Assembly: GCF_000938265.1 (NCBI RefSeq)
Contig: NZ_JYFC01000003.1
Coordinates: 1-64,000, forward strand
Reading direction: 5' to 3'
DNA: 64,000 bases
Source: Agreia bicolorata
GTDB taxonomy: Bacteria; Actinomycetota; Actinomycetes; Actinomycetales; Microbacteriaceae
This document shows positions 1 to 64,000 of the stretch, in pieces. Within the stretch, counting starts at the first letter, position 1. Every line of letters starts with the position of its first letter. The notes below the pieces were generated by a model. That model searched no databases. It had not been told where the DNA came from and was given only the letters and a program-made list of their open reading frames with translations. The translations under genes were made by a program, and so were the position numbers.

Positions 1-26
1 ATCGAGATGGACGTAAAGTGTGGTCA

Positions 27-72
27 GGAGGGTGTTGAGGTCTGTTTTCACACACTGGGCTTAACACCCTCC
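27..72. terminator. inverted repeat, possible terminator at window edge
   Basis: GGAGGGTGTT (27-36) is exactly complementary to AACACCCTCC (63-72), giving a 10-bp stem with a 26-nt loop. It lies downstream of the minus-strand ligase gene, whose stop is at 123, and upstream of whatever lies outside the window. It could be a shared terminator. There is no clear T-run, so the role is inference. Confidence 0.35.
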
Positions 73-122
73 GCCTGCGATTAACAGCATCCACGCCGCC
101 CGAACCAATCGGACTCACTCAT

Positions 123-1172
123 CTAGGGAACTCGTGCGATCCACTCGGGCGTGCTGAACTTGGTGCGCACCAGCTCTTCGGCCTTGGCGTACTCGTCGTC
201 GGTGATGTCGCCGGGCGTTGCCCCGTAGAGTCCCGTGAAGGTCGCGATCATCTTGTCGATGATCTCGGCTCGCGAGAGACCGGTCTGGCTGCGCAGGGGG
301 TCGACGCGCTTGGCCGCCGACTTCGTTCCCTTGTCGCTCATCTTCTCGCGGCCGATGCGCAGCACCTCAACCATCTTCTCGCCATCCATGTCGTAGCTCA
401 TGGTGACGTGGTGCACAACGGCGCCGTTGCCGAGACGCTTCTGCGCGGCCCCGCCGATCTTGCCCGTGGGGCTCGTGATGTCGTTGAGCGGCGCGTAATG
501 TGCGTCGATGCCGAGGGACTTGAGGGCGATGATGACCCACTCGTCGAGGAAGGCATACGAGTCGGCGAACGTCATACCCGAGACAAGGGCCGCGGGAACG
601 TAGATGGAGTAGGTGATCACCGAGCCGGCCTCCATAAACATGGCGCCGCCTCCCGAAATACGGCGCACGACGTCGAAGCCGTACTTCTCGGCGTTCTCGA
701 GGTCTACCTCGTTCTTCAGCGACTGGAAGCTGCCGATCACGACCGCCGGCGACTCCCACTCCCAGATGCGCATGGTGGGCTGGCGCCGACCCTCGCCCAC
801 CTCGATCGCGAGCACTTCGTCGAGAGCCATCTGCTCGACCGGCGGGACGGCCTTCGAGTGGATGACCTGCCAGTCGTAGTCGCGCCATCCGGTGGCCTTG
901 GCAAGAGAGCGCCGCACGGCGACCGCCACGGCCTCGGGCGAGAAGCCGAGAAGCTGCGCCCCTTCGGGAAGCGCTGCCTTGACGGCTGCGGCGATGGTGG
1001 TCGCGTCGGATTCGACGGGCAGGCCCTCGATGGCCGCGTTGATCAGGGGAAGAGCATCGTCGGGTTCGAGAAAGAAGTCACCCGCCAGGCGGAAATTCGC
1101 GATGCGACCATCGACCTGGTCGAGGTCGACGACCACGAGTTTGCCGCCGGGAACCTTGTACTCACCATGCAT
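123..1172 (-). CDS. lipoate-protein ligase A family protein
   Basis: This 349-residue protein belongs to the BPL/LplA/LipB cofactor-transferase fold, which moves lipoate or octanoate onto the lysine of lipoyl domains in 2-oxoacid dehydrogenases and GcvH. The visible signature is VVRRISGGGAMF, matching the family RRxSGGGxV/A lipoyl-binding motif, followed by the TGKIGGAAQKR segment carrying the conserved lysine. About 100 residues precede the catalytic domain, which begins near WRDYDWQVIHS; lipoate ligases often carry an extra domain, although usually at the C-terminus, so this arrangement is slightly unusual. ATG start just inside an 82-bp gap from the next gene. Cytoplasmic. Substrate (lipoate, octanoate or another acyl group) cannot be decided from sequence. 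Confidence 0.85.
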   Translation of the reverse strand: MHGEYKVPGGKLVVVDLDQVDGRIANFRLAGDFFLEPDDALPLINAAIEGLPVESDATTIAAAVKAALPEGAQLLGFSPEAVAVAVRRSLAKATGWRDYDWQVIHSKAVPPVEQMALDEVLAIEVGEGRRQPTMRIWEWESPAVVIGSFQSLKNEVDLENAEKYGFDVVRRISGGGAMFMEAGSVITYSIYVPAALVSGMTFADSYAFLDEWVIIALKSLGIDAHYAPLNDITSPTGKIGGAAQKRLGNGAVVHHVTMSYDMDGEKMVEVLRIGREKMSDKGTKSAAKRVDPLRSQTGLSRAEIIDKMIATFTGLYGATPGDITDDEYAKAEELVRTKFSTPEWIARVP

Positions 1173-1197
1173 GCAGCCAGCCTACGCCGCTGCAATT

Positions 1198-1252
1198 CAG
1201 GAAAAATGCGCCTAAACGGCCCTTCTCGCGCGCGGCGACCCCGTTTTTCCTG
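1198..1252 (-). terminator. AT-rich inverted repeat after hydrolase gene
   Basis: CAGGAAAAA (1244-1252 read on the minus strand) pairs with TTTTTCCTG (1198-1206), so the minus-strand transcript forms a 9-bp stem that ends in a U-run. The repeat begins three bases after the stop codon of the hydrolase at 1255. This fits a terminator that also insulates the downstream lipoate ligase gene. The 37-nt loop is long, so confidence is moderate. Confidence 0.45.
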
Positions 1253-1254
1253 AG

Positions 1255-2103
1255 TTAGAGCGCGATGTGGTGCTCGAGCCAGTCGACGAGGCGGTCGAAC
1301 ACCTCTGCGCGGTTCGTTTCGTTGAAGATCTCGTGCCGGGCACCGGGGAACACCACCACCTCCACGTCGTCGAGCTTCGAGCGCCGCCGATACGCGCGCG
1401 CCAGCCGCCGCATGCTCGCGGGCCCACCGAGAATATCGTCGGAGCCGCCCATGATCAGCACGGGCAGATCGTGCCGGATGTGGCGCCCCGGCACGCCGAA
1501 GAGCCGCAGCCCGTCGCGCAAGCCGAACTCCTTCAACGCCTTCGCCTCGAACATCAGCTCGTCGGTCGCGGCACGCTTCTGTCCCTCGACGTCGCGGGTC
1601 AGCCACTCGAATCCGGTGCCCCGCCCACGACCGGGGCGGTGACGCCGCGTCAGGTCGCCGCCATCCATCGACCCCGGCATCCGGTATGCCGTGCCGGTGA
1701 ACACCACCCCGTCGAACGCCGTCGAGCGAGTGTTGATGACCCGCTGCAGAATGAGTGAGCCGAGGCTGTGGCCGATGGCGAAGAGCGGAACGTCAGGCAC
1801 CTCGTCGCGCAGCAGACGGGTGAAGCGCACGATGTCGTCACCGGCCGCGCGCAGCCCGCCCACGCCCATGCGGTGCTCGCCGGGTCGGGGGGTTCCGCCG
1901 GGCAGTAGCGCGGTCTGGCCGTGGCCACGCTGGTCGTGTGCGTACACCGAGTAGTCGGATGCGTTCAGCCGACCCGCGAGTTCGGCATACCTCCCCGAGT
2001 GGTCGCCGAGGCCGTGCACGATCTGCACAACACCACGAGGGCGGTCGACCGGCCAGGCGGAGTAGCTGATGGCGACGCCGTGGTCGCTGAGAAACTGGGG
2101 CAC
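1255..2103 (-). CDS. alpha/beta hydrolase, monoacylglycerol lipase/lysophospholipase type
   Basis: This is a 282-residue Hydrolase_4 (COG2267-like) protein. It shows the oxyanion-side HGLGDHSGRY segment, the nucleophile elbow GHSLGS, the acid-loop region LIMGGSDDILG and the C-terminal histidine in FPGARHEIFNE. No signal peptide, so it probably acts in the cytoplasm on acyl-glycerol or ester substrates. I start it at a GTG (2101-2103), which puts the fold's usual first strand (VAISYSAWPV) directly after the start; the open frame continues upstream but across a palindromic repeat with no family similarity. It follows the transglutaminase gene by 89 bp on the same strand and may be the last gene of that operon. 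The GTG start has no strong ribosome binding site, so the exact start is uncertain. Confidence 0.75.
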   Translation of the reverse strand: MPQFLSDHGVAISYSAWPVDRPRGVVQIVHGLGDHSGRYAELAGRLNASDYSVYAHDQRGHGQTALLPGGTPRPGEHRMGVGGLRAAGDDIVRFTRLLRDEVPDVPLFAIGHSLGSLILQRVINTRSTAFDGVVFTGTAYRMPGSMDGGDLTRRHRPGRGRGTGFEWLTRDVEGQKRAATDELMFEAKALKEFGLRDGLRLFGVPGRHIRHDLPVLIMGGSDDILGGPASMRRLARAYRRRSKLDDVEVVVFPGARHEIFNETNRAEVFDRLVDWLEHHIAL

Positions 2104-2122
2104 CCGTTCATTGTGTCGCCGT

Positions 2123-2168
2123 TCCCTGAGCTTGTCGAAGGGAATCGGCCCTTCGACAAGCTCAGGGA
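2123..2168. repeat. 20-bp-arm palindrome (CCCTGAGCTTGTCGAAGGG type)
   Basis: TCCCTGAGCTTGTCGAAGGG (2123-2142) is a perfect inverted match to 2149-2168, with a 6-base loop AATCGG. It lies in the gap between the transglutaminase and hydrolase genes and is followed by a related unit, ACAGACTCAGGGAACGACAG (2171-2190). That same 20-mer recurs at 57509-57528. Palindromes of this TTCGACA..CTCAGGGA type are known from the intergenic gaps of many high-GC bacterial genomes. Here it may end or attenuate the upstream operon transcript. Confidence 0.8.
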
Positions 2169-2192
2169 CGACAGACTCAGGGAACGACAGGC

Positions 2193-3038
2193 TCAGCTCT
2201 CGCGAGTGATCTCCACCGTGACGAAGAGGCTCGAGCCGAAGGGACCGGCGTACACACCGCGCAGCGGAGCCACGTCGTTGTAGTCGCGACCGCGTCCGAC
2301 CGTCACGTGGCGGTCTCCGATGTCGATGGAGTTCGTGGGGTCGAAGCCCCGCCAGTCTCCGCAGTACCACTCGACCCACGCGTGCGATTCGCCCGCGACG
2401 GTCTCGCCGATCTCGGCGTTCGGCTTGGGATGCAGGTAGCCCGACACATAGCGCGCGGGGATTCCCACGGAGCGGAGAGCGCCGAGGGCGATGTGCGCGA
2501 TGTCCTGGCAGACGCCGCGCTTGTCGGCCCAGGAGTCCTTGGCCGTGGAGTGCACGTGCGTGACGCCCTGCACGTACTGCATCTGGTCGCCGATCACCGA
2601 GCAGATCTCGAGGGCGGCCTCGCACGGGCTCTCGTAGCGCGACGCGATCTCGGCAGCAAGCTCGACGATGTCGTCGGCCGGGTCGGTGAGCCGTGTCTGC
2701 TTGGAGTGCTCGACGAAAGACGTGGCCTTCGCCGAGGCATCGGCAAGCGCCTCCCACCCGACGGTGTGCGGCTGGTGCGCGCGCGGGCGCACCTCGACAA
2801 GGCTGTTCGCGGTGAGCGACAGCTCTTTGTGCGGGGTCAGTACCTCGAAGCTCGACACTCGGGTGCCCCAGTAGTCGAGGTAGTTGTGGTTGCTCGAGAC
2901 GGGAGCGATCTCGAGGTTCGAGAAGAGCACGAACTGGTCGCCCGACGAGACGGGCAGCATGCGCGCTTCGTTGTACGACGCGGCGACCTCGCCCTCGTAG
3001 CGATATCCGGTGACGTGCCGGATGCGAAGCCGGTTCAT
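2193..3038 (-). CDS. transglutaminase-like protease/transferase (COG1305)
   Basis: This 281-residue protein has an N-terminal bacterial transglutaminase domain (LRIRHVTGYRYEGEVAASYNEARM) and a C-terminal transglutaminase-like core. The catalytic triad is visible: Cys in RGVCQDIAHI, His in GESHAWVEWYC and Asp in WRGFDPTNS. Such proteins are cysteine proteases or acyl transferases. In this gene context (alpha-E plus circularly permuted ATP-grasp), published family analysis by Iyer and colleagues predicts a role in making or trimming an uncharacterised peptide or amide-linked product. The ATG at 3036-3038 overlaps the alpha-E stop by 4 bp (ATGA), so translation is probably coupled. No signal peptide. 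Confidence 0.9.
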   Translation of the reverse strand: MNRLRIRHVTGYRYEGEVAASYNEARMLPVSSGDQFVLFSNLEIAPVSSNHNYLDYWGTRVSSFEVLTPHKELSLTANSLVEVRPRAHQPHTVGWEALADASAKATSFVEHSKQTRLTDPADDIVELAAEIASRYESPCEAALEICSVIGDQMQYVQGVTHVHSTAKDSWADKRGVCQDIAHIALGALRSVGIPARYVSGYLHPKPNAEIGETVAGESHAWVEWYCGDWRGFDPTNSIDIGDRHVTVGRGRDYNDVAPLRGVYAGPFGSSLFVTVEITRES

Positions 3039-3967
3039 GTGTTCTCTCCCGTCCAGGAAGGAGCCGCGTTGGTGGGGAAGTAGCGCGTGCGAATGGCCTC
3101 TGACGCGGTCGACGTCGCATCCTGCACGCTGTCCATGTGCTTGGGCAGCTCGTGAAGGATGTCCATGATCGGTCGGTATTCGAGCTGGCTGCGGATCTGG
3201 CCGAGCAGTCGCTGAGCGTTGTCGGTCACGCCGACGCGATCGTTGCGGGGTTCGATTGCCCGAAGCGACTCCTCTGCCCGCGAGACCGAGAAGATGATCG
3301 AGCGCGGAAACAGTCGATCGAGCAGCAGAAACTCGGCCGCGTTGCGCGCCGACGGCACGCCGCGATAGGTGCGCAGATAAGTTTCGTAGGCGCCGCACGA
3401 TCGCAGAATGGTCGTCCAGCTGGGGCCGGATGCCTCGGTGAGGCTTCTCGTCGCCAGCAGGCGGGCCGTCATGTCGGCTTGCTCGAGCGAGCGCCCGAGG
3501 TTGAAGAAGTGCCAGGCCTCGTCGCGGCTGGTGCCGGACTCGACGATGCCCACCGCGAGCGCGGCCCGCTCGCGCACCCAGCCGAAGAATTCGTGGGTCT
3601 TCTCAGCCGCGACCTTGCGCGGCATCTTGGCGCGGGTCGTGTTGAGGCACTCCCACAGCTCGGTCGACACGATCTCGCGCGCCCGCCTCGCGTTCTCGCG
3701 GGCCGCTCCGAGCGAATAGGCGATGGATGCGGGATGCGTGCGGTCTACCGCGAGTGTCGCAAGCACGTCCTGCCGCGTCAGTTCGCGCTCGGGGCCGGGG
3801 ACCTCGCTGCCCATGAGCGCGAGGAGCGAGCGGCAGGCGAGGTCTTCTTCGATCCACGGGTCTTCGAGCAGCAGCTGCAGGTGCACGTCGAGGATGCGGG
3901 CGGTTCCGTCGCTTCGCTCGATGTAGCGACCGATCCAGAAGAGGCTCTCGGCGATGCGGCTCAGCAT
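3035..3967 (-). CDS. alpha-E domain protein (DUF403, COG2307)
   Basis: This 310-residue, almost entirely helical protein begins MLSRIAESLFWIGRYIERSDG, the hallmark of the alpha-E family, and keeps the conserved charged residues in RSLEQADMTARLL. The biochemical role is unknown. The family nearly always occurs with a circularly permuted ATP-grasp and a transglutaminase, as here, and is thought to form part of the same peptide-bond-forming system. The start at 3965-3967 lies inside the last codons of the ATP-grasp gene (7-bp overlap), and its end overlaps the transglutaminase start by 4 bp, so the three genes form one translationally coupled operon. Confidence 0.9.
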   Translation of the reverse strand: MLSRIAESLFWIGRYIERSDGTARILDVHLQLLLEDPWIEEDLACRSLLALMGSEVPGPERELTRQDVLATLAVDRTHPASIAYSLGAARENARRAREIVSTELWECLNTTRAKMPRKVAAEKTHEFFGWVRERAALAVGIVESGTSRDEAWHFFNLGRSLEQADMTARLLATRSLTEASGPSWTTILRSCGAYETYLRTYRGVPSARNAAEFLLLDRLFPRSIIFSVSRAEESLRAIEPRNDRVGVTDNAQRLLGQIRSQLEYRPIMDILHELPKHMDSVQDATSTASEAIRTRYFPTNAAPSWTGENT

Positions 3968-5685
3968 TCGTCTGCTCCCTCTGCTGCGTTCCGCTCGTCG
4001 AGCCTGTCGAGGCGCGGCATCGGCAGCGGTGGATGTCCCGGACTCCAGCGGGCCTGCTGCTGTTGTTGTTGCTGGTCGTTCTGCGGCTTGTCCTGCGGCG
4101 AGTGGTCGACGGCGTGCTTGCCCACGATCGGAATCGACTGCGTGTTCGCCGCCTGGTCGGCCACCAGACCCTGGATGTTGCGGGCCGAGGACTCGTGGAA
4201 GAAGTCGGGTTCGAGCCCGATGACCCAGGTGTCCTTCGATCCACCGCCCTGGCTCGAGTTCACGACGAGCTCGCCCTCGGGCAGCGCCACGCGAGTGAGC
4301 CCACCGGGCAGAACCCAGATGTCGCTGCCGTCGTTGACGGCGAACGGACGCAGATCCGCGTGACGCGGCCGCATCCCATCTTCGACCAGCGTGGGGATCG
4401 TCGACAGCTGAACGACGGGCTGCGCGATCCATCCGCGCGGATCTTTGAGCAGCCGTTTGCGCAGCGTCTCGAGTTCGGTTTTGGATGCCGCGGGACCGAC
4501 CACGAGGCCCTTGCCGCCCGAGCCGTCAACCGGCTTCACGACGAGCTCATCGAGGCGGTCGAGCACCTCTTCGAGCGAGGCCGGGTCTTCGAGGCGCCAC
4601 GTGTCGACGTTCGGGATGATCGCCGTCTCGCCGAGGTAGTACTTTATGAGGTCGGGCAGGTACGTGTAGACGAGCTTGTCGTCGGCGACCCCGTTGCCGA
4701 CCGCGTTGGCGATCGTCACGTTTCCGAGCCTGGCCGCCATCATGATGCCGGGCGAACCCAGCTGGCTGTCGGCACGGAACTGCAGCGGGTCGAGGTATTC
4801 GTCGTCGACCCGGCGATAGATCACGTCGACGCGCATCGGACCGGCCGTGGTGCGCATCCAGACCCTGCCGCCAGAGCAGAACAGGTCGCGGCCCTCGACG
4901 AGCTCGACGCCCATAAGACGGGCCAGCAGGGTGTGCTCGAAGTAGGCCGAGTTGTAGACGCCGGGGGTGAGCACGACCACGTTGGGGTCGTCGACGCCGG
5001 CCGGCGCCGATGCACGCAGAGCCTGGAGGAGCTTGTTCGGATAGTCGCCGACCGGGCGAACGCGCATGCTCACGAACAGTTCGGGCAGCGTCTGCGCCAT
5101 GACCCGGCGATTGGAGATGACGTAGCTGACGCCCGACGGAACACGAACGTTGTCTTCGAGCACCCGCCAGGCGCCCTTCTCATCGCGAATCAGGTCGATG
5201 CCCGAGACCTGGATGCGCACGTTGTTGGCCGAGACGATGCCCGCGGCCTGGCGGTGGAAGTGACTCGACGAGCTGATGAGCGCTGCGGGAATGACGCCGT
5301 CGCGCACCGCGTGCTGGGGGCCGTAGATGTCGGCGAGAAAGGCCTCGAGCGCGCGCACTCGCTGCTTGATTCCGGCCTCGACGTTGAGCCATTCCTTCTG
5401 CTCGATCACCCGCGGAACGGCGTCGAGGGGAAAGGGCCGCTCTTCGCCGGCGAAGTCGAAGGTGACGCCCTGAGCGAGATACGAACTGGCTAGCGCATCG
5501 GTGCGCCCGCGCAGTTCCTCTTGTGTCATGCGGGCCAGCGCCTGGTACACGTCTTTGTAAGCGGCACGGGCCTCGACGGGTGCCAAGGAACTCGGTTCGG
5601 GGAACATTTCGTCCCATGCGCTCGCGGACCCACGCGACGAACGAGGGTTGAGTGTGGCGCCGTAACCGGCGAACAGGTCGACCAT
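3961..5685 (-). CDS. circularly permuted ATP-grasp amidoligase (DUF404/DUF407, COG2308)
   Basis: The 574-residue protein has the DUF404 region (about residues 60-150) and the circularly permuted ATP-grasp core (about 150-490). Family signatures are visible: GIDLIRDEKGAWRVLEDNVRVPSG, VVKPVDGSGGKGLVVG (nucleotide-binding loop) and LRPFAVNDG. The family is predicted to ligate amino acids or peptides using ATP. The C-terminal 70 or so residues look like a low-complexity extension with a run of seven glutamines (coded around 4053-4073) and then proline-rich sequence, beyond the usual family end. It is first in the operon with alpha-E and transglutaminase. ATG start; a 167-bp gap with a strong hairpin separates it from the upstream YceI gene. 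Confidence 0.9.
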   Translation of the reverse strand: MVDLFAGYGATLNPRSSRGSASAWDEMFPEPSSLAPVEARAAYKDVYQALARMTQEELRGRTDALASSYLAQGVTFDFAGEERPFPLDAVPRVIEQKEWLNVEAGIKQRVRALEAFLADIYGPQHAVRDGVIPAALISSSSHFHRQAAGIVSANNVRIQVSGIDLIRDEKGAWRVLEDNVRVPSGVSYVISNRRVMAQTLPELFVSMRVRPVGDYPNKLLQALRASAPAGVDDPNVVVLTPGVYNSAYFEHTLLARLMGVELVEGRDLFCSGGRVWMRTTAGPMRVDVIYRRVDDEYLDPLQFRADSQLGSPGIMMAARLGNVTIANAVGNGVADDKLVYTYLPDLIKYYLGETAIIPNVDTWRLEDPASLEEVLDRLDELVVKPVDGSGGKGLVVGPAASKTELETLRKRLLKDPRGWIAQPVVQLSTIPTLVEDGMRPRHADLRPFAVNDGSDIWVLPGGLTRVALPEGELVVNSSQGGGSKDTWVIGLEPDFFHESSARNIQGLVADQAANTQSIPIVGKHAVDHSPQDKPQNDQQQQQQQARWSPGHPPLPMPRLDRLDERNAAEGADEC

Positions 5686-5768
5686 GCCCCGAGCCTAGTG
5701 CGGCGGTGTTGCCGGTGTGTTTCGGATGCTGCGAGCTGGCCGAGTGCGCCGGTCGAGCAGACCGGATG

Positions 5769-5832
5769 CGCTGAGGTGCGGAAAGTGGCCGCTTTCGTGC
5801 GCGTTGATGCGGCCATCTTCCGCACCTCAGCG
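5769..5832. terminator. long GC-rich inverted repeat after the YceI gene
   Basis: CGCTGAGGTGCGGAA (5769-5783) is perfectly complementary to 5818-5832, and an inner GGCCGC/GCGGCC pair extends the structure. It lies 20 bp past the YceI stop and upstream of the ATP-grasp operon. It most likely ends the acyltransferase-YceI transcript. There is no T-run, so a second role as an interspersed palindrome is possible. Confidence 0.55.
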
Positions 5833-5852
5833 GACCGAATGGATCGGAGCAG

Positions 5853-6554
5853 CTATGAGGCGTTCGCTCCCTTCTGCAGCGCGAGCGAGAACTCGATCGA
5901 GCCCTTCGGCTCCACCTTGACGAAACCGAGGTCGGGAGCGGTGACGCCGTAGTCGGCGAACGTGATCGGAACGCTGCCGACGAGAAGCGCCCCGTCACCG
6001 CTGAGGGCGAAGGTCACCGGCGCGGTCACCTCTTTGGTGACGCCATTGATGCTCAGGCTCCCCTTTGTACTCACGGTCTGCGACTTCTTCAGCGACGAGG
6101 TGTCGACCTTCAGCGGCTCCGCGATCGTGAAGGTCGCCTTCGGAAAGCGGCTCGTGTCGATCGCGGTCGTTCGGAAGTACTCGTCTCTCGCCGCCTCGGT
6201 CGTGGCGATCGATGCCACGTCGACGCTGATCTCAGCGCTCTTCACGGTGTCAGACGTCGTGGTGATCGCCGCGTCGATCTTCGAGGTGCGCCCCGTGACG
6301 GTGACGTCGGTTCCGTTCAGAACCTCTTTGACCCGGTACCCGGCATAGGAGCTCGAGCCCGTCTTCCACGATCCGGCCAGTTGATCGCCGGCGAGCGTGC
6401 TCGGCTTCAGCACTCCTAGGTCGTCGGCCGGCGCCGCCGCGGCCGGGCCGACCACGAGGTCTCGGTAGAGGGCGGGACCGGCGATCAGTGCCGTTGCGCC
6501 GAGGGCGACGACAAGGGTTGCGGCGGAGATGACGACGATATTGCGAGTTCTCAT
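5853..6554 (-). CDS. YceI family protein, membrane-anchored or secreted
   Basis: The 233-residue protein has an N-terminal hydrophobic segment (about residues 6-29) after MRTRN, consistent with a signal anchor. The YceI-like lipocalin-fold domain spans about 60-230, with segments such as AGYRVKEVLNG, TSDTVKSAEISVDVASI, DEYFRTTAIDTSRFPKATF and TKGSLSINGVTKEV. YceI proteins bind polyisoprenoid or other amphiphilic molecules in a beta-barrel pocket. It overlaps the upstream acyltransferase by 4 bp (ATGA), so the two are co-translated and may act on the same membrane lipid. A strong inverted repeat follows. Confidence 0.88.
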   Translation of the reverse strand: MRTRNIVVISAATLVVALGATALIAGPALYRDLVVGPAAAAPADDLGVLKPSTLAGDQLAGSWKTGSSSYAGYRVKEVLNGTDVTVTGRTSKIDAAITTTSDTVKSAEISVDVASIATTEAARDEYFRTTAIDTSRFPKATFTIAEPLKVDTSSLKKSQTVSTKGSLSINGVTKEVTAPVTFALSGDGALLVGSVPITFADYGVTAPDLGFVKVEPKGSIEFSLALQKGANAS

Positions 6555-7762
6555 GAGTGGGTCCTTCTATCGGTGGTGGGATCTGTGGTGAGTGAGCTCT
6601 TGCGGGTGACGAGCGCTGCGGTCGTGGAGTGAACGAGGGATTCGAGCGGTCCGCGACGCGCGAAGCGGAACCAGATCAGGGCGAAGGCGACTGCACCGGC
6701 GACGAACGCCAACAGCACCCAGAGTGGCTGGCCGGGCATCGCGTCGAGGCCGGCGACGTTGATTGTCAGCACGTGCAAGACGTAGATCGTCAGCGACATC
6801 GATCCCGCCGCGACGACCGGTCGAGTGAGGCGGGGCAGCCGCTCCGCGACGGCGAGACACACGGCAAGGACTGCCAGCGCGACCCCGATGCCACCGACGA
6901 TCTCGAAGGTCGAGCCGGTGTGCGCATCCGCCCCCAGCAGAATCGACCAGTCGAGCGAGCCCGACGCGTCGGGCGGGCCGGCGACCGGCCGCGGACCGAG
7001 AGGGGTAAGCAGAGCCGAGAATCCGTATGCGACGAAGGCCATGCCTATTCCGATGGCGAGCATCGTCGTGCGTGACAGTCGGGCGATGTCCAACCGGCCG
7101 AGCGCCAGGCCCACGAGAATGAACGGCATCCACGTGACGGCAGGATAGATGCCCGTCACGAGCAGCTGGTCGATGCCCTCACCGGAGATGAGCGTGATGG
7201 GGTCGACGCGGGCGACCACATCCGCCGCGCTCGAACCCCACCACCATGACTGCACAAGCAGAGCGACGACGGGGCCCGCGAGCGCCCAGCAGCCGGCGAT
7301 CACGAGCAGGGTTCGCGCCGTGAGTCGCAGGAACGGGATCGCGAGCAGAAAGAACACGCCGTAGTAGGCGAGGATGACGGCCACCGGAGTGCCCATCGCG
7401 GTGAGGGTAACTCCGATCGCCATGATGAGCAGGCCGCGCACCGCAATGCGCAGCCGGGTGCGCCGGGGGTCGGATGCGCCGGGCGGCGTCGCGCCGCCGC
7501 TCAGCAGAGCGAGCGAGAGCCCGGCGAGGGTGGCGAAGAGAATCGAGGAGTGCCCGGATGCCACGAACATCAGCGCGCCGGTCACGCCTCCGACGTCGGA
7601 AGACGGCCCCACGTGAACCGCGAACATGCCGAACAGCGCCAGCCCTCGTGCGAGGTCGATGCCCCGGATGCGAGGACGAACGCCGTTGGTCTCGGTTGTC
7701 TGCTCGGCAGGCTTCTCGGCGGCCTTCTCGACGGGCGGCGCTGTGACCGTGGCTGTGCTCAT
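6551..7762 (-). CDS. DUF418/DUF1624-type multi-pass membrane acyltransferase-like protein
   Basis: The 403-residue polytopic protein begins with a charged cytoplasmic tail and then RIRGIDLARGLALFGMFAVHVG, the start motif shared by COG2311 (YeiB/DUF418) and heparan-alpha-glucosaminide acetyltransferase-like proteins. About ten hydrophobic segments follow, and the C-terminal SMSLTIYVLHVLTI block is typical of DUF418. Function is inferred as a membrane acyltransferase or transporter; the substrate is unknown. The ATG at 7760-7762 has an AGGAG site 6 nt upstream; the frame stays open further 5' but that part resembles no protein. It forms an operon with YceI and is divergent from a response regulator, which may control it. 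Confidence 0.8.
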   Translation of the reverse strand: MSTATVTAPPVEKAAEKPAEQTTETNGVRPRIRGIDLARGLALFGMFAVHVGPSSDVGGVTGALMFVASGHSSILFATLAGLSLALLSGGATPPGASDPRRTRLRIAVRGLLIMAIGVTLTAMGTPVAVILAYYGVFFLLAIPFLRLTARTLLVIAGCWALAGPVVALLVQSWWWGSSAADVVARVDPITLISGEGIDQLLVTGIYPAVTWMPFILVGLALGRLDIARLSRTTMLAIGIGMAFVAYGFSALLTPLGPRPVAGPPDASGSLDWSILLGADAHTGSTFEIVGGIGVALAVLAVCLAVAERLPRLTRPVVAAGSMSLTIYVLHVLTINVAGLDAMPGQPLWVLLAFVAGAVAFALIWFRFARRGPLESLVHSTTAALVTRKSSLTTDPTTDRRTHS

Positions 7763-7948
7763 GAACCACTCCTGTTCTTGGGGGCGATGTCGTGTGGGAG
7801 GGCGATACATCGACTCTCCGGCAGCAGCAGAGTCGGCAGTATCCGCCGGTCGACCGGAGTACCCCCGACACCTGGGGGATATTCGCCCCCGCGAGAACGA
7901 CCGCGCAGTTTCTAGCCCTACGGTGGAGACGAACAGGATGGAGACCCG
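7763..7948. promoter_or_regulatory. divergent promoter region with palindromes
   Basis: This 186-bp gap separates the minus-strand acyltransferase operon from the plus-strand two-component genes. It holds the perfect 12-bp palindrome CCGGTCGACCGG (7846-7857) and a nearby run of C5/G5 inverted blocks (about 7862-7890). A NarL-type regulator usually binds such short inverted repeats, so autoregulation and control of the acyltransferase are plausible. No unambiguous -35/-10 pair is visible. Confidence 0.35.
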
Positions 7949-8608
7949 ATGATCCGCGTGGTGGTGATCGACGACGAGGCGCTCGTGAGAAGCGGGTTCC
8001 GCTTCATCCTCGAAGCCGTCGACGACATCGTTGTGGTGGGTGCCACCGATGGCCATGGGGCCATCGACCTCATCGCCGAGACCGATCCCGACGTCGTGCT
8101 GCTCGACATCCGGATGCCGGGGCGCAACGGCCTCGAGATCCTCAGCGAGCTCGATCCGCACGCGGGCGGCCCGGTCGTGGCGATGCTCACGACCTTCGAC
8201 ACCGACAGCTACATCGCCGAAGCGTTGAGGCGCGGAGCCTCGGGCTACCTCGTGAAGGACACCGACCCCGAGCAGCTGCCGCACCTGGTGCGCAGCCTCG
8301 CCTCCGGAGGAGTCGTGCTCTCGGCCGAGGCGAGCCGGGCGGTGCTGCACAGGCAGCTCGGCACCGTCGACAACGAGCTCGCGAAGAAGCAGGTGGCCCA
8401 GCTCACCGCGCGCGAACGCGAGGTGCTCGTCTTACTGGCCGGCGGCGCATCCAACACGGAGATCGGCTCGTCGCTGCATCTCAGCAGCGGAACGATCAAA
8501 GACCATGTCAGCTCGATCCTGGGGAAGTTCGGGGTGGCGACCCGCGTGCAGGCGGCCCTTGTGGCCGATCGCGCGGGCCTGCTCGAGAACAGCGGAGGCG
8601 CACGATGA
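7949..8608 (+). CDS. NarL/FixJ-type two-component response regulator
   Basis: The 219-residue protein has an N-terminal receiver domain (residues 1-120) with the acidic pair in VVVIDDEAL, the phospho-acceptor Asp53 in VVLLDIRMPG, Thr in MLTTFD and Lys in YLVKDTD. The C-terminal LuxR-type helix-turn-helix is LTAREREVLVLLAGGASNTEIGSSLHLSSGTIKDHVSSIL. It is a DNA-binding transcription factor activated by phosphorylation from the adjacent HisKA_3 kinase. A GGAG site precedes the ATG. Its stop overlaps the kinase's likely original start (ATGA, 8605-8608). The divergent acyltransferase-YceI operon is a likely target. Confidence 0.93.
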   Translation: MIRVVVIDDEALVRSGFRFILEAVDDIVVVGATDGHGAIDLIAETDPDVVLLDIRMPGRNGLEILSELDPHAGGPVVAMLTTFDTDSYIAEALRRGASGYLVKDTDPEQLPHLVRSLASGGVVLSAEASRAVLHRQLGTVDNELAKKQVAQLTAREREVLVLLAGGASNTEIGSSLHLSSGTIKDHVSSILGKFGVATRVQAALVADRAGLLENSGGAR

Positions 8609-8707
8609 ACGCCGTGTATCGCCTGTACCTGCGGACCCCCCCCGATCGTCATCGATCTGCTCCTCGCGGGGCTGGCGCTCACCGATGGGCTGCTCAGCCT
8701 GTGGCGC
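8605..8707 (+). other. out-of-frame N-terminus of the sensor kinase (8-C frameshift)
   Basis: ATG at 8605 overlaps the response-regulator stop in the ATGA manner typical of such pairs. It reads MNAVYRLYLRTP and then meets a run of eight C at 8636-8643. With seven C the frame would continue PPIVIDLLLAGLALTDGLLS, a transmembrane helix, straight into the kinase frame. With eight C the frame is broken. This is either a sequencing or assembly error or a true or phase-variable frameshift. Confidence 0.7.
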
Positions 8708-9703
8708 ATGACCGACACCGACACGATCTACACGATCGTCGCCGCGGGTGGGTTGCTTCTGCGTCGTCGTGTGCCGTACCTGGCGCTCGCTCTCACGCTG
8801 CCCAGTCTGTTCTTCGGGTCCTCCAACGTCGCTGCGATCGTCGCGCTGTACACGGTCGCTGCGCTGTCGCGCTCGCGCGTCGGCGTGCTCGTCGCGGCGG
8901 TCGTCGTCTTCTGCGGAAACACCAGCTTCTGGGCCGAGTCACTCACCTTCGCCGAGTCCGTTCCCGACATCATCTACAGCCTCATGGTCGCGGCCGGCCC
9001 CACCGCCCTCGGGCTGCTGACCCGCACCTATGGCGAGCTGGCGCGCCGAGTCTCGGAGCTCAGCATCCTGCGCGATCAGGAGCGCGAACGCATCAGCGAC
9101 GAGGTACGCGCCGCCGAGCGGGTGCAGCTTGCCCGCGAGATGCACGACGTGGTCTCGCACCAGGTCAGCCTCATCTCCGTTCAGGCGGGTGCTCTGCAGG
9201 TGCGGTCGGCAGACCCCGAGGTGAAAGAGGCCTCGCTGACGATCCGGCGCCTCGCCTCGCGCACCCTCGAGGAGCTTCGGCAGATGGTGGTTGTGCTGCG
9301 CGGCCCCGCCGACGAGGGCGTGTCACTCACGCCCCAACCCACCCTGGCGAGCGTCGACGAGCTGATCGCGAGCAGCGGCCTCGACGTCGAGGCCAGCCTC
9401 TCTCTTCCCGCCAATCTCTCCCCCGCCGTGCAGCGCACCCTGTATCGCGCCGTTCAAGAGGGACTGACGAATGTGCGCAAGCACGCCCCCGGCGCCCGAG
9501 TGACGGTGCGCGGAGCGGTCGAGCGGAACGAGATCGTTGTCACGGTCACGAATTCGGCGCCCACTCAGCCCGCGCTCGACCTGCCTTCTGCGCGGCATGG
9601 GCTGCTTGGGTTGGCCGAGCGCGCGGACATCCACGGCGGGTCGTCATCCGCTGGCGCGACACCGGATGGCGGGTTCGAACTGATGCTGCGGCTGCCCCGC
9701 TGA
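8708..9703 (+). CDS. HisKA_3 sensor histidine kinase (N-terminus frameshifted)
   Basis: The readable frame encodes 331 residues: several transmembrane segments (about residues 8-107), a short linker and the HisKA_3 dimerisation domain. The phospho-acceptor is His146 in LAREMHDVVSHQVSLISVQAG, and a HATPase_c domain follows with the N-box in LYRAVQEGLTNVRKHAPGA and the G-box in RHGLLGLAERADIHGG. It autophosphorylates and passes phosphate to the upstream response regulator. The ATG at 8708 is probably not the native start: a better start at 8605, overlapping the regulator stop, is one base out of frame because of an 8-C tract. Its stop is one base from that of the convergent LacI gene. Confidence 0.85.
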   Translation: MTDTDTIYTIVAAGGLLLRRRVPYLALALTLPSLFFGSSNVAAIVALYTVAALSRSRVGVLVAAVVVFCGNTSFWAESLTFAESVPDIIYSLMVAAGPTALGLLTRTYGELARRVSELSILRDQERERISDEVRAAERVQLAREMHDVVSHQVSLISVQAGALQVRSADPEVKEASLTIRRLASRTLEELRQMVVVLRGPADEGVSLTPQPTLASVDELIASSGLDVEASLSLPANLSPAVQRTLYRAVQEGLTNVRKHAPGARVTVRGAVERNEIVVTVTNSAPTQPALDLPSARHGLLGLAERADIHGGSSSAGATPDGGFELMLRLPR

Positions 9704-9704
9704 C

Positions 9705-10664
9705 CTAGGCGGAGTCCCCGTCGATCATCTGGAGCGGGAAGGGGCGGTTCACTGCGCCATCGGGGTTTCCGGTAACTGCCGCGATGATACCGGCGACCAT
9801 AGCGTGCCCCGCCTCGCTGACGAGATATCCGACGGTACTGAGCCGGGGAACCATCACTTGCGACAGAGGCGTGTGGTCGACCCCGACCACCGCGACGTCC
9901 AGAGGAATTCTTCGCCCACGAATTTGGGCGGCCGCCACGAGCGTCGCGGCGACATCATCGTTGTAGCACGCGATCGCGATCGGCTCAGGGCCCACCGAAT
10001 CGAGGGCCGCGAGAGCATCGCCGCGGTCTATGCCCAGCCTGAGCGTGGCGGGCTCGGGCAGCTTGTGCTCTCGACACTCGTCACGAACTCCCGCCTCTCG
10101 TTCGTCTCCGAAGGGATCTTGGCGAGCGTCGCTGAGGTGGGCGTAGGCGAGGCGGCTATGTCCTTTGCCGATCAGATAGCTGGCCTGCAGCCTGCCGATC
10201 TCGTAGTCGACTTTGCGACGTTCGCCCGGGGTTGAGGTGTCGAAGACTTCGACTCCCCTGGCCAGCATGATGTGTCGTTCCTCAGCGGTGAACGGCAGGA
10301 ACGACAGAACACCGCGGGGATTCAACGACGAGATCAATCGATCAAATGATTGCGGCGAAGACGTGGCCAGTCGCAAGACCAGCGTGAGCCCATGTTGGGC
10401 CAGCTCTTCCGTCGCGCGCTCGAAGATGTTCTGAAGGTTCGCACCGAACGTCGTGTCGGGAATGAGAGCGAGGACGAGGTCGCTTGTCCCCCTCACCAGA
10501 CTTCGCGCTGCAGCCGATGGCCGATAGCCCATGTCGCGCGCGACTTGTTCGACCTTCTCGCGCGTCGCGGCGGCAAATTTGTGGCCTCGTCCATTGAGGA
10601 TTTCGCTCACGGTCGAACGGGATACCCCCGCAGTTCGTGCAACGTCGCGACTCGTGGTGACCAC
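9705..10664 (-). CDS. LacI-family transcriptional repressor
   Basis: This 319-residue protein has an N-terminal LacI helix-turn-helix (SRDVARTAGVSRSTVSEILNGRG), a hinge region (RPSAAARSLVRGTS) and a periplasmic-binding-protein-like effector domain ending in the usual VPRLSTVGYLVSEAG pattern. It starts with GTG behind a GAGGAGG site. It is divergent from the MFS/Gfo-Idh/GH2 operon, and the gap contains two inverted operator-like sites (10705-10717 and 10736-10748). The natural reading is that it represses that operon until the glycoside or a derived sugar binds. Inducer unknown. Confidence 0.92.
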   Translation of the reverse strand: MVTTSRDVARTAGVSRSTVSEILNGRGHKFAAATREKVEQVARDMGYRPSAAARSLVRGTSDLVLALIPDTTFGANLQNIFERATEELAQHGLTLVLRLATSSPQSFDRLISSLNPRGVLSFLPFTAEERHIMLARGVEVFDTSTPGERRKVDYEIGRLQASYLIGKGHSRLAYAHLSDARQDPFGDEREAGVRDECREHKLPEPATLRLGIDRGDALAALDSVGPEPIAIACYNDDVAATLVAAAQIRGRRIPLDVAVVGVDHTPLSQVMVPRLSTVGYLVSEAGHAMVAGIIAAVTGNPDGAVNRPFPLQMIDGDSA

Positions 10665-10704
10665 GCGCCCTCCTCACCTCGGACGGAACCACAGTCTATA
10701 CGTG

Positions 10705-10748
10705 TGTTACGTGACAACTTGGGCGGACTTGTGTATTGTCACGTAACA
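10705..10748. promoter_or_regulatory. paired LacI operators
   Basis: TGTTACGTGACAA (10705-10717) and its exact inverse TTGTCACGTAACA (10736-10748) are spaced 31 bp centre to centre, about three helical turns. Each half is itself a near-palindrome around ACGT (GTTACGTGAC), which is the usual LacI-family operator form with a central CG. The pair lies between the divergent LacI gene and the MFS operon, so a looped repressor bound to both sites is likely. Confidence 0.75.
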
Positions 10749-10828
10749 ACATCGGATTTCCGATGTGCCCATAACCGACACGGCTGGATGTAGTTCGCTC
10801 GGTTTTCACAACAACGGAGTTCTGATTC

Positions 10829-12226
10829 ATGTCACCCAATCCATCTGACGACACGTCGTCACCACTGTCCGACCCTCAGGCGTATGAGTTGCCGCTGAAC
10901 CAGCCGGCCACGATTCAAGTCGGAGCCGAGCGCATCAACGATGCTCTGGCAGACACGTCAGCCGACACCCTGCCGAAGCTGCGCACCCGATACCTCTGGG
11001 CGATCTACATCACCCAGCTGACACTCTTCATCGCGTTCATCGTTCCGATCGCATTCTCGCTCGCGATCAGGGTCGCTCAGGTCGCACCCGACAACCGCGA
11101 TGCGATCCTCGCCCTCGCTGTTGGACTTCCTGGCCTGTTCGTCGTCATCGGCACCCCGCTCGTCGGCATGTTCAGCGACCGCACACGGTCTCGATTCGGA
11201 CGGCGACGTCCCTGGCTGCTCTTCGGCAGCGTCCTGGGCCTCGTCGGGTCGGCCACGATCGCGCTCACGGGTGACGTCGCAGGTCTGGTCATCGGTTGGT
11301 CTGTCGCCTACACCGGATACGGGATCGCGGCTTCGATGCTGGGCACGCACCTCGGCGACACCCTTCCAGCGCTTCAGCGCGGACGCGTGATGGGGATCCT
11401 GGGTGCAATCAGCCAGATCGCACCCATCCTCGGCATCTCCGTCGCCGGTGCGCTTGTCGCCAGTCCGATCGGACTGTTCCTCCTGCCCGCCGGCATCGCG
11501 TTCGTCGGCAGCCTGTTCTTCATTCTCGTCATGCGCGACCCCAAGGTGAACACCCCTCGGCCGGAACTGAAACTCTCGAAAGTCTTCGAGGGCTTCTACT
11601 TCAACCCGCGCCGATACCCGAACCTCGCCTGGGTGTGGATCAGTAAAGCGTGCGTTTTTCTCGCAATCTCGATGTCGGGCCTCTACGGCGTCTACCTCCT
11701 CACGACTCGCCTCGGCCTCGGCCCTGCGGACATCGGCGCGCTGCTCGCCACGACCGGTCTTCTCGGCGTTGTCACCGGCATCGTTGGCGCTGTCGGATCC
11801 GGTTACCTTTCCGACAAGTTGAAAACCCGCAAACCGTTCCTGGTTTTCAGTGCCATCGCGCTCGGCGCAAGCATGATCGTCTCCGGCACGTCGAACAGCG
11901 TGCCGCAGTACATCGCCGGTGGCCTCCTCCTGTCTCTCTCCATCGGCGTCTACGGCGCAGTGGACCAGGCACTGGCGCTGGACGTTCTCCCCCGCGACAC
12001 CGACGAGAATGGGCGCTTCCTCGCCATCATCGGAATCGGCAGCACGCTTCCCCAGGCAATCGGTCCATTCGCCGCCGGTATGGTCCTCGCGCTGGGCTCG
12101 GGCGATTACACCGTGGTGTACATCGTGGGCGCCGTGGTCGCGATTGCGGGAGCGCTCTTGATCATCCCGATCAGCGCAGGTCGTCGCGCCGATCTCGACA
12201 CCCACAGCGTGAAGGTCATGAGGTAG
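10829..12226 (+). CDS. MFS sugar/glycoside transporter (GPH/SLC45-like)
   Basis: The 465-residue protein has a hydrophilic N-terminal tail of about 50 residues and then about 12 transmembrane segments. The loop 2-3 motif MFSDRTRSRFGRRRPWLLFG is characteristic of the glycoside-pentoside-hexuronide and sucrose-transporter branch, and a second copy of the motif appears as SGYLSDKLKTRKPFLVF. It probably imports an intact glycoside or disaccharide by cation symport. It is first in an operon with a Gfo/Idh dehydrogenase (the GTG start overlaps this stop) and a GH2 enzyme, behind two LacI operator sites. Confidence 0.85.
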   Translation: MSPNPSDDTSSPLSDPQAYELPLNQPATIQVGAERINDALADTSADTLPKLRTRYLWAIYITQLTLFIAFIVPIAFSLAIRVAQVAPDNRDAILALAVGLPGLFVVIGTPLVGMFSDRTRSRFGRRRPWLLFGSVLGLVGSATIALTGDVAGLVIGWSVAYTGYGIAASMLGTHLGDTLPALQRGRVMGILGAISQIAPILGISVAGALVASPIGLFLLPAGIAFVGSLFFILVMRDPKVNTPRPELKLSKVFEGFYFNPRRYPNLAWVWISKACVFLAISMSGLYGVYLLTTRLGLGPADIGALLATTGLLGVVTGIVGAVGSGYLSDKLKTRKPFLVFSAIALGASMIVSGTSNSVPQYIAGGLLLSLSIGVYGAVDQALALDVLPRDTDENGRFLAIIGIGSTLPQAIGPFAAGMVLALGSGDYTVVYIVGAVVAIAGALLIIPISAGRRADLDTHSVKVMR

Positions 12227-13242
12227 TGAGGGGCTCCGCAGGCGCGGGGTCGTCCACGCCGACTCAACGATGGGCCGCGATCGGAACGGGAACGATCTCA
12301 CGAAGCGTCGTGCCAGACCTCCAAGCCTGCGACGGAGTGGACGTGACCGTGGTGCACAGCCGCGATGCGAGCAAGGCAGCACGATTCGCCGACGATTTCG
12401 GGATCGCGCGATCCACCGACGACTACGCAGGTCTTCTCGCCGATGACAACATCGACGTCGTCTACCTTGCGACCCCGTTCGCGACCCACCATCGCATGGC
12501 GCGCGAGGCACTCGAAGCGGGAAAGCATGTCCTCGTGGAGAAACCCATCACGATGACGTCCGCCGACGCCGCCGAGCTGTTCGACATCGCCGCAGCACAC
12601 AACGTCTTCCTCATGGAAGCCATGTGGATGAAGTTCAGCCCTGTCTTCCTGCGCCTTCACGAAGAGATCGCCGACGGCTGCATCGGGCAGCCTCGAAACC
12701 TCCGCGCGAGCTTCGGCATCCCTTTTCCCTCAGACGGAAACAGCAGCAAGTGGGATGTGGCCAGAAGCGGTGGAGCTCTTCTCGACCAAGGGATCTACCC
12801 CATCACGCTCGCCCACTCCGTATTCGGCGTACCGGTCGGGGTCACGGCATCCGGAACCATCCGCGAGGATGGCCTGGACGTCGCCGAGCACTTCACCTTG
12901 GAATTCTCGGACGGCCGTTTCGCGCAGTGCTCCAGTTCACTGGCAGAGTTCACCGAACTCACGGCGTCCGTCGGCGGTGAGACAGGATGGCTGACCCTCA
13001 CTTCGCCCTTCTGGGCGACGACCGATCTGGAGGTCCACGCCCGCACCCCTCTCCAGATCTTCCGTGTCCCCGAACTGATCGAGTACCCGCGGGAGGGCAG
13101 CGGCTACCAGCCGATGCTCCGGGCTGTCCGGGATGCCATCGGCAACGGCCTCACCGAACATCCCGCTCACACCGCTGCCGACACGATCGCCGTGATGCGC
13201 ACGATCGACGACATCTTCGCGCTCCTTCGCAGATCACCCTGA
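12226..13242 (+). CDS. Gfo/Idh/MocA-family NAD(P)-dependent oxidoreductase
   Basis: This 338-residue protein has an N-terminal Rossmann fold (RWAAIGTGTISRSVVPDLQ) and the family's catalytic EKP motif (HVLVEKPITMTSADAAE). A C-terminal alpha/beta domain carries the GGALLDQGIYPITLAHSVFG segment with the conserved Asp. Members oxidise or reduce sugars and cyclitols at hydroxyl positions. The GTG at 12226-12228 overlaps the MFS stop by one base (TAGTG), so translation is coupled; the frame is open further upstream but only as antisense-like sequence inside the MFS gene. It may convert the glycoside or released sugar to a keto form alongside the GH2 enzyme. Confidence 0.87.
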   Translation: MRGSAGAGSSTPTQRWAAIGTGTISRSVVPDLQACDGVDVTVVHSRDASKAARFADDFGIARSTDDYAGLLADDNIDVVYLATPFATHHRMAREALEAGKHVLVEKPITMTSADAAELFDIAAAHNVFLMEAMWMKFSPVFLRLHEEIADGCIGQPRNLRASFGIPFPSDGNSSKWDVARSGGALLDQGIYPITLAHSVFGVPVGVTASGTIREDGLDVAEHFTLEFSDGRFAQCSSSLAEFTELTASVGGETGWLTLTSPFWATTDLEVHARTPLQIFRVPELIEYPREGSGYQPMLRAVRDAIGNGLTEHPAHTAADTIAVMRTIDDIFALLRRSP

Positions 13243-13255
13243 GAACACGAAAGAA

Positions 13256-15736
13256 ATGCTCCTCCCCATGACCACAACCTCCTTCAACACCGGCTGGACC
13301 GTCCGACCCAAAGTCAGCCCCTACGCCCAACTGCAGGCACCTCAGGGAGACGGCATCCCCGTCACCCTCCCTCACGATGCGATGATCACGCTTCCCCGCT
13401 CCGAGGACGCGACCTCGGGAGGACGAGGCGGGTACTTCCCCGGAGGCGTCTTCGAATACTCGAAGACGTTCGACGTGCCAGCGGACTTCGCGGACAAGAG
13501 GGTCTCGATCGAATTCGAGGGTGTCTACCGCGACGCGATGATCTTCGTCAACGGCGTCTTCGCCGGCCAGCGTCCGAACGGCTATTCAGGGTTCGTGGTC
13601 GCCCTCGACCCGTACCTGCGGTACGGAGCCGAGAACACGATCAGGGTTGACGCACGCGCGCACGACGACTCCCGGTGGTACACCGGCATCGGCATCTACC
13701 GTGATACCCGACTGATCGTCAGCAGCCTCACCCACATCGAGCATGGCGGACTGCAGATCACCACTCCAGACGTCGATGCTGAGCGGGCAGTCGTCGCCGC
13801 AGTGGTGACACTTCGAAACGACAGCCTCCACACCCGGACTGTCACCGTTGTCACTCGCATCGACGGGCCGGACGGCGTTCAGGTGGCCGAAGCCAGCTCG
13901 CCCGCCACTATCCGGGCGGGTGAGGGCCTGACCGTCCGGCAGCGGTTCTACGTGCCCAGCCCGTCGCTCTGGAATGTCGAAACACCGACGCTCTACTCCG
14001 CTCGAGCTGCGGTCGTGGAGGACGCCGGGATCCAGGACGAGCAGTCCAGCACCTTCGGGATCCGGGTGCTGCAACTCGATCCCCAGCATGGGCTCCGAAT
14101 CAACGGGCACACCGTCAAGCTTCGCGGTGCATGCATCCACCACGACAACGGGATTCTCGGCACCGCAACCATTCGGCGAGCGGAAGAGCGTCGCATCCAA
14201 CTGCTGAAAGAAGCCGGGTTCAACGCGATCCGCAGCTCCCATAACCCGCTCAGCCCCGCGATGCTCGACGCCTGCGATCGACTCGGGATGCTCGTTATGG
14301 ATGAGACCTTCGACATGTGGACAGAAGGAAAATCATCCTTCGACTACTCCCTTTCCTTCCCTGAATGGTGGGAACGCGACGTCGAAGCGCTCGTGACCAA
14401 GAATTTCAATCACCCCAGCGTCATCTTCTACTCCATCGGAAACGAGATCATCGAAACCGGGGATCCCCTGGGCTCCGCGTTGGGCCGTCAGATCGCCGAA
14501 AAAGTGCGTTCGCTAGACAGCACCCGCTTTGTCACCAACGGCATCAATGGATTCGTCGCGGCGCTCCGCGACGTCGTCGAAATGATGCACGCGAACGCCG
14601 GGAACGCCGACTCCAGCAGCGAAGGAGGCGTGAACGGTGCAATGAATTCAGCCGCCGACTTCATGAGTCAGATCAACGCATCTCCCCTCGTCACGTCGAA
14701 GACCGAAGAGTCCTTCTCCATCCTTGACGTTGCCGGGCTGAACTACGGTGACAGCAGGTACCTCCTCGACAAAGAGCAGTTCCCCGACCGCATTTTGGTC
14801 GGCAGCGAGACCTTCCCGCCCGGGATCGCCACATACTGGCGCCTCGTCGAAGACAATCCGCATGTGCTCGGCGACTTCACCTGGACAGGCTGGGACTATC
14901 TGGGTGAGGTCGGAATCGGACGTGTGCAGTACGCCGACGTCCCAGCCGTCTTCGAGGCCCCGTTCCCCTGGATCACAGCCTGGGTCGGCGACATCGACAT
15001 CACCGGCCACCGCCGCACGATCTCGTACTACCGAGAGACTGTCTTCGGCATGCGCACGCGACCATTCATCGCTGTTCAACGACCCGAGAACTACGGCCGA
15101 CCGGCCCTGCCCGGTATGTGGGCCTGGAGCGACACAGTCTCAAGCTGGACCTGGGACGCAGCCGATGGCACACCTACCCTTGTGGAGGTATACAGCGACG
15201 CCGACGAAGTCGAACTCCTCATCAATGGCGAATCCCAGGGACGCGAGCGCTGCGGCCGGGACCATGCCTACATCAGCAGGTTCACCGTCAAATACGTTCG
15301 AGGCGATATCACCGCCGTCGCCTACACGGACGGAACGGAAACCGCCCGCACAACCATCGCCACTGCCGCCCAGGATGGGATAGCACTCACCGCGACTCCC
15401 GACCGGGCGGTTCTGTCAGCAGACGATACCGACCTCTGCTTCATCGCCATCGAATTCCGCGATTCCAATGGCATACTCGCCACCACGGTCAATGACCCCG
15501 TCACCGTGCATGTCGAGGGCCCGGCAATCCTCCAAGGGCTAGGAAGCGCACGACCCGATAACCCGGAACGGTACGACGCCGTGGAACACACCAGCTTCGA
15601 TGGACGTCTCCTGGCTGCAGTTCGACCGACTGGCTCTGGCCCCATCACAGTGACGGTCTCGTCCGAGGACTACGACACCGTGGTCGTCGCGCTCGACGCT
15701 GTGGAGAAAACAGTCGTTTCTGGCGACAGAAGATGA
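13256..15736 (+). CDS. glycoside hydrolase family 2 enzyme (beta-galactosidase-like)
   Basis: This 826-residue protein has the GH2 order: sugar-binding jelly roll (about 1-170), immunoglobulin-like domain (about 180-280), TIM barrel (about 285-600), then a DUF4982-like beta domain near TLVEVYSDADEVELLINGES and a last beta-rich domain. The acid/base is Glu397 in FYSIGNEI and the likely nucleophile is Glu518 in LVGSETFPPG. There is no signal peptide, so it should act inside the cell on imported substrate. It is third in the LacI-controlled operon. Two in-frame ATG codons (13256 and 13268) are possible starts. Specificity (beta-galactoside, glucuronide, mannoside or arabinoside) cannot be told. 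Confidence 0.9.
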   Translation: MLLPMTTTSFNTGWTVRPKVSPYAQLQAPQGDGIPVTLPHDAMITLPRSEDATSGGRGGYFPGGVFEYSKTFDVPADFADKRVSIEFEGVYRDAMIFVNGVFAGQRPNGYSGFVVALDPYLRYGAENTIRVDARAHDDSRWYTGIGIYRDTRLIVSSLTHIEHGGLQITTPDVDAERAVVAAVVTLRNDSLHTRTVTVVTRIDGPDGVQVAEASSPATIRAGEGLTVRQRFYVPSPSLWNVETPTLYSARAAVVEDAGIQDEQSSTFGIRVLQLDPQHGLRINGHTVKLRGACIHHDNGILGTATIRRAEERRIQLLKEAGFNAIRSSHNPLSPAMLDACDRLGMLVMDETFDMWTEGKSSFDYSLSFPEWWERDVEALVTKNFNHPSVIFYSIGNEIIETGDPLGSALGRQIAEKVRSLDSTRFVTNGINGFVAALRDVVEMMHANAGNADSSSEGGVNGAMNSAADFMSQINASPLVTSKTEESFSILDVAGLNYGDSRYLLDKEQFPDRILVGSETFPPGIATYWRLVEDNPHVLGDFTWTGWDYLGEVGIGRVQYADVPAVFEAPFPWITAWVGDIDITGHRRTISYYRETVFGMRTRPFIAVQRPENYGRPALPGMWAWSDTVSSWTWDAADGTPTLVEVYSDADEVELLINGESQGRERCGRDHAYISRFTVKYVRGDITAVAYTDGTETARTTIATAAQDGIALTATPDRAVLSADDTDLCFIAIEFRDSNGILATTVNDPVTVHVEGPAILQGLGSARPDNPERYDAVEHTSFDGRLLAAVRPTGSGPITVTVSSEDYDTVVVALDAVEKTVVSGDRR

Positions 15737-15784
15737 CAATCGTTCCTCCTCACCGATCACGGTAGAGCCCCTCGCTGCCACGGG

Positions 15785-15827
15785 GAGCGGACCTCTCGCA
15801 GAGTTGTTGTGCGCAGGAGGTCCGCTC
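15785..15827. terminator. bidirectional terminator between convergent GH2 and GH3 genes
   Basis: GAGCGGACCTC (15785-15795) pairs perfectly with GAGGTCCGCTC (15817-15827) across a 21-nt loop. The repeat lies midway in the 115-bp gap between convergent genes. The symmetrical hairpin suits a terminator used from both sides. Confidence 0.7.
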
Positions 15828-15851
15828 TCGCCCGGCTGCGGGCGACCGTGC

Positions 15852-18113
15852 CTATCTCTGCGCGTTCGAGGCGGCGAGCACCTGATCGAGCATGTCGCTG
15901 CTGACCCCCATCATCGCGATCCGGCCCAGAGGGTAGGCACCCATGATCGTTTGTAGAGCGCTGTCGTCGTCGAAGATGTCAGCCGCCGAAGCGTTCTCCT
16001 GACCGTTGGCACCCATCGCCTGCGCGAGGAGCGGACCCGCAACAGGGTGAGCCATCGCCTCGGCCAGGGAAGAGTCGCGGGTGAGGGCAACATCGATCTC
16101 GTCGCCCACGACCTCGACCTCTACTTCTCCGCGTAGGTCTCGACTGGAGGACGCCGCGACGAAGGTGTAGAGACCTCCCTCGACGACCCATTGCTGCGCG
16201 ATCGGGTGCCAATAGGCGAGATCGGCGCGGCGGGCCCGCATGGTCACTGTCGCACTTCCCCCCGGTTCAAGCTCCACGCTGCCGAACGCCTTCAACTCGC
16301 GTACAGGGCGTTGAACACTGGAGTTGCCGATCGAGCTGTAGACCTGCACGACCTCTCGACCAGCTCGGGCCCCCGTGTTCGTCACCGAAACAGTCACGTC
16401 GATATCGCCGTCGTCGGTGATGACCGCCGTCGGCTCTCCGTATGAGAAAGACGTGTAACTGAGACCATGCCCGAAGGGGAAGGCGACGTCCATGTCTCGG
16501 GCGTCGTACCAGCGATAGCCGACGAACAAGCCCTCGGAGTACCGCACGTGGCTGAACTCGCCGCCATACGAAAGGAACGCGGGGGTGTCCTGCAGGCGCA
16601 GCGGCAGGGTTTCCGTGAGCTTTCCCGAGGGATTCACATCACCGAAAATTACGTCAGCCGTGCCCCCGCCGCCAGCCTGACCGAGCAGCCACGCTTCGAG
16701 GATCGCAGGAACGCGCGCTGCGAACGGCAGCCGCACAACGCTTCCATTGGACAGGACGACGACCACGCGCGGATTGACTGCGATGATCGCCTCGATGAGG
16801 TCGAGCTGGTCCTGCGGAAGGTCCAGATGCGAACGATCGAGCCCCTCGGATTCGGCACGCCCGGGGAGCCCAGCGAACACAACGACAACGCGATGAGCGG
16901 CGGCCAAGTGGACCGCCTCCTCTCGGAGCGCGGCGATCGTCTCAGTATCCGTCGTCTTCTCGAGGCTGAATCCTGCGGCGAACTCGATCGTGCCGTTGGA
17001 GAGAGAGCGCATCTCATCGATGGCCTTGTCCAGGCGCGTGGGATTGATGTTCGAGGATCCGGAGCCCTGGTACCGGGGCTGCTCGGCGAAAGCCCCGATG
17101 ACAGCGATGTCCTCGTCTCGGGAGAGCGGCAGAAGGTCGTCGTCATTCTTCAGCAGGACAATCGAACGTCCTGCTGCCTCGCGAGCGAGCGCATGATGGG
17201 CATCGACGTCGACCGCACGGGCCGAATCCGTGGGAGCGGTCTTCTCGGCGAGCTCCCACAGTCTCTGCGCTGCCGCGTCGACGTGGACCGCGTCGAGCGA
17301 CCCGCTCTCAACGGCGTCGACGATCTCCTGATCGGATCGTCCTCCGCTCGGAGGCATCTCGAGATCCATGCCGGCAGCGATAGCGGCAACGCGATCATCC
17401 ACCGCGCCCCAGTCCGAGACAACGAGGCCATCGAAGCCCCACTCGTCGCGCAGAACCGACGTGAGCAGCCACGGGTCTTGCGAAGCATAGACACCGTTGA
17501 TGCGGTTGTACGAACACATCACTGTGTAGGGATGTGCGTCTTGAACCACTCGCTGGAAGCTTCGCAGATAGATCTCGCGGAGCGGCCGCTCATCGATATC
17601 GCTCGACGAGCGCATGCGATCGAACTCCTGGTTGTTCGCAGCGAAATGCTTGAGTGACGCACCCACGCCCGTCGCCTGGATGCCCTGCACCCATGCGGCC
17701 GAGAGCGTGCCCGAGGCGATGGGATCTTCAGAGAAGTACTCGAAGTTGCGCCCGCACAGCGGCGACCGCTTGATATTTGCGCCGGGACCGAGGACGACAT
17801 CGACGTCGAGCGCACGAGCCTCGCGCCCGATGGCCTCAGCCACGCGAGCGATGAGCTCTACGTCCCACGACGAGCCGAGTCCGGCAGCGGGAGGAAAGCA
17901 GGTCGACGGAAGACTCTGGGCGATACCAAGGTGATCGTGCGCTTTGTCCTGTCTGCGCAGTCCGTGGGGACCGTCCGTCAGCGTGATCTCACGCAGGCCA
18001 ATGCTCTCGATCGGCTTCGTGCTCCAGAAGGTGCCGCCGCTGGTCAGCGAGGCCTTCTCCTCGAGCGTCAGATTGGCGATACCCGCCGAAGTAGAGGTGA
18101 TTGGGGTGTGCAT
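15852..18113 (-). CDS. glycoside hydrolase family 3 beta-glucosidase
   Basis: This 753-residue protein has the GH3 N-terminal barrel with TDGPHGLR, the KHFAANNQE block (His156) and the catalytic nucleophile Asp234 in GLVVSDWGAV. The GH3 C-terminal alpha/beta-sandwich (about 320-560) is followed by a fibronectin type III-like domain beginning near FPFGHGLSYTSFSYG. A further 60-residue helical tail ends the protein. No signal peptide, so the enzyme is intracellular. It is transcribed alone, divergent from the Opp-type ABC operon, and the shared 260-bp promoter region suggests common control. It probably removes terminal beta-glucosyl or related residues from imported glycosides. Confidence 0.93.
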   Translation of the reverse strand: MHTPITSTSAGIANLTLEEKASLTSGGTFWSTKPIESIGLREITLTDGPHGLRRQDKAHDHLGIAQSLPSTCFPPAAGLGSSWDVELIARVAEAIGREARALDVDVVLGPGANIKRSPLCGRNFEYFSEDPIASGTLSAAWVQGIQATGVGASLKHFAANNQEFDRMRSSSDIDERPLREIYLRSFQRVVQDAHPYTVMCSYNRINGVYASQDPWLLTSVLRDEWGFDGLVVSDWGAVDDRVAAIAAGMDLEMPPSGGRSDQEIVDAVESGSLDAVHVDAAAQRLWELAEKTAPTDSARAVDVDAHHALAREAAGRSIVLLKNDDDLLPLSRDEDIAVIGAFAEQPRYQGSGSSNINPTRLDKAIDEMRSLSNGTIEFAAGFSLEKTTDTETIAALREEAVHLAAAHRVVVVFAGLPGRAESEGLDRSHLDLPQDQLDLIEAIIAVNPRVVVVLSNGSVVRLPFAARVPAILEAWLLGQAGGGGTADVIFGDVNPSGKLTETLPLRLQDTPAFLSYGGEFSHVRYSEGLFVGYRWYDARDMDVAFPFGHGLSYTSFSYGEPTAVITDDGDIDVTVSVTNTGARAGREVVQVYSSIGNSSVQRPVRELKAFGSVELEPGGSATVTMRARRADLAYWHPIAQQWVVEGGLYTFVAASSSRDLRGEVEVEVVGDEIDVALTRDSSLAEAMAHPVAGPLLAQAMGANGQENASAADIFDDDSALQTIMGAYPLGRIAMMGVSSDMLDQVLAASNAQR

Positions 18114-18243
18114 CGTAGATGCCGCTCCTCTCGAGCGAAGGCGGTTTCCCGGTACTCCGGCTCTGGTCTGGTCGGGGCGTCAATGGTCCCGAACGACCGG
18201 TCCTCACGACGCCGTGCGATGATCCGCGGCTCGACTCTAACCC

Positions 18244-18301
18244 AATTTCGCGGCGAAGCGGTATTTTCATTTCTCTAAATTCGCGGAGCAGTGGTAATTT
18301 C
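18244..18301. promoter_or_regulatory. tandem 25-bp direct repeats in the GH3/ABC divergent promoter
   Basis: Two similar 25-bp blocks (18244-18268 and 18277-18301) share AATTCGCGG..G..GTAA/TTTTC at a spacing of 33 bp. The first contains the perfect odd palindrome TTCGC-G-GCGAA (18247-18257). They lie in the 260-bp gap (18114-18373) between the divergent GH3 gene and the substrate-binding-protein gene. A TetR protein encoded in the same island is a candidate binder. The rest of the gap shows no other clear feature. Confidence 0.5.
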
Positions 18302-18373
18302 GCTCAAGACGTGCTTGGATGGCATCCGATCCTGCTGGACAGGGTCGGAATCACTCGACAAAGGAGTTAAATC

Positions 18374-19933
18374 GTGATCACATTCCGCGCATCAGCGGGG
18401 CGTCGCCGACAGGCCCTGGCTGTCGCGACGATGAGCGCAGCACTCGCTCTCACGCTCTCGGCCTGCTCGCCTTCCGGCGGCGGTTCGAACTCGGCCGGCA
18501 CAGCACCGACCACCATCGGCATCGGCATCGGCGCTCAGCCCGCCACCTTCGATCCGGCGCAACTCGACCTCGGCGAGTCCGCCGTGATCTGGACGGGTGT
18601 CTTCGACACGCTTCTGAAGGTCGACAACGACGGCGTCGTGCAGCCGAACGCCGCAAAATCCTACGAATACTCGGCTGACGGGCGTGTTCTCACTCTGTCT
18701 CTGCGCGAAGGCATGACCTTCAGCAATGGAGACGCCGTGACGTCGGCCGACGTCGTTGCGACGATCAACCGCATGAAGGAGACCCCCGGCGTCCGCACAC
18801 CGGACGTCGCCTCCATCGCTTCGGTGGATGCTCCCGATGACCTGACCGTCGTGCTGAACCTCAACGCCCCCGACCCGTCCCTCTTGATCAACCTCGCCAC
18901 CGGCGCAGGCGTGATCGCGGACGCCGCGACGCTCAACAACGACGACATCGCGCTCAACCCGATCGGGTCAGGCCCCTACGTGCTCGACACGGCTGCCACC
19001 GTCACGGGTTCCTCCTACGTCATGACGAAGCGTGAGGATCACTGGAACGCCGCCGCGTACCCGTTCCAGACCGTCACTGCCCGCGTTCTCGCAGACAGCC
19101 AAGCACGCTTCAACGCACTGCAGGCCGGCGAGATCTCGGTTTCGACGATCGCTTCCGATCAAGCCGACTCGATCAAGGCGGCAGGATTCAGCGTGCACGT
19201 TGTCGATGCAAGCGCAGTCGGCAGCCTGCTGTTCCTGGACCGTACCGGCTCGATCGTTCCGGCGCTCGGTGACGTTCGTGTGCGTCAGGCAATAAACATG
19301 GCCTTCGACCGCCAGCTCTACGTCGACCAGCTCCTCCTCGGAGCCGGCGTACCGACGGAGCAGTTCTACAACCCCGGCCAGCCCGGGTACGTAGAGGACC
19401 TGAACAAAACGTACCCGTATGACGTCAAGGGCGCGAAGGCTCTGCTGGCAGAAGCCGGCTACCCCGATGGCTTCGCGTTGACGATGCCCAGCACGTACTT
19501 CTCGCAGGCCACGGAACCCGCACTCACGCAGACGCTGGCGGATATCGGAATCACGGTGACCTGGGAATCCGTGCCGCCACAGGAGGTCGTCAGCTCGCTC
19601 TCGTCGGGCAAGTACGCGATGGCGTGGTTCTACGAGGGTCTCAACTCGCCGTCGATCATGACGCGCAGCGACCTCGGCGCCGACGGGCTTCTCAACCCGA
19701 CCAGCTACACGACACCTGAACTCACCGCTCTGCTCGACAAGGTGAACAGCCTCACCGCTGACCCCGACGCGCAGGGCGCGGCATACGAGGAGATCAACAA
19801 GTACTCGGTAGAGAACGCGCTCGTCGCACCCGTGTACTACACGTCGACGTACTACGGTCTCGCCAAGGGGATCTCGTTCCTCGCCGACACAGCAGTCCCG
19901 CTGGACATCGCCAACTACGGCATCGCCGGTTGA
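18374..19933 (+). CDS. ABC importer substrate-binding lipoprotein (SBP_bac_5, Opp/Dpp family)
   Basis: The 519-residue protein has a lipoprotein signal peptide with lipobox LSAC (Cys31), so it should be anchored on the outer face of the membrane. The rest is a family 5 extracellular solute-binding domain (ATFDPAQLDLGESAVIWTGVFDTL, then NPIGSGPYVLD and VRQAINMAFDRQLYVDQLLLGAG). Family members bind peptides, but many bind oligosaccharides or plant-derived glycosides. It leads a four-gene importer operon inside a glycosidase island, so a glycoside ligand is more likely than a peptide. This is inference from context. Confidence 0.9.
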   Translation: MITFRASAGRRRQALAVATMSAALALTLSACSPSGGGSNSAGTAPTTIGIGIGAQPATFDPAQLDLGESAVIWTGVFDTLLKVDNDGVVQPNAAKSYEYSADGRVLTLSLREGMTFSNGDAVTSADVVATINRMKETPGVRTPDVASIASVDAPDDLTVVLNLNAPDPSLLINLATGAGVIADAATLNNDDIALNPIGSGPYVLDTAATVTGSSYVMTKREDHWNAAAYPFQTVTARVLADSQARFNALQAGEISVSTIASDQADSIKAAGFSVHVVDASAVGSLLFLDRTGSIVPALGDVRVRQAINMAFDRQLYVDQLLLGAGVPTEQFYNPGQPGYVEDLNKTYPYDVKGAKALLAEAGYPDGFALTMPSTYFSQATEPALTQTLADIGITVTWESVPPQEVVSSLSSGKYAMAWFYEGLNSPSIMTRSDLGADGLLNPTSYTTPELTALLDKVNSLTADPDAQGAAYEEINKYSVENALVAPVYYTSTYYGLAKGISFLADTAVPLDIANYGIAG

Positions 19934-19950
19934 CCTTCCCCCACCCGCGC

Positions 19951-19980
19951 AGTGAGGTCCCGGTCCGCCGGGACCGCACT
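19951..19980 (+). other. intercistronic hairpin after the binding-protein gene
   Basis: GGTCCCGG (19956-19963) pairs with CCGGGACC (19968-19975) across a TCCG loop, and outer AGTG/CACT pairs extend the stem. It lies between the binding-protein gene and the first permease gene. Such hairpins commonly protect or attenuate mRNA so that more binding protein than permease is made. Confidence 0.6.
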
Positions 19981-19997
19981 ACTACCTTCTGAGAATC

Positions 19998-20939
19998 ATG
20001 GCTGCCTACATTCTTCGTCGCTTCGTCGCCGGCATCGTGCTGGCCGTGCTCGTGACCTTCATCACCTATCTGCTCCTGGCAACGACCTTCGACAGCGTCG
20101 TTCGGGCACTCCTCGGACCTGCGGGAACCGACGAGACGGTGGCGGCCAAGACCACGCAACTCGGCTGGGACCGACCGATCCTCGTGCAGTACGGCGACTG
20201 GCTCCTTCACGCGGTCCAAGGCGACCTGGGACGATCCCTGTTCACCAGCGAGCCGGTCATCCCTGCGGTGTCACAGCGGCTGAGCGTGACCCTCTCCATC
20301 GTGCTGGTCGCGCTCGTTCTCTCGGTGCTGCTCAGCATCGTGCTGGGAGTGACCGCCGCGGTCCGCGGTGGCATCGTCGACCGGCTCGCTCAGGGCATCT
20401 CACTGGTCGGCATGCTTATCCCCGGCCTCCTGCTCTCCATCGGCCTGGTACTCGTCTTCGCGATCACGCTGAAGGTACTACCGGCAACCGGATACACCGC
20501 GCCGGGCGACGACTTCGGCCGGTACCTTGCGGCGATCACCATCCCCGTCTTTGTGCTCGTGGTCGCGGGGACCGCAAGCATGTCCGCCCAGGTCCGAGGC
20601 GCGATGATCGGAGAGTTGCGGAAAGACTACGTGCGCACCCTCGAGGCCCGCGGACTCTCTCGCCGCGCGATCATCCTCAAGCATGTGCTCCGCAACGCTG
20701 CGGCTCCCGCCGTCACTGTGTTGGGCTTCGAGTTCATCACGATGCTCGGAGGAGCGATCTTCATCGAGAAGGTCTTCGCACTGCCCGGTTACGGCACTTT
20801 CTCACTCAACTCCGCTCTCCGTGGAGACGTTCCCGTCATCCTGGGCATCACCGCATTCAGCGTGATGCTCGTGGTGTTCGTCAATCTCCTCGTCGATCTC
20901 GCGATCGGCTGGCTGACCCCGAAAGCGAGGATGCTATGA
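19998..20939 (+). CDS. ABC importer permease (DppB/OppB type)
   Basis: The 313-residue membrane protein has six predicted transmembrane helices. It begins MAAYILRRFVAGIVLAVLVTFITYLLL and keeps the BPD_transp_1 coupling segment RTLEARGLSRRAIILKHVLRNA. An extracytoplasmic loop includes GWDRPILVQYGDWL, typical of DppB. It forms half of the translocation channel with the permease half of the next gene. Its stop overlaps the next start (ATGA at 20936-20939), indicating coupled translation. Confidence 0.92.
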   Translation: MAAYILRRFVAGIVLAVLVTFITYLLLATTFDSVVRALLGPAGTDETVAAKTTQLGWDRPILVQYGDWLLHAVQGDLGRSLFTSEPVIPAVSQRLSVTLSIVLVALVLSVLLSIVLGVTAAVRGGIVDRLAQGISLVGMLIPGLLLSIGLVLVFAITLKVLPATGYTAPGDDFGRYLAAITIPVFVLVVAGTASMSAQVRGAMIGELRKDYVRTLEARGLSRRAIILKHVLRNAAAPAVTVLGFEFITMLGGAIFIEKVFALPGYGTFSLNSALRGDVPVILGITAFSVMLVVFVNLLVDLAIGWLTPKARML

Positions 20940-22717
20940 GTGCTGAGCAGCTTCTCAACGACCCCGACCTCTCTGCCACACCTCGCCGATCGGTCCTGCG
21001 GCGGCTCGCCCGCGACCCGCAGGCGATCATCACCACGACCCTGATTCTGATCATCGTCGCCGCCGGTTTTCTCGGGCCCATCTTCCTTGCAGTCGATCCC
21101 AATCAGGCCGACCTCAGGTCGGCGAACGCTCTACCCGGAACCCCCGGCCACCCCCTCGGCGCCGATCAGAGTGGACGCGACATCCTTGCCCGGCTCCTCG
21201 CGTCCGCCCAGACGAGCGCGATCTCTGGACTCATCGGCGCCGGGGTCGCCCTCGTGGTTGGCGTCACGATGGGACTCATCGGAGGCTACTTCGGGCGGCG
21301 CACCTCAGCCGTCACGGAGTGGGTCTTCAACCTCGTTATGACGTTCCCCGGCGTGCTGCTGCTTATCGTGCTCACTCCCGTCACGGGAGGCGACTACCGC
21401 TTCACGATGCTCATCTTCGGTTTTATGCTCTCGCCTACGATCTTCCGGATCACCCGCAACCTCGTGATGGGCACAAAACAGGAGCTGTTCGTCGACGCCG
21501 CCCGCGTGTCCGGCCTGTCGAACACGCGCATCCTCGGCCGACACGTGCTGTCCGCCGTACGCGGGCCGATCATCGTGGCGACCGCGTTCCTGATCGGCAC
21601 CGCCATCGCCACCCAGGCCGGCCTCGCCTTCCTAGGAATCGGCTCGTCGGCGGTTCCGAGCTTCGGCTCGATGGTCGGGGAAGGCTTCACGAATCTCACT
21701 CGACGGCCTCTGCAGTTCCTCTGGCCCAGCCTCGTACTCGGTATCCTCACCGCTTCGCTTGTCCTTCTGGGTAATGCGCTGCGCGACGCGCTGGAGGGAC
21801 TACGCACAGTGCCGCCCCGTCGTGGCCGCACGGAATCGCCGGCGGAGCCGGTATCGATGGGCGAGGAGGACGAAGCCCCGCTTCTGAGGATCCGCCATCT
21901 GGCCATCGGCTACCCCTCCACGACCGGCGAGATCGAAGAGGTCGTTCACGGCGTCGATCTCGACGTGCGCGCGGGAGAAATCCTGGGGCTGGTCGGCGAG
22001 TCGGGCTCAGGGAAGACCCAGACGGCGTTTGCCGTGCTTGGCCTGCTTCCGCCGGAGGCGGTGATCACCCGTGGTTCCGTGCAGCTGAACGGCAGGGAAC
22101 TGCTCGGGCTGAGCGGCGAGGAACTCCGAACCTACCGCGGCAAGACAATCGCCTACATCCCGCAGGAGCCGATGTCGAACCTCGACCCCTCTTACCGCGT
22201 CGGGTCCCAACTCGTGGAGTCGCTCCGAGCCACGTCGACCCTCTCGAATCGAGAGGCGAAGGAACGCGTTCTCGCACTCCTGGCGCGGGTCGGGATCCCC
22301 GATCCGCAACGGGTGTTCCGGATGTACCCCTTCGAGATCTCGGGTGGCATGGCGCAGCGCGTGCTGATCGCCGGTGCCGTCGCGAGCCGTCCTGCCCTCC
22401 TGATTGCTGACGAACCGACGACGGCACTCGACGTCACCGTTCAGGCCGAGATCCTCGATCTGCTGCGCGATCTGCAAGCGGAGCTCGGTATGGCCGTGTT
22501 GCTCGTCACGCACAACTTCGGAGTGGTCGCCGACCTCTGCGAGTCCATGGCCGTTATGCAGAAGGGACGAATCGTCGAGACCGGCAAGGTCCGCCAGACC
22601 TTTGCAGAGCCTCAGGCGGACTACACCCGTACCCTCTTGGACTCGATCCTCGACGAGGACACGGTGCGCACAGATCCGCCCGTGGCTCCGCGCGACCACA
22701 AGGAGGTAGCCCGATGA
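20936..22717 (+). CDS. fused ABC permease-ATPase (DppC-DppD type)
   Basis: This 593-residue protein joins two normally separate subunits. Residues 1 to about 290 are a DppC-like permease (OppC N-terminal region with FLGPIFLAVDPNQADL, coupling segment DAARVSGLSNTRILGRHVL). After a charged linker (about 290-315) an oligopeptide-type ATPase follows, with Walker A GESGSGKT at about 354-361, signature EISGGMAQRV, Walker B LLIADEPTTALD and a C-terminal part that tightens into the DppD tail. The fusion is in frame without a stop. ATG at 20936 overlaps the DppB stop, and the end overlaps the next ATPase start by 4 bp. It energises import of the same unknown glycoside. Confidence 0.9.
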   Translation: MSAEQLLNDPDLSATPRRSVLRRLARDPQAIITTTLILIIVAAGFLGPIFLAVDPNQADLRSANALPGTPGHPLGADQSGRDILARLLASAQTSAISGLIGAGVALVVGVTMGLIGGYFGRRTSAVTEWVFNLVMTFPGVLLLIVLTPVTGGDYRFTMLIFGFMLSPTIFRITRNLVMGTKQELFVDAARVSGLSNTRILGRHVLSAVRGPIIVATAFLIGTAIATQAGLAFLGIGSSAVPSFGSMVGEGFTNLTRRPLQFLWPSLVLGILTASLVLLGNALRDALEGLRTVPPRRGRTESPAEPVSMGEEDEAPLLRIRHLAIGYPSTTGEIEEVVHGVDLDVRAGEILGLVGESGSGKTQTAFAVLGLLPPEAVITRGSVQLNGRELLGLSGEELRTYRGKTIAYIPQEPMSNLDPSYRVGSQLVESLRATSTLSNREAKERVLALLARVGIPDPQRVFRMYPFEISGGMAQRVLIAGAVASRPALLIADEPTTALDVTVQAEILDLLRDLQAELGMAVLLVTHNFGVVADLCESMAVMQKGRIVETGKVRQTFAEPQADYTRTLLDSILDEDTVRTDPPVAPRDHKEVAR

Positions 22718-23577
22718 GCGAGCAACTGCTGAGCCTGCGAGATCTGCGCGTCTCGTTCGGCACCCGTGGAGTTCTGCGTAAGCCTCGGGAAGTACTGCAC
22801 GGCGTCTCGCTCGATGTCGCCGCAGGCGAGACTCTTGGCGTGGTCGGCGAGTCCGGTTCGGGCAAGACGACCATCGGCCGGGCCGTCCTCGGTCTGGTCA
22901 AGCCCAGCGGCGGTTCGATTCACTTCGACGGCACCGACATCACCGCCGCGAACGCAGCGAAACGTCGACGGCTGGCGCGGGACATGCAGGTCGTCTTCCA
23001 GGATCCCTACAGCTCCCTCAATCCCACGATGACGATCGGCGAGATTCTCACCGAGCCGCTCGTCACCCAGGGATCGACCGCTCGGGATGCCCGCAGTCGC
23101 GTGCGGGGGCTGCTCGACGAAGTCGGCCTGCCCCTCGGCGCCATCGATCGCCTTCCTCGTGAATTCAGCGGTGGCCAGCGGCAGCGGATTGCGATCGCTC
23201 GTGCGCTCGCCCCGTCGCCGCGATTGATCGTCTGCGACGAGCCGGTCTCGGCCCTCGACCTGACGACGCAGGCGCGAGTGCTCGAACTGCTTCTGGAGAT
23301 CCAGCGCTCCACCGGAGTCGCCTACCTCTTCATCTCGCACGATCTCGCCGTCGTCCGCCACATCAGCCACCGGGTAGCCGTGCTCTACCGCGGCGACCTC
23401 GTCGAGACGGGGCCCGCGGCAATCGTCACGAAAACACCGGAGCACCCGTACACCGAGCGTCTTCTCCTGGCGGCTCCCGTCGCCGACCCAGCGGCTCAGG
23501 AGCGTCGACGCGCCGAGCGCGTGCGCTTGCGCGAGGAGCAGCGCGCGCGGGATGAGCAGGCGGGCGCAGTTCTCTGA
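22714..23577 (+). CDS. ABC importer ATPase (DppF/OppF type)
   Basis: The 287-residue ATPase has Walker A GESGSGKTT, Q-loop FQDPYSSLNP, signature EFSGGQRQRIAIA, Walker B LIVCDEPVSALD and switch histidine in LFISHDLAVV. The C-terminal HPYTERLLLAAPV segment is the usual OppF/DppF tail. It pairs with the ATPase half of the fused gene to power the importer. The ATG overlaps the upstream stop by 4 bp. It ends 52 bp before a TetR gene on the same strand. Confidence 0.93.
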   Translation: MSEQLLSLRDLRVSFGTRGVLRKPREVLHGVSLDVAAGETLGVVGESGSGKTTIGRAVLGLVKPSGGSIHFDGTDITAANAAKRRRLARDMQVVFQDPYSSLNPTMTIGEILTEPLVTQGSTARDARSRVRGLLDEVGLPLGAIDRLPREFSGGQRQRIAIARALAPSPRLIVCDEPVSALDLTTQARVLELLLEIQRSTGVAYLFISHDLAVVRHISHRVAVLYRGDLVETGPAAIVTKTPEHPYTERLLLAAPVADPAAQERRRAERVRLREEQRARDEQAGAVL

Positions 23578-23629
23578 TCAGCGATCGGCGAGAAGTATCA
23601 TGAGCTGACCACACGCGCAAGGAGACTAG

Positions 23630-24238
23630 ATGAGCGAGAAGCCGACAGCGCGCGGCCCTTACGCGAAGACTCCGATTGTGCGCGCGAGAATCCTCGCCGC
23701 CGCAACCGCCGCTTTCTCCGAGTCCGGCTATCGCGCGACGACGATGAAAGACATCGCCGAACGCGCCGGTATCAGCCAACGCGGTCTGGTGCACCACTTC
23801 CCCTCGAAGGACGACCTGCTCGTGCAGATCATCAAGACCCGGGAAGAGTCCCTCGCCGAACAGATCACCGAACCGGCGCATACCGACTTCCTCCGCGCGA
23901 TCCTTCGAGTCGTCCACGACAATGTCAAGAATCCTGGCCAGGTCGAGCTGCACACACTGCTGTCAGCCGAGGCCACCTCGCCCGATCATCCGGCGCACGA
24001 GCACTACCGCGTGCGGTACGAACAGTTCACCGAATTCGCCGAAGAGGCACTGCAGCGTCTGCACGACGAGGGCGAACTACGCGATGGAATGGACGCGCGG
24101 ATCCTCGCTCAGATGCTGATCGCGCTCAGCGACGGAGTCCAGATCCAGTGGCTCTACAACCGTGAGGACGTCGACGCCGAGGCGGTCATGGGAGCCTTTC
24201 TCAAGCTGATCGGCACACCAGCCCGCGTCATCGTCTGA
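23630..24238 (+). CDS. TetR-family regulator (paralogue of the one at 29.1 kb)
   Basis: This 202-residue protein has an N-terminal TetR helix-turn-helix (RARILAAATAAFSESGYRATTMKDIAERAGISQRGLVHHFPSKDDLL) and a helical effector domain near HTLLSAEATSPDHPAHEHY. It shares this layout and wording with the TetR protein at 29115-29720, so the two are clearly paralogues. An AAGGAG site precedes the ATG. It follows the ABC operon on the same strand and meets the GH1 gene head-on with no base between the two stops. Likely controls the importer and glycosidase genes; ligand unknown. Confidence 0.88.
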   Translation: MSEKPTARGPYAKTPIVRARILAAATAAFSESGYRATTMKDIAERAGISQRGLVHHFPSKDDLLVQIIKTREESLAEQITEPAHTDFLRAILRVVHDNVKNPGQVELHTLLSAEATSPDHPAHEHYRVRYEQFTEFAEEALQRLHDEGELRDGMDARILAQMLIALSDGVQIQWLYNREDVDAEAVMGAFLKLIGTPARVIV

Positions 24239-25444
24239 TCATTGCCGGTGCGCGCCGGCGCGTTGTCCGAGCCAGTAAAGGCTCGGCTTGGGGATGCGGA
24301 CGAAGGTCGTCCGGTCGACAGCGATGAGACCGAACGTGGGACCCCAGTGCCCCCACTCGTAGTTGTCGAGGATGCTCCAATGCAGGTATCCGCGAACATC
24401 GATGCCATCAGCGACAGCATCCGCAAGTCCAGCAAGAGCACCCTCGGTATAAGCGATACGGCGGGTGTCATCCGCGGTCGCGATGCCGTTCTCCGTCACC
24501 AGGATCGGGACCCCCGCAACCTCCGCCGCGTGACGGACAGCCATGCCCAGAGCATCCGGGCGGTACGCGGCACCGGTGAGGGTATTGTCCGGGTGCGGAG
24601 GATGTGCGACGAGACCGTTCTCGTCAACAGCCTGCGACGAATACGCCTGGACCCCAAGGAAGTCGTCCTCGCGAGACGCCTCGAGATAGAGATCCTCCCA
24701 GTCATAACGCACCGATACCAGCTTCTCCTCATTGCCCGGCGTTGCGGTCAAAGCCAGGCAGGCGATGCTCCAGCCGACCTTCGCGCCGGTGCGCTCACGG
24801 ATAGTGTCGCGGACCGCCCGATGCAGCTCGATGAAACGCCGCCCGATCACCGGGTCAGGATCGGGAAGCATCGCCGCCCGACCACTATCGGGCTCGTCCT
24901 CCACCGTGGGACTGACCCAGTCGCCCATATCCCCTGAAGTGAACATCTGCTGCGCTTTGATCATCATCGAGAGCATGTTCGGCTCATTGAAGGTGATGAT
25001 CCACTCAACACCCGTCAGGATCGGCATGACCGTATCGACGTAGAAGGTCCACCGCTCGAGAGCGGTGTCGCCGGCCCATCCGCCTTCATCAGCGAACCAC
25101 AGCGGAATCGTGAAGTGATTCAAAGTGATCACCGGAGTCAAACCCAGCTCGAATGCCGTGTCGATCATCCGCCGGTAGTGGGCGAGCTCTGCCCACGAAA
25201 CATGCCCCTGTCGCGGCTCGATCCGCGCCCACTCGATACCGAAACGGTACGTGTCCAAACCGGCGTCGGCGAGCAATTGCATGTCCTCCCGATAGCGGTG
25301 ATAGCTGTCCACCGCATCACCACTCGGCTCCATGCCGGGCATCATCGCCTCGCTCTTCCACCAGTCGCTGGCGAGGTTGTTTCCCTCGATCTGATGAGGT
25401 GCCGAAGAGGCACCCCAGAGGAAATCCGGGCGGAACGTGGACAT
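24239..25444 (-). CDS. glycoside hydrolase family 1 beta-glucosidase
   Basis: This 401-residue enzyme starts MSTFRPDFLWGASSAPHQIEG, the standard GH1 opening. The acid/base is Glu154 in ITFNEPN and the nucleophile Glu318 in LVTENGIA, with the C-terminal DNYEWGHWGPTFGLIAVD block. The length is slightly below the usual 440-480 residues. No signal peptide. I chose the ATG at 25442-25444 because AGGAGAA lies 5 nt upstream; an upstream ATG at 25465 would overlap the GH3 stop by 4 bp but lacks a ribosome binding site. It is third in a GH1-GH3-GH1 operon and is a paralogue of the first gene. It cleaves beta-glucosides or related glycosides in the cytoplasm. Confidence 0.93.
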   Translation of the reverse strand: MSTFRPDFLWGASSAPHQIEGNNLASDWWKSEAMMPGMEPSGDAVDSYHRYREDMQLLADAGLDTYRFGIEWARIEPRQGHVSWAELAHYRRMIDTAFELGLTPVITLNHFTIPLWFADEGGWAGDTALERWTFYVDTVMPILTGVEWIITFNEPNMLSMMIKAQQMFTSGDMGDWVSPTVEDEPDSGRAAMLPDPDPVIGRRFIELHRAVRDTIRERTGAKVGWSIACLALTATPGNEEKLVSVRYDWEDLYLEASREDDFLGVQAYSSQAVDENGLVAHPPHPDNTLTGAAYRPDALGMAVRHAAEVAGVPILVTENGIATADDTRRIAYTEGALAGLADAVADGIDVRGYLHWSILDNYEWGHWGPTFGLIAVDRTTFVRIPKPSLYWLGQRAGAHRQ

Positions 25445-25461
25445 GTGCTTCTCCTGAATAC

Positions 25462-27747
25462 TCATCGTGCGGCGGTCGGGGTAATGGTAAGAACGTTATT
25501 CAGAGCAGTCGCCGACGACGGGCCAACGCCGAGCTCGATAGTGGTCGCATCCTGCACCCAGCCGCGATCAGCAGCGCTCCAGTAACGCAACTGCTCCGGG
25601 CCAAGGGCGAATGTCAGCGTGCGAGACTCGCCCGCTTCGAGGTGCACGCGCTGGAAACCCTTCAGCTCACGCACCGGGCGCGCAGCGCGCCCATGACGCT
25701 GGTGGATGTAGAGCTGTGCCACCTCGTCCGCCGCAACATCGGACGTGTTCGTCACATCGACTGTCACGGCTACGGTCTCGCCTACCTCGACGCTCGCGCG
25801 CTCGAGCTGGACATCGCCGTAGGTGAAGGTCGCGTAGCTGAGACCATACCCGAACGGGTACAACGAGGTGGACTCTTCATCCCAATACCGCTTGCCCTGG
25901 TTCTCGGGCTGGAAGGTGCGCAGATGAGACGAGATGATCGGAACCTGCCCGACATGACGCGGCCACGTGAACGGCAGGCGCCCGGCGGGCGACACGTCGC
26001 CGAACAGCAAAGCTGCAACGGCGTCGCCTCCGCGAGTTCCCGGATACCAGATCTCCAGAATCGACGGGATATGCACATCCGGCCACCTCAGATCCAACGG
26101 GCGACCAGACATCACCAGCAGAACAACCGGCGTACCGGTCTCCGCGATCCGCTGAAGCTGCTCGAGCTGCCGACCCGGCAACGCGAGGGTCGACGAAGAA
26201 GCGGTCTCACCGATCTGATTCTGCCGCTGTCCGACGACGACAACGGCCACGTCGGAGTCCGCAGCGAGGGCGACCGCCTGCTCAATCGCCGCATCATCAT
26301 CGTAGTCATCGGGCGTGCCCACGACTGTCGGGTCGTGCTGGTCGAAATCCGACGCGAAGAGACGCGAGGGAATCCCTGCACCGAACGCGGAACGCACCTC
26401 GGCTGCGCCCGCGACCCGTGCCCGGATGCCCTCGACGATCGTGATGGTCTCGTCTGTGTCATGCGAGAACACCCAGGGGCCAAGCGTGTCACGCTTGCTG
26501 TCCGCGAGCTCACCGATGACCGCGATCGAGCCGAGCGACTCGAGTTGCAGAGGAAGCAGACCGTCATTCTTCAGCAGCACGGCCGAGGACTCGGCCATCG
26601 CCCGAGCCCGATCGCGGTGCTCCGGGGCCGCGAGAACCGCGTCCTCCGCCTCCTCATTCGCATAGGGGCTCTCGAAGAGACCCAGATCGAACTTGACCGC
26701 GAGGATCCGAGTCACGGATTCGTCGACGGCACTCTCCTCGACAAGTCCCGCTCTGACCGCCTCCGGCACGGACGCGAAAGCGGGATCGAACATGCACATC
26801 TCCATGTCCAAACCGGCCGTAACCGCTCGAACCGCCGCGTCAGTCAGGTCGGCCGCGAAGTGCTGGGCCGTAAGAGACCGCACCGCATTCGCGTCCGAAA
26901 CGACAAAACCGGTGAAACCGAGCTCGTCTCGAAGCACATCCCGAAGGAGCCACCGATTACCGCTCGCGGGAACACCGTTGAGCTCCATATACGCGCTCAT
27001 CACATTCGCCGCACCGGCCTCGATCGCCGCCGCGAACGGCGGCAGATAGACATTCCGCAACTCCGAATCGGACACCTCGACCTCGTCGTAGTCACGGCCA
27101 CCGCGCGCGGCACCATAGGCCGCGAAGTGCTTGGGGCCGGCGAGGATGCTCTCCGGACCGAACGAGCCCTGAAAACCTCGTACCTGGGCGGCAGCCATCG
27201 CAGCCCCGAGATGCGGATCCTCACCAGCACCCTCGACGATACGACCCCACCGAGGATCCCGGCCAATATCGACCATCGGAGCGAACGTCCAGTGAATCCC
27301 ACTCGCACGAGCCTCGCGCCCAGCAGTCCTCTGCGACTCCTCGACCGCGTCAGGATCCCACGACGCAGCCTGTGCAATCGGCACAGGAAACACGGTGCGG
27401 TGTCCGTGAACGACATCGAAACCAAAAATCAACGGGATGCCCAGGCGCGTGTCCTCGACCGCGGAACGCTGAAGCACATTCGCCATCCTCGCCTCCCGCA
27501 CGAACAAAACAGACCCCGTCGCACCCCGCGCAATCGCATCCCGCACCATCGCCGGCTGCCCGACGAACTGCCGATGCTCAGGAGGCAGCGCGTCAATATC
27601 GATATCCGCCGGCGCCTCACCAAACGAACCGAAATAGAAGTACTGAGTCAGCTGACCCGCCTTCTCCTCCAGTGTCATCCGACCCAGCAGGTCGGCAACC
27701 CTCTCGCTCGTCGATGCGGTCGGGTTCTGGTAGAGGTGCTGCGACAT
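25462..27747 (-). CDS. glycoside hydrolase family 3 beta-glucosidase (BglX-like)
   Basis: This 761-residue enzyme starts MSQHLYQNPT and has the GH3 barrel (VADLLGRMTLEEKAGQLTQ, KHFAAYGAA) with nucleophile Asp285 in FVVSDANAV. The C-terminal alpha/beta sandwich carries AVIGELADSK, and a fibronectin-like domain begins at FGYGLSYATFTYG. There is no signal peptide, unlike periplasmic BglX, so the protein is intracellular. The start is the ATG at 27745-27747 behind a GAGG site; the frame stays open upstream into the GH1 gene but without similarity. The gene lies 22 bp after the first GH1 gene and 17 bp before the second, within one operon. Confidence 0.93.
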   Translation of the reverse strand: MSQHLYQNPTASTSERVADLLGRMTLEEKAGQLTQYFYFGSFGEAPADIDIDALPPEHRQFVGQPAMVRDAIARGATGSVLFVREARMANVLQRSAVEDTRLGIPLIFGFDVVHGHRTVFPVPIAQAASWDPDAVEESQRTAGREARASGIHWTFAPMVDIGRDPRWGRIVEGAGEDPHLGAAMAAAQVRGFQGSFGPESILAGPKHFAAYGAARGGRDYDEVEVSDSELRNVYLPPFAAAIEAGAANVMSAYMELNGVPASGNRWLLRDVLRDELGFTGFVVSDANAVRSLTAQHFAADLTDAAVRAVTAGLDMEMCMFDPAFASVPEAVRAGLVEESAVDESVTRILAVKFDLGLFESPYANEEAEDAVLAAPEHRDRARAMAESSAVLLKNDGLLPLQLESLGSIAVIGELADSKRDTLGPWVFSHDTDETITIVEGIRARVAGAAEVRSAFGAGIPSRLFASDFDQHDPTVVGTPDDYDDDAAIEQAVALAADSDVAVVVVGQRQNQIGETASSSTLALPGRQLEQLQRIAETGTPVVLLVMSGRPLDLRWPDVHIPSILEIWYPGTRGGDAVAALLFGDVSPAGRLPFTWPRHVGQVPIISSHLRTFQPENQGKRYWDEESTSLYPFGYGLSYATFTYGDVQLERASVEVGETVAVTVDVTNTSDVAADEVAQLYIHQRHGRAARPVRELKGFQRVHLEAGESRTLTFALGPEQLRYWSAADRGWVQDATTIELGVGPSSATALNNVLTITPTAAR

Positions 27748-27769
27748 GGTGTAGGTCCTCAGTAGCGGG

Positions 27770-28990
27770 TCAGCGAGCGGCGGCGAGGGACTCGGAAGTC
27801 GGGACCCCCCGACGGGCGACACGACCGAGCCAGCCGAGGCTGGGCTTGGGATGCCGCGCGAAAGTCGTCCTGTCGACGGCGATGAGCCCGAATGTCGATT
27901 CCCAGTCACCCCACTCATAGTTATCGAGGGCCGACCAGTGCAGGTAGCCACGAACGTCGATTCCCTCTGCCATCGCCTCCGCGAGGTGCGCCAGCGCCTC
28001 CGAGGTATAGGCGATCCGACGTTCGTCGTCGGCCGTGGCGATGCCGTTCTCGGTAATCAGTGCCGGGATGCCACCGGTCACGTCGGCGGCATTGCGCACC
28101 GCGATGCCGAGAGCATCCGGCCGGTAGGCCCAGCCGTTGAGTGTGTTGGCGGGATCCTCGACGTGGGGAACGATGCCGACCGCGTCGATCAGCTGGCTCG
28201 TGTACGCCTGAACGCCGATGAAATCGTCTTCTCGCGACGCCTCGAGGAACTTGTCCTCCCAGACGTACTTGATCTCGGCGAAGCGATCCTCGTTACCCGG
28301 AGTGCTCTGAAACGCCTGACCCGCTACGCTCCAGCCGACCTTCCCTGACACAGATGCGCGCAGGATCTCACGCGCGGCCGCGTGGGCCTCGATCAGCCGA
28401 TCGCCGATCGCCAGAGGAGGCACCACTCGTGCAAGAGCCTCGGAGTGGTCCGCCGCTGCAGCATTCTGGTCAAAGGTGCCGTCCTCGATAGCCCTCATCA
28501 TCGGCTCTCGCAGCGACATCAGGGCGAGAACATTCGGCTCGTTGATCGTGATGATGTACGGCACGTCGGCGAGGATCTCGGTACTCGCCGCGACGAACGA
28601 GCGGAAGCGGTCGATGGCCTCCGGGGCGAGCCATCCGCCTGCCCGCTTGAACCAGGCAGGCACGGTGAAGTGCTGAATGGTGACAACCGGGGTCAGCCCT
28701 GCCTCCAACGCCGCGTCGATCATGCGCCGGTAATGCGCCAGCTCCGCCCGGGAGATATGCCCCTCGACCGGTTCGATCCGAGCCCACTCGATCCCGAACC
28801 GGTAGGCGTTCAGACCAGCGTCGGCGAGAAGCTTCATATCTTCCGCATATCGGTGGTAACTGTCGAGGGCGTCACCGCTGCGCTCGAACAACTGCGGGAA
28901 AGCCTGCTCTTGGGCCCACCAGTCACTGTTGAGGTTGTTGCCCTCGACCTGGTGGGGGGATGTGCTGGCGCCCCAGAGGAAGTCAGTCAT
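27770..28990 (-). CDS. glycoside hydrolase family 1 beta-glucosidase
   Basis: This 406-residue enzyme begins MTDFLWGASTSPHQVEGNNL. The acid/base is Glu151 in ITINEPN, the nucleophile Glu314 in LITENGIA, and the C-terminal LDNYEWGDWESTFGLIAVD is conserved. It closely resembles the GH1 protein at 24.2-25.4 kb over its whole length, so one probably arose from the other by duplication. No signal peptide. It is the first gene of the GH1-GH3-GH1 operon and is divergent from a TetR gene, which is the likely regulator. Having two GH1 copies suggests different sugar or aglycone preferences. Confidence 0.93.
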   Translation of the reverse strand: MTDFLWGASTSPHQVEGNNLNSDWWAQEQAFPQLFERSGDALDSYHRYAEDMKLLADAGLNAYRFGIEWARIEPVEGHISRAELAHYRRMIDAALEAGLTPVVTIQHFTVPAWFKRAGGWLAPEAIDRFRSFVAASTEILADVPYIITINEPNVLALMSLREPMMRAIEDGTFDQNAAAADHSEALARVVPPLAIGDRLIEAHAAAREILRASVSGKVGWSVAGQAFQSTPGNEDRFAEIKYVWEDKFLEASREDDFIGVQAYTSQLIDAVGIVPHVEDPANTLNGWAYRPDALGIAVRNAADVTGGIPALITENGIATADDERRIAYTSEALAHLAEAMAEGIDVRGYLHWSALDNYEWGDWESTFGLIAVDRTTFARHPKPSLGWLGRVARRGVPTSESLAAAR

Positions 28991-29114
28991 TGCTGTGATC
29001 CGTTCATTGAAGGAGAAACGGTGCGCCCTGATACGCCGAAAGCACCATCGCTGTGTACTTTTCGTACGCTAGCATAAACCTCATCGCAGTGAGAATTTCG
29101 GATCAGAGGAGATC
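28991..29114. promoter_or_regulatory. GH1/TetR divergent promoter with candidate operator
   Basis: The 124-bp gap is AT-richer than its surroundings and holds the inverted repeat GTAC-TTTTC-GTAC (29055-29067), followed by the GCTAGC hexamer. TetR proteins usually bind such inverted repeats next to their own gene. The TetR ATG at 29115 has an AGAGGAG site. The operator assignment is a guess based on symmetry and position. Confidence 0.4.
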
Positions 29115-29720
29115 ATGACAGCGCAACGGGGGCCATACTCCAAGACACCCGAGGTTCGTGCGCGCATCATCGAAGCAGCGTCCGGCATCTTCGCCGCGTC
29201 CGGGTACCGCGGCACCACGATGAAGGATGTCGCTGCCGCCTGCGGTCTGACGGCCAAGGGCGTCTCCCACCACTTCTCGTCGAAGGATGAGCTGCTGATG
29301 GCGGTGCTCGCAGATCGCGACATTCAAGCAGGGCGCGCTGCCGAAGGCGCCTCGGACGGCGCCCCGGATATCCTGTTCGACGCCCTCGCTGAATCGCTCC
29401 GCAAACCCCGGCTCGTCGAGCTGTATTCCGTACTCTCCGCCGAAGCGATCGCGCCCGATCACCCAGCTCATGCGTACTACGAGGAACGCTACGCGCGCAT
29501 CCGGGCCGAGCTGTCGCTCTACCTCGAAACGATCGCGAGCAAACCGCTCGGTGACACGGAGCTCTCCGCAGTCGACTTCGCGACACTGCTCGTCGGCGTC
29601 ATCGACGGACTTCAGATCCAATGGCTGTACGACGAACAGTCCGTGGATCTGGAAAGACTGGTACGCGCCTTCGTCCGACGCCTCATCGCCTCCGGGTCGC
29701 ACGAACCAACGCGTTCATGA
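29115..29720 (+). CDS. TetR-family regulator (paralogue of the one at 23.6 kb)
   Basis: This 201-residue protein has the TetR DNA-binding segment (RARIIEAASGIFAASGYRGTTMKDVAAACGLTAKGVSHHFSSKDELL) and the same VLSAEAIAPDHPAHAYYEERY effector motif as the TetR at 23.6 kb. It is divergent from the GH1-GH3-GH1 operon and followed by esterase genes. Its TGA overlaps the SGNH hydrolase ATG (ATGA, 29717-29720). Likely role: repress the flanking glycosidase and esterase genes until a glycoside or aglycone is present. Confidence 0.88.
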   Translation: MTAQRGPYSKTPEVRARIIEAASGIFAASGYRGTTMKDVAAACGLTAKGVSHHFSSKDELLMAVLADRDIQAGRAAEGASDGAPDILFDALAESLRKPRLVELYSVLSAEAIAPDHPAHAYYEERYARIRAELSLYLETIASKPLGDTELSAVDFATLLVGVIDGLQIQWLYDEQSVDLERLVRAFVRRLIASGSHEPTRS

Positions 29721-30925
29721 CCGACCTCGGATCCGCGCCGACGCCTACGCCGCCTCAATCGGCGGACATCTCTTCTCCAACAGAAATCAGGCCAATGACG
29801 AAGCTCGACGCTGAAACGTGGATCGCAGGGTGGACCCAGGCTGTGACCGACATCGGCCAGGCCCCTGAAGTTTCTGACGTGACGATGAGGATTCAGGTTC
29901 GATTGACTCTTGCCGGGTCAGCGATTCGTTTTGTCTTGTCGAATCGCCTCGGCACCGCCCCGATCCTGATCGGCGAAGCTGCGGCGGTCTTCGCCGACAG
30001 GAGTGCGCCAGTGTCCTTCGACGGGCGCCCGTGGGGCGAGATACCCCCCGGCGGAGAACTGACAAGCGATGCTCTGGCCACCGACGAAAATGACGGCCGT
30101 GACGTCGTGATCGATGTGTATCTGCCCGAAGCGACAACGCTCTCGACGGGCAACATCGCTGGCGCCGCATGGAGCCCGTCCGATGCGGGCAACCACGTCG
30201 GAGACCCCGTGGATGCGCCCGTCGTCACACCATCCGTCACTGCACCCGATGGCACCTCGTTCACACGTCCGACGCCTCTCCTCCGGGCCGTGGAGATCCT
30301 GAGCCACGACGTCACGGCTGTCGTGGCCTGCCTGGGCGACTCGATCACAGCGGCAGGATGGCCGGAACGGGCTTCAGCCCTGCTGACGCACAAGAAGGTC
30401 GTGCTGCTGAATCGGGGCATCTCAGGGAACCGCCTGCGCCGCGACGGTGCGGGACCGGCCGGATCGTTCTTCGGGCGCTCAGGGCTCGAGCGCTTCACCA
30501 GTGATGTGCTGGGCACGTCCGGAGTCACCCATGCCGTTCTCGCTCTCGGGACCAACGACCTCGGCCATCCGGGAACACCCGCCGCGCCGACGGAGACGGT
30601 CCCTTCTGCAGAGGATCTGATCAACGCGCTCGACGTCCTCGTCAACAGATGCGTGGCAGCCGACGTTGTCCCGATCCTGGCGACGATCACCCCTTTCCTC
30701 CCCGCCGACGGCTATGACGCCGATCGAGAACGAACACGGCACGAGGTGAACGGGTGGATCCGCGCCGTTTCTCCCCCGGCCCGGTTCCTTGACTTCGACC
30801 TCGCACTCCGTTCGTCGTCCGACCCCTCTCGACTCGCAGATGAATTCGATAGCGGCGACCATCTGCACCCGAACGGTGCCGGCCAATCGCGCCTCGCCGA
30901 GGCGTGCGTTGCTCTTTTCGCCTAA
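29717..30925 (+). CDS. SGNH/GDSL-family hydrolase
   Basis: This 402-residue protein has an N-terminal beta-rich region (about 25-190) and then an SGNH hydrolase domain. Block I is CLGDSITAAGW with the catalytic Ser, block II Gly is in NRGISGNRLR, block III is ALGTNDLGHPG with Asn, and block V is GDHLHPNGAG with the catalytic Asp and His. These enzymes are typically carbohydrate or acyl esterases. No signal peptide. The ATG at 29717 overlaps the TetR stop; an internal ATG at 29795 (MTKLDAETW) is closer to the first conserved residues and may be the true start. It probably removes acyl groups from the imported glycoside. Confidence 0.85.
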   Translation: MTDLGSAPTPTPPQSADISSPTEIRPMTKLDAETWIAGWTQAVTDIGQAPEVSDVTMRIQVRLTLAGSAIRFVLSNRLGTAPILIGEAAAVFADRSAPVSFDGRPWGEIPPGGELTSDALATDENDGRDVVIDVYLPEATTLSTGNIAGAAWSPSDAGNHVGDPVDAPVVTPSVTAPDGTSFTRPTPLLRAVEILSHDVTAVVACLGDSITAAGWPERASALLTHKKVVLLNRGISGNRLRRDGAGPAGSFFGRSGLERFTSDVLGTSGVTHAVLALGTNDLGHPGTPAAPTETVPSAEDLINALDVLVNRCVAADVVPILATITPFLPADGYDADRERTRHEVNGWIRAVSPPARFLDFDLALRSSSDPSRLADEFDSGDHLHPNGAGQSRLAEACVALFA

Positions 30926-31009
30926 CCACGACTGACCACCGCAACAGACGCAGCCCGCGCCGACCTCTCTATCCCTCTCTCAGCACCACAAAACGAAGGA
31001 GTTTGCACC

Positions 31010-31957
31010 GTGCCGTTCGAAATTCACCCAGACCTCGCGCCGATGTTCGCGGCCATGGCCGGCGACACACCTCCACCACCAGTCGGACGGGGCGATGTCT
31101 CTACTCTTCGCGCCCTCGGCGAAGGCGGCCTCGCAATGGTTCGCGAGAACCAGCCCGAGTATCCCGAGGTGAACCGCCGCAAGGTCGTCATCCGCTCGTT
31201 CGACGGGGCAGAGATCGCGGGTCGATGGTATTCCGCGGCCGACGATTCCGCCCCGGGGTCTGCTGTTGTGTACCTCCACGGTGGCGGAATGGTACTTGGC
31301 AGCGTCGAGCTCTTCGACCGAACCGTCGCGGGGTACGTGGCCGACAGCGGCGTGCCCATGCTGGCGGTCGACTACAGAACGGCCCCGGAGAACCCTCATC
31401 CCACGCCCGTCGAGGACTCGTACGCCGGCCTGGTCTGGCTTCGCGAGCAAGCAGCAGTTCTGGGCGTCGATGCAGACCGGATCGGCGTTATGGGCGACAG
31501 CGGCGGTGGCGGTCTAGCTGCGGCGGTAGCCATCCTCGCCAGGGAGCGCGGGGTCACCCTTGCGCGGCAGATCCTCATCTACCCGATGCTGGACGACCGG
31601 AATACAGTCCCAGATCCGCACCTCGTGCCCTTCGCCGGCTGGACCTACGACAGCAACTACACCGGTTGGCATGCGCTTCTCGGAGACTCCATCGGCTCAC
31701 GCGATGTCCCATCGTCGGCGGCTCCCGCACGTGAAACCCACTTCGCGGGCCTCGCCGACGCATATATCGAGGTCGGCGAACTCGATATCTTCCGCGACGA
31801 AGACGTGGAGTACGCCCGCGGACTATCCCGCGCCGGTGTTTCGACCGAATTGCACGTCATTCCCGGATGCCCGCACGGATTCGACGTGCTGACCGCAAGC
31901 ACCCCCGTCGTTCAGCGGTCACGCGCAGACAGGGTACGCGTGCTCCGCTCGCTCTGA
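31010..31957 (+). CDS. alpha/beta hydrolase fold-3 esterase (hormone-sensitive lipase family)
   Basis: This 315-residue esterase has the family IV oxyanion motif YLHGGGMVLGS, the nucleophile elbow GDSGGGG, the acid in VGELDIFRDED and the catalytic His in PGCPHGFD. Such enzymes cleave short acyl esters in the cytoplasm. It starts at GTG (31010-31012) with AAGGAG 9 nt upstream. It follows the SGNH hydrolase and precedes a GH43 gene on the same strand. With the SGNH protein it suggests that the natural substrate of the island is esterified. Confidence 0.92.
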   Translation: MPFEIHPDLAPMFAAMAGDTPPPPVGRGDVSTLRALGEGGLAMVRENQPEYPEVNRRKVVIRSFDGAEIAGRWYSAADDSAPGSAVVYLHGGGMVLGSVELFDRTVAGYVADSGVPMLAVDYRTAPENPHPTPVEDSYAGLVWLREQAAVLGVDADRIGVMGDSGGGGLAAAVAILARERGVTLARQILIYPMLDDRNTVPDPHLVPFAGWTYDSNYTGWHALLGDSIGSRDVPSSAAPARETHFAGLADAYIEVGELDIFRDEDVEYARGLSRAGVSTELHVIPGCPHGFDVLTASTPVVQRSRADRVRVLRSL

Positions 31958-32030
31958 TCGGATGTCGAACGTCGAAACATCACTTACTGACTTACCGCAA
32001 TTCCCCTCACTCCTCAGGAAGGACCCGACT

Positions 32031-33797
32031 ATGGCCTCGGATCTAACATCTCAACACCGCGTGACGTGCAACCCCGTCGATCTGGCGTATCGATATCAGG
32101 ACGCCAGCATCCCGCAGCACTCGCGCGGCGTCTTCCGTGAAGCAGCAGACCCATCGATCGTTCGATACAACGATCGCTATTACATGTTCGCGTCGATGTC
32201 GCGCGGGTTCTGGCATACGACCGACCTGGCGACCTGGACCTTCGCAGCGACTGACAAACTGCCGATCCTGGACTACGCGCCCGATGTGCGCGTGATCGAT
32301 GGAGCCCTGTACATCTCAGCATCCCGCCGAGACGAGGGCTGTCCCGTCTTCCGGAGCACCGATCCCCTTGCCGACGACTTCGCCGAGGTCGCCGTGAGCG
32401 CCTTCCCCTTCTGGGATCCGAACCTGTTTCAGGACGACGACGGCTCGGTGTATTTCTACTGGGGTTGCGACAACAAGGAGCCCCTGTACGGCATCAGGGT
32501 CGACCTCGATGGGTTCCGCCAGATCGGCGAGCGCGCCGAGCTGATCAACTCGGACACGGAAACCCGTGGTTGGGAGCAGCCCGGCGAGAATCACGTACGC
32601 CAGGAGCCTCGTACCGAGATGGAACGGATCATCGCCCAGCACATGGGCACTCGACCGTTCATCGAGGGCGCCTGGATGGACCGGCGCGACGACACCTACT
32701 ACCTGCAGTACTCGGCACCCGGCACCGAGACCAACACCTACGCAGACGGATACGCGACCTCGTCGAGCCCCCTCGGCCCGTTCGAATACTCGCCCTACAG
32801 CCCGTTCTCCTCCAAGCCCGGAGGATTCATCACCGGCGCGGGACACGGAAGCACCTTCCAGGACGACTTCGGAAACTGGTGGCACGCCGCCACCATGCGG
32901 GTATCCATCGCGCACTCGTTCGAGCGGCGCATCGGCCTGTTTCCCGCCGGCTTCGACGACGACGGCGTGCTGTTCTGCAATCAGAACTTCGGGGACTACC
33001 CGATGGTGGTCCCCAACGGTCCTATCGACCCGTGGACCGAGGCGTCACCGGGCTGGATGCTGATGTCCCGCGGAAGCAATGCCACGGCGTCATCCTCTCT
33101 GGAGGACCACGGCCCGGCCCTCGCCGTCAACGAGGACATACGCACCTGGTGGGTGGCCGGCGACTCCGCCGCAGGGCACTGGCTGCAGCTCGATCTCGGC
33201 AGCGCCAAAGACGCACGGGCGATCCAGGTCAATCTCGCAGACCACGACCTCGCGGCATTCGCCCCCGCCGTACCTGACCCCGCGCCGAAAGACCACGAGG
33301 TGCGCGGAATCTATACCGACATCCAGGCCCCCGAGTACACGCTCGAGGTATCGACTGACGGAGACTCATGGGCCACCGTCGCCGACACACGTGAGGACGG
33401 AGTAGACGCGCCACACAAACTGGTGGTTCTCAGCGAACCGACTCCGGTGCGCTACGTGCGCCTGACCGGCTACCGGATGCCGTTCGGCGCCCCGCTCACG
33501 GTCAGCGGCATCCGCGTGTTCGGCGTGGGCGGCGGGGAGCAGCCTGCCGAGGTCTCGGCGACAGTGAAGCGGGTGGATCCCCTCACTGCGCACCTCTCCT
33601 GGGAACCGGTGGCCGGAGCAGACGGGTACAACGTGCGCTATGGCATCCACCCGGAGAAGCTCTACCACAGCTGGATGGTCTACGACGCCGATGAGCTCAC
33701 CATCCGCTCCCTGAACGCAGGGCAGCGCTACTGGTTCGCCGTGGATGCGTTCAATGAATCCGGGGTGACGACGGGTGTGACCGTCGCCGACGCCTAA
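32031..33797 (+). CDS. glycoside hydrolase family 43 with F5/8C-like and fibronectin III domains
   Basis: This 588-residue enzyme has an N-terminal five-bladed GH43 propeller. The base is Asp40 in EAADPSIVRYN, the pKa modulator Asp129 in FPFWDPNLFQDDDGSVY and the acid Glu212 in PFIEGAWMDRRDDTYYL. A discoidin-like beta sandwich (about 355-490) and a fibronectin III domain (about 495-585) follow; these usually bind carbohydrate. There is no signal peptide, odd for an enzyme with binding modules. I chose ATG 32031 because AGGAAGGA lies 8 nt upstream; ATG 31962 is in frame but lacks a binding site. GH43 enzymes release arabinose, xylose or galactose. Its end overlaps the convergent RpiR gene by 4 bp. 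Confidence 0.9.
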   Translation: MASDLTSQHRVTCNPVDLAYRYQDASIPQHSRGVFREAADPSIVRYNDRYYMFASMSRGFWHTTDLATWTFAATDKLPILDYAPDVRVIDGALYISASRRDEGCPVFRSTDPLADDFAEVAVSAFPFWDPNLFQDDDGSVYFYWGCDNKEPLYGIRVDLDGFRQIGERAELINSDTETRGWEQPGENHVRQEPRTEMERIIAQHMGTRPFIEGAWMDRRDDTYYLQYSAPGTETNTYADGYATSSSPLGPFEYSPYSPFSSKPGGFITGAGHGSTFQDDFGNWWHAATMRVSIAHSFERRIGLFPAGFDDDGVLFCNQNFGDYPMVVPNGPIDPWTEASPGWMLMSRGSNATASSSLEDHGPALAVNEDIRTWWVAGDSAAGHWLQLDLGSAKDARAIQVNLADHDLAAFAPAVPDPAPKDHEVRGIYTDIQAPEYTLEVSTDGDSWATVADTREDGVDAPHKLVVLSEPTPVRYVRLTGYRMPFGAPLTVSGIRVFGVGGGEQPAEVSATVKRVDPLTAHLSWEPVAGADGYNVRYGIHPEKLYHSWMVYDADELTIRSLNAGQRYWFAVDAFNESGVTTGVTVADA

Positions 33798-34666
33798 CGT
33801 CGTTTTCGCATGATCCTCAGCGCGTCCCAGCTCGCCTCGGATGCCGCAATGCTTGCGCGTGAATGCTCGACATCGCGTGAGGCGACCTCCACGGCGATGG
33901 CCTGGGCCAACGCAAGGCTGGGTACGAGCGACGGAAAGAATCCCGCCCCTTCGGAGGGCACGACGACCACTATCGTTGCGTCCTTCGTCACCTCCGAGGC
34001 CTCATCATCAGTGATGACAACGACCGCCGCCCCCGCCGCCGCCGCTATGGCGGCGGCGCGGACGGTGCTGTCGTAGACGCGCCACAGGCTGAATATCACG
34101 ACGACATCGTCTTGCGTCAGCCGCGCGATCGAATTGGCCAGGCCCGCAACGTCTGCGTCGAGCAGCCGGATGTCATACCCGGCGATCCCGACGTTGTGCT
34201 CCAAAGCACGCCCTGGCACCGCGTAACTGCCTCCCGCTATCACCCATGTGCGGCGCGCTCGGACTATTGCGTCGGCGACACGATGGAGCAGGTCGGCGTC
34301 CACAGAACGTCCGAGGTAGGCGAGGTTGGCCTGATCGGTTGAAATGGCAAGCCTGCACGGATCCTGGGCCGCCGCCTCATGCTCAGCGGCGACCTCGACG
34401 GCACTCAATGACGAGAGGTAGCGCGAGCGGAACTCGACCTGGAACTCGGCCCACCCGTCGTACCCGAGAGCCTGCGCCGTGCGCGTGACAGTCGATGCGT
34501 TCGACCCGGCCGCCTGGGCGACGTCGGTGACGGAGGAATACGAGGCGAGTCTCGGCTGGGCCCTGAGCACAGCGAGCACCTGGTCCTGGCGCGGGGACAG
34601 CCTCTTCTCCCCCAGTCGCGCGGACAGCCACGCGGTCACGCCCCCGGTGTTAATTCCCTGTTTCAT
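33794..34666 (-). CDS. RpiR/MurR-family transcriptional regulator
   Basis: The 290-residue protein has an N-terminal HTH_6 domain (SYSSVTDVAQAAGSNASTVTRTAQALGYDGWAEFQVEFRSRY) and a C-terminal SIS domain (about 120-250, VIAGGSYAVPGRALEHNVGIAG, VVIFSLWRVYDSTVRAAAIA, VVVITDDEAS) that usually binds a phosphosugar. It is divergent from the amidohydrolase-esterase pair, and the 112-bp gap holds an inverted repeat that may be its operator. It overlaps the convergent GH43 stop by 4 bp. Probable repressor of the divergent operon. Confidence 0.9.
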   Translation of the reverse strand: MKQGINTGGVTAWLSARLGEKRLSPRQDQVLAVLRAQPRLASYSSVTDVAQAAGSNASTVTRTAQALGYDGWAEFQVEFRSRYLSSLSAVEVAAEHEAAAQDPCRLAISTDQANLAYLGRSVDADLLHRVADAIVRARRTWVIAGGSYAVPGRALEHNVGIAGYDIRLLDADVAGLANSIARLTQDDVVVIFSLWRVYDSTVRAAAIAAAAGAAVVVITDDEASEVTKDATIVVVVPSEGAGFFPSLVPSLALAQAIAVEVASRDVEHSRASIAASEASWDALRIMRKRR

Positions 34667-34710
34667 CGGTTGACCCCTCGTCGATGACCACCCTAATCTC
34701 TACATATGCC

Positions 34711-34745
34711 TGCACAACTCCGTGCATCGCCAGTATTTTGCACAA
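34711..34745. promoter_or_regulatory. candidate RpiR operator
   Basis: TGCAC-N6-GTGCA (34711-34726) is an inverted repeat and a further TGCACAA half-site starts at 34739, 28 bp after the first TGCACAA. They lie in the gap between the divergent RpiR and amidohydrolase genes. The symmetry and position support an operator, but the identity of the binder is inferred. Confidence 0.5.
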
Positions 34746-34778
34746 GGTCAACCACCATGACTGAGTAGAGAACACACC

Positions 34779-36044
34779 ATGACCCGTATCCCATCCCAAC
34801 CGAGCACGACCGAGACCGGCAACGTCGTTATCACCGGCGGTAACGTTCTCGACGTCGTCGCGGGTATAACGCGCACGGCAGACATCCGAATCGAGAACGG
34901 CCGCATCCGCGAGATCGGCATCGACCTGAATCGCAGCGGCGCGGAGCAGATCGACGCAACGGGCCGCGTAGTAATGCCAGGCCTGATCGACGCACACGTG
35001 CACCTCACGGCCTTCAGCGCCGACTTCCGAGAACTCGAGCGCAACGCCCCGTCGTACATCTATGCCCAGGGCTCCCGGATCATGCGCGAGACCCTGCAGC
35101 GCGGATTCACCACCGTGCGCGATCTCTCCGGAGCCGACCATGGAATGGCGCGGGCACAGGAAGAGGGACTTCTCGTCGGCCCGCGCATCTTCTACTGTGG
35201 CCACGCCCTGAGCCAGACCGGTGGCCACGGCGACATGCGACTTCCAGGCGAAGACCACGCTCCCGGCTCTCGCGGCTGCTGCGGGATCGGAACCGTGGCC
35301 GATGGCGTCGACGCCGTGCGGGCCGCGGCTCGCGACGAGATCCGCAAGGGTGCGCACCACATCAAAATCATGGCCTCAGGAGGAGTGTCCTCGCCGACGG
35401 ACCGCATCGACTCGACCCAGTACTCGGTTGAAGAGATGGAGGCAGCTGTCGGCGAGGCCACGGCCGCCAATCGCTACGTCGCCGCCCACGCGTACACGGC
35501 GCGCGCGATCAACCGCGCCCTCCGGGCCGGAGTGCGCTCGATTGAACATGGCAACCTGCTCGACGACGAGAGCATCGCCCTCTTCCTCGAGCACGACGCG
35601 TTTCTCGTACCCACCCTCGTGACCTACTGGGCGCTGAAGGAGGAAGGCCGCGAATTCGGTCTGAGCGAGGGGATGTGGCAGAAGGTCGACACGGTTCTCG
35701 AGACGGGGCTGGATGCGATCCGTCGCGCCCACGAGGCAGGCGTCAATCTGGTCTATGGTTCCGACCTGCTCGGCGGCATGCAACGGCACCAGAACGAAGA
35801 ATTCCGCCTGCTCGCACAAGTGCAGCCGGCCATCGACGCTATTCGCTCGGCAACCGTGACCGCGGCCGAGCTGCTCGAACGCTCCGGCGAGCTCGGAGTC
35901 GTCGCGGAAGGAGCCATTGCTGATCTGCTCATCCTCGACGCCGACCCGACCGTCGACATCACAGTGCTGGCAGACATCGACAAACATCTCGTCTCGGTAA
36001 TCCAGGGCGGGCGCATTGTTACGACAGAAGGGATCACACGATGA
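34779..36044 (+). CDS. amidohydrolase-superfamily metal-dependent hydrolase
   Basis: This 421-residue protein has an N-terminal beta strand pair (VVITGGNVLDVVAGITRTADIRIENGRI) and the metal ligands of the imidazolonepropionase/prolidase-like branch: GLIDAHVHL (His73, His75), the bridging Lys in HHIKIMASGGVSSP, His in AAHAYTARA and SIEHGN, and Asp in VYGSDLLGG. Members hydrolyse amide, peptide or lactone bonds; several degrade aryl-amide natural products. No signal peptide. It is followed by an esterase gene whose ATG overlaps its stop (ATGA), so both probably act on one compound, for example an ester- and amide-linked aglycone. Substrate unknown. Confidence 0.88.
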   Translation: MTRIPSQPSTTETGNVVITGGNVLDVVAGITRTADIRIENGRIREIGIDLNRSGAEQIDATGRVVMPGLIDAHVHLTAFSADFRELERNAPSYIYAQGSRIMRETLQRGFTTVRDLSGADHGMARAQEEGLLVGPRIFYCGHALSQTGGHGDMRLPGEDHAPGSRGCCGIGTVADGVDAVRAAARDEIRKGAHHIKIMASGGVSSPTDRIDSTQYSVEEMEAAVGEATAANRYVAAHAYTARAINRALRAGVRSIEHGNLLDDESIALFLEHDAFLVPTLVTYWALKEEGREFGLSEGMWQKVDTVLETGLDAIRRAHEAGVNLVYGSDLLGGMQRHQNEEFRLLAQVQPAIDAIRSATVTAAELLERSGELGVVAEGAIADLLILDADPTVDITVLADIDKHLVSVIQGGRIVTTEGITR

Positions 36045-37288
36045 GGTACGAGACTGGCTGGCGAGAGCCTGCTACAGGGCGACGCGTAGAAGCACTGCGA
36101 GCAGAACTGGCAACCACGGACGACAGGGCAAAGGTCATCGCCGAGTTCTGGGCCGAGGTGGAAACGGAGGGCGCACCCCTGGTCGCCCCGATCGACGGCG
36201 ACGACGACGGAGTCGCCGTCACGTTCCTGTGGCGCGACGACACCGGAACGACAGAGCACGTCGGGCTCGGCGGCGGACTCGTGCTCAATGACTGGGAGCA
36301 GCACCTCCTTCGACGGCTTCCCGACACCGACGTCTTTCATCTGACGCTGCGCCTGCCGCGGGATACGCGCGTGGCGTATCAGTATGCGCCAGACATCCAC
36401 GGCCATTGGGACCCGTGGCTGGAGACCGCTGAACAGTGGCCGGTTTACAGCAGATTCGTGCACGATCCACTCAACCCTCCGGCGCACCTCGACCGCGACC
36501 CCTACCCCTCGTCGGTGCTCGATCTCGACCCAGGACGCGATGTCGACCTTGTAGCGGCGCTGGACCGACCGGCATCCGGATCATTGACCGAACATCAGCT
36601 GGTGAGTACCGCGCTCGGAGGCGAGCGACACTACTGGGTGTACCTGCCGCCGGGAGAAGAACCCGTAGAGAACGTACTGTGGAGCTTCGATGGAGCCAAC
36701 TGCCTCGGCGGCATCAGGCCACCCCAGAACCTCGTCCAATCCCTCGTGTCCTCAGGCACGATCGCACGCACGGCCATCGTCTTCATCGACAACCCCTACC
36801 AGAGCCGCCAGGCGGAGGTGCTCTTCGAGGTACCTCTCGACGAGTTCGTGTGCAACGAACTCGTGCCGCACGTGCGCAGCCACTACGAATTCCCGGCAGA
36901 GCGAGAACGCAACATCATCGCCGGGTTCAGCGGGGGCGGCGAGGCCGCCATCATCACGGCGGCACACGAATCCGCTCTCTTCGGCAAGGTCATCGCGGGA
37001 TCGCCAGGCATCGCGTACATGCGCCGCGGGCACGAGCCACGAGAGCTCTATGCTCGTTTCCGCGCGGCCCTCCCCCCGCAGGACACCCGCTTCGTGCTCA
37101 CCGTCGGCGAGCTCGAGGTCGACCGCGTCTACGACATTCCTTCGCTCTACACCGCCGCCCACGAGTTCACGGAGATCCTTCAGGAGGCGCAGTTCGACGT
37201 GACACTGTTCACGGGGCCGAACGGTCACGACTACTTCTCGTCCCACGTCCTCTTCGCGCGCGGACTTCAGCATCTCCTGACGCCCTAG
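36041..37288 (+). CDS. Fes-like esterase (enterochelin esterase fold)
   Basis: This 415-residue protein matches the two-domain enterochelin-esterase layout. The N-terminal beta domain (about 25-150, VAVTFLWRDDTGTTEHVGL and ending YSRFVHDPLNPP) is followed by an esterase D-like alpha/beta hydrolase domain with YWVYLPPG, IFIDNPYQSRQAE-like substrate loop, nucleophile elbow AGFSGGGEAA and catalytic His in GPNGHDYFSSH. Classical Fes cleaves siderophore esters. No siderophore genes are visible here, and the coupling to an amidohydrolase in a glycoside island suggests hydrolysis of an acylated plant compound instead. This functional reading is inference. Confidence 0.85.
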   Translation: MRYETGWREPATGRRVEALRAELATTDDRAKVIAEFWAEVETEGAPLVAPIDGDDDGVAVTFLWRDDTGTTEHVGLGGGLVLNDWEQHLLRRLPDTDVFHLTLRLPRDTRVAYQYAPDIHGHWDPWLETAEQWPVYSRFVHDPLNPPAHLDRDPYPSSVLDLDPGRDVDLVAALDRPASGSLTEHQLVSTALGGERHYWVYLPPGEEPVENVLWSFDGANCLGGIRPPQNLVQSLVSSGTIARTAIVFIDNPYQSRQAEVLFEVPLDEFVCNELVPHVRSHYEFPAERERNIIAGFSGGGEAAIITAAHESALFGKVIAGSPGIAYMRRGHEPRELYARFRAALPPQDTRFVLTVGELEVDRVYDIPSLYTAAHEFTEILQEAQFDVTLFTGPNGHDYFSSHVLFARGLQHLLTP

Positions 37289-37335
37289 GCAGCACCGGGA
37301 GACGTCGAAGCTCATGACCTCCACGCCCGACCACC

Positions 37336-38001
37336 CTATTGGCGGGCCAGGGTCCCGCTGATGAGTGTGGCGACGGTATCTTCGAGGAAGGCATGGGGGT
37401 CGAGATTCAGCGACGCCAGCGCAGGGTCAGCCTCGTAGGCGGCGAGTGCGCTGGCGGAGGGGCGACCATAGGACGACAGAGAGCCCGCCAGCATCAACGC
37501 CAGCGCGGAGACGGTCCAGGCACCGTTGCCGAGTTCCGGCACGTGCCGACGGATGGTGTCCGCGCATGCCGCCATGCTGGCGCTGGCCGACCGCTTGTGC
37601 CGCACCACGACCTCGACAGACACGTTGTGCTCCAACACACTCCCCTGCGCGTTGAGGAGATCACACAGCACGGCCTGGCGGACGAGGGACGCACTGAGCA
37701 CCGCGGCCACCTGATCGACACGCTCCCGTAGCGAGCCGCGCTCGTCGACACCGATGGCCAGTTCCCCTGGCAACTGCGCGACCCACGCCTCCAGAGCATT
37801 CTCCAGCAGCTCCAGCAGCACGGCCTCACGGGATTCGAAGTACCGCAGCACGTTGGACTTGGCCAATCCGACCCGCCGGCTCAGCTCATTGAGGCTTATC
37901 TCTGCCACCGACATCTCGGCGAGCATCTCCGTCGCGGTCTCCAGAATCGTCTGGCGCCGCACCTCTCGCTGCGCCTCGTTGCGTGCCCGTTGAAATGCCA
38001 T
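37336..38001 (-). CDS. TetR-family regulator of the divergent SDR gene
   Basis: The 221-residue protein has the TetR helix-turn-helix (RRQTILETATEMLAEMSVAEISLNELSRRVGLAKSNVLRYFESREAVLLELL) and a helical C-terminal domain resembling TetR_C members. I start it at the ATG 37999-38001; the frame continues upstream only across the operator region. It is divergent from an SDR gene, and the 94-bp gap contains two 13-bp palindromes placed exactly over the SDR promoter. Repression of the SDR gene and of itself is therefore strongly suggested; the inducer is unknown. Confidence 0.92.
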   Translation of the reverse strand: MAFQRARNEAQREVRRQTILETATEMLAEMSVAEISLNELSRRVGLAKSNVLRYFESREAVLLELLENALEAWVAQLPGELAIGVDERGSLRERVDQVAAVLSASLVRQAVLCDLLNAQGSVLEHNVSVEVVVRHKRSASASMAACADTIRRHVPELGNGAWTVSALALMLAGSLSSYGRPSASALAAYEADPALASLNLDPHAFLEDTVATLISGTLARQ

Positions 38002-38027
38002 GCCACATTTTACAGACCGTCGACCTC

Positions 38028-38080
38028 TTGACACCAGACCATCGGTCTTTTACTCTTGGCGTACAAGAGACCGATGGTCC
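38028..38080 (+). promoter_or_regulatory. SDR promoter with two TetR operators
   Basis: TTGACA (38028-38033) and TACTCT (38051-38056) are spaced by 17 bp and form a clear sigma-70-type promoter reading towards the SDR gene. AGACCATCGGTCT (38036-38048) lies inside the spacer, and its inverse-oriented partner AGACCGATGGTCC (38068-38080) lies just after the expected start site. Both are GACC-N3-GGTC palindromes with centres 32 bp apart. Repressor bound to either would block RNA polymerase. Confidence 0.8.
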
Positions 38081-38095
38081 ACTAAGGAGTCTGCT

Positions 38096-38995
38096 GTGAA
38101 GTGGAATGAGCGCGACATCCCCAGCCAGAAGGGCAGGGTGGCGGTCGTGACCGGCGCCAATACCGGTCTCGGCTTCGAAACCGCCCGAGCGCTCGCCGAG
38201 CACGGAGCGACCGTCGTGCTCGCCGTACGGGACGTTGCGAAGGGCAAGCAGGCGGCCTCGCGCCTCACCGGCGATGTCTCCGTGCAGGAGCTGGACCTGA
38301 CATCTCTGAACTCGATCCGCGCTGCGGCGGATAACCTGCATGACACGCTTCCCGGCATCGATCTGCTGATCAACAACGCCGGCGTTATGTTCACACCGCG
38401 GCAGACCACGCGCGACGGGTTCGAGCTGCAGTTCGGCACCAACCATCTCGGCCACTTTGCGTTTACTGGACTGGTCCTGGACATGCTGCTCCCCTTAGCC
38501 AATTCTCGCGTGGTGACGGTCAGCAGCGTCGGCCACCGCCTCCGGGCCGACATCCATTTCGACGACCTGCAGTCACAGCAGTCCTACAGTCGGGTCGCAG
38601 CCTACGGGCAGTCCAAGCTCGCGAACCTGATGTTCACCTACGAACTGCAGCGACGGCTCGCACGACACAGCACCACGATCGCCGTCGCCGCACACCCCGG
38701 CTTCGCGAACACAGACCTCGTGCGGAACTCGCCCGGCATGCTGCGCGCGATCAACCCGATCATCTCACCCCTGCTCAGCCAGAAACCGGAGATGGGCGCC
38801 CTACCGTCGCTGCGCGCCGCCACCGACCCCGCGGTCTTGGGCGGTCAGTATTACGGACCGATCGACCTCGGCGGAAACCGAGGGCACCCGGAGATCGTCG
38901 CATCCAGCCCGAGGTCCTACGACATGGCCATCCAGCAGCGCCTGTGGTCCGTCTCCGAGGACCTCACCGGCGTGACGTTCCCCGAGCTCGGCTGA
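38096..38995 (+). CDS. short-chain dehydrogenase/reductase (retinol-dehydrogenase-like)
   Basis: The 299-residue protein has the cofactor motif VTGANTGLGFETA, the NNAGVM motif, the catalytic Ser in VTVSSVGHR and YxxxK in AAYGQSKLA. The length and the NTDLVRN segment after the active site place it with the plant-protochlorophyllide-reductase/retinol-dehydrogenase-like SDRs common in actinobacteria. Probably NADP-dependent, judging by the Arg after the second strand (LAVRDVAKG). It starts with GTG (38096-38098) behind AAGGAG. Controlled by the divergent TetR. It may reduce a reactive aldehyde or ketone that acts as the inducer. Confidence 0.9.
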   Translation: MKWNERDIPSQKGRVAVVTGANTGLGFETARALAEHGATVVLAVRDVAKGKQAASRLTGDVSVQELDLTSLNSIRAAADNLHDTLPGIDLLINNAGVMFTPRQTTRDGFELQFGTNHLGHFAFTGLVLDMLLPLANSRVVTVSSVGHRLRADIHFDDLQSQQSYSRVAAYGQSKLANLMFTYELQRRLARHSTTIAVAAHPGFANTDLVRNSPGMLRAINPIISPLLSQKPEMGALPSLRAATDPAVLGGQYYGPIDLGGNRGHPEIVASSPRSYDMAIQQRLWSVSEDLTGVTFPELG

Positions 38996-39025
38996 CCGGA
39001 TCGACGCCCGACAGTCGTCGTGGTT

Positions 39026-39059
39026 GGTGCGGCGAATACCGACTATGCGAGTCCGCACC
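39026..39059 (+). terminator. hairpin after the SDR gene
   Basis: GGTGCGG (39026-39032) pairs with CCGCACC (39053-39059), 30 bp past the SDR stop. It may end the SDR transcript before the next operon. The stem is short, so support is modest. Confidence 0.4.
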
Positions 39060-39083
39060 GCCTGAATGTATGCGCATCCCGCC

Positions 39084-39103
39084 GCGACAACTAGGCTTGT
39101 CGC
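39084..39103. promoter_or_regulatory. candidate operator upstream of the isomerase/Gfo-Idh operon
   Basis: GCGACAA (39084-39090) and TTGTCGC (39097-39103) form an inverted repeat with a 6-base spacer, about 30 bp before the ATG of the isomerase/epimerase gene. The binder is unknown; the LacI (50.2 kb) or ROK (44.3 kb) regulators are candidates. Confidence 0.45.
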
Positions 39104-39133
39104 ACACCCCGCACGCACTCATCGAGGAGACGC

Positions 39134-39928
39134 ATGACCGCGACCATTTCGCTCCAGCTCTACACGGTTAAGGAGGCGCTCGCCGCCGATCCGGATGCGA
39201 CGCTCGGGAGGATCGCCGACATCGGATTCACTGCTGTCGAGCTCTTCGGCCTGCCGTACTTCGGCGATGCCTACGCGGCGGGGCTCGCGAAGCACGGCCT
39301 CACCGCGCCGAGCGCCCACGTGCCACTCGCGACCGGCGAGCTCGAGGCATCCTTCGATCTGGCCGAGAAACTGGGCGTGCACACGGTGATCGAGTCGTTC
39401 ACCCCGCCGACCCTCTGGGAGAGCGCCGACGAGATAGCCCGCCTCGCCGATCGTCTCAACTCGGCGGTCGAGCCCGCCGCCGCCCGCGGCATGCGCGTCG
39501 GCTACCACAACCACGACGGCGAGATCCGCAATCGTGTCGAGGGCGTCACGGGCCTCGACCACTTCGCGAGCCTGCTCGACCCCCGCGTCGTTCTCGAGGT
39601 CGACGCCTACTGGGTGGCCGCGGGAGGCGAGGACCTCGTCGAGTTCCTCACCCGCAACGCCGACCGCATCAAGTTCATCCACGTGAAAGACGGCTCGCTC
39701 ACCGGCGACCTGCCCAATCAGGTGCCCGCCGGCCACATCTCGGGCGAGGCGCCTGAGCACCTCTCGAGCCAGCTTCCCGCAGGTCGGGGCGTCGTGCCTC
39801 TCGCCGCCGGCCTCGATGCGGTTGCCGACCTCGAGTTCGCCGTGGTCGAGTTCGATGTCTACTCTGGCGACATCTTCGAGGGCATCGCCGAAGCCAGACA
39901 GTTCCTCGTCGAGAGGGGGCTCCGCTGA
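39134..39928 (+). CDS. sugar phosphate isomerase/epimerase-like TIM-barrel protein
   Basis: This 264-residue protein belongs to the AP_endonuc_2/xylose-isomerase-like TIM-barrel family. Visible metal-site segments are GYHNHDGEI, LEVDAYWVAAGG, FIHVKDGS and a C-terminal VVEFDVYSGD. Members isomerise, epimerise, dehydrate or cleave sugars, including 3-keto-glycosides. It has a GAGGAG site and is followed by a Gfo/Idh dehydrogenase with a one-base overlap (TGATG). The pairing of this fold with a Gfo/Idh oxidoreductase is a hallmark of keto-sugar and inositol-type pathways. Substrate unknown. Confidence 0.87.
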   Translation: MTATISLQLYTVKEALAADPDATLGRIADIGFTAVELFGLPYFGDAYAAGLAKHGLTAPSAHVPLATGELEASFDLAEKLGVHTVIESFTPPTLWESADEIARLADRLNSAVEPAAARGMRVGYHNHDGEIRNRVEGVTGLDHFASLLDPRVVLEVDAYWVAAGGEDLVEFLTRNADRIKFIHVKDGSLTGDLPNQVPAGHISGEAPEHLSSQLPAGRGVVPLAAGLDAVADLEFAVVEFDVYSGDIFEGIAEARQFLVERGLR

Positions 39929-41049
39929 TGAGCACCACCACCTACAGCCCGGTCGGTTCCGGCCCCGTCGGCATCGGCATCATCGGCGCCGGCGCGATCA
40001 GCGACCAGTACCTCTCGAACCTCACGACATTCCCCGACGTGCGCGTCGTGATGATCGGCGATCTGGATGTCGCACGCGCCGCGCAGCAGGCCGAGAAATA
40101 CGGCGTGCCGCGTTCCGGACGCGCCGACGAGGTACTGAAAGACGACGACGTCGAGATCGTGATCAACCTCACGATTCCGGCGGTGCACGCCGAGCTCTCC
40201 TCCGCAGCGCTCACCGCCGGAAAGCACGTGTGGAGCGAGAAGCCGATCAGTCTCGACCGCGAGAGCGGACAGGCGCTGCTCGACCAGGCATCGGCATCCG
40301 GCCTTCGCATCGGCGTCGCGCCTGACACGATCCTCGGACCGGGCGTGCAGAGCGCGTTGCGCGCGATCGCTCGCGGCGACATCGGCCGACCGCTCACCGC
40401 GATGACCGCATTCCAGGGACCCGGACCCGAGTCGTGGCACCCGAACCCCGACTTCTTCTTCGTTCCCGGCGCCGGACCGCTGTTCGACATGGGGCCGTAC
40501 TACCTCACGACGCTGGCCTGCATCTTCGGCTCGTTCACCGAGGTCGCCGCGATCGGCTCGCGCGCGCGAGACATCCGGGTCATCGGATCGGGCCCCCGCG
40601 CCGGAACCGAGCTGCCCGTGACCGTGAACACCCAGATGAGCGCGCTCGCCCGCTTCGAGGGTGGCGAATCGTCGCAGAGCATCTTCAGCTTCGACTCCCC
40701 GCTGCGGCGTTCGGGCTTCGTTGAGATCACCGGCGAGACCGGAACGCTCGTGCTGCCCGACCCGAACATGTTCGAGGGAGTGAGCACGCTCGTGCGCGGC
40801 GAGGAGAGCGTCGAGCTGGCCGAGACCGGATTCGCCGGCGGCCGCGGATCGGCCGTGTTGGAGATGGCCAGGGCCATCCGGTCTGGTGGCGCCGACCTGC
40901 TGCCGGCCGAGCTGGGCTACCACGTGCTCGACGTGATGACCGCGATGGAGGAGTCGTCGGAGGCCGGCCAGTTCGTGCGCGTCGAAAGCAAGGCCCCTGC
41001 ATCCCCGGTCCTCCCGGAGTCCTGGAACCCGACCACACGCACCCTGTAG
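39928..41049 (+). CDS. Gfo/Idh/MocA-family oxidoreductase
   Basis: The 373-residue protein has the N-terminal Rossmann motif VGIGIIGAGAISDQYLSNL, the catalytic lysine in HVWSEKPISLDRES and a C-terminal domain with GPLFDMGPYYLTTLA, where the Asp and the following residues line the substrate site. It probably oxidises or reduces a sugar hydroxyl using NAD(P). Translation is coupled to the upstream TIM-barrel gene. It faces the minus-strand oxidoreductase/importer operon across a strong hairpin. The two Gfo/Idh proteins in the window are only distantly alike. Confidence 0.9.
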   Translation: MSTTTYSPVGSGPVGIGIIGAGAISDQYLSNLTTFPDVRVVMIGDLDVARAAQQAEKYGVPRSGRADEVLKDDDVEIVINLTIPAVHAELSSAALTAGKHVWSEKPISLDRESGQALLDQASASGLRIGVAPDTILGPGVQSALRAIARGDIGRPLTAMTAFQGPGPESWHPNPDFFFVPGAGPLFDMGPYYLTTLACIFGSFTEVAAIGSRARDIRVIGSGPRAGTELPVTVNTQMSALARFEGGESSQSIFSFDSPLRRSGFVEITGETGTLVLPDPNMFEGVSTLVRGEESVELAETGFAGGRGSAVLEMARAIRSGGADLLPAELGYHVLDVMTAMEESSEAGQFVRVESKAPASPVLPESWNPTTRTL

Positions 41050-41054
41050 CGCGC

Positions 41055-41120
41055 ATCCGCGCCACCTCGGCGCATCCGCCCCCGTTCGACCAGGAGCGGA
41101 TGCGCCGAAAGGGCGCGGAT
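41055..41120. repeat. nested inverted repeat, interspersed family copy 1
   Basis: TCGGCGCATCCGC (41067-41079) pairs exactly with 41096-41108, and an outer ATCCGCGCC (41055-41063) pairs with GGCGCGGAT (41112-41120). The element lies between convergent genes and can act as a two-way terminator. A closely similar sequence lies after rhaI at 52533-52590, sharing the core CTCGGCGCATCCGCC and a TCGACC-containing loop, so this is a dispersed repeat rather than a simple terminator. Confidence 0.8.
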
Positions 41121-41129
41121 ACCGACGCG

Positions 41130-42086
41130 TCAGGCCGGGATGGTGGCCTCCAGCCAGGCGCGACTGGCCTGCGCGCTCGCGAACGGCTCCATGCTGGCGC
41201 GGTCGACCTCGATGATGATCCAGCCTCCGAAGCCGTCGGGCAGGGCAGAGAGGATGCCGTCGAGGTCCATTCCGCCGAGCCCCGGCTCGAGGAACAGCCC
41301 CTGGTCGGTGGCATCGCGGTACGACGTGGCCGTCGCCCGGCTGGCAGCGGCCACGTCGAGGTCAAGGTCTTTGATGTGCAGATCCACCAGACGATCCGAG
41401 TACTTGGTCAGGGTCGCGACCGGGTCGATGCCCGCCCACGCGAGGTGCCCGACATCGAACGACGCACCCAGCAGATCCGGCGAGATGGCCGAAAGCACCC
41501 GGTCGATCTCGTGTTCCGTCTCGACCCAGGTGCCCACGTGGTTGTGCAGACCAGCTCTGATGCCTTCCGAGGCGAGCACGCTCGCTGCCTCGCCGAGCAC
41601 GTCGATCACCCGGTCGAGCCGGCCCTCGTCGAAGACTGCACCGACGGCCACGGATTCGAGCGTGCGCACCGTGCCGGGAGCCCACGACACCTCGGGAGCC
41701 AGAAACACCGACGACAGCCCGAAGAAGTTCGACTCCTCCGCCTTGCGGCGCACGCCATCGAACCAGCGCACGAACGAAGCGCTACCCGGCGCCAGAGAAA
41801 CCCCGTGGTCCTCCGGCAACGCCACCGAGCAGTACCCGGGGGCTACGCGAAGGCCCGTCTCACGCAGCATGCGGGCGTAGTTCTGCAGCGTCTGCGTGTC
41901 GAGCACCTCCATCATGGTCGCGTCGAAGCCCGAGCGGCGCACCTGCGCCAGCACATCCGGGTACTGCTCCCGAAAGCTCGGCTCGGCGAAGAGCCAGAGG
42001 TCATCGCTGGTCGGGTCCGCCGGGTCGGCCTTGATGTTGATCCACTGAATAGGGTTGAGCGCGAACTGCGAGCGGCTGAGCGTCAT
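41130..42086 (-). CDS. sugar phosphate isomerase/epimerase-like TIM-barrel protein
   Basis: The 318-residue protein has the TIM-barrel isomerase/epimerase fold with metal-site blocks SSVFLAPEVSW, RAGLHNHVGTWVETE, GASFDVGHLAWAG, VDLHIKDLDLD and a C-terminal GGWIIIEVD. It is longer than the 264-residue homologue on the opposite strand. A CAGGAGAAG site precedes the ATG. It is the last gene of a minus-strand operon that also encodes a sugar importer, ROK regulator, GMC-type oxidase and deaminase. It may isomerise or cleave the keto-sugar made by the oxidase; this is inference. Confidence 0.87.
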   Translation of the reverse strand: MTLSRSQFALNPIQWINIKADPADPTSDDLWLFAEPSFREQYPDVLAQVRRSGFDATMMEVLDTQTLQNYARMLRETGLRVAPGYCSVALPEDHGVSLAPGSASFVRWFDGVRRKAEESNFFGLSSVFLAPEVSWAPGTVRTLESVAVGAVFDEGRLDRVIDVLGEAASVLASEGIRAGLHNHVGTWVETEHEIDRVLSAISPDLLGASFDVGHLAWAGIDPVATLTKYSDRLVDLHIKDLDLDVAAASRATATSYRDATDQGLFLEPGLGGMDLDGILSALPDGFGGWIIIEVDRASMEPFASAQASRAWLEATIPA

Positions 42087-42122
42087 GGTCTTCTCCTGAA
42101 ATGTAAGTAAAGCCGGATGCCG

Positions 42123-42734
42123 TCACTCGGCCGCGCGGGCGTTGTACACGACCGCGCCACCCGCATCCACGTGCTCGCGGTAGTCGCGGAACACCGCGAG
42201 GGCCTCGTCGCGGGTCACGTCTTGCACAACGGCGATACCGCGCGCTTCGAACTGCGGAGCCCAGTCGTCGCGCATCGGACCCTCGTCGAACGTCGTGATC
42301 TCCTCGAGCTCGGGCCCATCGCCGGCGACGACGAGCGTGCGCACTCCCGACCACAGCGTCGCGCCGTAGCACTGCACGCACGGGCGCCAGTTCACGACCA
42401 GCTCATGCGCGGGCTGTCCTTCGCCGCCGAGGTCCCAGGATCCGATGCGCGTCTGCGCGAGCCCGAGGGCGGTGACCTCCGCGTGCGCCGACGAGACCCC
42501 GCTCTTCAGCACCACGTTCACGCCCACCGACACGATCTTGCCGGTGGCCGACTCGACCACGATCGCGGCGAACGGTCCCCCGCTGCCCTCTCTGAAGTTG
42601 CGGGCGGCGAGCCGGTGCACGAGCCGCATGCGCTCCTCATAGCTGCCGAGCGCATCCGGCACGTCGGCGAGCTCGTCGGCGATCCAGTCGGGCAGCTCGA
42701 TCGAATACGAGGTGGCCAGGGTGTCGATGTTCAT
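42123..42734 (-). CDS. nucleoside/guanine-deaminase-like zinc deaminase
   Basis: This 203-residue protein carries the cytidine-deaminase-fold zinc motif: HAEVTALG (His and catalytic Glu) and WRPCVQCYGA (the two Cys ligands), with GPFAAIVVESATGKIVSVGVN before it. The overall pattern is nearest to guanine or other purine/pyrimidine base deaminases. The ATG at 42732-42734 has an AAAGGAC site; the frame runs on upstream without similarity. It is placed between the GMC oxidase and the TIM-barrel gene of a sugar operon, which is unusual. It might deaminate a nitrogenous aglycone or an enamine intermediate. Confidence 0.82.
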   Translation of the reverse strand: MNIDTLATSYSIELPDWIADELADVPDALGSYEERMRLVHRLAARNFREGSGGPFAAIVVESATGKIVSVGVNVVLKSGVSSAHAEVTALGLAQTRIGSWDLGGEGQPAHELVVNWRPCVQCYGATLWSGVRTLVVAGDGPELEEITTFDEGPMRDDWAPQFEARGIAVVQDVTRDEALAVFRDYREHVDAGGAVVYNARAAE

Positions 42735-42774
42735 TGTTGTCCTTTCGTAAGACGAATCGGATGCGCGGGGCCGG

Positions 42775-44298
42775 TCAGGCGGTCGGCACACGAAGGCGGG
42801 CGACGGCTCGCGCCGCGCGCACCGCGGTGATGACGCCCGTGAGCGTGGCGTTGCCGATGACCGGCGTCGGGATGACCCCGTTGCCGGCCAGATAGAGGCC
42901 GTCGACGCCCCAGACCTTGCCATCCGGGTCGCAGACGCTCGTGCCGTCATCGGTCACACCCATGCGCACCGTGCCGGTCTGGTGCAGCGACGATCCTGCG
43001 GCGAGCACCGCCGACTCGGTCTCGGGGTCGAACGCGCCGAAGCGGCGGGCGATGAGCCCGGTCGTCTCCGACGCACGTTCGATGAGGGCGCGGTCTGTAT
43101 CGGTGTAGTCGAACTCCACGGTGATGCGCGGCATCCCCATAACGTCGGTCTCCGACTCCGAGAAGACGAGTCCGTTCTCTGCTCGCGACTCCACCGGTGT
43201 GTAGAGCGAAACACCCACCGAGTACGCGAGCGCATTGTCGTGATCGTCGACGTAGACCGTATTCATGATCTGCCCGTGGAAGGGCTGAGCGGCCCCGTTC
43301 TGCGGCAGCCACAGCGAATCTGTGGCGAACTCGCCCTCGAGCATTCGCGGAAGATCGTCAAGGGTGAGCCCGAAGCGCTCGAGATCCATCAAGACCCGGC
43401 TCGTGACGAATGCGTGCTCGTTGAGGTAGCGTCCGAGCGCGGCCGGGCGAATTCCTGATGCGAACAGCAATTGGGGGGTGCGGATCACGTCGGCGCAGAC
43501 GACCGTGACCGACGCCTCGATGTCGTACTCGTCACCTGATCCGATGTCACGCACCCGCGCACCGGTCGCACGACCGCCGTCGTGCAGCACGGCCGTGGCG
43601 AGCGTTCCCGCCCGCAGCTCGAATGCGTCGTCACCACCCTCGGAGATCGGGGGGAAGATGCGGCTCGGTCCGGTGCGCGGCAGGGGCCCGGATGCGCCGG
43701 GCTCCACGGCCATCGGCATGGCCTGCGGGCGCCGGTCATCCGGCCCGGACGCACCGAACAGCTCATCGAGAACCTCGAGAACGACACGCCCAGGCACGGT
43801 CGGCCCCAGCACGCTCGGGTGCACGCCGAGCAGCTCGCGTGCACGATCGAGATCCGCCTGCCACTGCTCGGCGTCGCCGAGGTCGAAGGTCTCGTCGCCG
43901 GCGGGCCAGGGCGTGGCCGCGGTCCAGTGCACGCCCATCCCGCCGACGTTCCACGCGAGCGCGCTGGCCGGCATCGCGGTCGCGTCTTCGCCGAGGGCCG
44001 ACAGGTTGTACATGCCAGGCTCGACAGAGCGCAGCTCGTCGGTGATGTCGGGAGTCACATTGGCTCCGGTGTACATGCCCTGGATGCCCGACGCGACCCT
44101 CTGGTTGTACCGCTCCCAGATGGCGGGTTCGGGGCTGTCGTGCAGGTGAAGGCCGGGCACTCCTCCCACGGGCGGTGCCCCGTCGATCATCAGGATGCGT
44201 GCCGCGGGGTCGGCCTCGCGCAGCAGCCTGGCCACCGAGGCTCCCATGATTCCGCTGCCGACGATGAGGATATCGGGGGCGTTCTGCGAGTCAGACAT
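42775..44298 (-). CDS. GMC-family flavoprotein, pyranose-oxidase/glycoside-3-oxidase-like
   Basis: This 507-residue protein has the FAD-binding motif DILIVGSGIMGASVARLL at its N-terminus. WNVGGMGVHWTAATP follows, in which His124 lines up with the His of fungal pyranose 2-oxidase (S-T-H-W-T) that binds FAD covalently. The C-terminal active-site pair is His439 in SSLHQTGTVRMG and Asn483 in PTPVIGNATLT, also as in pyranose oxidase. The family includes bacterial C-glycoside 3-oxidases known from Microbacterium and Arthrobacter relatives. It probably oxidises a sugar or glycoside to a keto-sugar. AGGAG precedes the ATG, which lies 8 bp inside the ROK gene end. No signal peptide. Confidence 0.88.
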   Translation of the reverse strand: MSDSQNAPDILIVGSGIMGASVARLLREADPAARILMIDGAPPVGGVPGLHLHDSPEPAIWERYNQRVASGIQGMYTGANVTPDITDELRSVEPGMYNLSALGEDATAMPASALAWNVGGMGVHWTAATPWPAGDETFDLGDAEQWQADLDRARELLGVHPSVLGPTVPGRVVLEVLDELFGASGPDDRRPQAMPMAVEPGASGPLPRTGPSRIFPPISEGGDDAFELRAGTLATAVLHDGGRATGARVRDIGSGDEYDIEASVTVVCADVIRTPQLLFASGIRPAALGRYLNEHAFVTSRVLMDLERFGLTLDDLPRMLEGEFATDSLWLPQNGAAQPFHGQIMNTVYVDDHDNALAYSVGVSLYTPVESRAENGLVFSESETDVMGMPRITVEFDYTDTDRALIERASETTGLIARRFGAFDPETESAVLAAGSSLHQTGTVRMGVTDDGTSVCDPDGKVWGVDGLYLAGNGVIPTPVIGNATLTGVITAVRAARAVARLRVPTA

Positions 44299-45445
44299 TC
44301 AAAGCTCCTGGTTCATATGTTGAGACGGTCGGACCGAAGAACTCCGCGTCCATACGATCGAGCACGAGCTTGACCGCTCCGAGCAGGGGCGCATCCGAGC
44401 CGATCGTCGTGGCACGCACATCGATCGACAGAGCTCCGAGCGCCTCCAGCGCAGCGGTCACGCGAGGCAGCAGCACATCGCCGGCCACCTCGAGCCCTCC
44501 GCCGAGCACGATCATCTCCGGCGCGATCGTCCATGCCAGCGACGACAGCAGCCGGGCGACATCGTTTGCGAAGTCGTCGAGCAGCACGAGCGCTTCGGCA
44601 TCGCCGGTCCGCGCTCGTTCCACGAGAGCCGCGGCCTCACGACGCTCGGCCACGAGCGGCGAGGTCAGGAGGCCGAACGGCTGATACTCCATGCGCGACG
44701 CGTCGAGAACTCCGGCCTCCACGATCTCGCCCGCTGCCCCTCGAAATCCACGGTGCACATCGCCCTTGATAACGATGCCGACACCGGTGCGGTTGCCGAG
44801 GATGCACCACGCGAACGTGCTCGTCTGCTGAGCGGCCCCGCGCCAATGCTCGGCGAGAGCGGCCAGGTTGGCGTCGTTGTCGGCGAACATCGGAATGCCG
44901 AGATGCGCTCCGAGTTCGTCGGCGAGGGCGAATCCGTTCCATGCGGGCGCGTTGATGAGACGGTGCACCACACCGTCTTCATCGATAGCGCCACCGGATG
45001 CGACGGCCCCGGCGCGCACCCGGTCGCGGGGCATGCCCGACTCGCGAATCGCCGCATCCACCGCCTCGACGGCGTCGAGCATCGTCTGGCCGGTGTCGGA
45101 GTAGTCGTGCAGTGTGAGCAGCCCTCGTCCGAGCACACGGCCCCGGATGTCGGAGACGGCCGCGCTGGCAGCATGCGTATCGATACGCACAGCCACCACA
45201 AGAGATCGGTCGGCCTCGAACGCGAAGAAGCGCGGAGGCCGACCGACGTCGACGTGCACGGGTGTCACCTCGACGGCCCAACCGCTCTCACAGAGTCGGC
45301 CGAGAATGAGTTCGACGGTGCGCCTCGACAGCGCGACCTGCGCGACAAGGGTGGCCATCGTGACGGGTTCGTCATGTTCTGCGAGAGCGCGCAGCACCAC
45401 AGACGTGTTCAATCGGCGCATCGCGCTCGGGTCGAGTCCAGGCAT
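44291..45445 (-). CDS. ROK-family transcriptional regulator
   Basis: The 384-residue protein has an N-terminal winged helix (SAMRRLNTSVVLRALAEHDEPVTMATLVAQVALSRRTVELILGRL) and a ROK domain (about 80-370). AGGAGEIVEAG-like sequence is present as GAAGEIVEAGVLD, but the usual CxCGxxGCxE zinc-binding motif is missing. It is therefore a regulator, not a sugar kinase, and of a zinc-less subtype. It sits between the importer and oxidase genes of the same operon and probably regulates them in response to the imported sugar. ATG 45443-45445 chosen; the frame stays open upstream without similarity. Confidence 0.87.
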   Translation of the reverse strand: MPGLDPSAMRRLNTSVVLRALAEHDEPVTMATLVAQVALSRRTVELILGRLCESGWAVEVTPVHVDVGRPPRFFAFEADRSLVVAVRIDTHAASAAVSDIRGRVLGRGLLTLHDYSDTGQTMLDAVEAVDAAIRESGMPRDRVRAGAVASGGAIDEDGVVHRLINAPAWNGFALADELGAHLGIPMFADNDANLAALAEHWRGAAQQTSTFAWCILGNRTGVGIVIKGDVHRGFRGAAGEIVEAGVLDASRMEYQPFGLLTSPLVAERREAAALVERARTGDAEALVLLDDFANDVARLLSSLAWTIAPEMIVLGGGLEVAGDVLLPRVTAALEALGALSIDVRATTIGSDAPLLGAVKLVLDRMDAEFFGPTVSTYEPGALNV

Positions 45446-45523
45446 ACGTTCACTCTCGCAGACGGCTGTCGAGGAGCGGCAGCACCGGGTCGTACGCACC
45501 CTCGACCAGGGCCACCGGGGCCA

Positions 45524-46348
45524 TCACTTGAGTCCCGTTGCGACGATTCCCTGCACGAAGTAGCGCTGCAGGAACAGGAACAGCACGAGCACCGGCAGCA
45601 TAACGACGACCGCGCCGGCAAGAACGAGGCCGTAGTCCTTCACGTTCCCGGCGGCCTGGCTCATGGCCGCGAGGCCGACGGGCAGGGTGTAGCTGTCGGC
45701 GCTCTGGGCCACGATGAGCGGCCAGATGAAGTTGTTCCACGATGCGAGGAACGACATGATCGTGACCGTCGCCACAGCCGGGCCCGCGAGCGGCAGGAAG
45801 ATCTGAAAGAAGATGCGGATCTCGCTGGCGCCGTCGATGCGGGCGGCCTCGAGCAACTCGTCGGGGATACCGGCGGCGAACTGCCTCATGATGAAGATCG
45901 AGATCGGCAGCACGAGGCTGGGCAGGGCGATGCCCGCGAGGGTGTCGACGAGGCCGAGTTGCACGGTCACCACGAACTGGGGAACGAAGGTGGCCGAGAA
46001 GGGCACCATCAAGGCGATCAGCACAGCCGCGAACGCGATGCGCTTGCCGCGGAACTCCAGCTTGGCCAGTGCGAAGCCGGCCATGGATGCCGCGATGATG
46101 TTGCCGATCACGATGACGACCGCCACAACGATGCTGTTGCTCAGAAAGGTGCTGAAGCCGTTCTTCGAGAAGAGCCTCACGAAGTTGTCGAACGTCGCCT
46201 GTGTCGGCAGCCACGCGCCGGGGTTCGCCAGAATGTCGCCGGTCGTTCGCAGCGATCCGGAGATCACCCAGACGAAGGGCAGCACCGTGATGATCACAAG
46301 AACGATGAGTGCTGTGTAGAGCACGGTGGGGCGCAGACGTCCGGTCAT
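45524..46348 (-). CDS. carbohydrate ABC importer permease (MalG type)
   Basis: The 274-residue membrane protein has six predicted transmembrane helices and the BPD_transp_1 coupling loop EAARIDGASEIRIFFQIFLPLAGPA. The N-terminal LPFVWVISGSLRT and the NFIWPLIVAQ segment are typical of MalG/LacG/UgpE-like CUT1 permeases. It forms the channel with the MalF-type protein encoded just upstream, whose stop overlaps this ATG by 4 bp. No ATPase gene is present nearby, so a shared MsiK-type ATPase encoded elsewhere is likely. Confidence 0.93.
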   Translation of the reverse strand: MTGRLRPTVLYTALIVLVIITVLPFVWVISGSLRTTGDILANPGAWLPTQATFDNFVRLFSKNGFSTFLSNSIVVAVVIVIGNIIAASMAGFALAKLEFRGKRIAFAAVLIALMVPFSATFVPQFVVTVQLGLVDTLAGIALPSLVLPISIFIMRQFAAGIPDELLEAARIDGASEIRIFFQIFLPLAGPAVATVTIMSFLASWNNFIWPLIVAQSADSYTLPVGLAAMSQAAGNVKDYGLVLAGAVVVMLPVLVLFLFLQRYFVQGIVATGLK

Positions 46349-47262
46349 GAGCGGCTCCTCAGCAGACGGAATTGGAGGGCGCTCACGGCAGCCACGATGA
46401 TCAGCAAGATGAACGACGCTGCGGAGGAAATGCCGAAGTTGCCGAAGCCGAACTGGTGGTAGGTGAACAGCGCCATCGACTCTGTTGAACCGAGCGGGCC
46501 GCCGTTGGTGAGCAGATAGGGCTCGTCGAACACCTGCAGAAAGAAGACCGACAGCAGAACCGAGACCAGCAGCGTCGTGGGCATGATGAGCGGAATCGTG
46601 ATCGACCAGAGCCGCCGCCAGGGGCCGGCTCCGTCGAGGGCCGCGGCCTCCTTCACATCTTCCGGCACAGACTGGAGCCCGGCCAGGAACAGGAGCATGG
46701 CCGTGCCGAAGTTGCGCCAGATGCCGAGCAGAAGCACCACGGGCATCGCGAGATTCTCATCGCCCAGCCAGTTGGGGCCGGCAAAACCGAGGTTCGCCAG
46801 CACCTCGTTGACCGTGCCGTTCTGGTTGAACGCGTACTGCCAAATGAGGGCGACCGACACGATGTTCGTAACGACCGGCGCGTAGAACAGGCCACGGAAG
46901 ACCGACCTGAAACGCCGGATGCCGTTGTTCAGCACGAGCGCCAGCGCGAAACCGATGACCATGGTCACGGGCACGCCGACCACAACGAAAATCAGGGTGT
47001 TGAGAATAGCCCTGACGAAGTTCGGATCGGAGAGCAGCGAGACGTAGTTCTCGAGGCCGGAGAAATCGACGCCGAACGGCGTCTGCAGATCTGCACTCTT
47101 CATGTCGGTGAGGCTGATGGCCAGCGACGAGATGATCGGGATCGCCGTGAAGACGACGAAGATCACCGCGAAGGGTGCGAGGAAAAGCCACGCTATCCCG
47201 GTGTGCGGGGGGCGCCGCCGCGTGAGCGGCGCCCCCGTCTTTGCCTGCAGGGCGAATGCCAT
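46345..47262 (-). CDS. carbohydrate ABC importer permease (MalF type)
   Basis: The 305-residue membrane protein begins with a cytoplasmic tail and GIAWLFLAPFAVIFVVFTAIPI. It has six or seven helices and carries the coupling loop EAAALDGAGPWRRLWSITIPLIMPT. This is the CUT1 MalF/UgpA pattern. It lies 4 bp after the binding-protein gene and overlaps the MalG-type gene by 4 bp, so the three genes form one transport cassette for a sugar or sugar derivative. Confidence 0.93.
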   Translation of the reverse strand: MAFALQAKTGAPLTRRRPPHTGIAWLFLAPFAVIFVVFTAIPIISSLAISLTDMKSADLQTPFGVDFSGLENYVSLLSDPNFVRAILNTLIFVVVGVPVTMVIGFALALVLNNGIRRFRSVFRGLFYAPVVTNIVSVALIWQYAFNQNGTVNEVLANLGFAGPNWLGDENLAMPVVLLLGIWRNFGTAMLLFLAGLQSVPEDVKEAAALDGAGPWRRLWSITIPLIMPTTLLVSVLLSVFFLQVFDEPYLLTNGGPLGSTESMALFTYHQFGFGNFGISSAASFILLIIVAAVSALQFRLLRSRS

Positions 47263-47266
47263 GAGA

Positions 47267-48574
47267 TCAGTCCGAGCCCGTTCCGATGCTGTCGGCCTGC
47301 TTCTGGGCGTTGGCCATGGCCTCCGCCGCAGTCTCCTTGCCGCGGGCCACCTGCTCCAGCTCCTTGCCGAGCATCGTCGACACCTCGTTCCAGGTGCTGG
47401 CGGCAGGCATCGGCTTGACGTTCTTCATCTGCTCGAGGAACGGTGCGAGCAGGGGCTGGTCGGCGATGGACGAGTCGCTCCACGCGTCGACGACCGCGGG
47501 CAGGCTGCCCGCCGCCTTGTACTGAGCGACCTGCGTGTCTTTCTCGGCCATGAACTTGATCGTCTTCCACGCGGCATCCGAATTCTTGGATTTTGCGGTG
47601 ACGCCCCAGCTACCGCCGGCGAGTTGGCCGACGCTTCCATCGGGCCCGGCCGGAAGAACTGCGGTCTTGATGTGAGCCGCGGTCCAGCCGGGTTCGGCGG
47701 CGGTCGTGTCGAGAGTGGCGATCACCCACGGTCCACTGATCATCGATCCGGTTTTGCCGGAGACGAGGTACGGCTGGGCGTCGAGGAACTGCGGGGTGTC
47801 GGGTGACGAGACGCCCGATGAGAAGAAGGATGCGTTGAACTCAGCCGCCTTCACCATGCCGGGGGTATCGAGCGCCCACGACTTTCCGTCGGCACTGAGC
47901 AGGGACTCGCCTGCCTGGTAGCCGAAGATCGCGAGGTTCTGGCCGTTGTAGGTGTCCCATCCGACGTCAGCACCGTAGCCGCTCTCGGCGCCGCCCTCCT
48001 GGAGCTTCTTGAAGAAGGGAATCGTCTCGTCCCACGTGGTGGGCGCGGTGGCTCCGGCATTCTGCGCGAAGTCGTCGCGGTAGATGAGCAGTCGCGTGTA
48101 TGCGTACCACGGCACCGAATAGGCCGTGCCGTCGACCTCGCCGGCGGCCCACGAACCCTTGAAGAACGACGACGAATCGGCAACGCCGTCGGGAACGGGT
48201 GCGAAGGCGTTCGATGCGAGGAACTGGGTCTGCGCTTCGGTGTAGAGGAAGGCGACGTCGGGGGCGGTTCCCGAGGCGATAGCGGTCTGCAGCTTGGTGT
48301 TGTAGTCGTCGCTGGGCACGAGGGTCACTTCGACGTCGACATCGGGGTTGTCGCTCTCAAACGGAGCGAGAACCTTGTCGAGGGCAGTGGCGTCGCCGTC
48401 GGGCGCCCACAGGGTGACCTTCCCGCTGGCCTTGCTGTCGTCGATGCTGCCGGCGGCCTGGGGTGCGGCACCGTCGCTGGAGCGACCGCATCCGGTGGCG
48501 ATGATCGCTGTCGCTGCGAGGATCGCAGCGAGTGGAATGAGGCGGGAGCGCCTCAGTGCAGGGCGGGTCTTCAT
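47267..48574 (-). CDS. extracellular sugar-binding lipoprotein (SBP_bac_1)
   Basis: This 435-residue protein has a lipoprotein signal peptide with lipobox ATGC (Cys29), then a low-complexity linker and a family 1 solute-binding domain. Typical segments are KVTLWAPDGDATALDKVLAPFESDNPDVDVEV, YNTKLQTAIASGTAPDVAFLY, YSVPWYAYTRLLIYRDDF and MISGPWVIATLD. It captures the sugar outside the cell for the MalF/MalG-type permeases. ATG at 48572-48574 with a GAGGAG site 7 nt upstream; the frame continues upstream without meaning. It heads the minus-strand operon and is divergent from the alditol oxidase gene. Confidence 0.93.
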   Translation of the reverse strand: MKTRPALRRSRLIPLAAILAATAIIATGCGRSSDGAAPQAAGSIDDSKASGKVTLWAPDGDATALDKVLAPFESDNPDVDVEVTLVPSDDYNTKLQTAIASGTAPDVAFLYTEAQTQFLASNAFAPVPDGVADSSSFFKGSWAAGEVDGTAYSVPWYAYTRLLIYRDDFAQNAGATAPTTWDETIPFFKKLQEGGAESGYGADVGWDTYNGQNLAIFGYQAGESLLSADGKSWALDTPGMVKAAEFNASFFSSGVSSPDTPQFLDAQPYLVSGKTGSMISGPWVIATLDTTAAEPGWTAAHIKTAVLPAGPDGSVGQLAGGSWGVTAKSKNSDAAWKTIKFMAEKDTQVAQYKAAGSLPAVVDAWSDSSIADQPLLAPFLEQMKNVKPMPAASTWNEVSTMLGKELEQVARGKETAAEAMANAQKQADSIGTGSD

Positions 48575-48799
48575 GGGTGGCTCCTCGGGATGTCGGTGGG
48601 ACTGTGGCGGGAACTGGTGCTGGATTCGAATTATGCTACTTAGTTGCAAAATTGGCCAGAAAAAAGTTACTGGCGTCGTGGAACAGGAGTTGCAGAACGT
48701 CAGAATATGGGACTCGTGTTTCGGCACGATTAAGCGTGCGCGTCGGCGGTGTAACGTCACTCACATTGCGCAATCAGACCATCAACGAAGAAGGACCCC
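48575..48799. promoter_or_regulatory. importer/alditol-oxidase divergent promoter region
   Basis: This 225-bp gap is distinctly AT-richer in its centre (about 48624-48672). It contains two short palindromes, ATTCGAAT (48624-48631) near the importer side and ATTGCGCAAT (48765-48774) next to the oxidase gene. These are candidate sites for the ROK or LacI regulators encoded nearby. No certain -35/-10 pair can be assigned. Confidence 0.4.
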
Positions 48800-50062
48800 G
48801 TGAGCCACGACTCCGAGCTGAACTGGGCGGGCACGCTCGAATACGGCGCCGCCGACATCATCGACGCCACCACGATCGACGAGGTCTCCTCCCTCGTCGC
48901 CGGCGCGAAACGCATCCGTGCCCTGGGAACACGGCACTCGTTCAGCGACATCGCCGACACCAACGCCCTGCTCGTAACGGTCACCGGCATCGAGCCCGAC
49001 TTCGTGCTCGACGAGGATGCCCGCACCGTGACGGTCGGTGCGGGAACGCGCTACGGCATCCTGGCCCGCTTTCTCGAAGACCACGGCTGGGCGCTGCACA
49101 ACATGGGCTCGCTGCCGCACATCTCGATCGCAGGAGCCATCGCAACCGGAACGCACGGCTCGGGCAATGGCAACGGAGTGCTCTCGACGGCCATCTCCGC
49201 CCTCGAGCTCGTCGTCGCCGACGGCTCGCGCCGGGTCATTCGCCGCGGCGAGCCCGGCTTCGATGGCGTGGTCGTGGGTCTCGGGGCGTTCGGTGTCGTC
49301 GTTCGGGTGACCCTCGACATCCAGCCGTCTTTTCAGGTTCGGCAGGATGTCTACCGAGGCCTGCCCTGGGACGTTCTGCTCGACGACCTCGAGGGCGTCA
49401 CAAGCCTGGGTTACAGCGTGAGCGTGTTCACCGACTGGGTCGAGGAGACGATCGCGAACTTCTGGGTGAAGACGCGCATGGATGCCGGCACCGAGGTCGT
49501 CGACGAATGGCGCGGGGCCAAACGCGACATCGTGTCGGCCGGCGCGCTCTGGGAGACCTCGGACGACAATCTCAACGAGCAGGGCGGTGTCGTGGGGCCG
49601 TGGCTCGAACGACTTCCGCACTTCCGGCTCGACCGCATTCCGTCGAACGGCGACGAGATCCAGACCGAGTACTTCGTTCCGCGGTCGCAGGGCGGCGACG
49701 CCCTTCGGGCACTCCGGGCACTCGGCCCGAAGATCGCGCCGCACCTTATGATCACCGAGCTGCGCACCGCGGCCGCGGACGATCTCTGGCTGAGCATGGC
49801 CTATCAGCGGGACTCGCTGATCATCCACTTCACCTGGAAGAACGAGCCCGAGGCCGTTCTCGCGCTCCTGCCGCAGATCGAGGAGGCGCTCGCGCCGTTC
49901 GAGGCGCGACCGCACTGGGGCAAGCTCAACACGGTGGATGCCGCGACTCTGGCTCGCCTGTATCCGCGCCTCCCCGAGTTCCGGGCTCTGGCCGCGGAGT
50001 GGGACCCGACGGGCGCGTTCCGCAACGCCTACCTCAACAGGCTCATCTTCACGGGCGAGTAG
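48800..50062 (+). CDS. alditol oxidase (AldO/xylitol oxidase type, FAD-linked)
   Basis: This 420-residue protein matches Streptomyces coelicolor AldO in length and architecture. An FAD_binding_4 domain carries IRALGTRHSFSDIAD, with His46 at the position covalently bound to FAD in AldO, and HISIAGAIATGTHGSGNGNG. A C-terminal ALO-type domain ends with RPHWGKLNTV. AldO oxidises sugar alcohols such as xylitol and sorbitol at C1 to aldoses, releasing hydrogen peroxide. GTG start behind GAAGGA. It is divergent from the sugar importer and convergent with the LacI gene, with a large nested inverted repeat after it. Confidence 0.9.
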   Translation: MSHDSELNWAGTLEYGAADIIDATTIDEVSSLVAGAKRIRALGTRHSFSDIADTNALLVTVTGIEPDFVLDEDARTVTVGAGTRYGILARFLEDHGWALHNMGSLPHISIAGAIATGTHGSGNGNGVLSTAISALELVVADGSRRVIRRGEPGFDGVVVGLGAFGVVVRVTLDIQPSFQVRQDVYRGLPWDVLLDDLEGVTSLGYSVSVFTDWVEETIANFWVKTRMDAGTEVVDEWRGAKRDIVSAGALWETSDDNLNEQGGVVGPWLERLPHFRLDRIPSNGDEIQTEYFVPRSQGGDALRALRALGPKIAPHLMITELRTAAADDLWLSMAYQRDSLIIHFTWKNEPEAVLALLPQIEEALAPFEARPHWGKLNTVDAATLARLYPRLPEFRALAAEWDPTGAFRNAYLNRLIFTGE

Positions 50063-50066
50063 CGCA

Positions 50067-50170
50067 GGCACTCGCTCGGCTGCGGGCTATCCCGCGCCAT
50101 GTGGCGGTAATCGACCTAACCAGACCCGGATAGGTCGATCTTCGCCACATGGCGCATGCGAGCGAGTGCC
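50067..50170. repeat. 104-bp nested inverted repeat between convergent genes
   Basis: The outer arms GGCACTCGCTCG (50067-50078) and CGAGCGAGTGCC (50159-50170) match perfectly. Inside, 50094-50118 pairs with 50131-50155 over 22 of 25 positions (GCGCCATGTGGCG then ATCGACCTA, separated by a 3-nt mismatch), with a 12-nt loop. It lies five bases past the alditol oxidase stop. It could be a two-way terminator, a structured RNA or a relic of a miniature mobile element. Confidence 0.8.
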
Positions 50171-50179
50171 CGTCTGTCA

Positions 50180-50215
50180 CGAATCGACCTTGTCGCGACA
50201 TTTTGAGTCGATTCG
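50180..50215. terminator. hairpin after the LacI gene
   Basis: CGAATCGAC (50180-50188) pairs with GTCGATTCG (50207-50215), and the loop contains the perfect palindrome TGTCGCGACA (50191-50200). It lies 22 bp downstream of the LacI stop on the minus strand. A terminator for the LacI gene is the simplest reading. Confidence 0.45.
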
Positions 50216-50237
50216 CGCCAAGCGGCAGTGAGCCGCC

Positions 50238-51248
50238 TCAGGCCTGCGTCGACGCGCGCACCACAAGCTCGGGCTGGAAGACGACATGCCTCGGTGGCGA
50301 GGACGGGTCCTGCACCTCAGCGAGCAGAATCTCGACCGCAGTCTTTCCGATCAGCGCGCTCGGTTGCCGAATAGACGACAGCGGCACCACGGCGGCGCTG
50401 GCAAAGTCGATGTCGTCGTAGCCGATGAGAGCGATCTGCCCGGGAACAGCCACGTCGGCCCCCTGCATCGCGAACGCCTGCAGCAGTCCCATCGAGACGA
50501 GGTCGTTCGCCGCGAAGATCGCGTCGGGCCGCAGGGCCGGCGCTCGCCCAACGATGTCGGCTCCCGCCGCTCGGCCCGCCAGAACGCTCAGCGCGTCGAT
50601 CTCGATGACCTCGAGCGAGACATCCGGATGCGCCGCGACGGCCGCGCGGGCGCCCTCGAGTCGGTCGGCCACCTGGCGGATGCCCATGGGCCCGCCCACG
50701 AAGGCGAGCCGACGTCGCCCGAGCGAGATGAGGTGGTCGACGGCGAGCCTGCCACCGGCGAGATCGTCGACCGACACCGAGCTGAACTCACCGTCGGGGC
50801 TCGACCTGTCGACGAGCACGGCGGGGATGCCGCGCTGTTTGAGCCGGATGAGTCGTTCGGTGATGTCGGCGTAGGCAGAGATGACCATGCCGTAGACGCG
50901 CTGCTGCTCGAACAGGTCGAGATAGGTGGCCTCACGAGCCGGGTTCTCGTCGCTGTTGCCGAGGGTCACCATAAGCCCTGAGCCGGCGGCCTCATCTTCG
51001 GCCCCGCGCGCCAGATCGGTGAAGAACGGGTTGCGCACGTCGAGGACCACCATGCCGATGGTGCGACTGCGTCCGTTGCGCAGCTGCCTGGCGGCGTCGT
51101 TGCGAATGAAGCCGAGTTCGTCGATGGCCCGCTGCACCCGTTCGACCGCGGACGGCGACACCTTCTCTGGATGGTTCAACACGTTTGAGACCGTGCCGAC
51201 GGAGACGCCGGCACGCAGGGCGACATCCCGAACGCTCGACGCTGACAT
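50238..51248 (-). CDS. LacI-family repressor next to rhaI
   Basis: This 336-residue protein has a LacI helix-turn-helix (SVRDVALRAGVSVGTVSNVLNHPEKVSPSAVERVQRAI), a hinge (NDAARQLRNGRSRTIG) and the sugar-binding domain (VLDVRNPFFTDLARGAED, FAANDLVSMGLLQAF, GYDDIDFASAAVVPLSSIRQP). The ATG at 51246-51248 is preceded by a G-rich site. It is divergent from the L-rhamnose isomerase gene, and the gap holds two TGAATC-type palindromes that are probably its operators. It most likely represses rhaI and itself. Confidence 0.92.
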   Translation of the reverse strand: MSASSVRDVALRAGVSVGTVSNVLNHPEKVSPSAVERVQRAIDELGFIRNDAARQLRNGRSRTIGMVVLDVRNPFFTDLARGAEDEAAGSGLMVTLGNSDENPAREATYLDLFEQQRVYGMVISAYADITERLIRLKQRGIPAVLVDRSSPDGEFSSVSVDDLAGGRLAVDHLISLGRRRLAFVGGPMGIRQVADRLEGARAAVAAHPDVSLEVIEIDALSVLAGRAAGADIVGRAPALRPDAIFAANDLVSMGLLQAFAMQGADVAVPGQIALIGYDDIDFASAAVVPLSSIRQPSALIGKTAVEILLAEVQDPSSPPRHVVFQPELVVRASTQA

Positions 51249-51282
51249 GCACCCCACCCTACGGGCCAGCACCGCGGTCTTG

Positions 51283-51330
51283 TGAATCCATTCATCGTCA
51301 CCTAGCCTTGATCGTATTGAATCGATTCAA
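51283..51330. promoter_or_regulatory. two LacI operators upstream of rhaI
   Basis: TTGAATCGATTCAA (51317-51330) is a perfect 14-bp palindrome, and TGAATCCATTCA (51283-51294) matches its core with one central change. The centres are 35 bp apart in the 102-bp gap between the divergent LacI and rhaI genes. The form, an even palindrome with a central CG, is classic for LacI-family regulators. Confidence 0.75.
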
Positions 51331-51350
51331 AGAAGAACGGAATATTCCCT

Positions 51351-52514
51351 ATGGTGCAATTCAGCGACATCGCCACCCAGCTCGAGGGGCAGTCCATCGA
51401 ACTGCCCTCGTGGGCGTTCGGAAACTCGGGCACGCGATTCCGCGTCTTCGGCACCCCCGGAACCGCGCGCAACCCGGAAGAGAAGATCGCCGACGCTGCC
51501 CAGGTCAACAAGTACACGGGCCTGTCACCCAAGGTGGCCATCCACATTCCGTGGGACAAGGTCGACGACTACGCTGCCCTCGGCGCCTACGCCAACGACC
51601 TCGGCGTCGAGCTCGGAACGGTGAACTCGAACACCTTCCAAGATGAGGACTACAAGTTCGGCTCGCTCACCTCGTCGAACCCGGCCGTGCGCCAGAAGGC
51701 CATCGACCACCACTTCGAGTGCATCGACATCATGCATGCGACGGGCTCGAAAGACCTCAAGGTCTGGCTCGCAGACGGCACGAACTACCCAGGGCAAGAT
51801 GACATCCGCGGCCGTCAGGATCGCCTCGCCGAGTCGCTGCAGACGATCTATGACCGTATCGACGCCGAGCAGCGCCTCGTTCTCGAGTACAAGTTCTTCG
51901 AGCCGGCGTTCTATCACACCGATGTTCCCGACTGGGGAACTTCGTACGCCCAGGTCGCCGCGCTCGGAGAGCGCGCCCTGGTCTGCCTCGATACCGGCCA
52001 CCACGCTCCGGGCACCAACATCGAGTTCATCGTCGCCCAGCTGTTGCGCCTCGGAAAGCTCGGCTCGTTCGACTTCAACTCGCGCTTCTACGCCGACGAC
52101 GACCTGATCGTGGGCGCGGCCGACCCGTTCCAGCTGTTCCGGATCCTCTACGAGGTCATCCGCGGCGGCGGCTACGGACCCGACTCGGCCGTGGCCTTCA
52201 TGCTTGACCAGTGCCACAACATCGAGGCCAAGATCGCCGGCCAGATGCGCTCGGTGCTGAACGTGCAGGAGATGACCGCGCGTGCGTTGCTCGTAGACCG
52301 CGAGGCACTCACCGCAGCACAGGAGTCCACCGACGTTCTCGGTGCGAATGCGATCCTCATGGACGCCTTCTACACGGATGTCCGTGGCCCGCTGGCCGAG
52401 TGGCGCGAGTCTCGCGGTCTTCCGGCCGACCCGATCGCCGCTTTCCAGGCATCCGGTTACCAGGAGAAGATCTCGGCCGAGCGCGTCGGCGCCCAGGCCA
52501 GCTGGGGCGCGTAG
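51351..52514 (+). CDS. rhaI: L-rhamnose isomerase (RhaI type)
   Basis: This 387-residue TIM-barrel protein resembles the Pseudomonas stutzeri-type L-rhamnose isomerase family. Metal and substrate segments visible are VWLADGTNYPGQDD, LVLEYKFFEPAFYHTDVPDWGTS, VCLDTGHHAPGTNIE and GSFDFNSRFYADDDL. It converts L-rhamnose to L-rhamnulose, the first step of the phosphorylating pathway; the kinase and aldolase genes lie 5 kb downstream. It is under two LacI operators. ATG start with only a weak ribosome binding site. A repeat/hairpin element follows the stop. Confidence 0.92.
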   Translation: MVQFSDIATQLEGQSIELPSWAFGNSGTRFRVFGTPGTARNPEEKIADAAQVNKYTGLSPKVAIHIPWDKVDDYAALGAYANDLGVELGTVNSNTFQDEDYKFGSLTSSNPAVRQKAIDHHFECIDIMHATGSKDLKVWLADGTNYPGQDDIRGRQDRLAESLQTIYDRIDAEQRLVLEYKFFEPAFYHTDVPDWGTSYAQVAALGERALVCLDTGHHAPGTNIEFIVAQLLRLGKLGSFDFNSRFYADDDLIVGAADPFQLFRILYEVIRGGGYGPDSAVAFMLDQCHNIEAKIAGQMRSVLNVQEMTARALLVDREALTAAQESTDVLGANAILMDAFYTDVRGPLAEWRESRGLPADPIAAFQASGYQEKISAERVGAQASWGA

Positions 52515-52534
52515 CGACCCGCCGATCCCGCCGT

Positions 52535-52581
52535 ATCCGCGCCCGCTCGGCGCATCCGCCGCCCCTCGACCGGGCGCGGAT
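52535..52581. repeat. interspersed inverted repeat copy 2 (after rhaI)
   Basis: ATCCGCGCCCG (52535-52545) pairs exactly with CGGGCGCGGAT (52571-52581). The loop contains CTCGGCGCATCCGCC and a TCGACC block that are nearly identical to the element at 41055-41120. It lies 21 bp past the rhaI stop and probably ends that transcript. The rest of the 236-bp gap before the next gene shows no further feature. Confidence 0.75.
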
Positions 52582-52750
52582 GCACCGGGCGGGCGCGCTT
52601 GTGCGCCACGGGTCTTTCGAGTGTCGGGGGAATAGTGGAGAGTGGGGGCAGGTTCTCCCGACGAAGCGAATTCCGCGAGCCGTCGCTCTGCTCGCCTCCG
52701 CTCCCCCCTCACGCTTCTAAAGCAACACCGTCCTCAGCCCTGGAGTTCTC

Positions 52751-54286
52751 GTGACTGATCACCTCGCCCCGCCCACAGACTCCCTGCCGGCCGTCGCGGC
52801 GTCCACTCACCACGACGCACCCGGGTCGCCCTGGGCATCCGACCCTGCGCTCGCCGGGCGCAACCGTCTCGTCATTTCTTTGCTCCTCGTCTCGGCGTTC
52901 GTTGTGATCCTCAACGAGACGATCATGAGCGTGGCGCTGCCGGTGCTTATGAAAGACCTCGACATCGCCGCCGAGGCGGCCCAGTGGTTGACGACCGCGT
53001 TCATGCTCACGATGGCCGTGGTCATTCCGATCACAGGCTTCCTGCTGCAGAGGTTCAACACGCGTCCGGTCTTCCTCGCGGCGATGGCGCTCTTCAGTGC
53101 GGGCACGTTCATCTCGGCCATGGCGCCCGGTTTCGAGGTTCTGCTCGCGGGTCGCGTCATCCAAGCCAGCGGAACAGCCATCATGATGCCGCTGCTGATG
53201 ACCACCGTGCTCAACCTCGTGCCGCCCGCAACCCGCGGCCGCACGATGGGCAACATCTCGATCGTCATCTCGGTCGCGCCGGCGATCGGCCCCACGATCT
53301 CGGGCCTCATCCTCAGCGTGCTCGACTGGCGTTGGATGTTCTGGATCGTTCTGCCCATCGCCGTCGGTTCGCTGGTGCTCGGCTTCCTCAAGATTCCCAA
53401 CGTCACCGAACCGCGCAAGGCTCCCATCGACGTGTTCTCGGTCATCCTCTCTGCATTCGCCTTCGGCGGCCTGGTCTACGGGCTCAGTTCGATCGGCGGC
53501 CACGGAACCACCGAAGGCGGCATGCCCGGCTGGCTGCCGCTCGTCGTGGGCGTCGTCGCCCTGGCCGCGTTCATTCTGCGTCAGGTCATGCTGGCCCGCC
53601 GAGAGAAGGCGCTGCTCGACCTCCGGGTCTTCCGCTCGTCGACATTCTCGGTGGCCATCGCCATGCTCGCGATCAGCATGATGGCCCTCTTCGGCACCCT
53701 CATCATCCTGCCGCTGTATACGCAGAACGTTCTTGGGCTCAACACCCTGTCGACGGGCCTGCTGCTGCTTCCCGGTGGACTGCTGATGGGCGTTCTGGCT
53801 CCGTTCGTCGGCCGCATCTACGATCGCTTCGGCCCTCGGGTGCTGCTGATTCCGGGCTCGATCATCGTGAGCGCCGCGTTCTGGGGCATGACCCTCTTCA
53901 CCGCCACCACAGGGTGGGGCTGGGTACTCGCCGCCCACGTCACCATGAGCCTTGGCCTCGCGCTGCTCTTCACGCCGCTGTTCACCGCGGGGCTCGCATC
54001 TCTCACCCCGAAGCTCTACTCACACGGCAGCGCCGTGGTGGGCACGGTGCAGCAGCTCGCCGGTGCGGCAGGAACCGCGCTGTTCGTCTCGGTCATGTCA
54101 GCCCAGGCGATCGCTCTCTCGGGCGGCGGCACTCCGAGCGCGGTCGACACGGCCGGTGGAATCCACGTGGCCATCATGTACGGCGCGTTCATCTCGCTCG
54201 CCGCGATCGCGATCTCGTTCTTCGTCAAGGCACCCGCGCAGCCGTCCGCCGAGGGCGCGCACGACGCGATGCCCGCCGGCCACTAG
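52751..54286 (+). CDS. MFS multidrug efflux transporter (DHA2, EmrB/QacA type)
   Basis: This 511-residue protein has about 14 transmembrane helices. DHA2 signatures include LNETIMSVALPVLMKDLDIAAEAAQWLTTAFMLTMAVVIPITGFL, the motif C-like VAPAIGPTISGLIL and the GRIYDRFGPRVLL loop. It is a proton-driven exporter of amphiphilic compounds. GTG start behind GGAG. It lies between the rhaI gene and the rest of the rhamnose cluster and has no obvious link to rhamnose use. Confidence 0.9.
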   Translation: MTDHLAPPTDSLPAVAASTHHDAPGSPWASDPALAGRNRLVISLLLVSAFVVILNETIMSVALPVLMKDLDIAAEAAQWLTTAFMLTMAVVIPITGFLLQRFNTRPVFLAAMALFSAGTFISAMAPGFEVLLAGRVIQASGTAIMMPLLMTTVLNLVPPATRGRTMGNISIVISVAPAIGPTISGLILSVLDWRWMFWIVLPIAVGSLVLGFLKIPNVTEPRKAPIDVFSVILSAFAFGGLVYGLSSIGGHGTTEGGMPGWLPLVVGVVALAAFILRQVMLARREKALLDLRVFRSSTFSVAIAMLAISMMALFGTLIILPLYTQNVLGLNTLSTGLLLLPGGLLMGVLAPFVGRIYDRFGPRVLLIPGSIIVSAAFWGMTLFTATTGWGWVLAAHVTMSLGLALLFTPLFTAGLASLTPKLYSHGSAVVGTVQQLAGAAGTALFVSVMSAQAIALSGGGTPSAVDTAGGIHVAIMYGAFISLAAIAISFFVKAPAQPSAEGAHDAMPAGH

Positions 54287-54302
54287 GCGTCACCGCTGCG
54301 CC

Positions 54303-54338
54303 CTCGACTGGCCCGAGAAATTCGGCGGATCAGTCGAG
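54303..54338 (+). terminator. hairpin after the efflux gene
   Basis: CTCGACTG (54303-54310) pairs with CAGTCGAG (54331-54338), 16 bp after the MFS stop. It is a plausible terminator for that gene. The long gap that follows (54339-54843) has no convincing intact gene, only the further hairpins listed below and a possible gene remnant. Confidence 0.45.
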
Positions 54339-54508
54339 TGTCGGTCGCGGCGAGAGCAGTCAGGCTCGACCACCGGATCCAGAAGTCCAAAACCCTCTTG
54401 TCTCGGTGCAAGTAGAAGAAAACAGGCCGCTTCGGTTCACAATGGCTTTGTGGATCAGCCGTGCGGCTCACGTTGCGTAAGCACCCTCTTCCTTGGCTCG
54501 CTAGAAAA

Positions 54509-54569
54509 TGGTGGTCGCCCAGACCCGAACTAGGCGACCACCAGCTGCCGGATACCCGCACCCGGCAGC
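54509..54569. other. two adjacent hairpins in the non-coding stretch
   Basis: TGGTGGTCGCC (54509-54519) pairs with GGCGACCACCA (54533-54543). Immediately after it GCTGCCGG (54544-54551) pairs with CCGGCAGC (54562-54569). The two stems are stacked with no base between them. They could be a structured RNA or terminators; there is no gene that clearly ends here. Confidence 0.5.
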
Positions 54570-54707
54570 ACCGAAAGGACGAACCTTCCGGAGCTCATGA
54601 AACATATGAAGACAGTGGAGTAACGATAAGGATCGACAGCGCTTATCCCTGCGAGCTGCCAGTCGTCCTGCCCGGTTGGGCAGACAGAGGATCTCGCAAG
54701 ATTCAAC

Positions 54708-54772
54708 GGATGACGCGGTTGGGTCGATTGGAGGGGGTGCCGGACTCAACCGCGTCATCCACCTGAAGAGAG
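54708..54772 (+). repeat. stem-loop element copy A (CACCTGAAGAGAG family)
   Basis: GGATGACGCGGTTG (54708-54721) pairs with 54747-54760 and continues with GTC/GAC for a stem of about 18 bp. The loop contains GGAGGGGG. The conserved tail CACCTGAAGAGAG (54760-54772) follows directly. The same order of features recurs at 56399-56464. The two copies, in direct orientation, enclose the two membrane-protein genes at 54.8-56.3 kb. Confidence 0.75.
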
Positions 54773-54789
54773 AGACGAGGCAACGATTC

Positions 54790-54843
54790 ATGACGCAAAA
54801 CCGCAAAATATTCATTGGATCGGGGATACGAGCAATGAAATGT
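54790..54843 (+). pseudogene. possible 5-prime remnant of a TIR-like/nucleotide-binding gene
   Basis: Directly after stem-loop copy A an ATG (54790) opens the frame MTQNRKIFIGSGIRAMKC. The stretch RKIFIGS resembles the N-terminus of TIR-like predicted nucleotide-binding proteins, which often begin KIFIGSSSE. The frame then runs antisense through the membrane-protein gene and ends at 55050 with no domain. If real, it is the stump of a gene cut by the neighbouring module. The match is short and could be chance. Confidence 0.25.
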
Positions 54844-56049
54844 CTATCTTTTCGCCCGGAAAGTGGATGTGCTGAAGTCGATGGAACCGATTCCGGAGAG
54901 CGGCCGGTTGTGTCGAAGGGATGTCTTTCGGACGCGGTGTGCGCGAGCCTTCCTGCTGGCCTTGCGTTCTATTGCCCACAGGTCCCGAATCAGAGTCAGT
55001 CTCCTTCGCCGGATGAGCATAAGGCCGCCTGCGGCCAAATGGCGGTGTAGCGATGACCAATGATTTGTCATCGGCAGAACGAGCGGAACGAAAGGTAGCG
55101 CAAGTGAGACCAGCGCGCCGGTTGTCAAGATCGCTGACTGGGGGCGATACCAAGGCGTGAAGGCCACAAGCAGCGTCGTGGGTAGCCCTACCCATACTGT
55201 CCCCAGAATCCATACCAGGCAGCTCCAGCGTCGCTCATGCTCAAGCACTTGAGTGACTTGCGCTGCGATGGCCACTGACGCAACGAGAACGCAGGTTGTC
55301 GACAGAATCGCGGTGGTGCTTATATATGCGGCTGTCGCTGCGATCGGTGGAAAGTTGTGAGTCGATACGAGGGAAAGAAGCTCCATCGATGCCGTTGCTG
55401 CAGCTACGACAATGACGGACATAAACAGGAGGTGGAGCACTAGTTTCGTGATCGGGCGTCGATGGGCCTTATGACCTAACGGTATGAACGCTGATAGTCG
55501 GTGAATCGACCAGGCATTGACGGTGATCTCGGTTCGTATGCGGCGGCGTAGTAGCCGCCGGTTGCGTGCCCAAAACCACTCGATCCACTGGGAGACACCG
55601 ACCGCCACAATCGTTGCCGCCATGATGACCCAGAGACGTCGTATGTCTTCGCTGCTGCCGATGGCACCGATCGCGCTCAGAAGGGCCGCGACGATGGCCA
55701 GACCGGCGAGCAGATGGGCGAACAAAGCGACCGAGACGTGATTGCGGATCTCGTGGGGAGTTTTGAGTCTTGACCGGCGCGCCAGGACTTGTGCAATGAG
55801 AAGAGACGTCAGCACGCCGATAATCATTGTGTTGAATGTGAGGGCATCTTGTTCGATGCTTCTGCCGAGGAGGTGGAGTTCGCGAGCGATGTGATTTCTG
55901 TGCTGCGTTTGAGACAACCCTGTGATCTGAAGCGTTACAAGGAATGTGAGGAATGCGGGAAAGAGGGTCGCGGCTGCATTTGTGAGAGTGGTTCCAATGC
56001 GGCGTCGTCGGGGGCGCTTACGCCACCACCCGTTGGCTATCCCTGACAT
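54844..56049 (-). CDS. hypothetical polytopic membrane protein
   Basis: The 401-residue protein matches no family I recognise. It has a basic N-terminus (WWRKRPRRRR), about eight hydrophobic helices (roughly at 18-42, 72-92, 105-130, 138-158, 202-228, 237-263, 275-297 and 302-325 from this start) and a basic cytoplasmic tail of about 80 residues. An ATG at 56047-56049 has a GGGAGG site 5 nt upstream; another at 56071-56073 would overlap the preceding stop (ATGA). Base composition is visibly less GC-rich than the neighbours and codon choice is less biased, suggesting acquisition by transfer. It forms a pair with the small protein upstream, and stem-loop repeats flank the pair. Confidence 0.65.
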   Translation of the reverse strand: MSGIANGWWRKRPRRRRIGTTLTNAAATLFPAFLTFLVTLQITGLSQTQHRNHIARELHLLGRSIEQDALTFNTMIIGVLTSLLIAQVLARRSRLKTPHEIRNHVSVALFAHLLAGLAIVAALLSAIGAIGSSEDIRRLWVIMAATIVAVGVSQWIEWFWARNRRLLRRRIRTEITVNAWSIHRLSAFIPLGHKAHRRPITKLVLHLLFMSVIVVAAATASMELLSLVSTHNFPPIAATAAYISTTAILSTTCVLVASVAIAAQVTQVLEHERRWSCLVWILGTVWVGLPTTLLVAFTPWYRPQSAILTTGALVSLALPFVPLVLPMTNHWSSLHRHLAAGGLMLIRRRRLTLIRDLWAIERKASRKARAHRVRKTSLRHNRPLSGIGSIDFSTSTFRAKR

Positions 56050-56069
56050 GCGCACCTCCCTCTCACCAC

Positions 56070-56288
56070 TCATTCATTCCCCCTCCTGCTACGCGACGAG
56101 CGTGGCCTCAGCAGATAGGCGGCAAGCGCAACGGCGGCAACTGAAAAAATGAAAATGCTCAGCAGAAGGCCCGGCGACGGGTTATAGATCGCACGAATTG
56201 TTCCAATGAAGGCCAACACTCCGAAGACCACTGACAGGATGCGAAGCGATAGGGACAAAGGAACAGAGCGGGTATCAGAGGAGCTCAC
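56070..56288 (-). CDS. small two-helix membrane protein, hypothetical
   Basis: The protein of 72 residues starts at GTG (56286-56288) with AAGG 7-8 nt upstream and reads SSSDTRSVPLSLSLRILSVV, then a second hydrophobic helix (LLLSIFIFSVAAVALAAYLL) and a basic tail RPRSSRSRRGNE. It has two transmembrane helices and no recognisable family. A longer frame beginning at 56381 is open but its extra residues look non-coding. Its TGA touches the upstream ATG of the large membrane protein (ATGA, 56070-56073), so the two are probably co-translated. Confidence 0.5.
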   Translation of the reverse strand: MSSSDTRSVPLSLSLRILSVVFGVLAFIGTIRAIYNPSPGLLLSIFIFSVAAVALAAYLLRPRSSRSRRGNE

Positions 56289-56398
56289 GAGTGACCTTAG
56301 GCAGAAGAAAGAACGAGGTTCCGACTCACAACAGAGCTGAGCCGCTAACCCAGCACGATGTCCGCGGTTGCAGAGTCGCATTCACCGGGCATAGAACA

Positions 56399-56464
56399 AG
56401 AGACGCGGCGGGCCTTAACCGGAGGGGGGATCCGAACCCGACCGCGTCTCTCACCTGAAGAGAG
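56399..56464 (+). repeat. stem-loop element copy B (CACCTGAAGAGAG family)
   Basis: AGAGACGCGG (56399-56408) pairs with CCGCGTCTCT (56442-56451) and, past one bulged base, CGGG pairs with CCCG. The loop contains GGAGGGGGG. The tail CACCTGAAGAGAG (56452-56464) is identical to copy A. The stem sequences differ from copy A but covary, so the structure is conserved rather than just the sequence. The stretch 56465-56732 up to the DeoR gene holds no gene that I can support. Confidence 0.75.
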
Positions 56465-56732
56465 TCCAGACGCATCATTTCGTTACGTCGAATATTCAAA
56501 TCCGACAAAATCTGTCGCTTGGAGGTTCGTCACAACGGCGCTAACCACCACGTACTCAACGTATGAGTACCGGAACCTGACGACCGCGTGGGAGGCGAAG
56601 AAATCCTGTTGCAATGACCTTATGAATCCAAGTGCAATGTGGGTCGATACACGCCACGCGGGGTGCCCTGGCCGCACGGTCGACGTGTTACTTTATGTGA
56701 GATCTACGCCCGAGCTCACACGGAAGACGACC

Positions 56733-57494
56733 ATGGCCACACTGCGCAGTTTCGGCGCCGAAGCGCGCCGCGACGCTCTGCTCGAAACGCTGCGCTCCGA
56801 TGGCGGCGTGCGCCTCGAGGCCGCCGCCGAACAGCTCGGCGTCAGCGTCATGACCGTGCGCCGCGACCTCGACGAGCTGGATGCGGCGGGCCTCGCGAGA
56901 CGGGTGCGTGGCGGCGCCGTGCCCGTCGCCGGCGCGCGGCCGTTCAGCGAACGCCGCGGAACAGGCCGTGCGGCGAAGACGCGCATCGCCGAGAAGGCCG
57001 CGCAGCTTCTGCCCGGCGCGGGGTCGATCGCGGTCGACGCATCCACCACCGCCGGAGGCCTTGCCGCCCATCTCGCCCCGAGCGGCCCGCTGACCATCGC
57101 GACCAACAGCTACGAGAACTTCGCGGCCATCACGTCGACCAGTGAGGTGTCGGCCATTCTGATCGGCGGCGAACTCGACGAGCGCACCGGCAGCTTCGTT
57201 GGGCTCATCGCCTGTCAGGCCGCGCAGTCCATGCTCTACAGCCGATTCTTCGCCTCGGCCTACTCGCTCGACGCGCCCAACGGCAGCTCAGAAGTGTCGC
57301 TCGCCGAGAGCCAGGTGAAGCGCGCGTTCGCCGAACGCGCCCGTGAGATCGTTCTTTTGGTCGACTCGTCGAAGCTCGGTCAGCAGGCCCTTGCCGTGGG
57401 TTTCGCATGGCATGAGATCGGCATCCTCGTGACCGAACTCGACCCGGCCGATTCCGCCCTCGAGCCATACCGGGATCTCGTCGAACTGCTCTAG
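56733..57494 (+). CDS. DeoR-family regulator of the rhamnose genes
   Basis: The 253-residue protein has a DeoR helix-turn-helix (ARRDALLETLRSDGGVRLEAAAEQLGVSVMTVRRDLDELDAAGLARRVRGGAV) and the DeoR C-terminal sugar-phosphate-sensing domain (RIAEKAAQLLPGAGSIAVDASTTAGGLAAHL, ATNSYENFAAI, LIGGELDERTGSFVG, LLVDSSKLGQ). The ATG at 56733 is preceded by a TGTTAC..AT block like that before rhaDE. It lies directly upstream of the rhaDE and rhaB genes and probably represses them until L-rhamnulose-1-phosphate or another intermediate binds. Confidence 0.9.
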   Translation: MATLRSFGAEARRDALLETLRSDGGVRLEAAAEQLGVSVMTVRRDLDELDAAGLARRVRGGAVPVAGARPFSERRGTGRAAKTRIAEKAAQLLPGAGSIAVDASTTAGGLAAHLAPSGPLTIATNSYENFAAITSTSEVSAILIGGELDERTGSFVGLIACQAAQSMLYSRFFASAYSLDAPNGSSEVSLAESQVKRAFAERAREIVLLVDSSKLGQQALAVGFAWHEIGILVTELDPADSALEPYRDLVELL

Positions 57495-57508
57495 GCCTCT
57501 TCCCTTCG

Positions 57509-57528
57509 ACAGACTCAGGGAACGACAG
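57509..57528. repeat. copy of the CTCAGGGAACGACAG repeat
   Basis: ACAGACTCAGGGAACGACAG is identical to 2171-2190, next to the 20-bp-arm palindrome at 2.1 kb, and is preceded by CCCTTCG as there. It lies in the 103-bp gap between the DeoR gene and rhaDE. It seems to be a partial copy of the same interspersed element. Confidence 0.7.
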
Positions 57529-57542
57529 TGTTGTGCGGCAGA

Positions 57543-57564
57543 GTTAGATTTTGTAACATCTAAC
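57543..57564. promoter_or_regulatory. candidate DeoR operator before rhaDE
   Basis: GTTAGAT (57543-57549) and ATCTAAC (57558-57564) form an inverted repeat with an 8-base spacer, 33 bp before the rhaDE ATG. Within it TGTTAC (on the complementary strand) matches the sequence TGTTAC at 56686-56691 upstream of the DeoR gene. Autoregulation plus control of rhaDE-rhaB by the DeoR protein is the likely meaning. Confidence 0.6.
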
Positions 57565-57597
57565 AAAACGCAACAAACCCCGTGCATTGGAGCGCCC

Positions 57598-59646
57598 ATG
57601 ACTTCCCCCGAGACCCCCGTCGCCGCAGCCGAGCTGATCGCCCGCTCCAACCGACTCGGACAGGACCCGAAGAACACGAACTACGCGGGCGGAAACACCT
57701 CCGCGAAAGGCACCGCCACCGACCCGGTCACCGGCGAACAGGTCGAGCTCATGTGGGTGAAGGGATCGGGCGGCGACCTCGGCACACTCACCGAGAAGGG
57801 CCTCGCCGTTCTGCGCGTCGACCGCCTGCGCTCGCTCGTGAACGTCTACCCCGGCGTCGACCGCGAAGACGAGATGGTCGCCGCCTTCGACCACACCCTG
57901 TTCGGCAAGGGCGGCGCGGCCCCGTCGATCGACACGGCCATGCACGGTCTCGTCGACGCAGCGCACGTCGACCACCTCCACCCCGACTCCGGCATCGCCA
58001 TCGCCACCGCCGCAGACGGCGAGGCCCTCACGAGCACCATCTTCGGCGACAAGGTCGTCTGGGTTCCGTGGCGCCGCCCCGGCTTCCAGCTCGGCCTCGA
58101 CATCACCGACATCAAGCGCAAGAATCCGGATGCGATCGGCTGCATCCTGGGCGGCCACGGCATCACCGCGTGGGGAGACACGAGCGACGAGACCGAGGCG
58201 AACAGCCTCTGGATCATCGACACCGCCGCCGCCTACATCGCCGAGCACGGAAAGGCGGGGCCCTTCGGCCCTGCCCGTGACGGCTTCGGTGCGCTCGAGA
58301 AGGCGGAGCGCCGAGCGAAGGCCGCCGCCCTCGGCGCCACGATCCGCGGCCTCGCCTCGACCGACGCCCCCAAGGTCGGCAGCTTCACCGACGCCGACGT
58401 CGTGCTCGACTTCCTCGCCTCCAGCGAGGCACCGCGCCTCGCCGAGCTCGGCACCAGCTGCCCCGACCACTTTCTGCGCACCAAGGTCAAGCCGCTGATC
58501 CTCGATCTGCCGGCCGACGCATCCATCGAGGAGTCGATCGCCCGCCTCGTCGAGCTGCACGCCGAGTACCGCGCCGACTACCAGGCCTACTACGACCGGC
58601 ATGCCACGGCCGACTCCCCCGCCATCCGCGGTGCCGACCCGGCGATCGTGCTCGTTCCGGGCGTGGGAATGTTCAGCTACGGCGCGAACAAGCAGACCGC
58701 CCGCGTCGCCGGCGAGTTCTACATCAACGCCATCAATGTGATGCGCGGCGCCGAGTCGCTGTCGAGCTACGCGCCCATCGAAGAGAGCGAGAAGTTCGCG
58801 ATCGAGTACTGGGCCCTCGAAGAGGCCAAGCTGCAGCGGTTGCCCAAGCCCAAGTCGCACGCCACGCGGGTCGCGCTCGTCACGGGTGCGGCATCCGGAA
58901 TCGGCAAGGCCATCGCGACCCGCCTCGCGAAAGACGGCGCGTGTGTCGTGATCGCAGACCTCGACCTCGAGAAGGCTCAGGATGCCGCCGCGCAGCTGGG
59001 ATCGACCGACGTCGCCATCGGCGTGCAGGCCAACGTGACCAGCGCAGACGAGATCCAGGCCGCGATCGACGCCGCCGTTCTGGCCTTCGGCGGACTCGAC
59101 CTCGTGGTGAACAACGCCGGGCTCTCGCTGTCGAAGCCGTTGCTCGACACCACCGAGGGCGACTGGGATCTGCAGCACAACGTCATGGCCAAGGGCTCGT
59201 TCATGGTGTCGAAGGCGGCCGCCAAGGTACTCATCGAGCAGAAGATGGGCGGCGACATCATCTACATCTCTTCGAAGAACTCGGTCTTCGCCGGCCCCAA
59301 AAACATCGCGTACTCCGCGACCAAGGCCGACCAGGCGCACCAGGTTCGCCTGCTGGCGGTCGAGCTCGGCGAGCACGGAGTGAAGGTCAACGGCATCAAC
59401 CCCGACGGCGTCGTACGGGGCTCGGGCATCTTCTCCGGCGGATGGGGCGCCAAGCGGGCCGCCGTCTACGGCGTGCCCGAAGAGGAGCTGGGCGCGTACT
59501 ACGCCAAGCGCACGATTCTGGGCCGCGAGGTGCTTCCCGAGAACGTGGCCAACGCGGTCTCGGTGCTCACAGGAGAAGATCTCACGCACACGACCGGACT
59601 GCACATTCCCGTCGACGCGGGCGTCGCGGCGGCCTTCCTGCGATGA
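57598..59646 (+). CDS. rhaDE: bifunctional rhamnulose-1-phosphate aldolase / lactaldehyde dehydrogenase (RhaD-RhaE fusion)
   Basis: This 682-residue protein has an N-terminal class II aldolase domain (about 1-390) with NTNYAGGNTSAKG and the zinc-ligand segment AAHVDHLHPDSGIAIA. A C-terminal SDR domain (about 420-682) has the NAD motif LVTGAASGIGKAIA, NNAGLSLS, IYISSKNSVFAG and YSATKAD (YxxxK). Proteins of this fusion cleave L-rhamnulose-1-phosphate to dihydroxyacetone phosphate and L-lactaldehyde, and the SDR part oxidises the aldehyde to L-lactate. GGAG lies before the ATG. It precedes rhaB by 34 bp in one operon, behind a DeoR-type operator. Confidence 0.93.
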   Translation: MTSPETPVAAAELIARSNRLGQDPKNTNYAGGNTSAKGTATDPVTGEQVELMWVKGSGGDLGTLTEKGLAVLRVDRLRSLVNVYPGVDREDEMVAAFDHTLFGKGGAAPSIDTAMHGLVDAAHVDHLHPDSGIAIATAADGEALTSTIFGDKVVWVPWRRPGFQLGLDITDIKRKNPDAIGCILGGHGITAWGDTSDETEANSLWIIDTAAAYIAEHGKAGPFGPARDGFGALEKAERRAKAAALGATIRGLASTDAPKVGSFTDADVVLDFLASSEAPRLAELGTSCPDHFLRTKVKPLILDLPADASIEESIARLVELHAEYRADYQAYYDRHATADSPAIRGADPAIVLVPGVGMFSYGANKQTARVAGEFYINAINVMRGAESLSSYAPIEESEKFAIEYWALEEAKLQRLPKPKSHATRVALVTGAASGIGKAIATRLAKDGACVVIADLDLEKAQDAAAQLGSTDVAIGVQANVTSADEIQAAIDAAVLAFGGLDLVVNNAGLSLSKPLLDTTEGDWDLQHNVMAKGSFMVSKAAAKVLIEQKMGGDIIYISSKNSVFAGPKNIAYSATKADQAHQVRLLAVELGEHGVKVNGINPDGVVRGSGIFSGGWGAKRAAVYGVPEEELGAYYAKRTILGREVLPENVANAVSVLTGEDLTHTTGLHIPVDAGVAAAFLR

Positions 59647-59680
59647 TGCTGGTCATGAAGACCTCGTCGAGAAAAGCCGC

Positions 59681-61117
59681 ATGACCGCCGCGGTCGCCGC
59701 CGTCGACCTCGGCGCCACCAGCGGCCGGGTCATGCTGGGCTTCGTCTCGCACAACGAGCTCAGCCTCAGACCGGTCGCACGGTTTCCGAACACTCCCGTC
59801 GCCACGATCGACGGGCTGCACTGGAACATCCTCGAGCTCTATCGCAATGTCGTCGCGGGCCTCGGTGCCGCCGTGCGCGAGGAGCCGTCGCTTCAGAGCA
59901 TCGCCGTCGACTCCTGGGCCGTCGACTACGCCCTGATGCGCGGCAATCGAATGCTCGGAAACCCGTATCACTATCGCGACGAGCGAGGCGACGCCGGAGT
60001 CGAGAAGGTGAGTGCCGTCGTCTCGGCAGCCGAGCTCTACGACGCGAACGGCCTGCAATTCTTGCCGTTCAACACGCTGTACCAATTCGCAGCGGATGCC
60101 GTGGCCGGGTCGCTCGATCAGGCCGAGACCGCGCTGCTCATCCCCGACCTCATCACCTTCTGGCTCACGGGCGTCGCGCGCGCTGAAAAGACGAACGCGT
60201 CGACCACCGGACTGCTCAACGTGCACACCCGTGAGTGGGACGACGCGCTCATCACGCGCCTCGGCCTGCCTCGCGCTCTTTTTCCCGAGCTGGTCGAGGC
60301 GGGCACGCCGATCGGCACCCTGCTGCCGGCCGTCGCATCCGACATCGGCCTGTCGAGCCAGGCCGCCCGGTCGCTGCAGGTGACGGCCGTCGGGTCGCAC
60401 GACACCGCATCCGCTGTGGTCGCCGTGCCCGCGACGGGCGACGACTTCGCCTACATCTCGAGCGGCACCTGGTCGTTGGTAGGCGTCGAACTGCCGAGCG
60501 CCGTGGTGAGCGAGGCGAGCCGCCTGGCCAATTTCACGAACGAGGGCGGCGTCGACGGCCGCGTTCGCTACCTCAGCAATGTGATGGGCCTGTGGCTGCT
60601 CAGCGAATCGGTGCGCACGTGGGAGAAGGCCGGCGGCTGTGCGATCGATCTGCCCGACCTCCTCTCCGAGGCCGCTGCGGTCACCACACCGGTCGCCGTC
60701 TTCGACGCCGACGACGCCCGTTTTCTCGCCCCGGGCGATGTGCCGTCGCGCATCGTCGACTGGTGCGCCTCGAACGGCGTGGATGCTCCCCGTACGAGAG
60801 CAGAATTCGTGCGGTCGATCATCGAGAGCTTGGCTCACGCCTACGCGGCCAAGATCGAGCAGCTCGCCGAACTGTCGGGCCGCAGCATCCGAACAATCCA
60901 CATCGTGGGCGGCGGATCACTCAACGCCCTGCTCTGCCAGCTCACGGCAGACCGCACGGGCCGCACGGTTCTCGCCGGCCCTATCGAGGCGACCGCAATC
61001 GGAAATGTGCTCATCCAGGCTCGCGCCCAGGGCCTTGTGACTGGATCGCTCGAGAGCCTGCGCTCGCTCGTGGCCCAGGCGTTCGCGCCCGTCGTCTACG
61101 AGCCGCGCTCGCGCTAG
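59681..61117 (+). CDS. rhaB: rhamnulokinase (FGGY family)
   Basis: This 478-residue protein is an FGGY carbohydrate kinase with the phosphate-1 motif AAVDLGATSGRVM, the catalytic region SIAVDSWAVDYALM and YHYRDERG. The adenosine motif region is IHIVGGGSLNALLCQLTADRTGRTVLAGPIEATAIGN. The HWNILELYRNV and SGTWSLVGVE segments are typical of RhaB. It phosphorylates L-rhamnulose at O1 for the aldolase encoded just upstream. The ATG at 59681 lies 34 bp after the rhaDE stop. It ends the recognised rhamnose operon. Confidence 0.92.
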   Translation: MTAAVAAVDLGATSGRVMLGFVSHNELSLRPVARFPNTPVATIDGLHWNILELYRNVVAGLGAAVREEPSLQSIAVDSWAVDYALMRGNRMLGNPYHYRDERGDAGVEKVSAVVSAAELYDANGLQFLPFNTLYQFAADAVAGSLDQAETALLIPDLITFWLTGVARAEKTNASTTGLLNVHTREWDDALITRLGLPRALFPELVEAGTPIGTLLPAVASDIGLSSQAARSLQVTAVGSHDTASAVVAVPATGDDFAYISSGTWSLVGVELPSAVVSEASRLANFTNEGGVDGRVRYLSNVMGLWLLSESVRTWEKAGGCAIDLPDLLSEAAAVTTPVAVFDADDARFLAPGDVPSRIVDWCASNGVDAPRTRAEFVRSIIESLAHAYAAKIEQLAELSGRSIRTIHIVGGGSLNALLCQLTADRTGRTVLAGPIEATAIGNVLIQARAQGLVTGSLESLRSLVAQAFAPVVYEPRSR

Positions 61118-61164
61118 GCCCCGCACTTTCGCCAAACCGGACGTGCCGGGCGGGCGCATCCTGA

Positions 61165-61179
61165 TCTGACGTGGTCAGA
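61165..61179 (-). terminator. short hairpin after the MepB-like gene
   Basis: TCTGAC-GTG-GTCAGA (61165-61179) is a perfect 6-bp stem with a 3-base loop, placed five bases past the stop of the minus-strand MepB-like gene. It may terminate that gene and, from the other side, rhaB. Confidence 0.4.
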
Positions 61180-61183
61180 CTTG

Positions 61184-61666
61184 TTAGCGGCGGCTGAACT
61201 TCTTATCGGGGATGAAATCGTTTGTCGGATCGGCCAACAGATCGTTGGCGGCACTCTCGTCGTAGATGCCTCCCCGAGAGATCGGCAGGAACAGCGGCAA
61301 CTGCCAAGCTTGCGTGATCGTGTCTGCCTTCCCGGCCGGGCATACCCAGGGAGGGAAAACCCGAAATTTGAATGCCGCCTTATTTTCTCCTCCTACGGGG
61401 AGCAGCCCGTGACGAATCAACGTCTCACGGGAAAAAATGAAGGCACCGAAGTTCCCGACGTCTCTGACAAACACAATAAGTACGTCGATGCGGTCAAGGA
61501 CCATACCGCGCGATTCGTCAGCGTCACCAACTCGCCAGGTTACTGCCCTATATCCTTCTTTACGCTTCGCGGCCTTAGCTTCCCTAAACCGAACCCTGGA
61601 AGACCCCAGTTCGTGCTCGGGAACCACGGGCGAAGAAAGACGCAGAATCGGTTCTTTATAGGTCAT
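61184..61666 (-). CDS. MepB-like domain protein
   Basis: The 160-residue protein resembles the MepB family by pattern: VRFREAKAAKRKEGYRAVTWRV (family FRxAKxTxxKxGxFVTxWKR), DRIDVLIVFVRDVGNFGAFIFSRETLIRHGLL, and FKFRVFPPWVCPAGKADTITQAWQLPLFLPI (family RVYPPWD..A..TQ.WQ..YF). MepB proteins are small, cytoplasmic and of unknown function. The start is the ATG at 61664-61666 behind AAAGG. The frame is open further upstream but that part lacks similarity. It follows a small HTH protein on the same strand. Base composition is lower in GC than the flanking rhamnose genes. Confidence 0.6.
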   Translation of the reverse strand: MTYKEPILRLSSPVVPEHELGSSRVRFREAKAAKRKEGYRAVTWRVGDADESRGMVLDRIDVLIVFVRDVGNFGAFIFSRETLIRHGLLPVGGENKAAFKFRVFPPWVCPAGKADTITQAWQLPLFLPISRGGIYDESAANDLLADPTNDFIPDKKFSRR

Positions 61667-61718
61667 GCGAGCGCCTTTCACTGCGCGCTCACCTCCTTCA
61701 ATCGAATCCGACCAGCCT

Positions 61719-62129
61719 CTACAAGGAACGCTTTGGATGAAGGCATGAAGCGTCACCCCCCTCGCTGGTCGCCAATAGTCCCGCCACAAGGGCAGATGCC
61801 GGGTAGCCGGTTCGCTTGAGGGCATCTGGCGTTGCGGTTGGGAGCAGGCCGTCCCTCTGCCACATGCTCACCTCGTCCACCGTCACACCCGCAAGCCGTG
61901 CGAACACAGCGACAGAGAGGACACCGTCCACGCTCCTCAGCCGAATCGACTCCGCCCGAACCTGCACCACGTCAGCTATGCTCGCGACCGAAACGCCCGC
62001 ATCGCGACAGCCAGCGAGAAGATAGTGCGTCGTTCGGACTGCGTCGCGAACCTCAGGCCCCACCGCCTTGCTCTCTGCCTCTAGGGCAGAGAGCAACAGG
62101 CAGCGAATTGACGCCGGAACATCATGCAC
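61719..62129 (-). CDS. small helix-turn-helix protein, hypothetical
   Basis: The 136-residue protein starts with GTG (62127-62129) 6 nt after AGGAG. An N-terminal helical part is followed by LSVAVFARLAGVTVDEVSMWQRDGLLPTATPDALKRTGYPASAL, which reads like a MerR-type or excisionase-like winged helix. It probably binds DNA and may control the MepB-like gene 52 bp downstream. I do not recognise a specific family. Confidence 0.5.
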   Translation of the reverse strand: MHDVPASIRCLLLSALEAESKAVGPEVRDAVRTTHYLLAGCRDAGVSVASIADVVQVRAESIRLRSVDGVLSVAVFARLAGVTVDEVSMWQRDGLLPTATPDALKRTGYPASALVAGLLATSEGGDASCLHPKRSL

Positions 62130-62619
62130 CGTGAACTCCTGCTGATATGTAATCCACGTCTCGTGAAGGTCGTGGGTTGTGATTCGATAGGTGGAACGAG
62201 TTGCCTGGTTGGCATCCGAGCATGTGGGCGGTTAACGCGATCACGGGTGTGTCGACCACTTAAGAGAGAGCCGAACGGCCTCTTCGTGACGCGCAAAGCC
62301 AAAGATTTGCAGAAATCTCGCATGTTGCTCGTGGAGGGGCGGGGCTGAATTTTCGACCGGGCCCCAGGTACCACATGCCGCAAGAGGAATTCATACCCGC
62401 GCACGATTCGCTCAGCACCCGAGCTGGGAAGACTGAGGTCACTGCCTCGAGAACGCACAAGCACACATCAATCGTGCAGTACTCGCGCCGTGCACGGCGG
62501 GTGATATTCGGGTGAAATACCGCCGAAGCCACGTCACTCGGCGGCCGGGACCGCGTCACTCACGTTGACGCCACTTCGGGAATTCTCCGTTCCATCATCC
62601 AATCGAAAGGTCTGAATAG
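62130..62619. other. 490-bp gap with a weak third stem-loop relative
   Basis: No gene is supported here. At 62256-62270 CCACTTAAGAGAGAG resembles the CCACCTGAAGAGAGAG tail of stem-loop copy A, and TTCGTGACGC at 62283-62292 matches TTCATGACGC at 54787-54796, at a similar distance. GAGAGCCG-AA-CGGCCTC-like pairing (62265-62282) forms a small hairpin. A GTG at 62286 opens a 20-codon frame only. The region before 62620 must hold the promoter of the ABC exporter genes, but no clear boxes are visible. Confidence 0.45.
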
Positions 62620-63378
62620 ATGACGTCCACAACTCCTGCCCGCAGCGCAGCCCAATTGACGTCGGTGACCAAAACCTTTGGGGTAGCACCCCAGGAGGTG
62701 CAGGCATTGCGTGCGATCACCGTTTCGTTCAACGCCGGCGAGTTCACCGCGATCATGGGTCCGAGCGGGTCGGGCAAGTCAACCCTCATGCACCTGACAG
62801 CCGGGCTCGACCGCGCCACGTCCGGTCAGATACTGATCGGCGACACCGATATAACAGCGCTCGACGACGCTGCACTCACGGTTCTGCGCCGACGCCAGAT
62901 CGGATTCATCTTCCAGTCCTTCAATCTTGTGCCCACCCTCGATGCTATGAGCAACATCGCCCTGCCGTTCGAACTCGACCGACGTGCCATCTCGCCCGAG
63001 GAGCGCAGCTGGATAGACCGCCTCGTCGACGAGCTCGGCCTACGCGACCGGCTCACGCACCGTCCACACCAATTGTCCGGAGGACAGCAGCAACGCGTCG
63101 CGATCGCGCGCGCCCTGGCGACACGGCCCGACCTCATCTTCGCCGACGAGCCGACGGGCGCACTCGACTCGCGGACGAGCCGCGAAGTATTGACCCTGCT
63201 GGCGGACGCATCCACGAAATACGGGCAAAGCATCGCCATGGTGACACACGACCCCGTAGCCGCAAGTTACGCCGATCGCGTGCTCTTCATCGCCGATGGG
63301 CAACTCGTCCATGAATTGCGTCGCAGCTCTGCCGAGGAGATCTCCCGCGCTGCGCTCGAATTGGAGACCCGCTCGTGA
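62620..63378 (+). CDS. ABC exporter ATPase (MacB/LolD type)
   Basis: The 252-residue ATPase has Walker [15 protein letters not shown]-loop [22 protein letters not shown] (the MacB/LolD type), signature [13 protein letters not shown], Walker [17 protein letters not shown] and switch His in [10 protein letters not shown]. Such ATPases power FtsX-like permeases that export peptides, lipids or antibiotics or act in stress sensing. It overlaps the following permease gene (GTGA, 63375-63378). An AAAGG site precedes the ATG. Confidence 0.93.
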
Positions 63379-64000
63379 GCCTCGGCGAGACCCTACGGGG
63401 ACACTGCCCGAGCATTCTCGTCTCAGCGCTCGGCGCGGCGTTCGGCTCCTGCTTGCTCACGACCATCGCTGGCCTTCAATCGAGCATCGAGGGCATATTC
63501 GGTCCAGGAGCCAGCTTCAGAACGGCGGTGTTTCTGCTGCATATCGTCGCGGGTACGTTCTTCGGCATCGCGCTCTTCGTCGGAGCCATCGTCACGGCGA
63601 ATACCTTCTCGGCCGTCGTTGCCGGACGGGTACAGACCATCGCCCTCTATCGCCTTCTCGGGGCCTCGGCGCAATCTCAGCGAAGGGTGTTCCTCCGTGA
63701 GGGTGGCATGGTGGGTATCATTGGCGCCGTCACCGGGGTACTCGTCGGCATCGTCCTCGGGCTCAGCCTGCTCGCCGCGCTCGTGGCGAATGGATCGCTG
63801 ACCGCGGCGCCTGCGTCGGTGCCCGCGACGGTCGCCTTCCCCCTTGTCGCCGGCGTCGTCACGACAACTGCTGCAGCGTGGGTCGGTTCCCGGGCTGTAC
63901 TAGCTGTTTCTCCGCTCCAGGCGATCGAGGCGGCACAGGAGGCCCCTTTCGGTGCCGTTCGTAGACGTGGCATTCGCACAGGCGTCGGTTTCTTCTTCGT
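63375..64000 (+). CDS. FtsX-like ABC permease, N-terminal part (cut by window end)
   Basis: The GTG at 63375 overlaps the ATPase stop. The open frame of about 208 residues to the window end reads [20 protein letters not shown] and contains hydrophobic helices near FRTAVFLLHIVAGTFFGIALFVGAIVTANTF and GGMVGIIGAVTGVLVGIVLGLSLLAALVA. It also has the FtsX cytoplasmic motif RVQTIALYRLLGASAQSQRRVFLREG, and SPLQAIEA, which usually ends a FtsX half. The protein continues beyond the window, probably with a second half. It partners the upstream ATPase. Confidence 0.88.
   Translation, partial: MSLGETLRGHCPSILVSALGAAFGSCLLTTIAGLQSSIEGIFGPGASFRTAVFLLHIVAGTFFGIALFVGAIVTANTFSAVVAGRVQTIALYRLLGASAQSQRRVFLREGGMVGIIGAVTGVLVGIVLGLSLLAALVANGSLTAAPASVPATVAFPLVAGVVTTTAAAWVGSRAVLAVSPLQAIEAAQEAPFGAVRRRGIRTGVGFFF

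Follow-up and report, generated by a model that had tools for sequence, protein, structure and literature searches.

The pyranose oxidase of Streptomyces canus (ScPOx), a C-glycoside oxidase of POx/CGOx clade III, has been shown to oxidize glucosides. Puerarin is far preferred (7.35 U/mg) over glucose (0.045 U/mg). ScPOx acts on nitrogen-free C-glucosides and is almost inactive on ribose (0.003 U/mg), in a table that does not include nucleosides. According to its authors, monosaccharides are not the natural substrates. The enzyme has been studied in isolation, and the word deaminase does not occur in the main text of five POx/CGOx papers. The homologous oxidases CarA and PsG3Ox operate together with a C-deglycosidase (CarB/CarC), oxidation being followed by cleavage. 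R94 and Q297 of PsG3Ox have been tied to the anchoring of bulky substrates. The 3-keto-glucoside lyases include AL1, BT1 and AtOGE, the last an O-glycoside beta-eliminase.

The window, the whole stretch of DNA analyzed, comprises 64,000 nucleotides from Agreia bicolorata. Positions 39134-50062 carry ten genes (Table 1), all of them real open frames of the families stated in an earlier note, which read them as two converging operons without an ordinary glycosidase. The converging arrangement is right as read within the window. The lack of a glycosidase holds for 39134-50062 and fails for the window, where 24239-28990 carries two genes of family GH1 and one of GH3. A search for RNA families and tRNAs found none.

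Table 1. Features of the oxidase locus, with window coordinates and the basis of each assignment
Feature	Coordinates	Strand	Basis or remark
TIM1, candidate 3-keto-glucoside lyase	39134..39928	+	nearest folds AL1/BT1; cassette neighbour, not member
Gfo/Idh oxidoreductase, TIM1 partner	39928..41049	+	GFO_IDH_MocA 5.4e-18; cassette neighbour, not member
TIM2, IolE-like TIM barrel	41130..42086	-	TIGR04379 2e-35, under curated cut-off
CDA-fold guanine-type deaminase (predicted)	42123..42734	-	PDB 2g84 (NE0047) 4e-39
GMC-family FAD sugar oxidase, ScPOx type	42775..44298	-	TIGR02462 7.6e-41, under model cut-off
ROK-family regulator	44291..45445	-	ROK 6.9e-30
Relic, C-terminal end of deleted type-B carboxylesterase gene	45450..45509	-	match to esterase of L242
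CUT1 permease 2	45524..46348	-	BPD_transp_1
CUT1 permease 1	46345..47262	-	BPD_transp_1
CUT1 solute-binding protein	47267..48574	-	SBP_bac_1 2.6e-32
Palindromic operator-like site upstream of importer	48629..48653	.	comparison; perhaps ROK-bound
Alditol oxidase	48800..50062	+	PDB xylitol oxidase 2vfr 1.3e-106

The minus-strand block (41130-48574) is a conserved cassette of CUT1 importer, ROK regulator, FAD oxidase, deaminase and TIM2. Peptide patterns from the window protein yielded 73 loci, which represent close relatives and not a census; one of them (L075) had no usable oxidase match and was dropped, leaving 72. The ROK gene is present in 68 of these, permease 2 in 67, the binding protein and permease 1 in 66 each, the deaminase in 62 (10 are without it) and TIM2 in 20. 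This context is kept across four actinobacterial families, the Microbacteriaceae, Promicromonosporaceae, Streptomycetaceae and Streptosporangiaceae. Only two of the 72 loci, both from Agreia, have TIM1 and Gfo/Idh near the oxidase; in no locus is the alditol oxidase nearby. Thus, the conserved neighbourhood expected by the earlier note was found for the minus-strand block. The proteins it named are all present, but they do not form the single unit it described, the remainder being separate from the block.

The window oxidase shares 64% identity with the cassette oxidase of S. canus DSM 40017 (L029/L191), the sole match in that genome at E<=1e-10. Read from a TTG start, the S. canus enzyme has His438, Asn482 and a loop M344-P355, the residue numbers printed for ScPOx, and its identity to MtCarA is 34.6% (printed for ScPOx, 34.3%). 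On these residue numbers and identity figures, and not on the deposited sequence (UniProt A0A117Q443), it is probably ScPOx. In a tree of 51 of 84 oxidase sequences, with Streptomyces thinned, the window oxidase and the S. canus enzyme occupy one 100/100 branch, apart from MtCarA and PsG3Ox. The window enzyme retains the catalytic His-Asn pair (H439, N483), Q343 and the HWT motif (H124-W125-T126), and it shares the short loop of ScPOx. Tree and residues place it in the POx/C-glycoside oxidase space, as had been suggested, and assign it to clade III (ScPOx type). CarA and PsG3Ox are 36-37% identical to it. R94 and Q297 of PsG3Ox are replaced by E93 and F297, the substrate loop is shorter and its sequence ASPVPLADD is not kept, by which a clade IV C-glycoside 3-oxidase of the CarA/PsG3Ox type was rejected.

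The beta subunit of C-deglycosidase (PF19906) was not found in the own genome at E<=10, nor in any of eight other cassette genomes at E<=0.01 (0 of 9 with the own genome included). Three of three control genomes with other oxidase types showed PF19906, with four matches each above the cut-off. This absence weakens the C-glycoside reading, and a deglycosylation cluster of CarA plus C-deglycosidase is not supported for the nine cassette genomes searched. The cassette differs from the CarA/PsG3Ox clusters also in its added deaminase.

The deaminase, an odd element to the earlier note, is the most informative part of the cassette. It shares its fold family, the zinc positions and two substrate positions with the guanine deaminase NE0047 (PDB 2g84), but is here kept in a sugar-oxidase operon. 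All 63 oxidase-linked rows, among which the window gene is counted twice, agree in the zinc, proton-shuttle and two substrate positions (N66, H77, E79, C112, C115 and E143 of NE0047) and carry the signature of CDA-fold guanine deaminases (HAE, PCxxC, N66, E143). The operon enzyme is predicted from these residues to be a guanine-type deaminase of the CDA fold. The own genome encodes a second guanine deaminase of the amidohydrolase type above the cut-off, so that the housekeeping role need not fall to the operon copy. Such amidohydrolases were above the cut-off in only two of nine cassette genomes, those of Streptomyces falling below.

The minus-strand block is tentatively read as a self-contained catabolic operon for a glucoside with an amino-oxo pyrimidine or purine-like ring, a reading to which somewhat less than an even chance is given. 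The glucoside would be taken up by the CUT1 importer and oxidized by the ScPOx-type FAD oxidase, C3 being the most likely position in the sugar ring. The aglycone would leave by beta-elimination, aided by TIM2 where present; in Streptomyces, the elimination may be spontaneous or catalyzed by an unlinked enzyme. The guanine-type deaminase would act either on the aglycone or on the still intact glucoside, taking off an amino group, and a substrate with an amino-oxo pyrimidine or purine-like ring is therefore the most likely. Candidates are vicine-like amino-pyrimidine glucosides, pterin glucosides and purine N-glucosides. We know of no such oxidative heterocycle-glucoside route. The open-access literature searched contained no paper joining 'pyranose oxidase' and 'guanine deaminase', and that on vicine had nothing on this operon. 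Among the matches listed for 3-keto with nucleoside, and for pyranose oxidase with deaminase, operon and Streptomyces, nothing concerned this operon; all these searches covered few subscription journals.

The predicted model of TIM2 (pLDDT 88.8) is nearest in fold to IolE (3cny; Z 31.3, rmsd 2.8, 287 aligned), and the next fold family follows at Z 25.7, in a list of matches that leaves room for families outside it. With 122.8 bits against a TIGR04379 cut-off of 290 bits, TIM2 falls far short of the score for an IolE myo-inosose dehydratase. A result that the earlier note had named as refuting, grouping of the TIM-barrel proteins with ordinary inositol enzymes, thus came up in part for TIM2, by fold but not by family score. 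Streptomyces cassettes are without TIM2, and a search for a homologue elsewhere in five Streptomyces/Nonomuraea genomes gave only 27-38% matches.

An alternative, regarded as rather unlikely, is that the operon degrades nitrogen-free O- or C-glucosides from plants, e.g. puerarin-like flavonoids, its deaminase being a guanine deaminase of general function that became co-transcribed and plays no part in the pathway. The activity of ScPOx on nitrogen-free C-glucosides, and its preference for puerarin over glucose, fit this alternative, as a nitrogen-containing aglycone is not required. A sample of 398 Microbacteriaceae genomes included 49 with deaminases of this family, many of them solitary (a label that rests on 1.5 kb flanks in short loci). 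Around the solitary relatives no neighbour is conserved: clustering recovered nothing but the deaminase and two antisense shadows. The six residues named above are likewise present in all 63 rows of these relatives. In the deaminase tree (127 of 153 rows after removal of identical strings, the window gene entered twice as WINDOW and L076), the oxidase-linked enzymes do not form one clade; five label changes are needed, at least three of them forced by well-supported branches. Because the six residues are shared and the clade is broken, the deaminase could be a general one carried along. However, its association with the oxidase (62 of 72 loci) extends to Streptomyces, Nonomuraea and Promicromonosporaceae, and its distribution on the oxidase tree takes three changes, perhaps a single gain plus two losses. 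The lack of the two bulky-substrate anchors of PsG3Ox and the missing beta subunit in nine cassette genomes also speak against this alternative.

If true, the heterocycle-glucoside reading extends the range of compounds that bacteria of soil and leaves break open by oxidation and elimination, not by hydrolysis, to glucosides of nitrogen heterocycles. This branch of oxidases is named after the C-glycosides accepted in vitro; in the genomes searched, its context carries a guanine-type deaminase instead of the C-deglycosidase beta subunit, a concrete and testable clue to the natural substrate. The wider proposition, that ScPOx-type 'C-glycoside oxidases' serve in nature as the first step in stripping glucose from guanine-like heterocycle glucosides, with a dedicated deaminase acting on the ring, appears doubtful at present.

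The palindrome upstream of the importer is absent from the earlier note. The genome (3.92 Mb) has a single such site at up to three mismatches, matched once per strand, and none is expected in shuffles of the window. In 58 of 63 loci, one of two related forms lies upstream of the binding-protein gene, the Streptomyces form occurring once in each of four Streptomyces genomes. Further regulon sites at up to three mismatches were found neither in the own genome nor in these four. The palindrome is perhaps bound by the ROK protein, which would probably control its own cassette. It stands in the gap that separates the importer genes from the divergently oriented alditol oxidase gene, and could in this strain act on either side.

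The earlier note had joined the oxidase, both TIM barrels, Gfo/Idh, the deaminase, ROK and the alditol oxidase in one pathway of oxidation and elimination, which in full would run through oxidation, elimination, hydration and reduction, as in levoglucosan or phlorizin catabolism. Such a four-step logic exists (PMC7676230, PMC10628242). The same chemistry as in the levoglucosan pathway (lgdA-B1-B2-C) could apply, but the first oxidation there involves a NAD-dependent dehydrogenase and here a flavin oxidase. The predicted model of TIM1 (pLDDT 94.5) is nearest to the 3-keto-beta-glucopyranoside-1,2-lyases AL1 (8tcd; Z 27.1, rmsd 2.1, 235 aligned) and BT1 (8tct; Z 26.6), and matches AtOGE (8bvk) at Z 23.0. 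The metal and catalytic residues H132, H134, D163 and H189 of AtOGE align with H125, H127, D157 and H183, invariant in 19 rows, while E239 corresponds to E233 by position only. TIM1 looks like a 3-keto-glucoside lyase and is placed near the oxidase in Agreia loci only. It adjoins Gfo/Idh, and the adjacency is kept in the window and in the loci L003 and L004. The oxidation-elimination idea of the earlier note is thus partly supported; its gene grouping is not. Of the 30 best TIM1 loci in a longer match list, the window's own included, 26 have Gfo/Idh next to TIM1, and the two are a separate, common pair. In the same-genus genome G583, TIM1, Gfo/Idh and the alditol oxidase adjoin, the last as third gene of the operon, so that the three look like an older operon interrupted by the cassette. 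Both G583 and G472, of the same genus, keep these genes without the cassette and without a deaminase match. Together with the counts in the 72 loci, these genomes rule out all three genes as cassette members and speak against a pathway of both operons and the alditol oxidase. In addition, no operator-like site was found near TIM1, and L003 and L004 keep the palindrome without an adjoining alditol oxidase. The one-pathway view is accordingly held to be improbable.

Nutrition on, or detoxification of, a nucleoside-like or hexopyranosyl-nucleoside natural product, in which oxidation labilizes the sugar-base bond and the base is deaminated, is very improbable: the guanine-type deaminase within the operon speaks for it, and the lack of TIM2 in the Streptomyces cassettes would suit a bond that cleaves spontaneously once the sugar is oxidized, as in 3'-keto nucleosides, but sugars are the usual cargo of CUT1 importers and ScPOx hardly acts on ribose.

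An esterase relic likewise escaped the earlier note. The relic LVEGAYDPVLPLL differs in one of 13 residues from the C-terminus of the esterase of L242. An esterase, assigned to Pfam COesterase in the two members scanned, is present in 38 of 72 loci; by position, its gene lies between those of permease 2 and the ROK regulator. Its presence in many relatives suggests acylated forms of the substrate, the own strain having the relic only.

Ten intact genes were recognized within 39134-50062 by gene calls and family profiles (Table). The genome carrying the window comprises 3.92 Mb in 20 contigs. Its closest named relatives are two Agreia genomes, the oxidases of which share 87-88% identity with that of the window. 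Scanning the species-genome collection with the window oxidase returned 73 loci. The core of the cassette is the oxidase, the ROK regulator and the importer. The deaminase is missing in ten loci (five of Agromyces, two of Subtercola, one each of Frondihabitans, Microbacterium indicum and Saccharopolyspora), seven of which hold TIM2. In loci of Streptomyces and Nonomuraea, the deaminase is present, and TIM2 was not found at 40% identity. Each thus occurs without the other, and the two are therefore separable.

Features of the window and occurrence of homologues near the oxidase. Counts cover the 72 of 73 loci with a usable oxidase match and genes within 9 kb at ≥40% identity; cassette genes were required on the strand of the oxidase.
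Feature	Position	Strand	Loci (of 72)
Glycosidase genes	24239-28990		
TIM1, TIM-barrel protein	39134-39928	+	2
Gfo/Idh oxidoreductase	39928-41049	+	2
GC-rich repeat, one copy	41055-41120		
Cassette	41130-48574	-	
TIM2, TIM-barrel protein		-	20
CDA-fold deaminase		-	62
GMC oxidase	42775-44298	-	
ROK regulator		-	68
Two CUT1-type permeases		-	67 and 66
CUT1 binding protein		-	66
Carboxylesterase (relic in the window)			38
Palindrome upstream of binding protein	48629-48651	-	
Same palindrome, plus-strand match	48631-48653	+	
Alditol oxidase	48800-50062	+	0
L-rhamnose catabolism genes	50238-61117		
GC-rich repeat, other copy	52538-52597		

The closest solved relatives of the oxidase are 8qve (40% identity), MtCarA (7dve, 37%) and PsG3Ox (7qf8, 36%). 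In the tree, the window protein branches with Streptomyces proteins (support 100/100), apart from these three. ScPOx, the characterized enzyme from Streptomyces canus, is described with His438, Asn482 and a loop M344-P355 (section 2.4, PMC9659204). Read from a TTG start, the oxidase of S. canus DSM 40017 has precisely these residues, and its genome yielded no other match at E ≤ 1e-10. Identity to MtCarA is 34.6%, the printed ScPOx value being 34.3%. From the residue numbering, the sole genome match and the identity to MtCarA, we conclude that ScPOx is probably the oxidase of this operon type. ScPOx shows an activity of 7.35 U/mg with puerarin versus 0.045 U/mg with glucose. The window oxidase retains the catalytic His-Asn pair, Q343 and T126. 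R94 and Q297 of PsG3Ox, which have been tied to the anchoring of bulky substrates (PMC10646112), are replaced by E93 and F297, and the substrate loop is shorter. Phenylalanine occupies the F297 position in all 39 members of the ScPOx-type branch. Rathayibacter sp. Leaf185 harbors two more oxidase paralogues (about 50% identity; loci L204 and L205), with no deaminase found in the 18-kb stretch around each.

No member of PF19906, the family of the C-deglycosidase beta subunit, was found in the own genome (E ≤ 10) or in any of the eight other cassette genomes (E ≤ 0.01). In all three genomes whose oxidases fall on the MtCarA/PsG3Ox branch or close to it, four matches each exceed the cut-off, and one genome has a fifth below it; the matches listed all share a contig with the oxidases. 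In the genomes searched, the ScPOx type thus appears without this cleavage enzyme. Loci L206, L207, L208, L209 and L210 come from three genomes with two oxidase genes each and four to five PF19906 matches on the same contig, which suggests multi-substrate clusters.

TIM1 (model pLDDT 94.5) is nearest in fold to the 3-keto-beta-glucopyranoside-1,2-lyases AL1 (Z 27.1, rmsd 2.1, 235 aligned) and BT1 (Z 26.6). Two uncharacterized Parabacteroides proteins, the isomerase Art22 (24.6), IolE (23.6) and AtOGE (Z 23.0, rmsd 2.1, 206 aligned, 28% identity) follow. AtOGE (8bvk) is also the best PDB match by sequence (7.5e-14), and its residues H132, H134, D163 and H189 are kept in TIM1. The closest fold to TIM2 (pLDDT 88.8) is that of IolE (Z 31.3, rmsd 2.8, 287 aligned; next family 25.7); AtHYD, a glucal hydratase, and the lyase AL1 both reach Z 22.9. 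The IolE family model recognizes each of the 20 TIM2 members scanned (E ≤ 1e-5); the window protein scores 122.8 bits, below the cut-off of 290. TIM2 may be a dehydratase-like enzyme acting next to a keto group, which would suit a step that eliminates from, or hydrates, a keto-sugar.

The best solved relative of the deaminase is NE0047 (2g84, 4e-39), named guanine deaminase (GDA) (PMC9739398). Its positions N66, H77, E79, C112, C115 and E143 are identical in 63/63 oxidase-linked rows (window gene counted twice) and in 63/63 other deaminase rows. Oxidase-linked members are nested within a broader set of solitary genes from Microbacteriaceae; they do not form one clade (five label changes, at least three by well-supported branches). 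Clustering the neighbors of the solitary genes revealed no conserved neighbor. An amidohydrolase-type guanine deaminase above the cut-off is present in the own genome (414.8 versus 375.4 bits) and in Rathayibacter sp. Leaf185; the other seven cassette genomes searched gave weaker matches only. A Rathayibacter genome (G440, locus L147, about 8667-10589) carries a second deaminase copy (76% identity). A carboxylesterase (46%) lies some 2 kb away from it, and no oxidase is close by.

The most likely pathway would start with glucoside uptake by the importer, followed by oxidation of the glucosyl unit at C3 by the oxidase. Beta-elimination would release the aglycone, and a guanine-like ring would then be deaminated. 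Glucoside oxidation by this enzyme type is known from the ScPOx literature; we infer the remaining steps. A heteroaryl or N-linked base is a good leaving group; such an aglycone could explain why the Streptomyces loci have no linked eliminase. The parts of the operon are all of known kinds. No pairing of an ScPOx-type oxidase and a guanine-type deaminase came up in the main texts of the pyranose and C-glycoside oxidase papers checked for mention of a deaminase, or among the matches listed in wider literature searches.

Two genomes of the same genus lack the cassette, and neither has a deaminase match. In G583, TIM1, Gfo/Idh and alditol oxidase genes stand head to tail, the last two separated by about 170 bases. 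In G472, just one carboxylesterase gene (locus L242, 11826-13217) lies between the last two. At this junction, the window holds the whole cassette in reverse orientation. The alignment of the window with G472 stops at 41123 and restarts at 48776, except for 39 bases of an esterase relic. Between permease 2 and ROK, 13 C-terminal residues of the esterase persist, one of which differs from the G472 protein. Of 299 Microbacteriaceae genomes, 149 contain a TIM1 homologue; among the 30 best TIM1 loci, Gfo/Idh is the adjoining gene in 26. The simplest history would be that the cassette inserted into a pre-existing operon of TIM1, Gfo/Idh and alditol oxidase, and that its esterase gene was later lost in the window lineage. 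G472 is the mirror image of the window, an esterase without cassette versus a cassette with an esterase relic. One copy of a GC-rich palindromic intergenic repeat (two copies, arms of 33 and 22 nt) marks the cassette edge on the Gfo/Idh side. Similar stretches occur in L003, L004 and L242; the element is probably a repeated terminator-like element.

The palindrome TTTTGCAACTAAGTAGCATAATT lies upstream of the binding protein gene. At up to three mismatches, this Agreia type occurs at one place only in the entire genome, and the pattern was absent from shuffled window sequence. The Streptomyces form, TTTCGCTACAAGTTCCGAAATTATTCG, occurs once per genome in all four Streptomyces genomes searched. 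One of the two forms was present in 58/63 regions upstream of the binding protein. Across 1.49 Mb of locus DNA, the Streptomyces-type pattern matched 49 times, and 48 of the upstream regions contain it; the Agreia type is less specific (34 matches, 10 upstream regions). The ROK protein may bind this palindrome. In the window, the importer and alditol oxidase genes diverge from either side of the site, which could thus also affect the alditol oxidase. L003 and L004 carry it upstream of the importer, with no alditol oxidase beside the site.

The L-rhamnose genes of the window include an L-rhamnose isomerase (634 bits) and a bifunctional rhamnulose-1-phosphate aldolase/dehydrogenase, both above the cut-off, a rhamnulokinase-like kinase below it, a LacI-type regulator and an EmrB-type MFS gene. 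The three adjoining glycosidase genes, GH1-GH3-GH1, are situated about 10 kb from 39134-50062.
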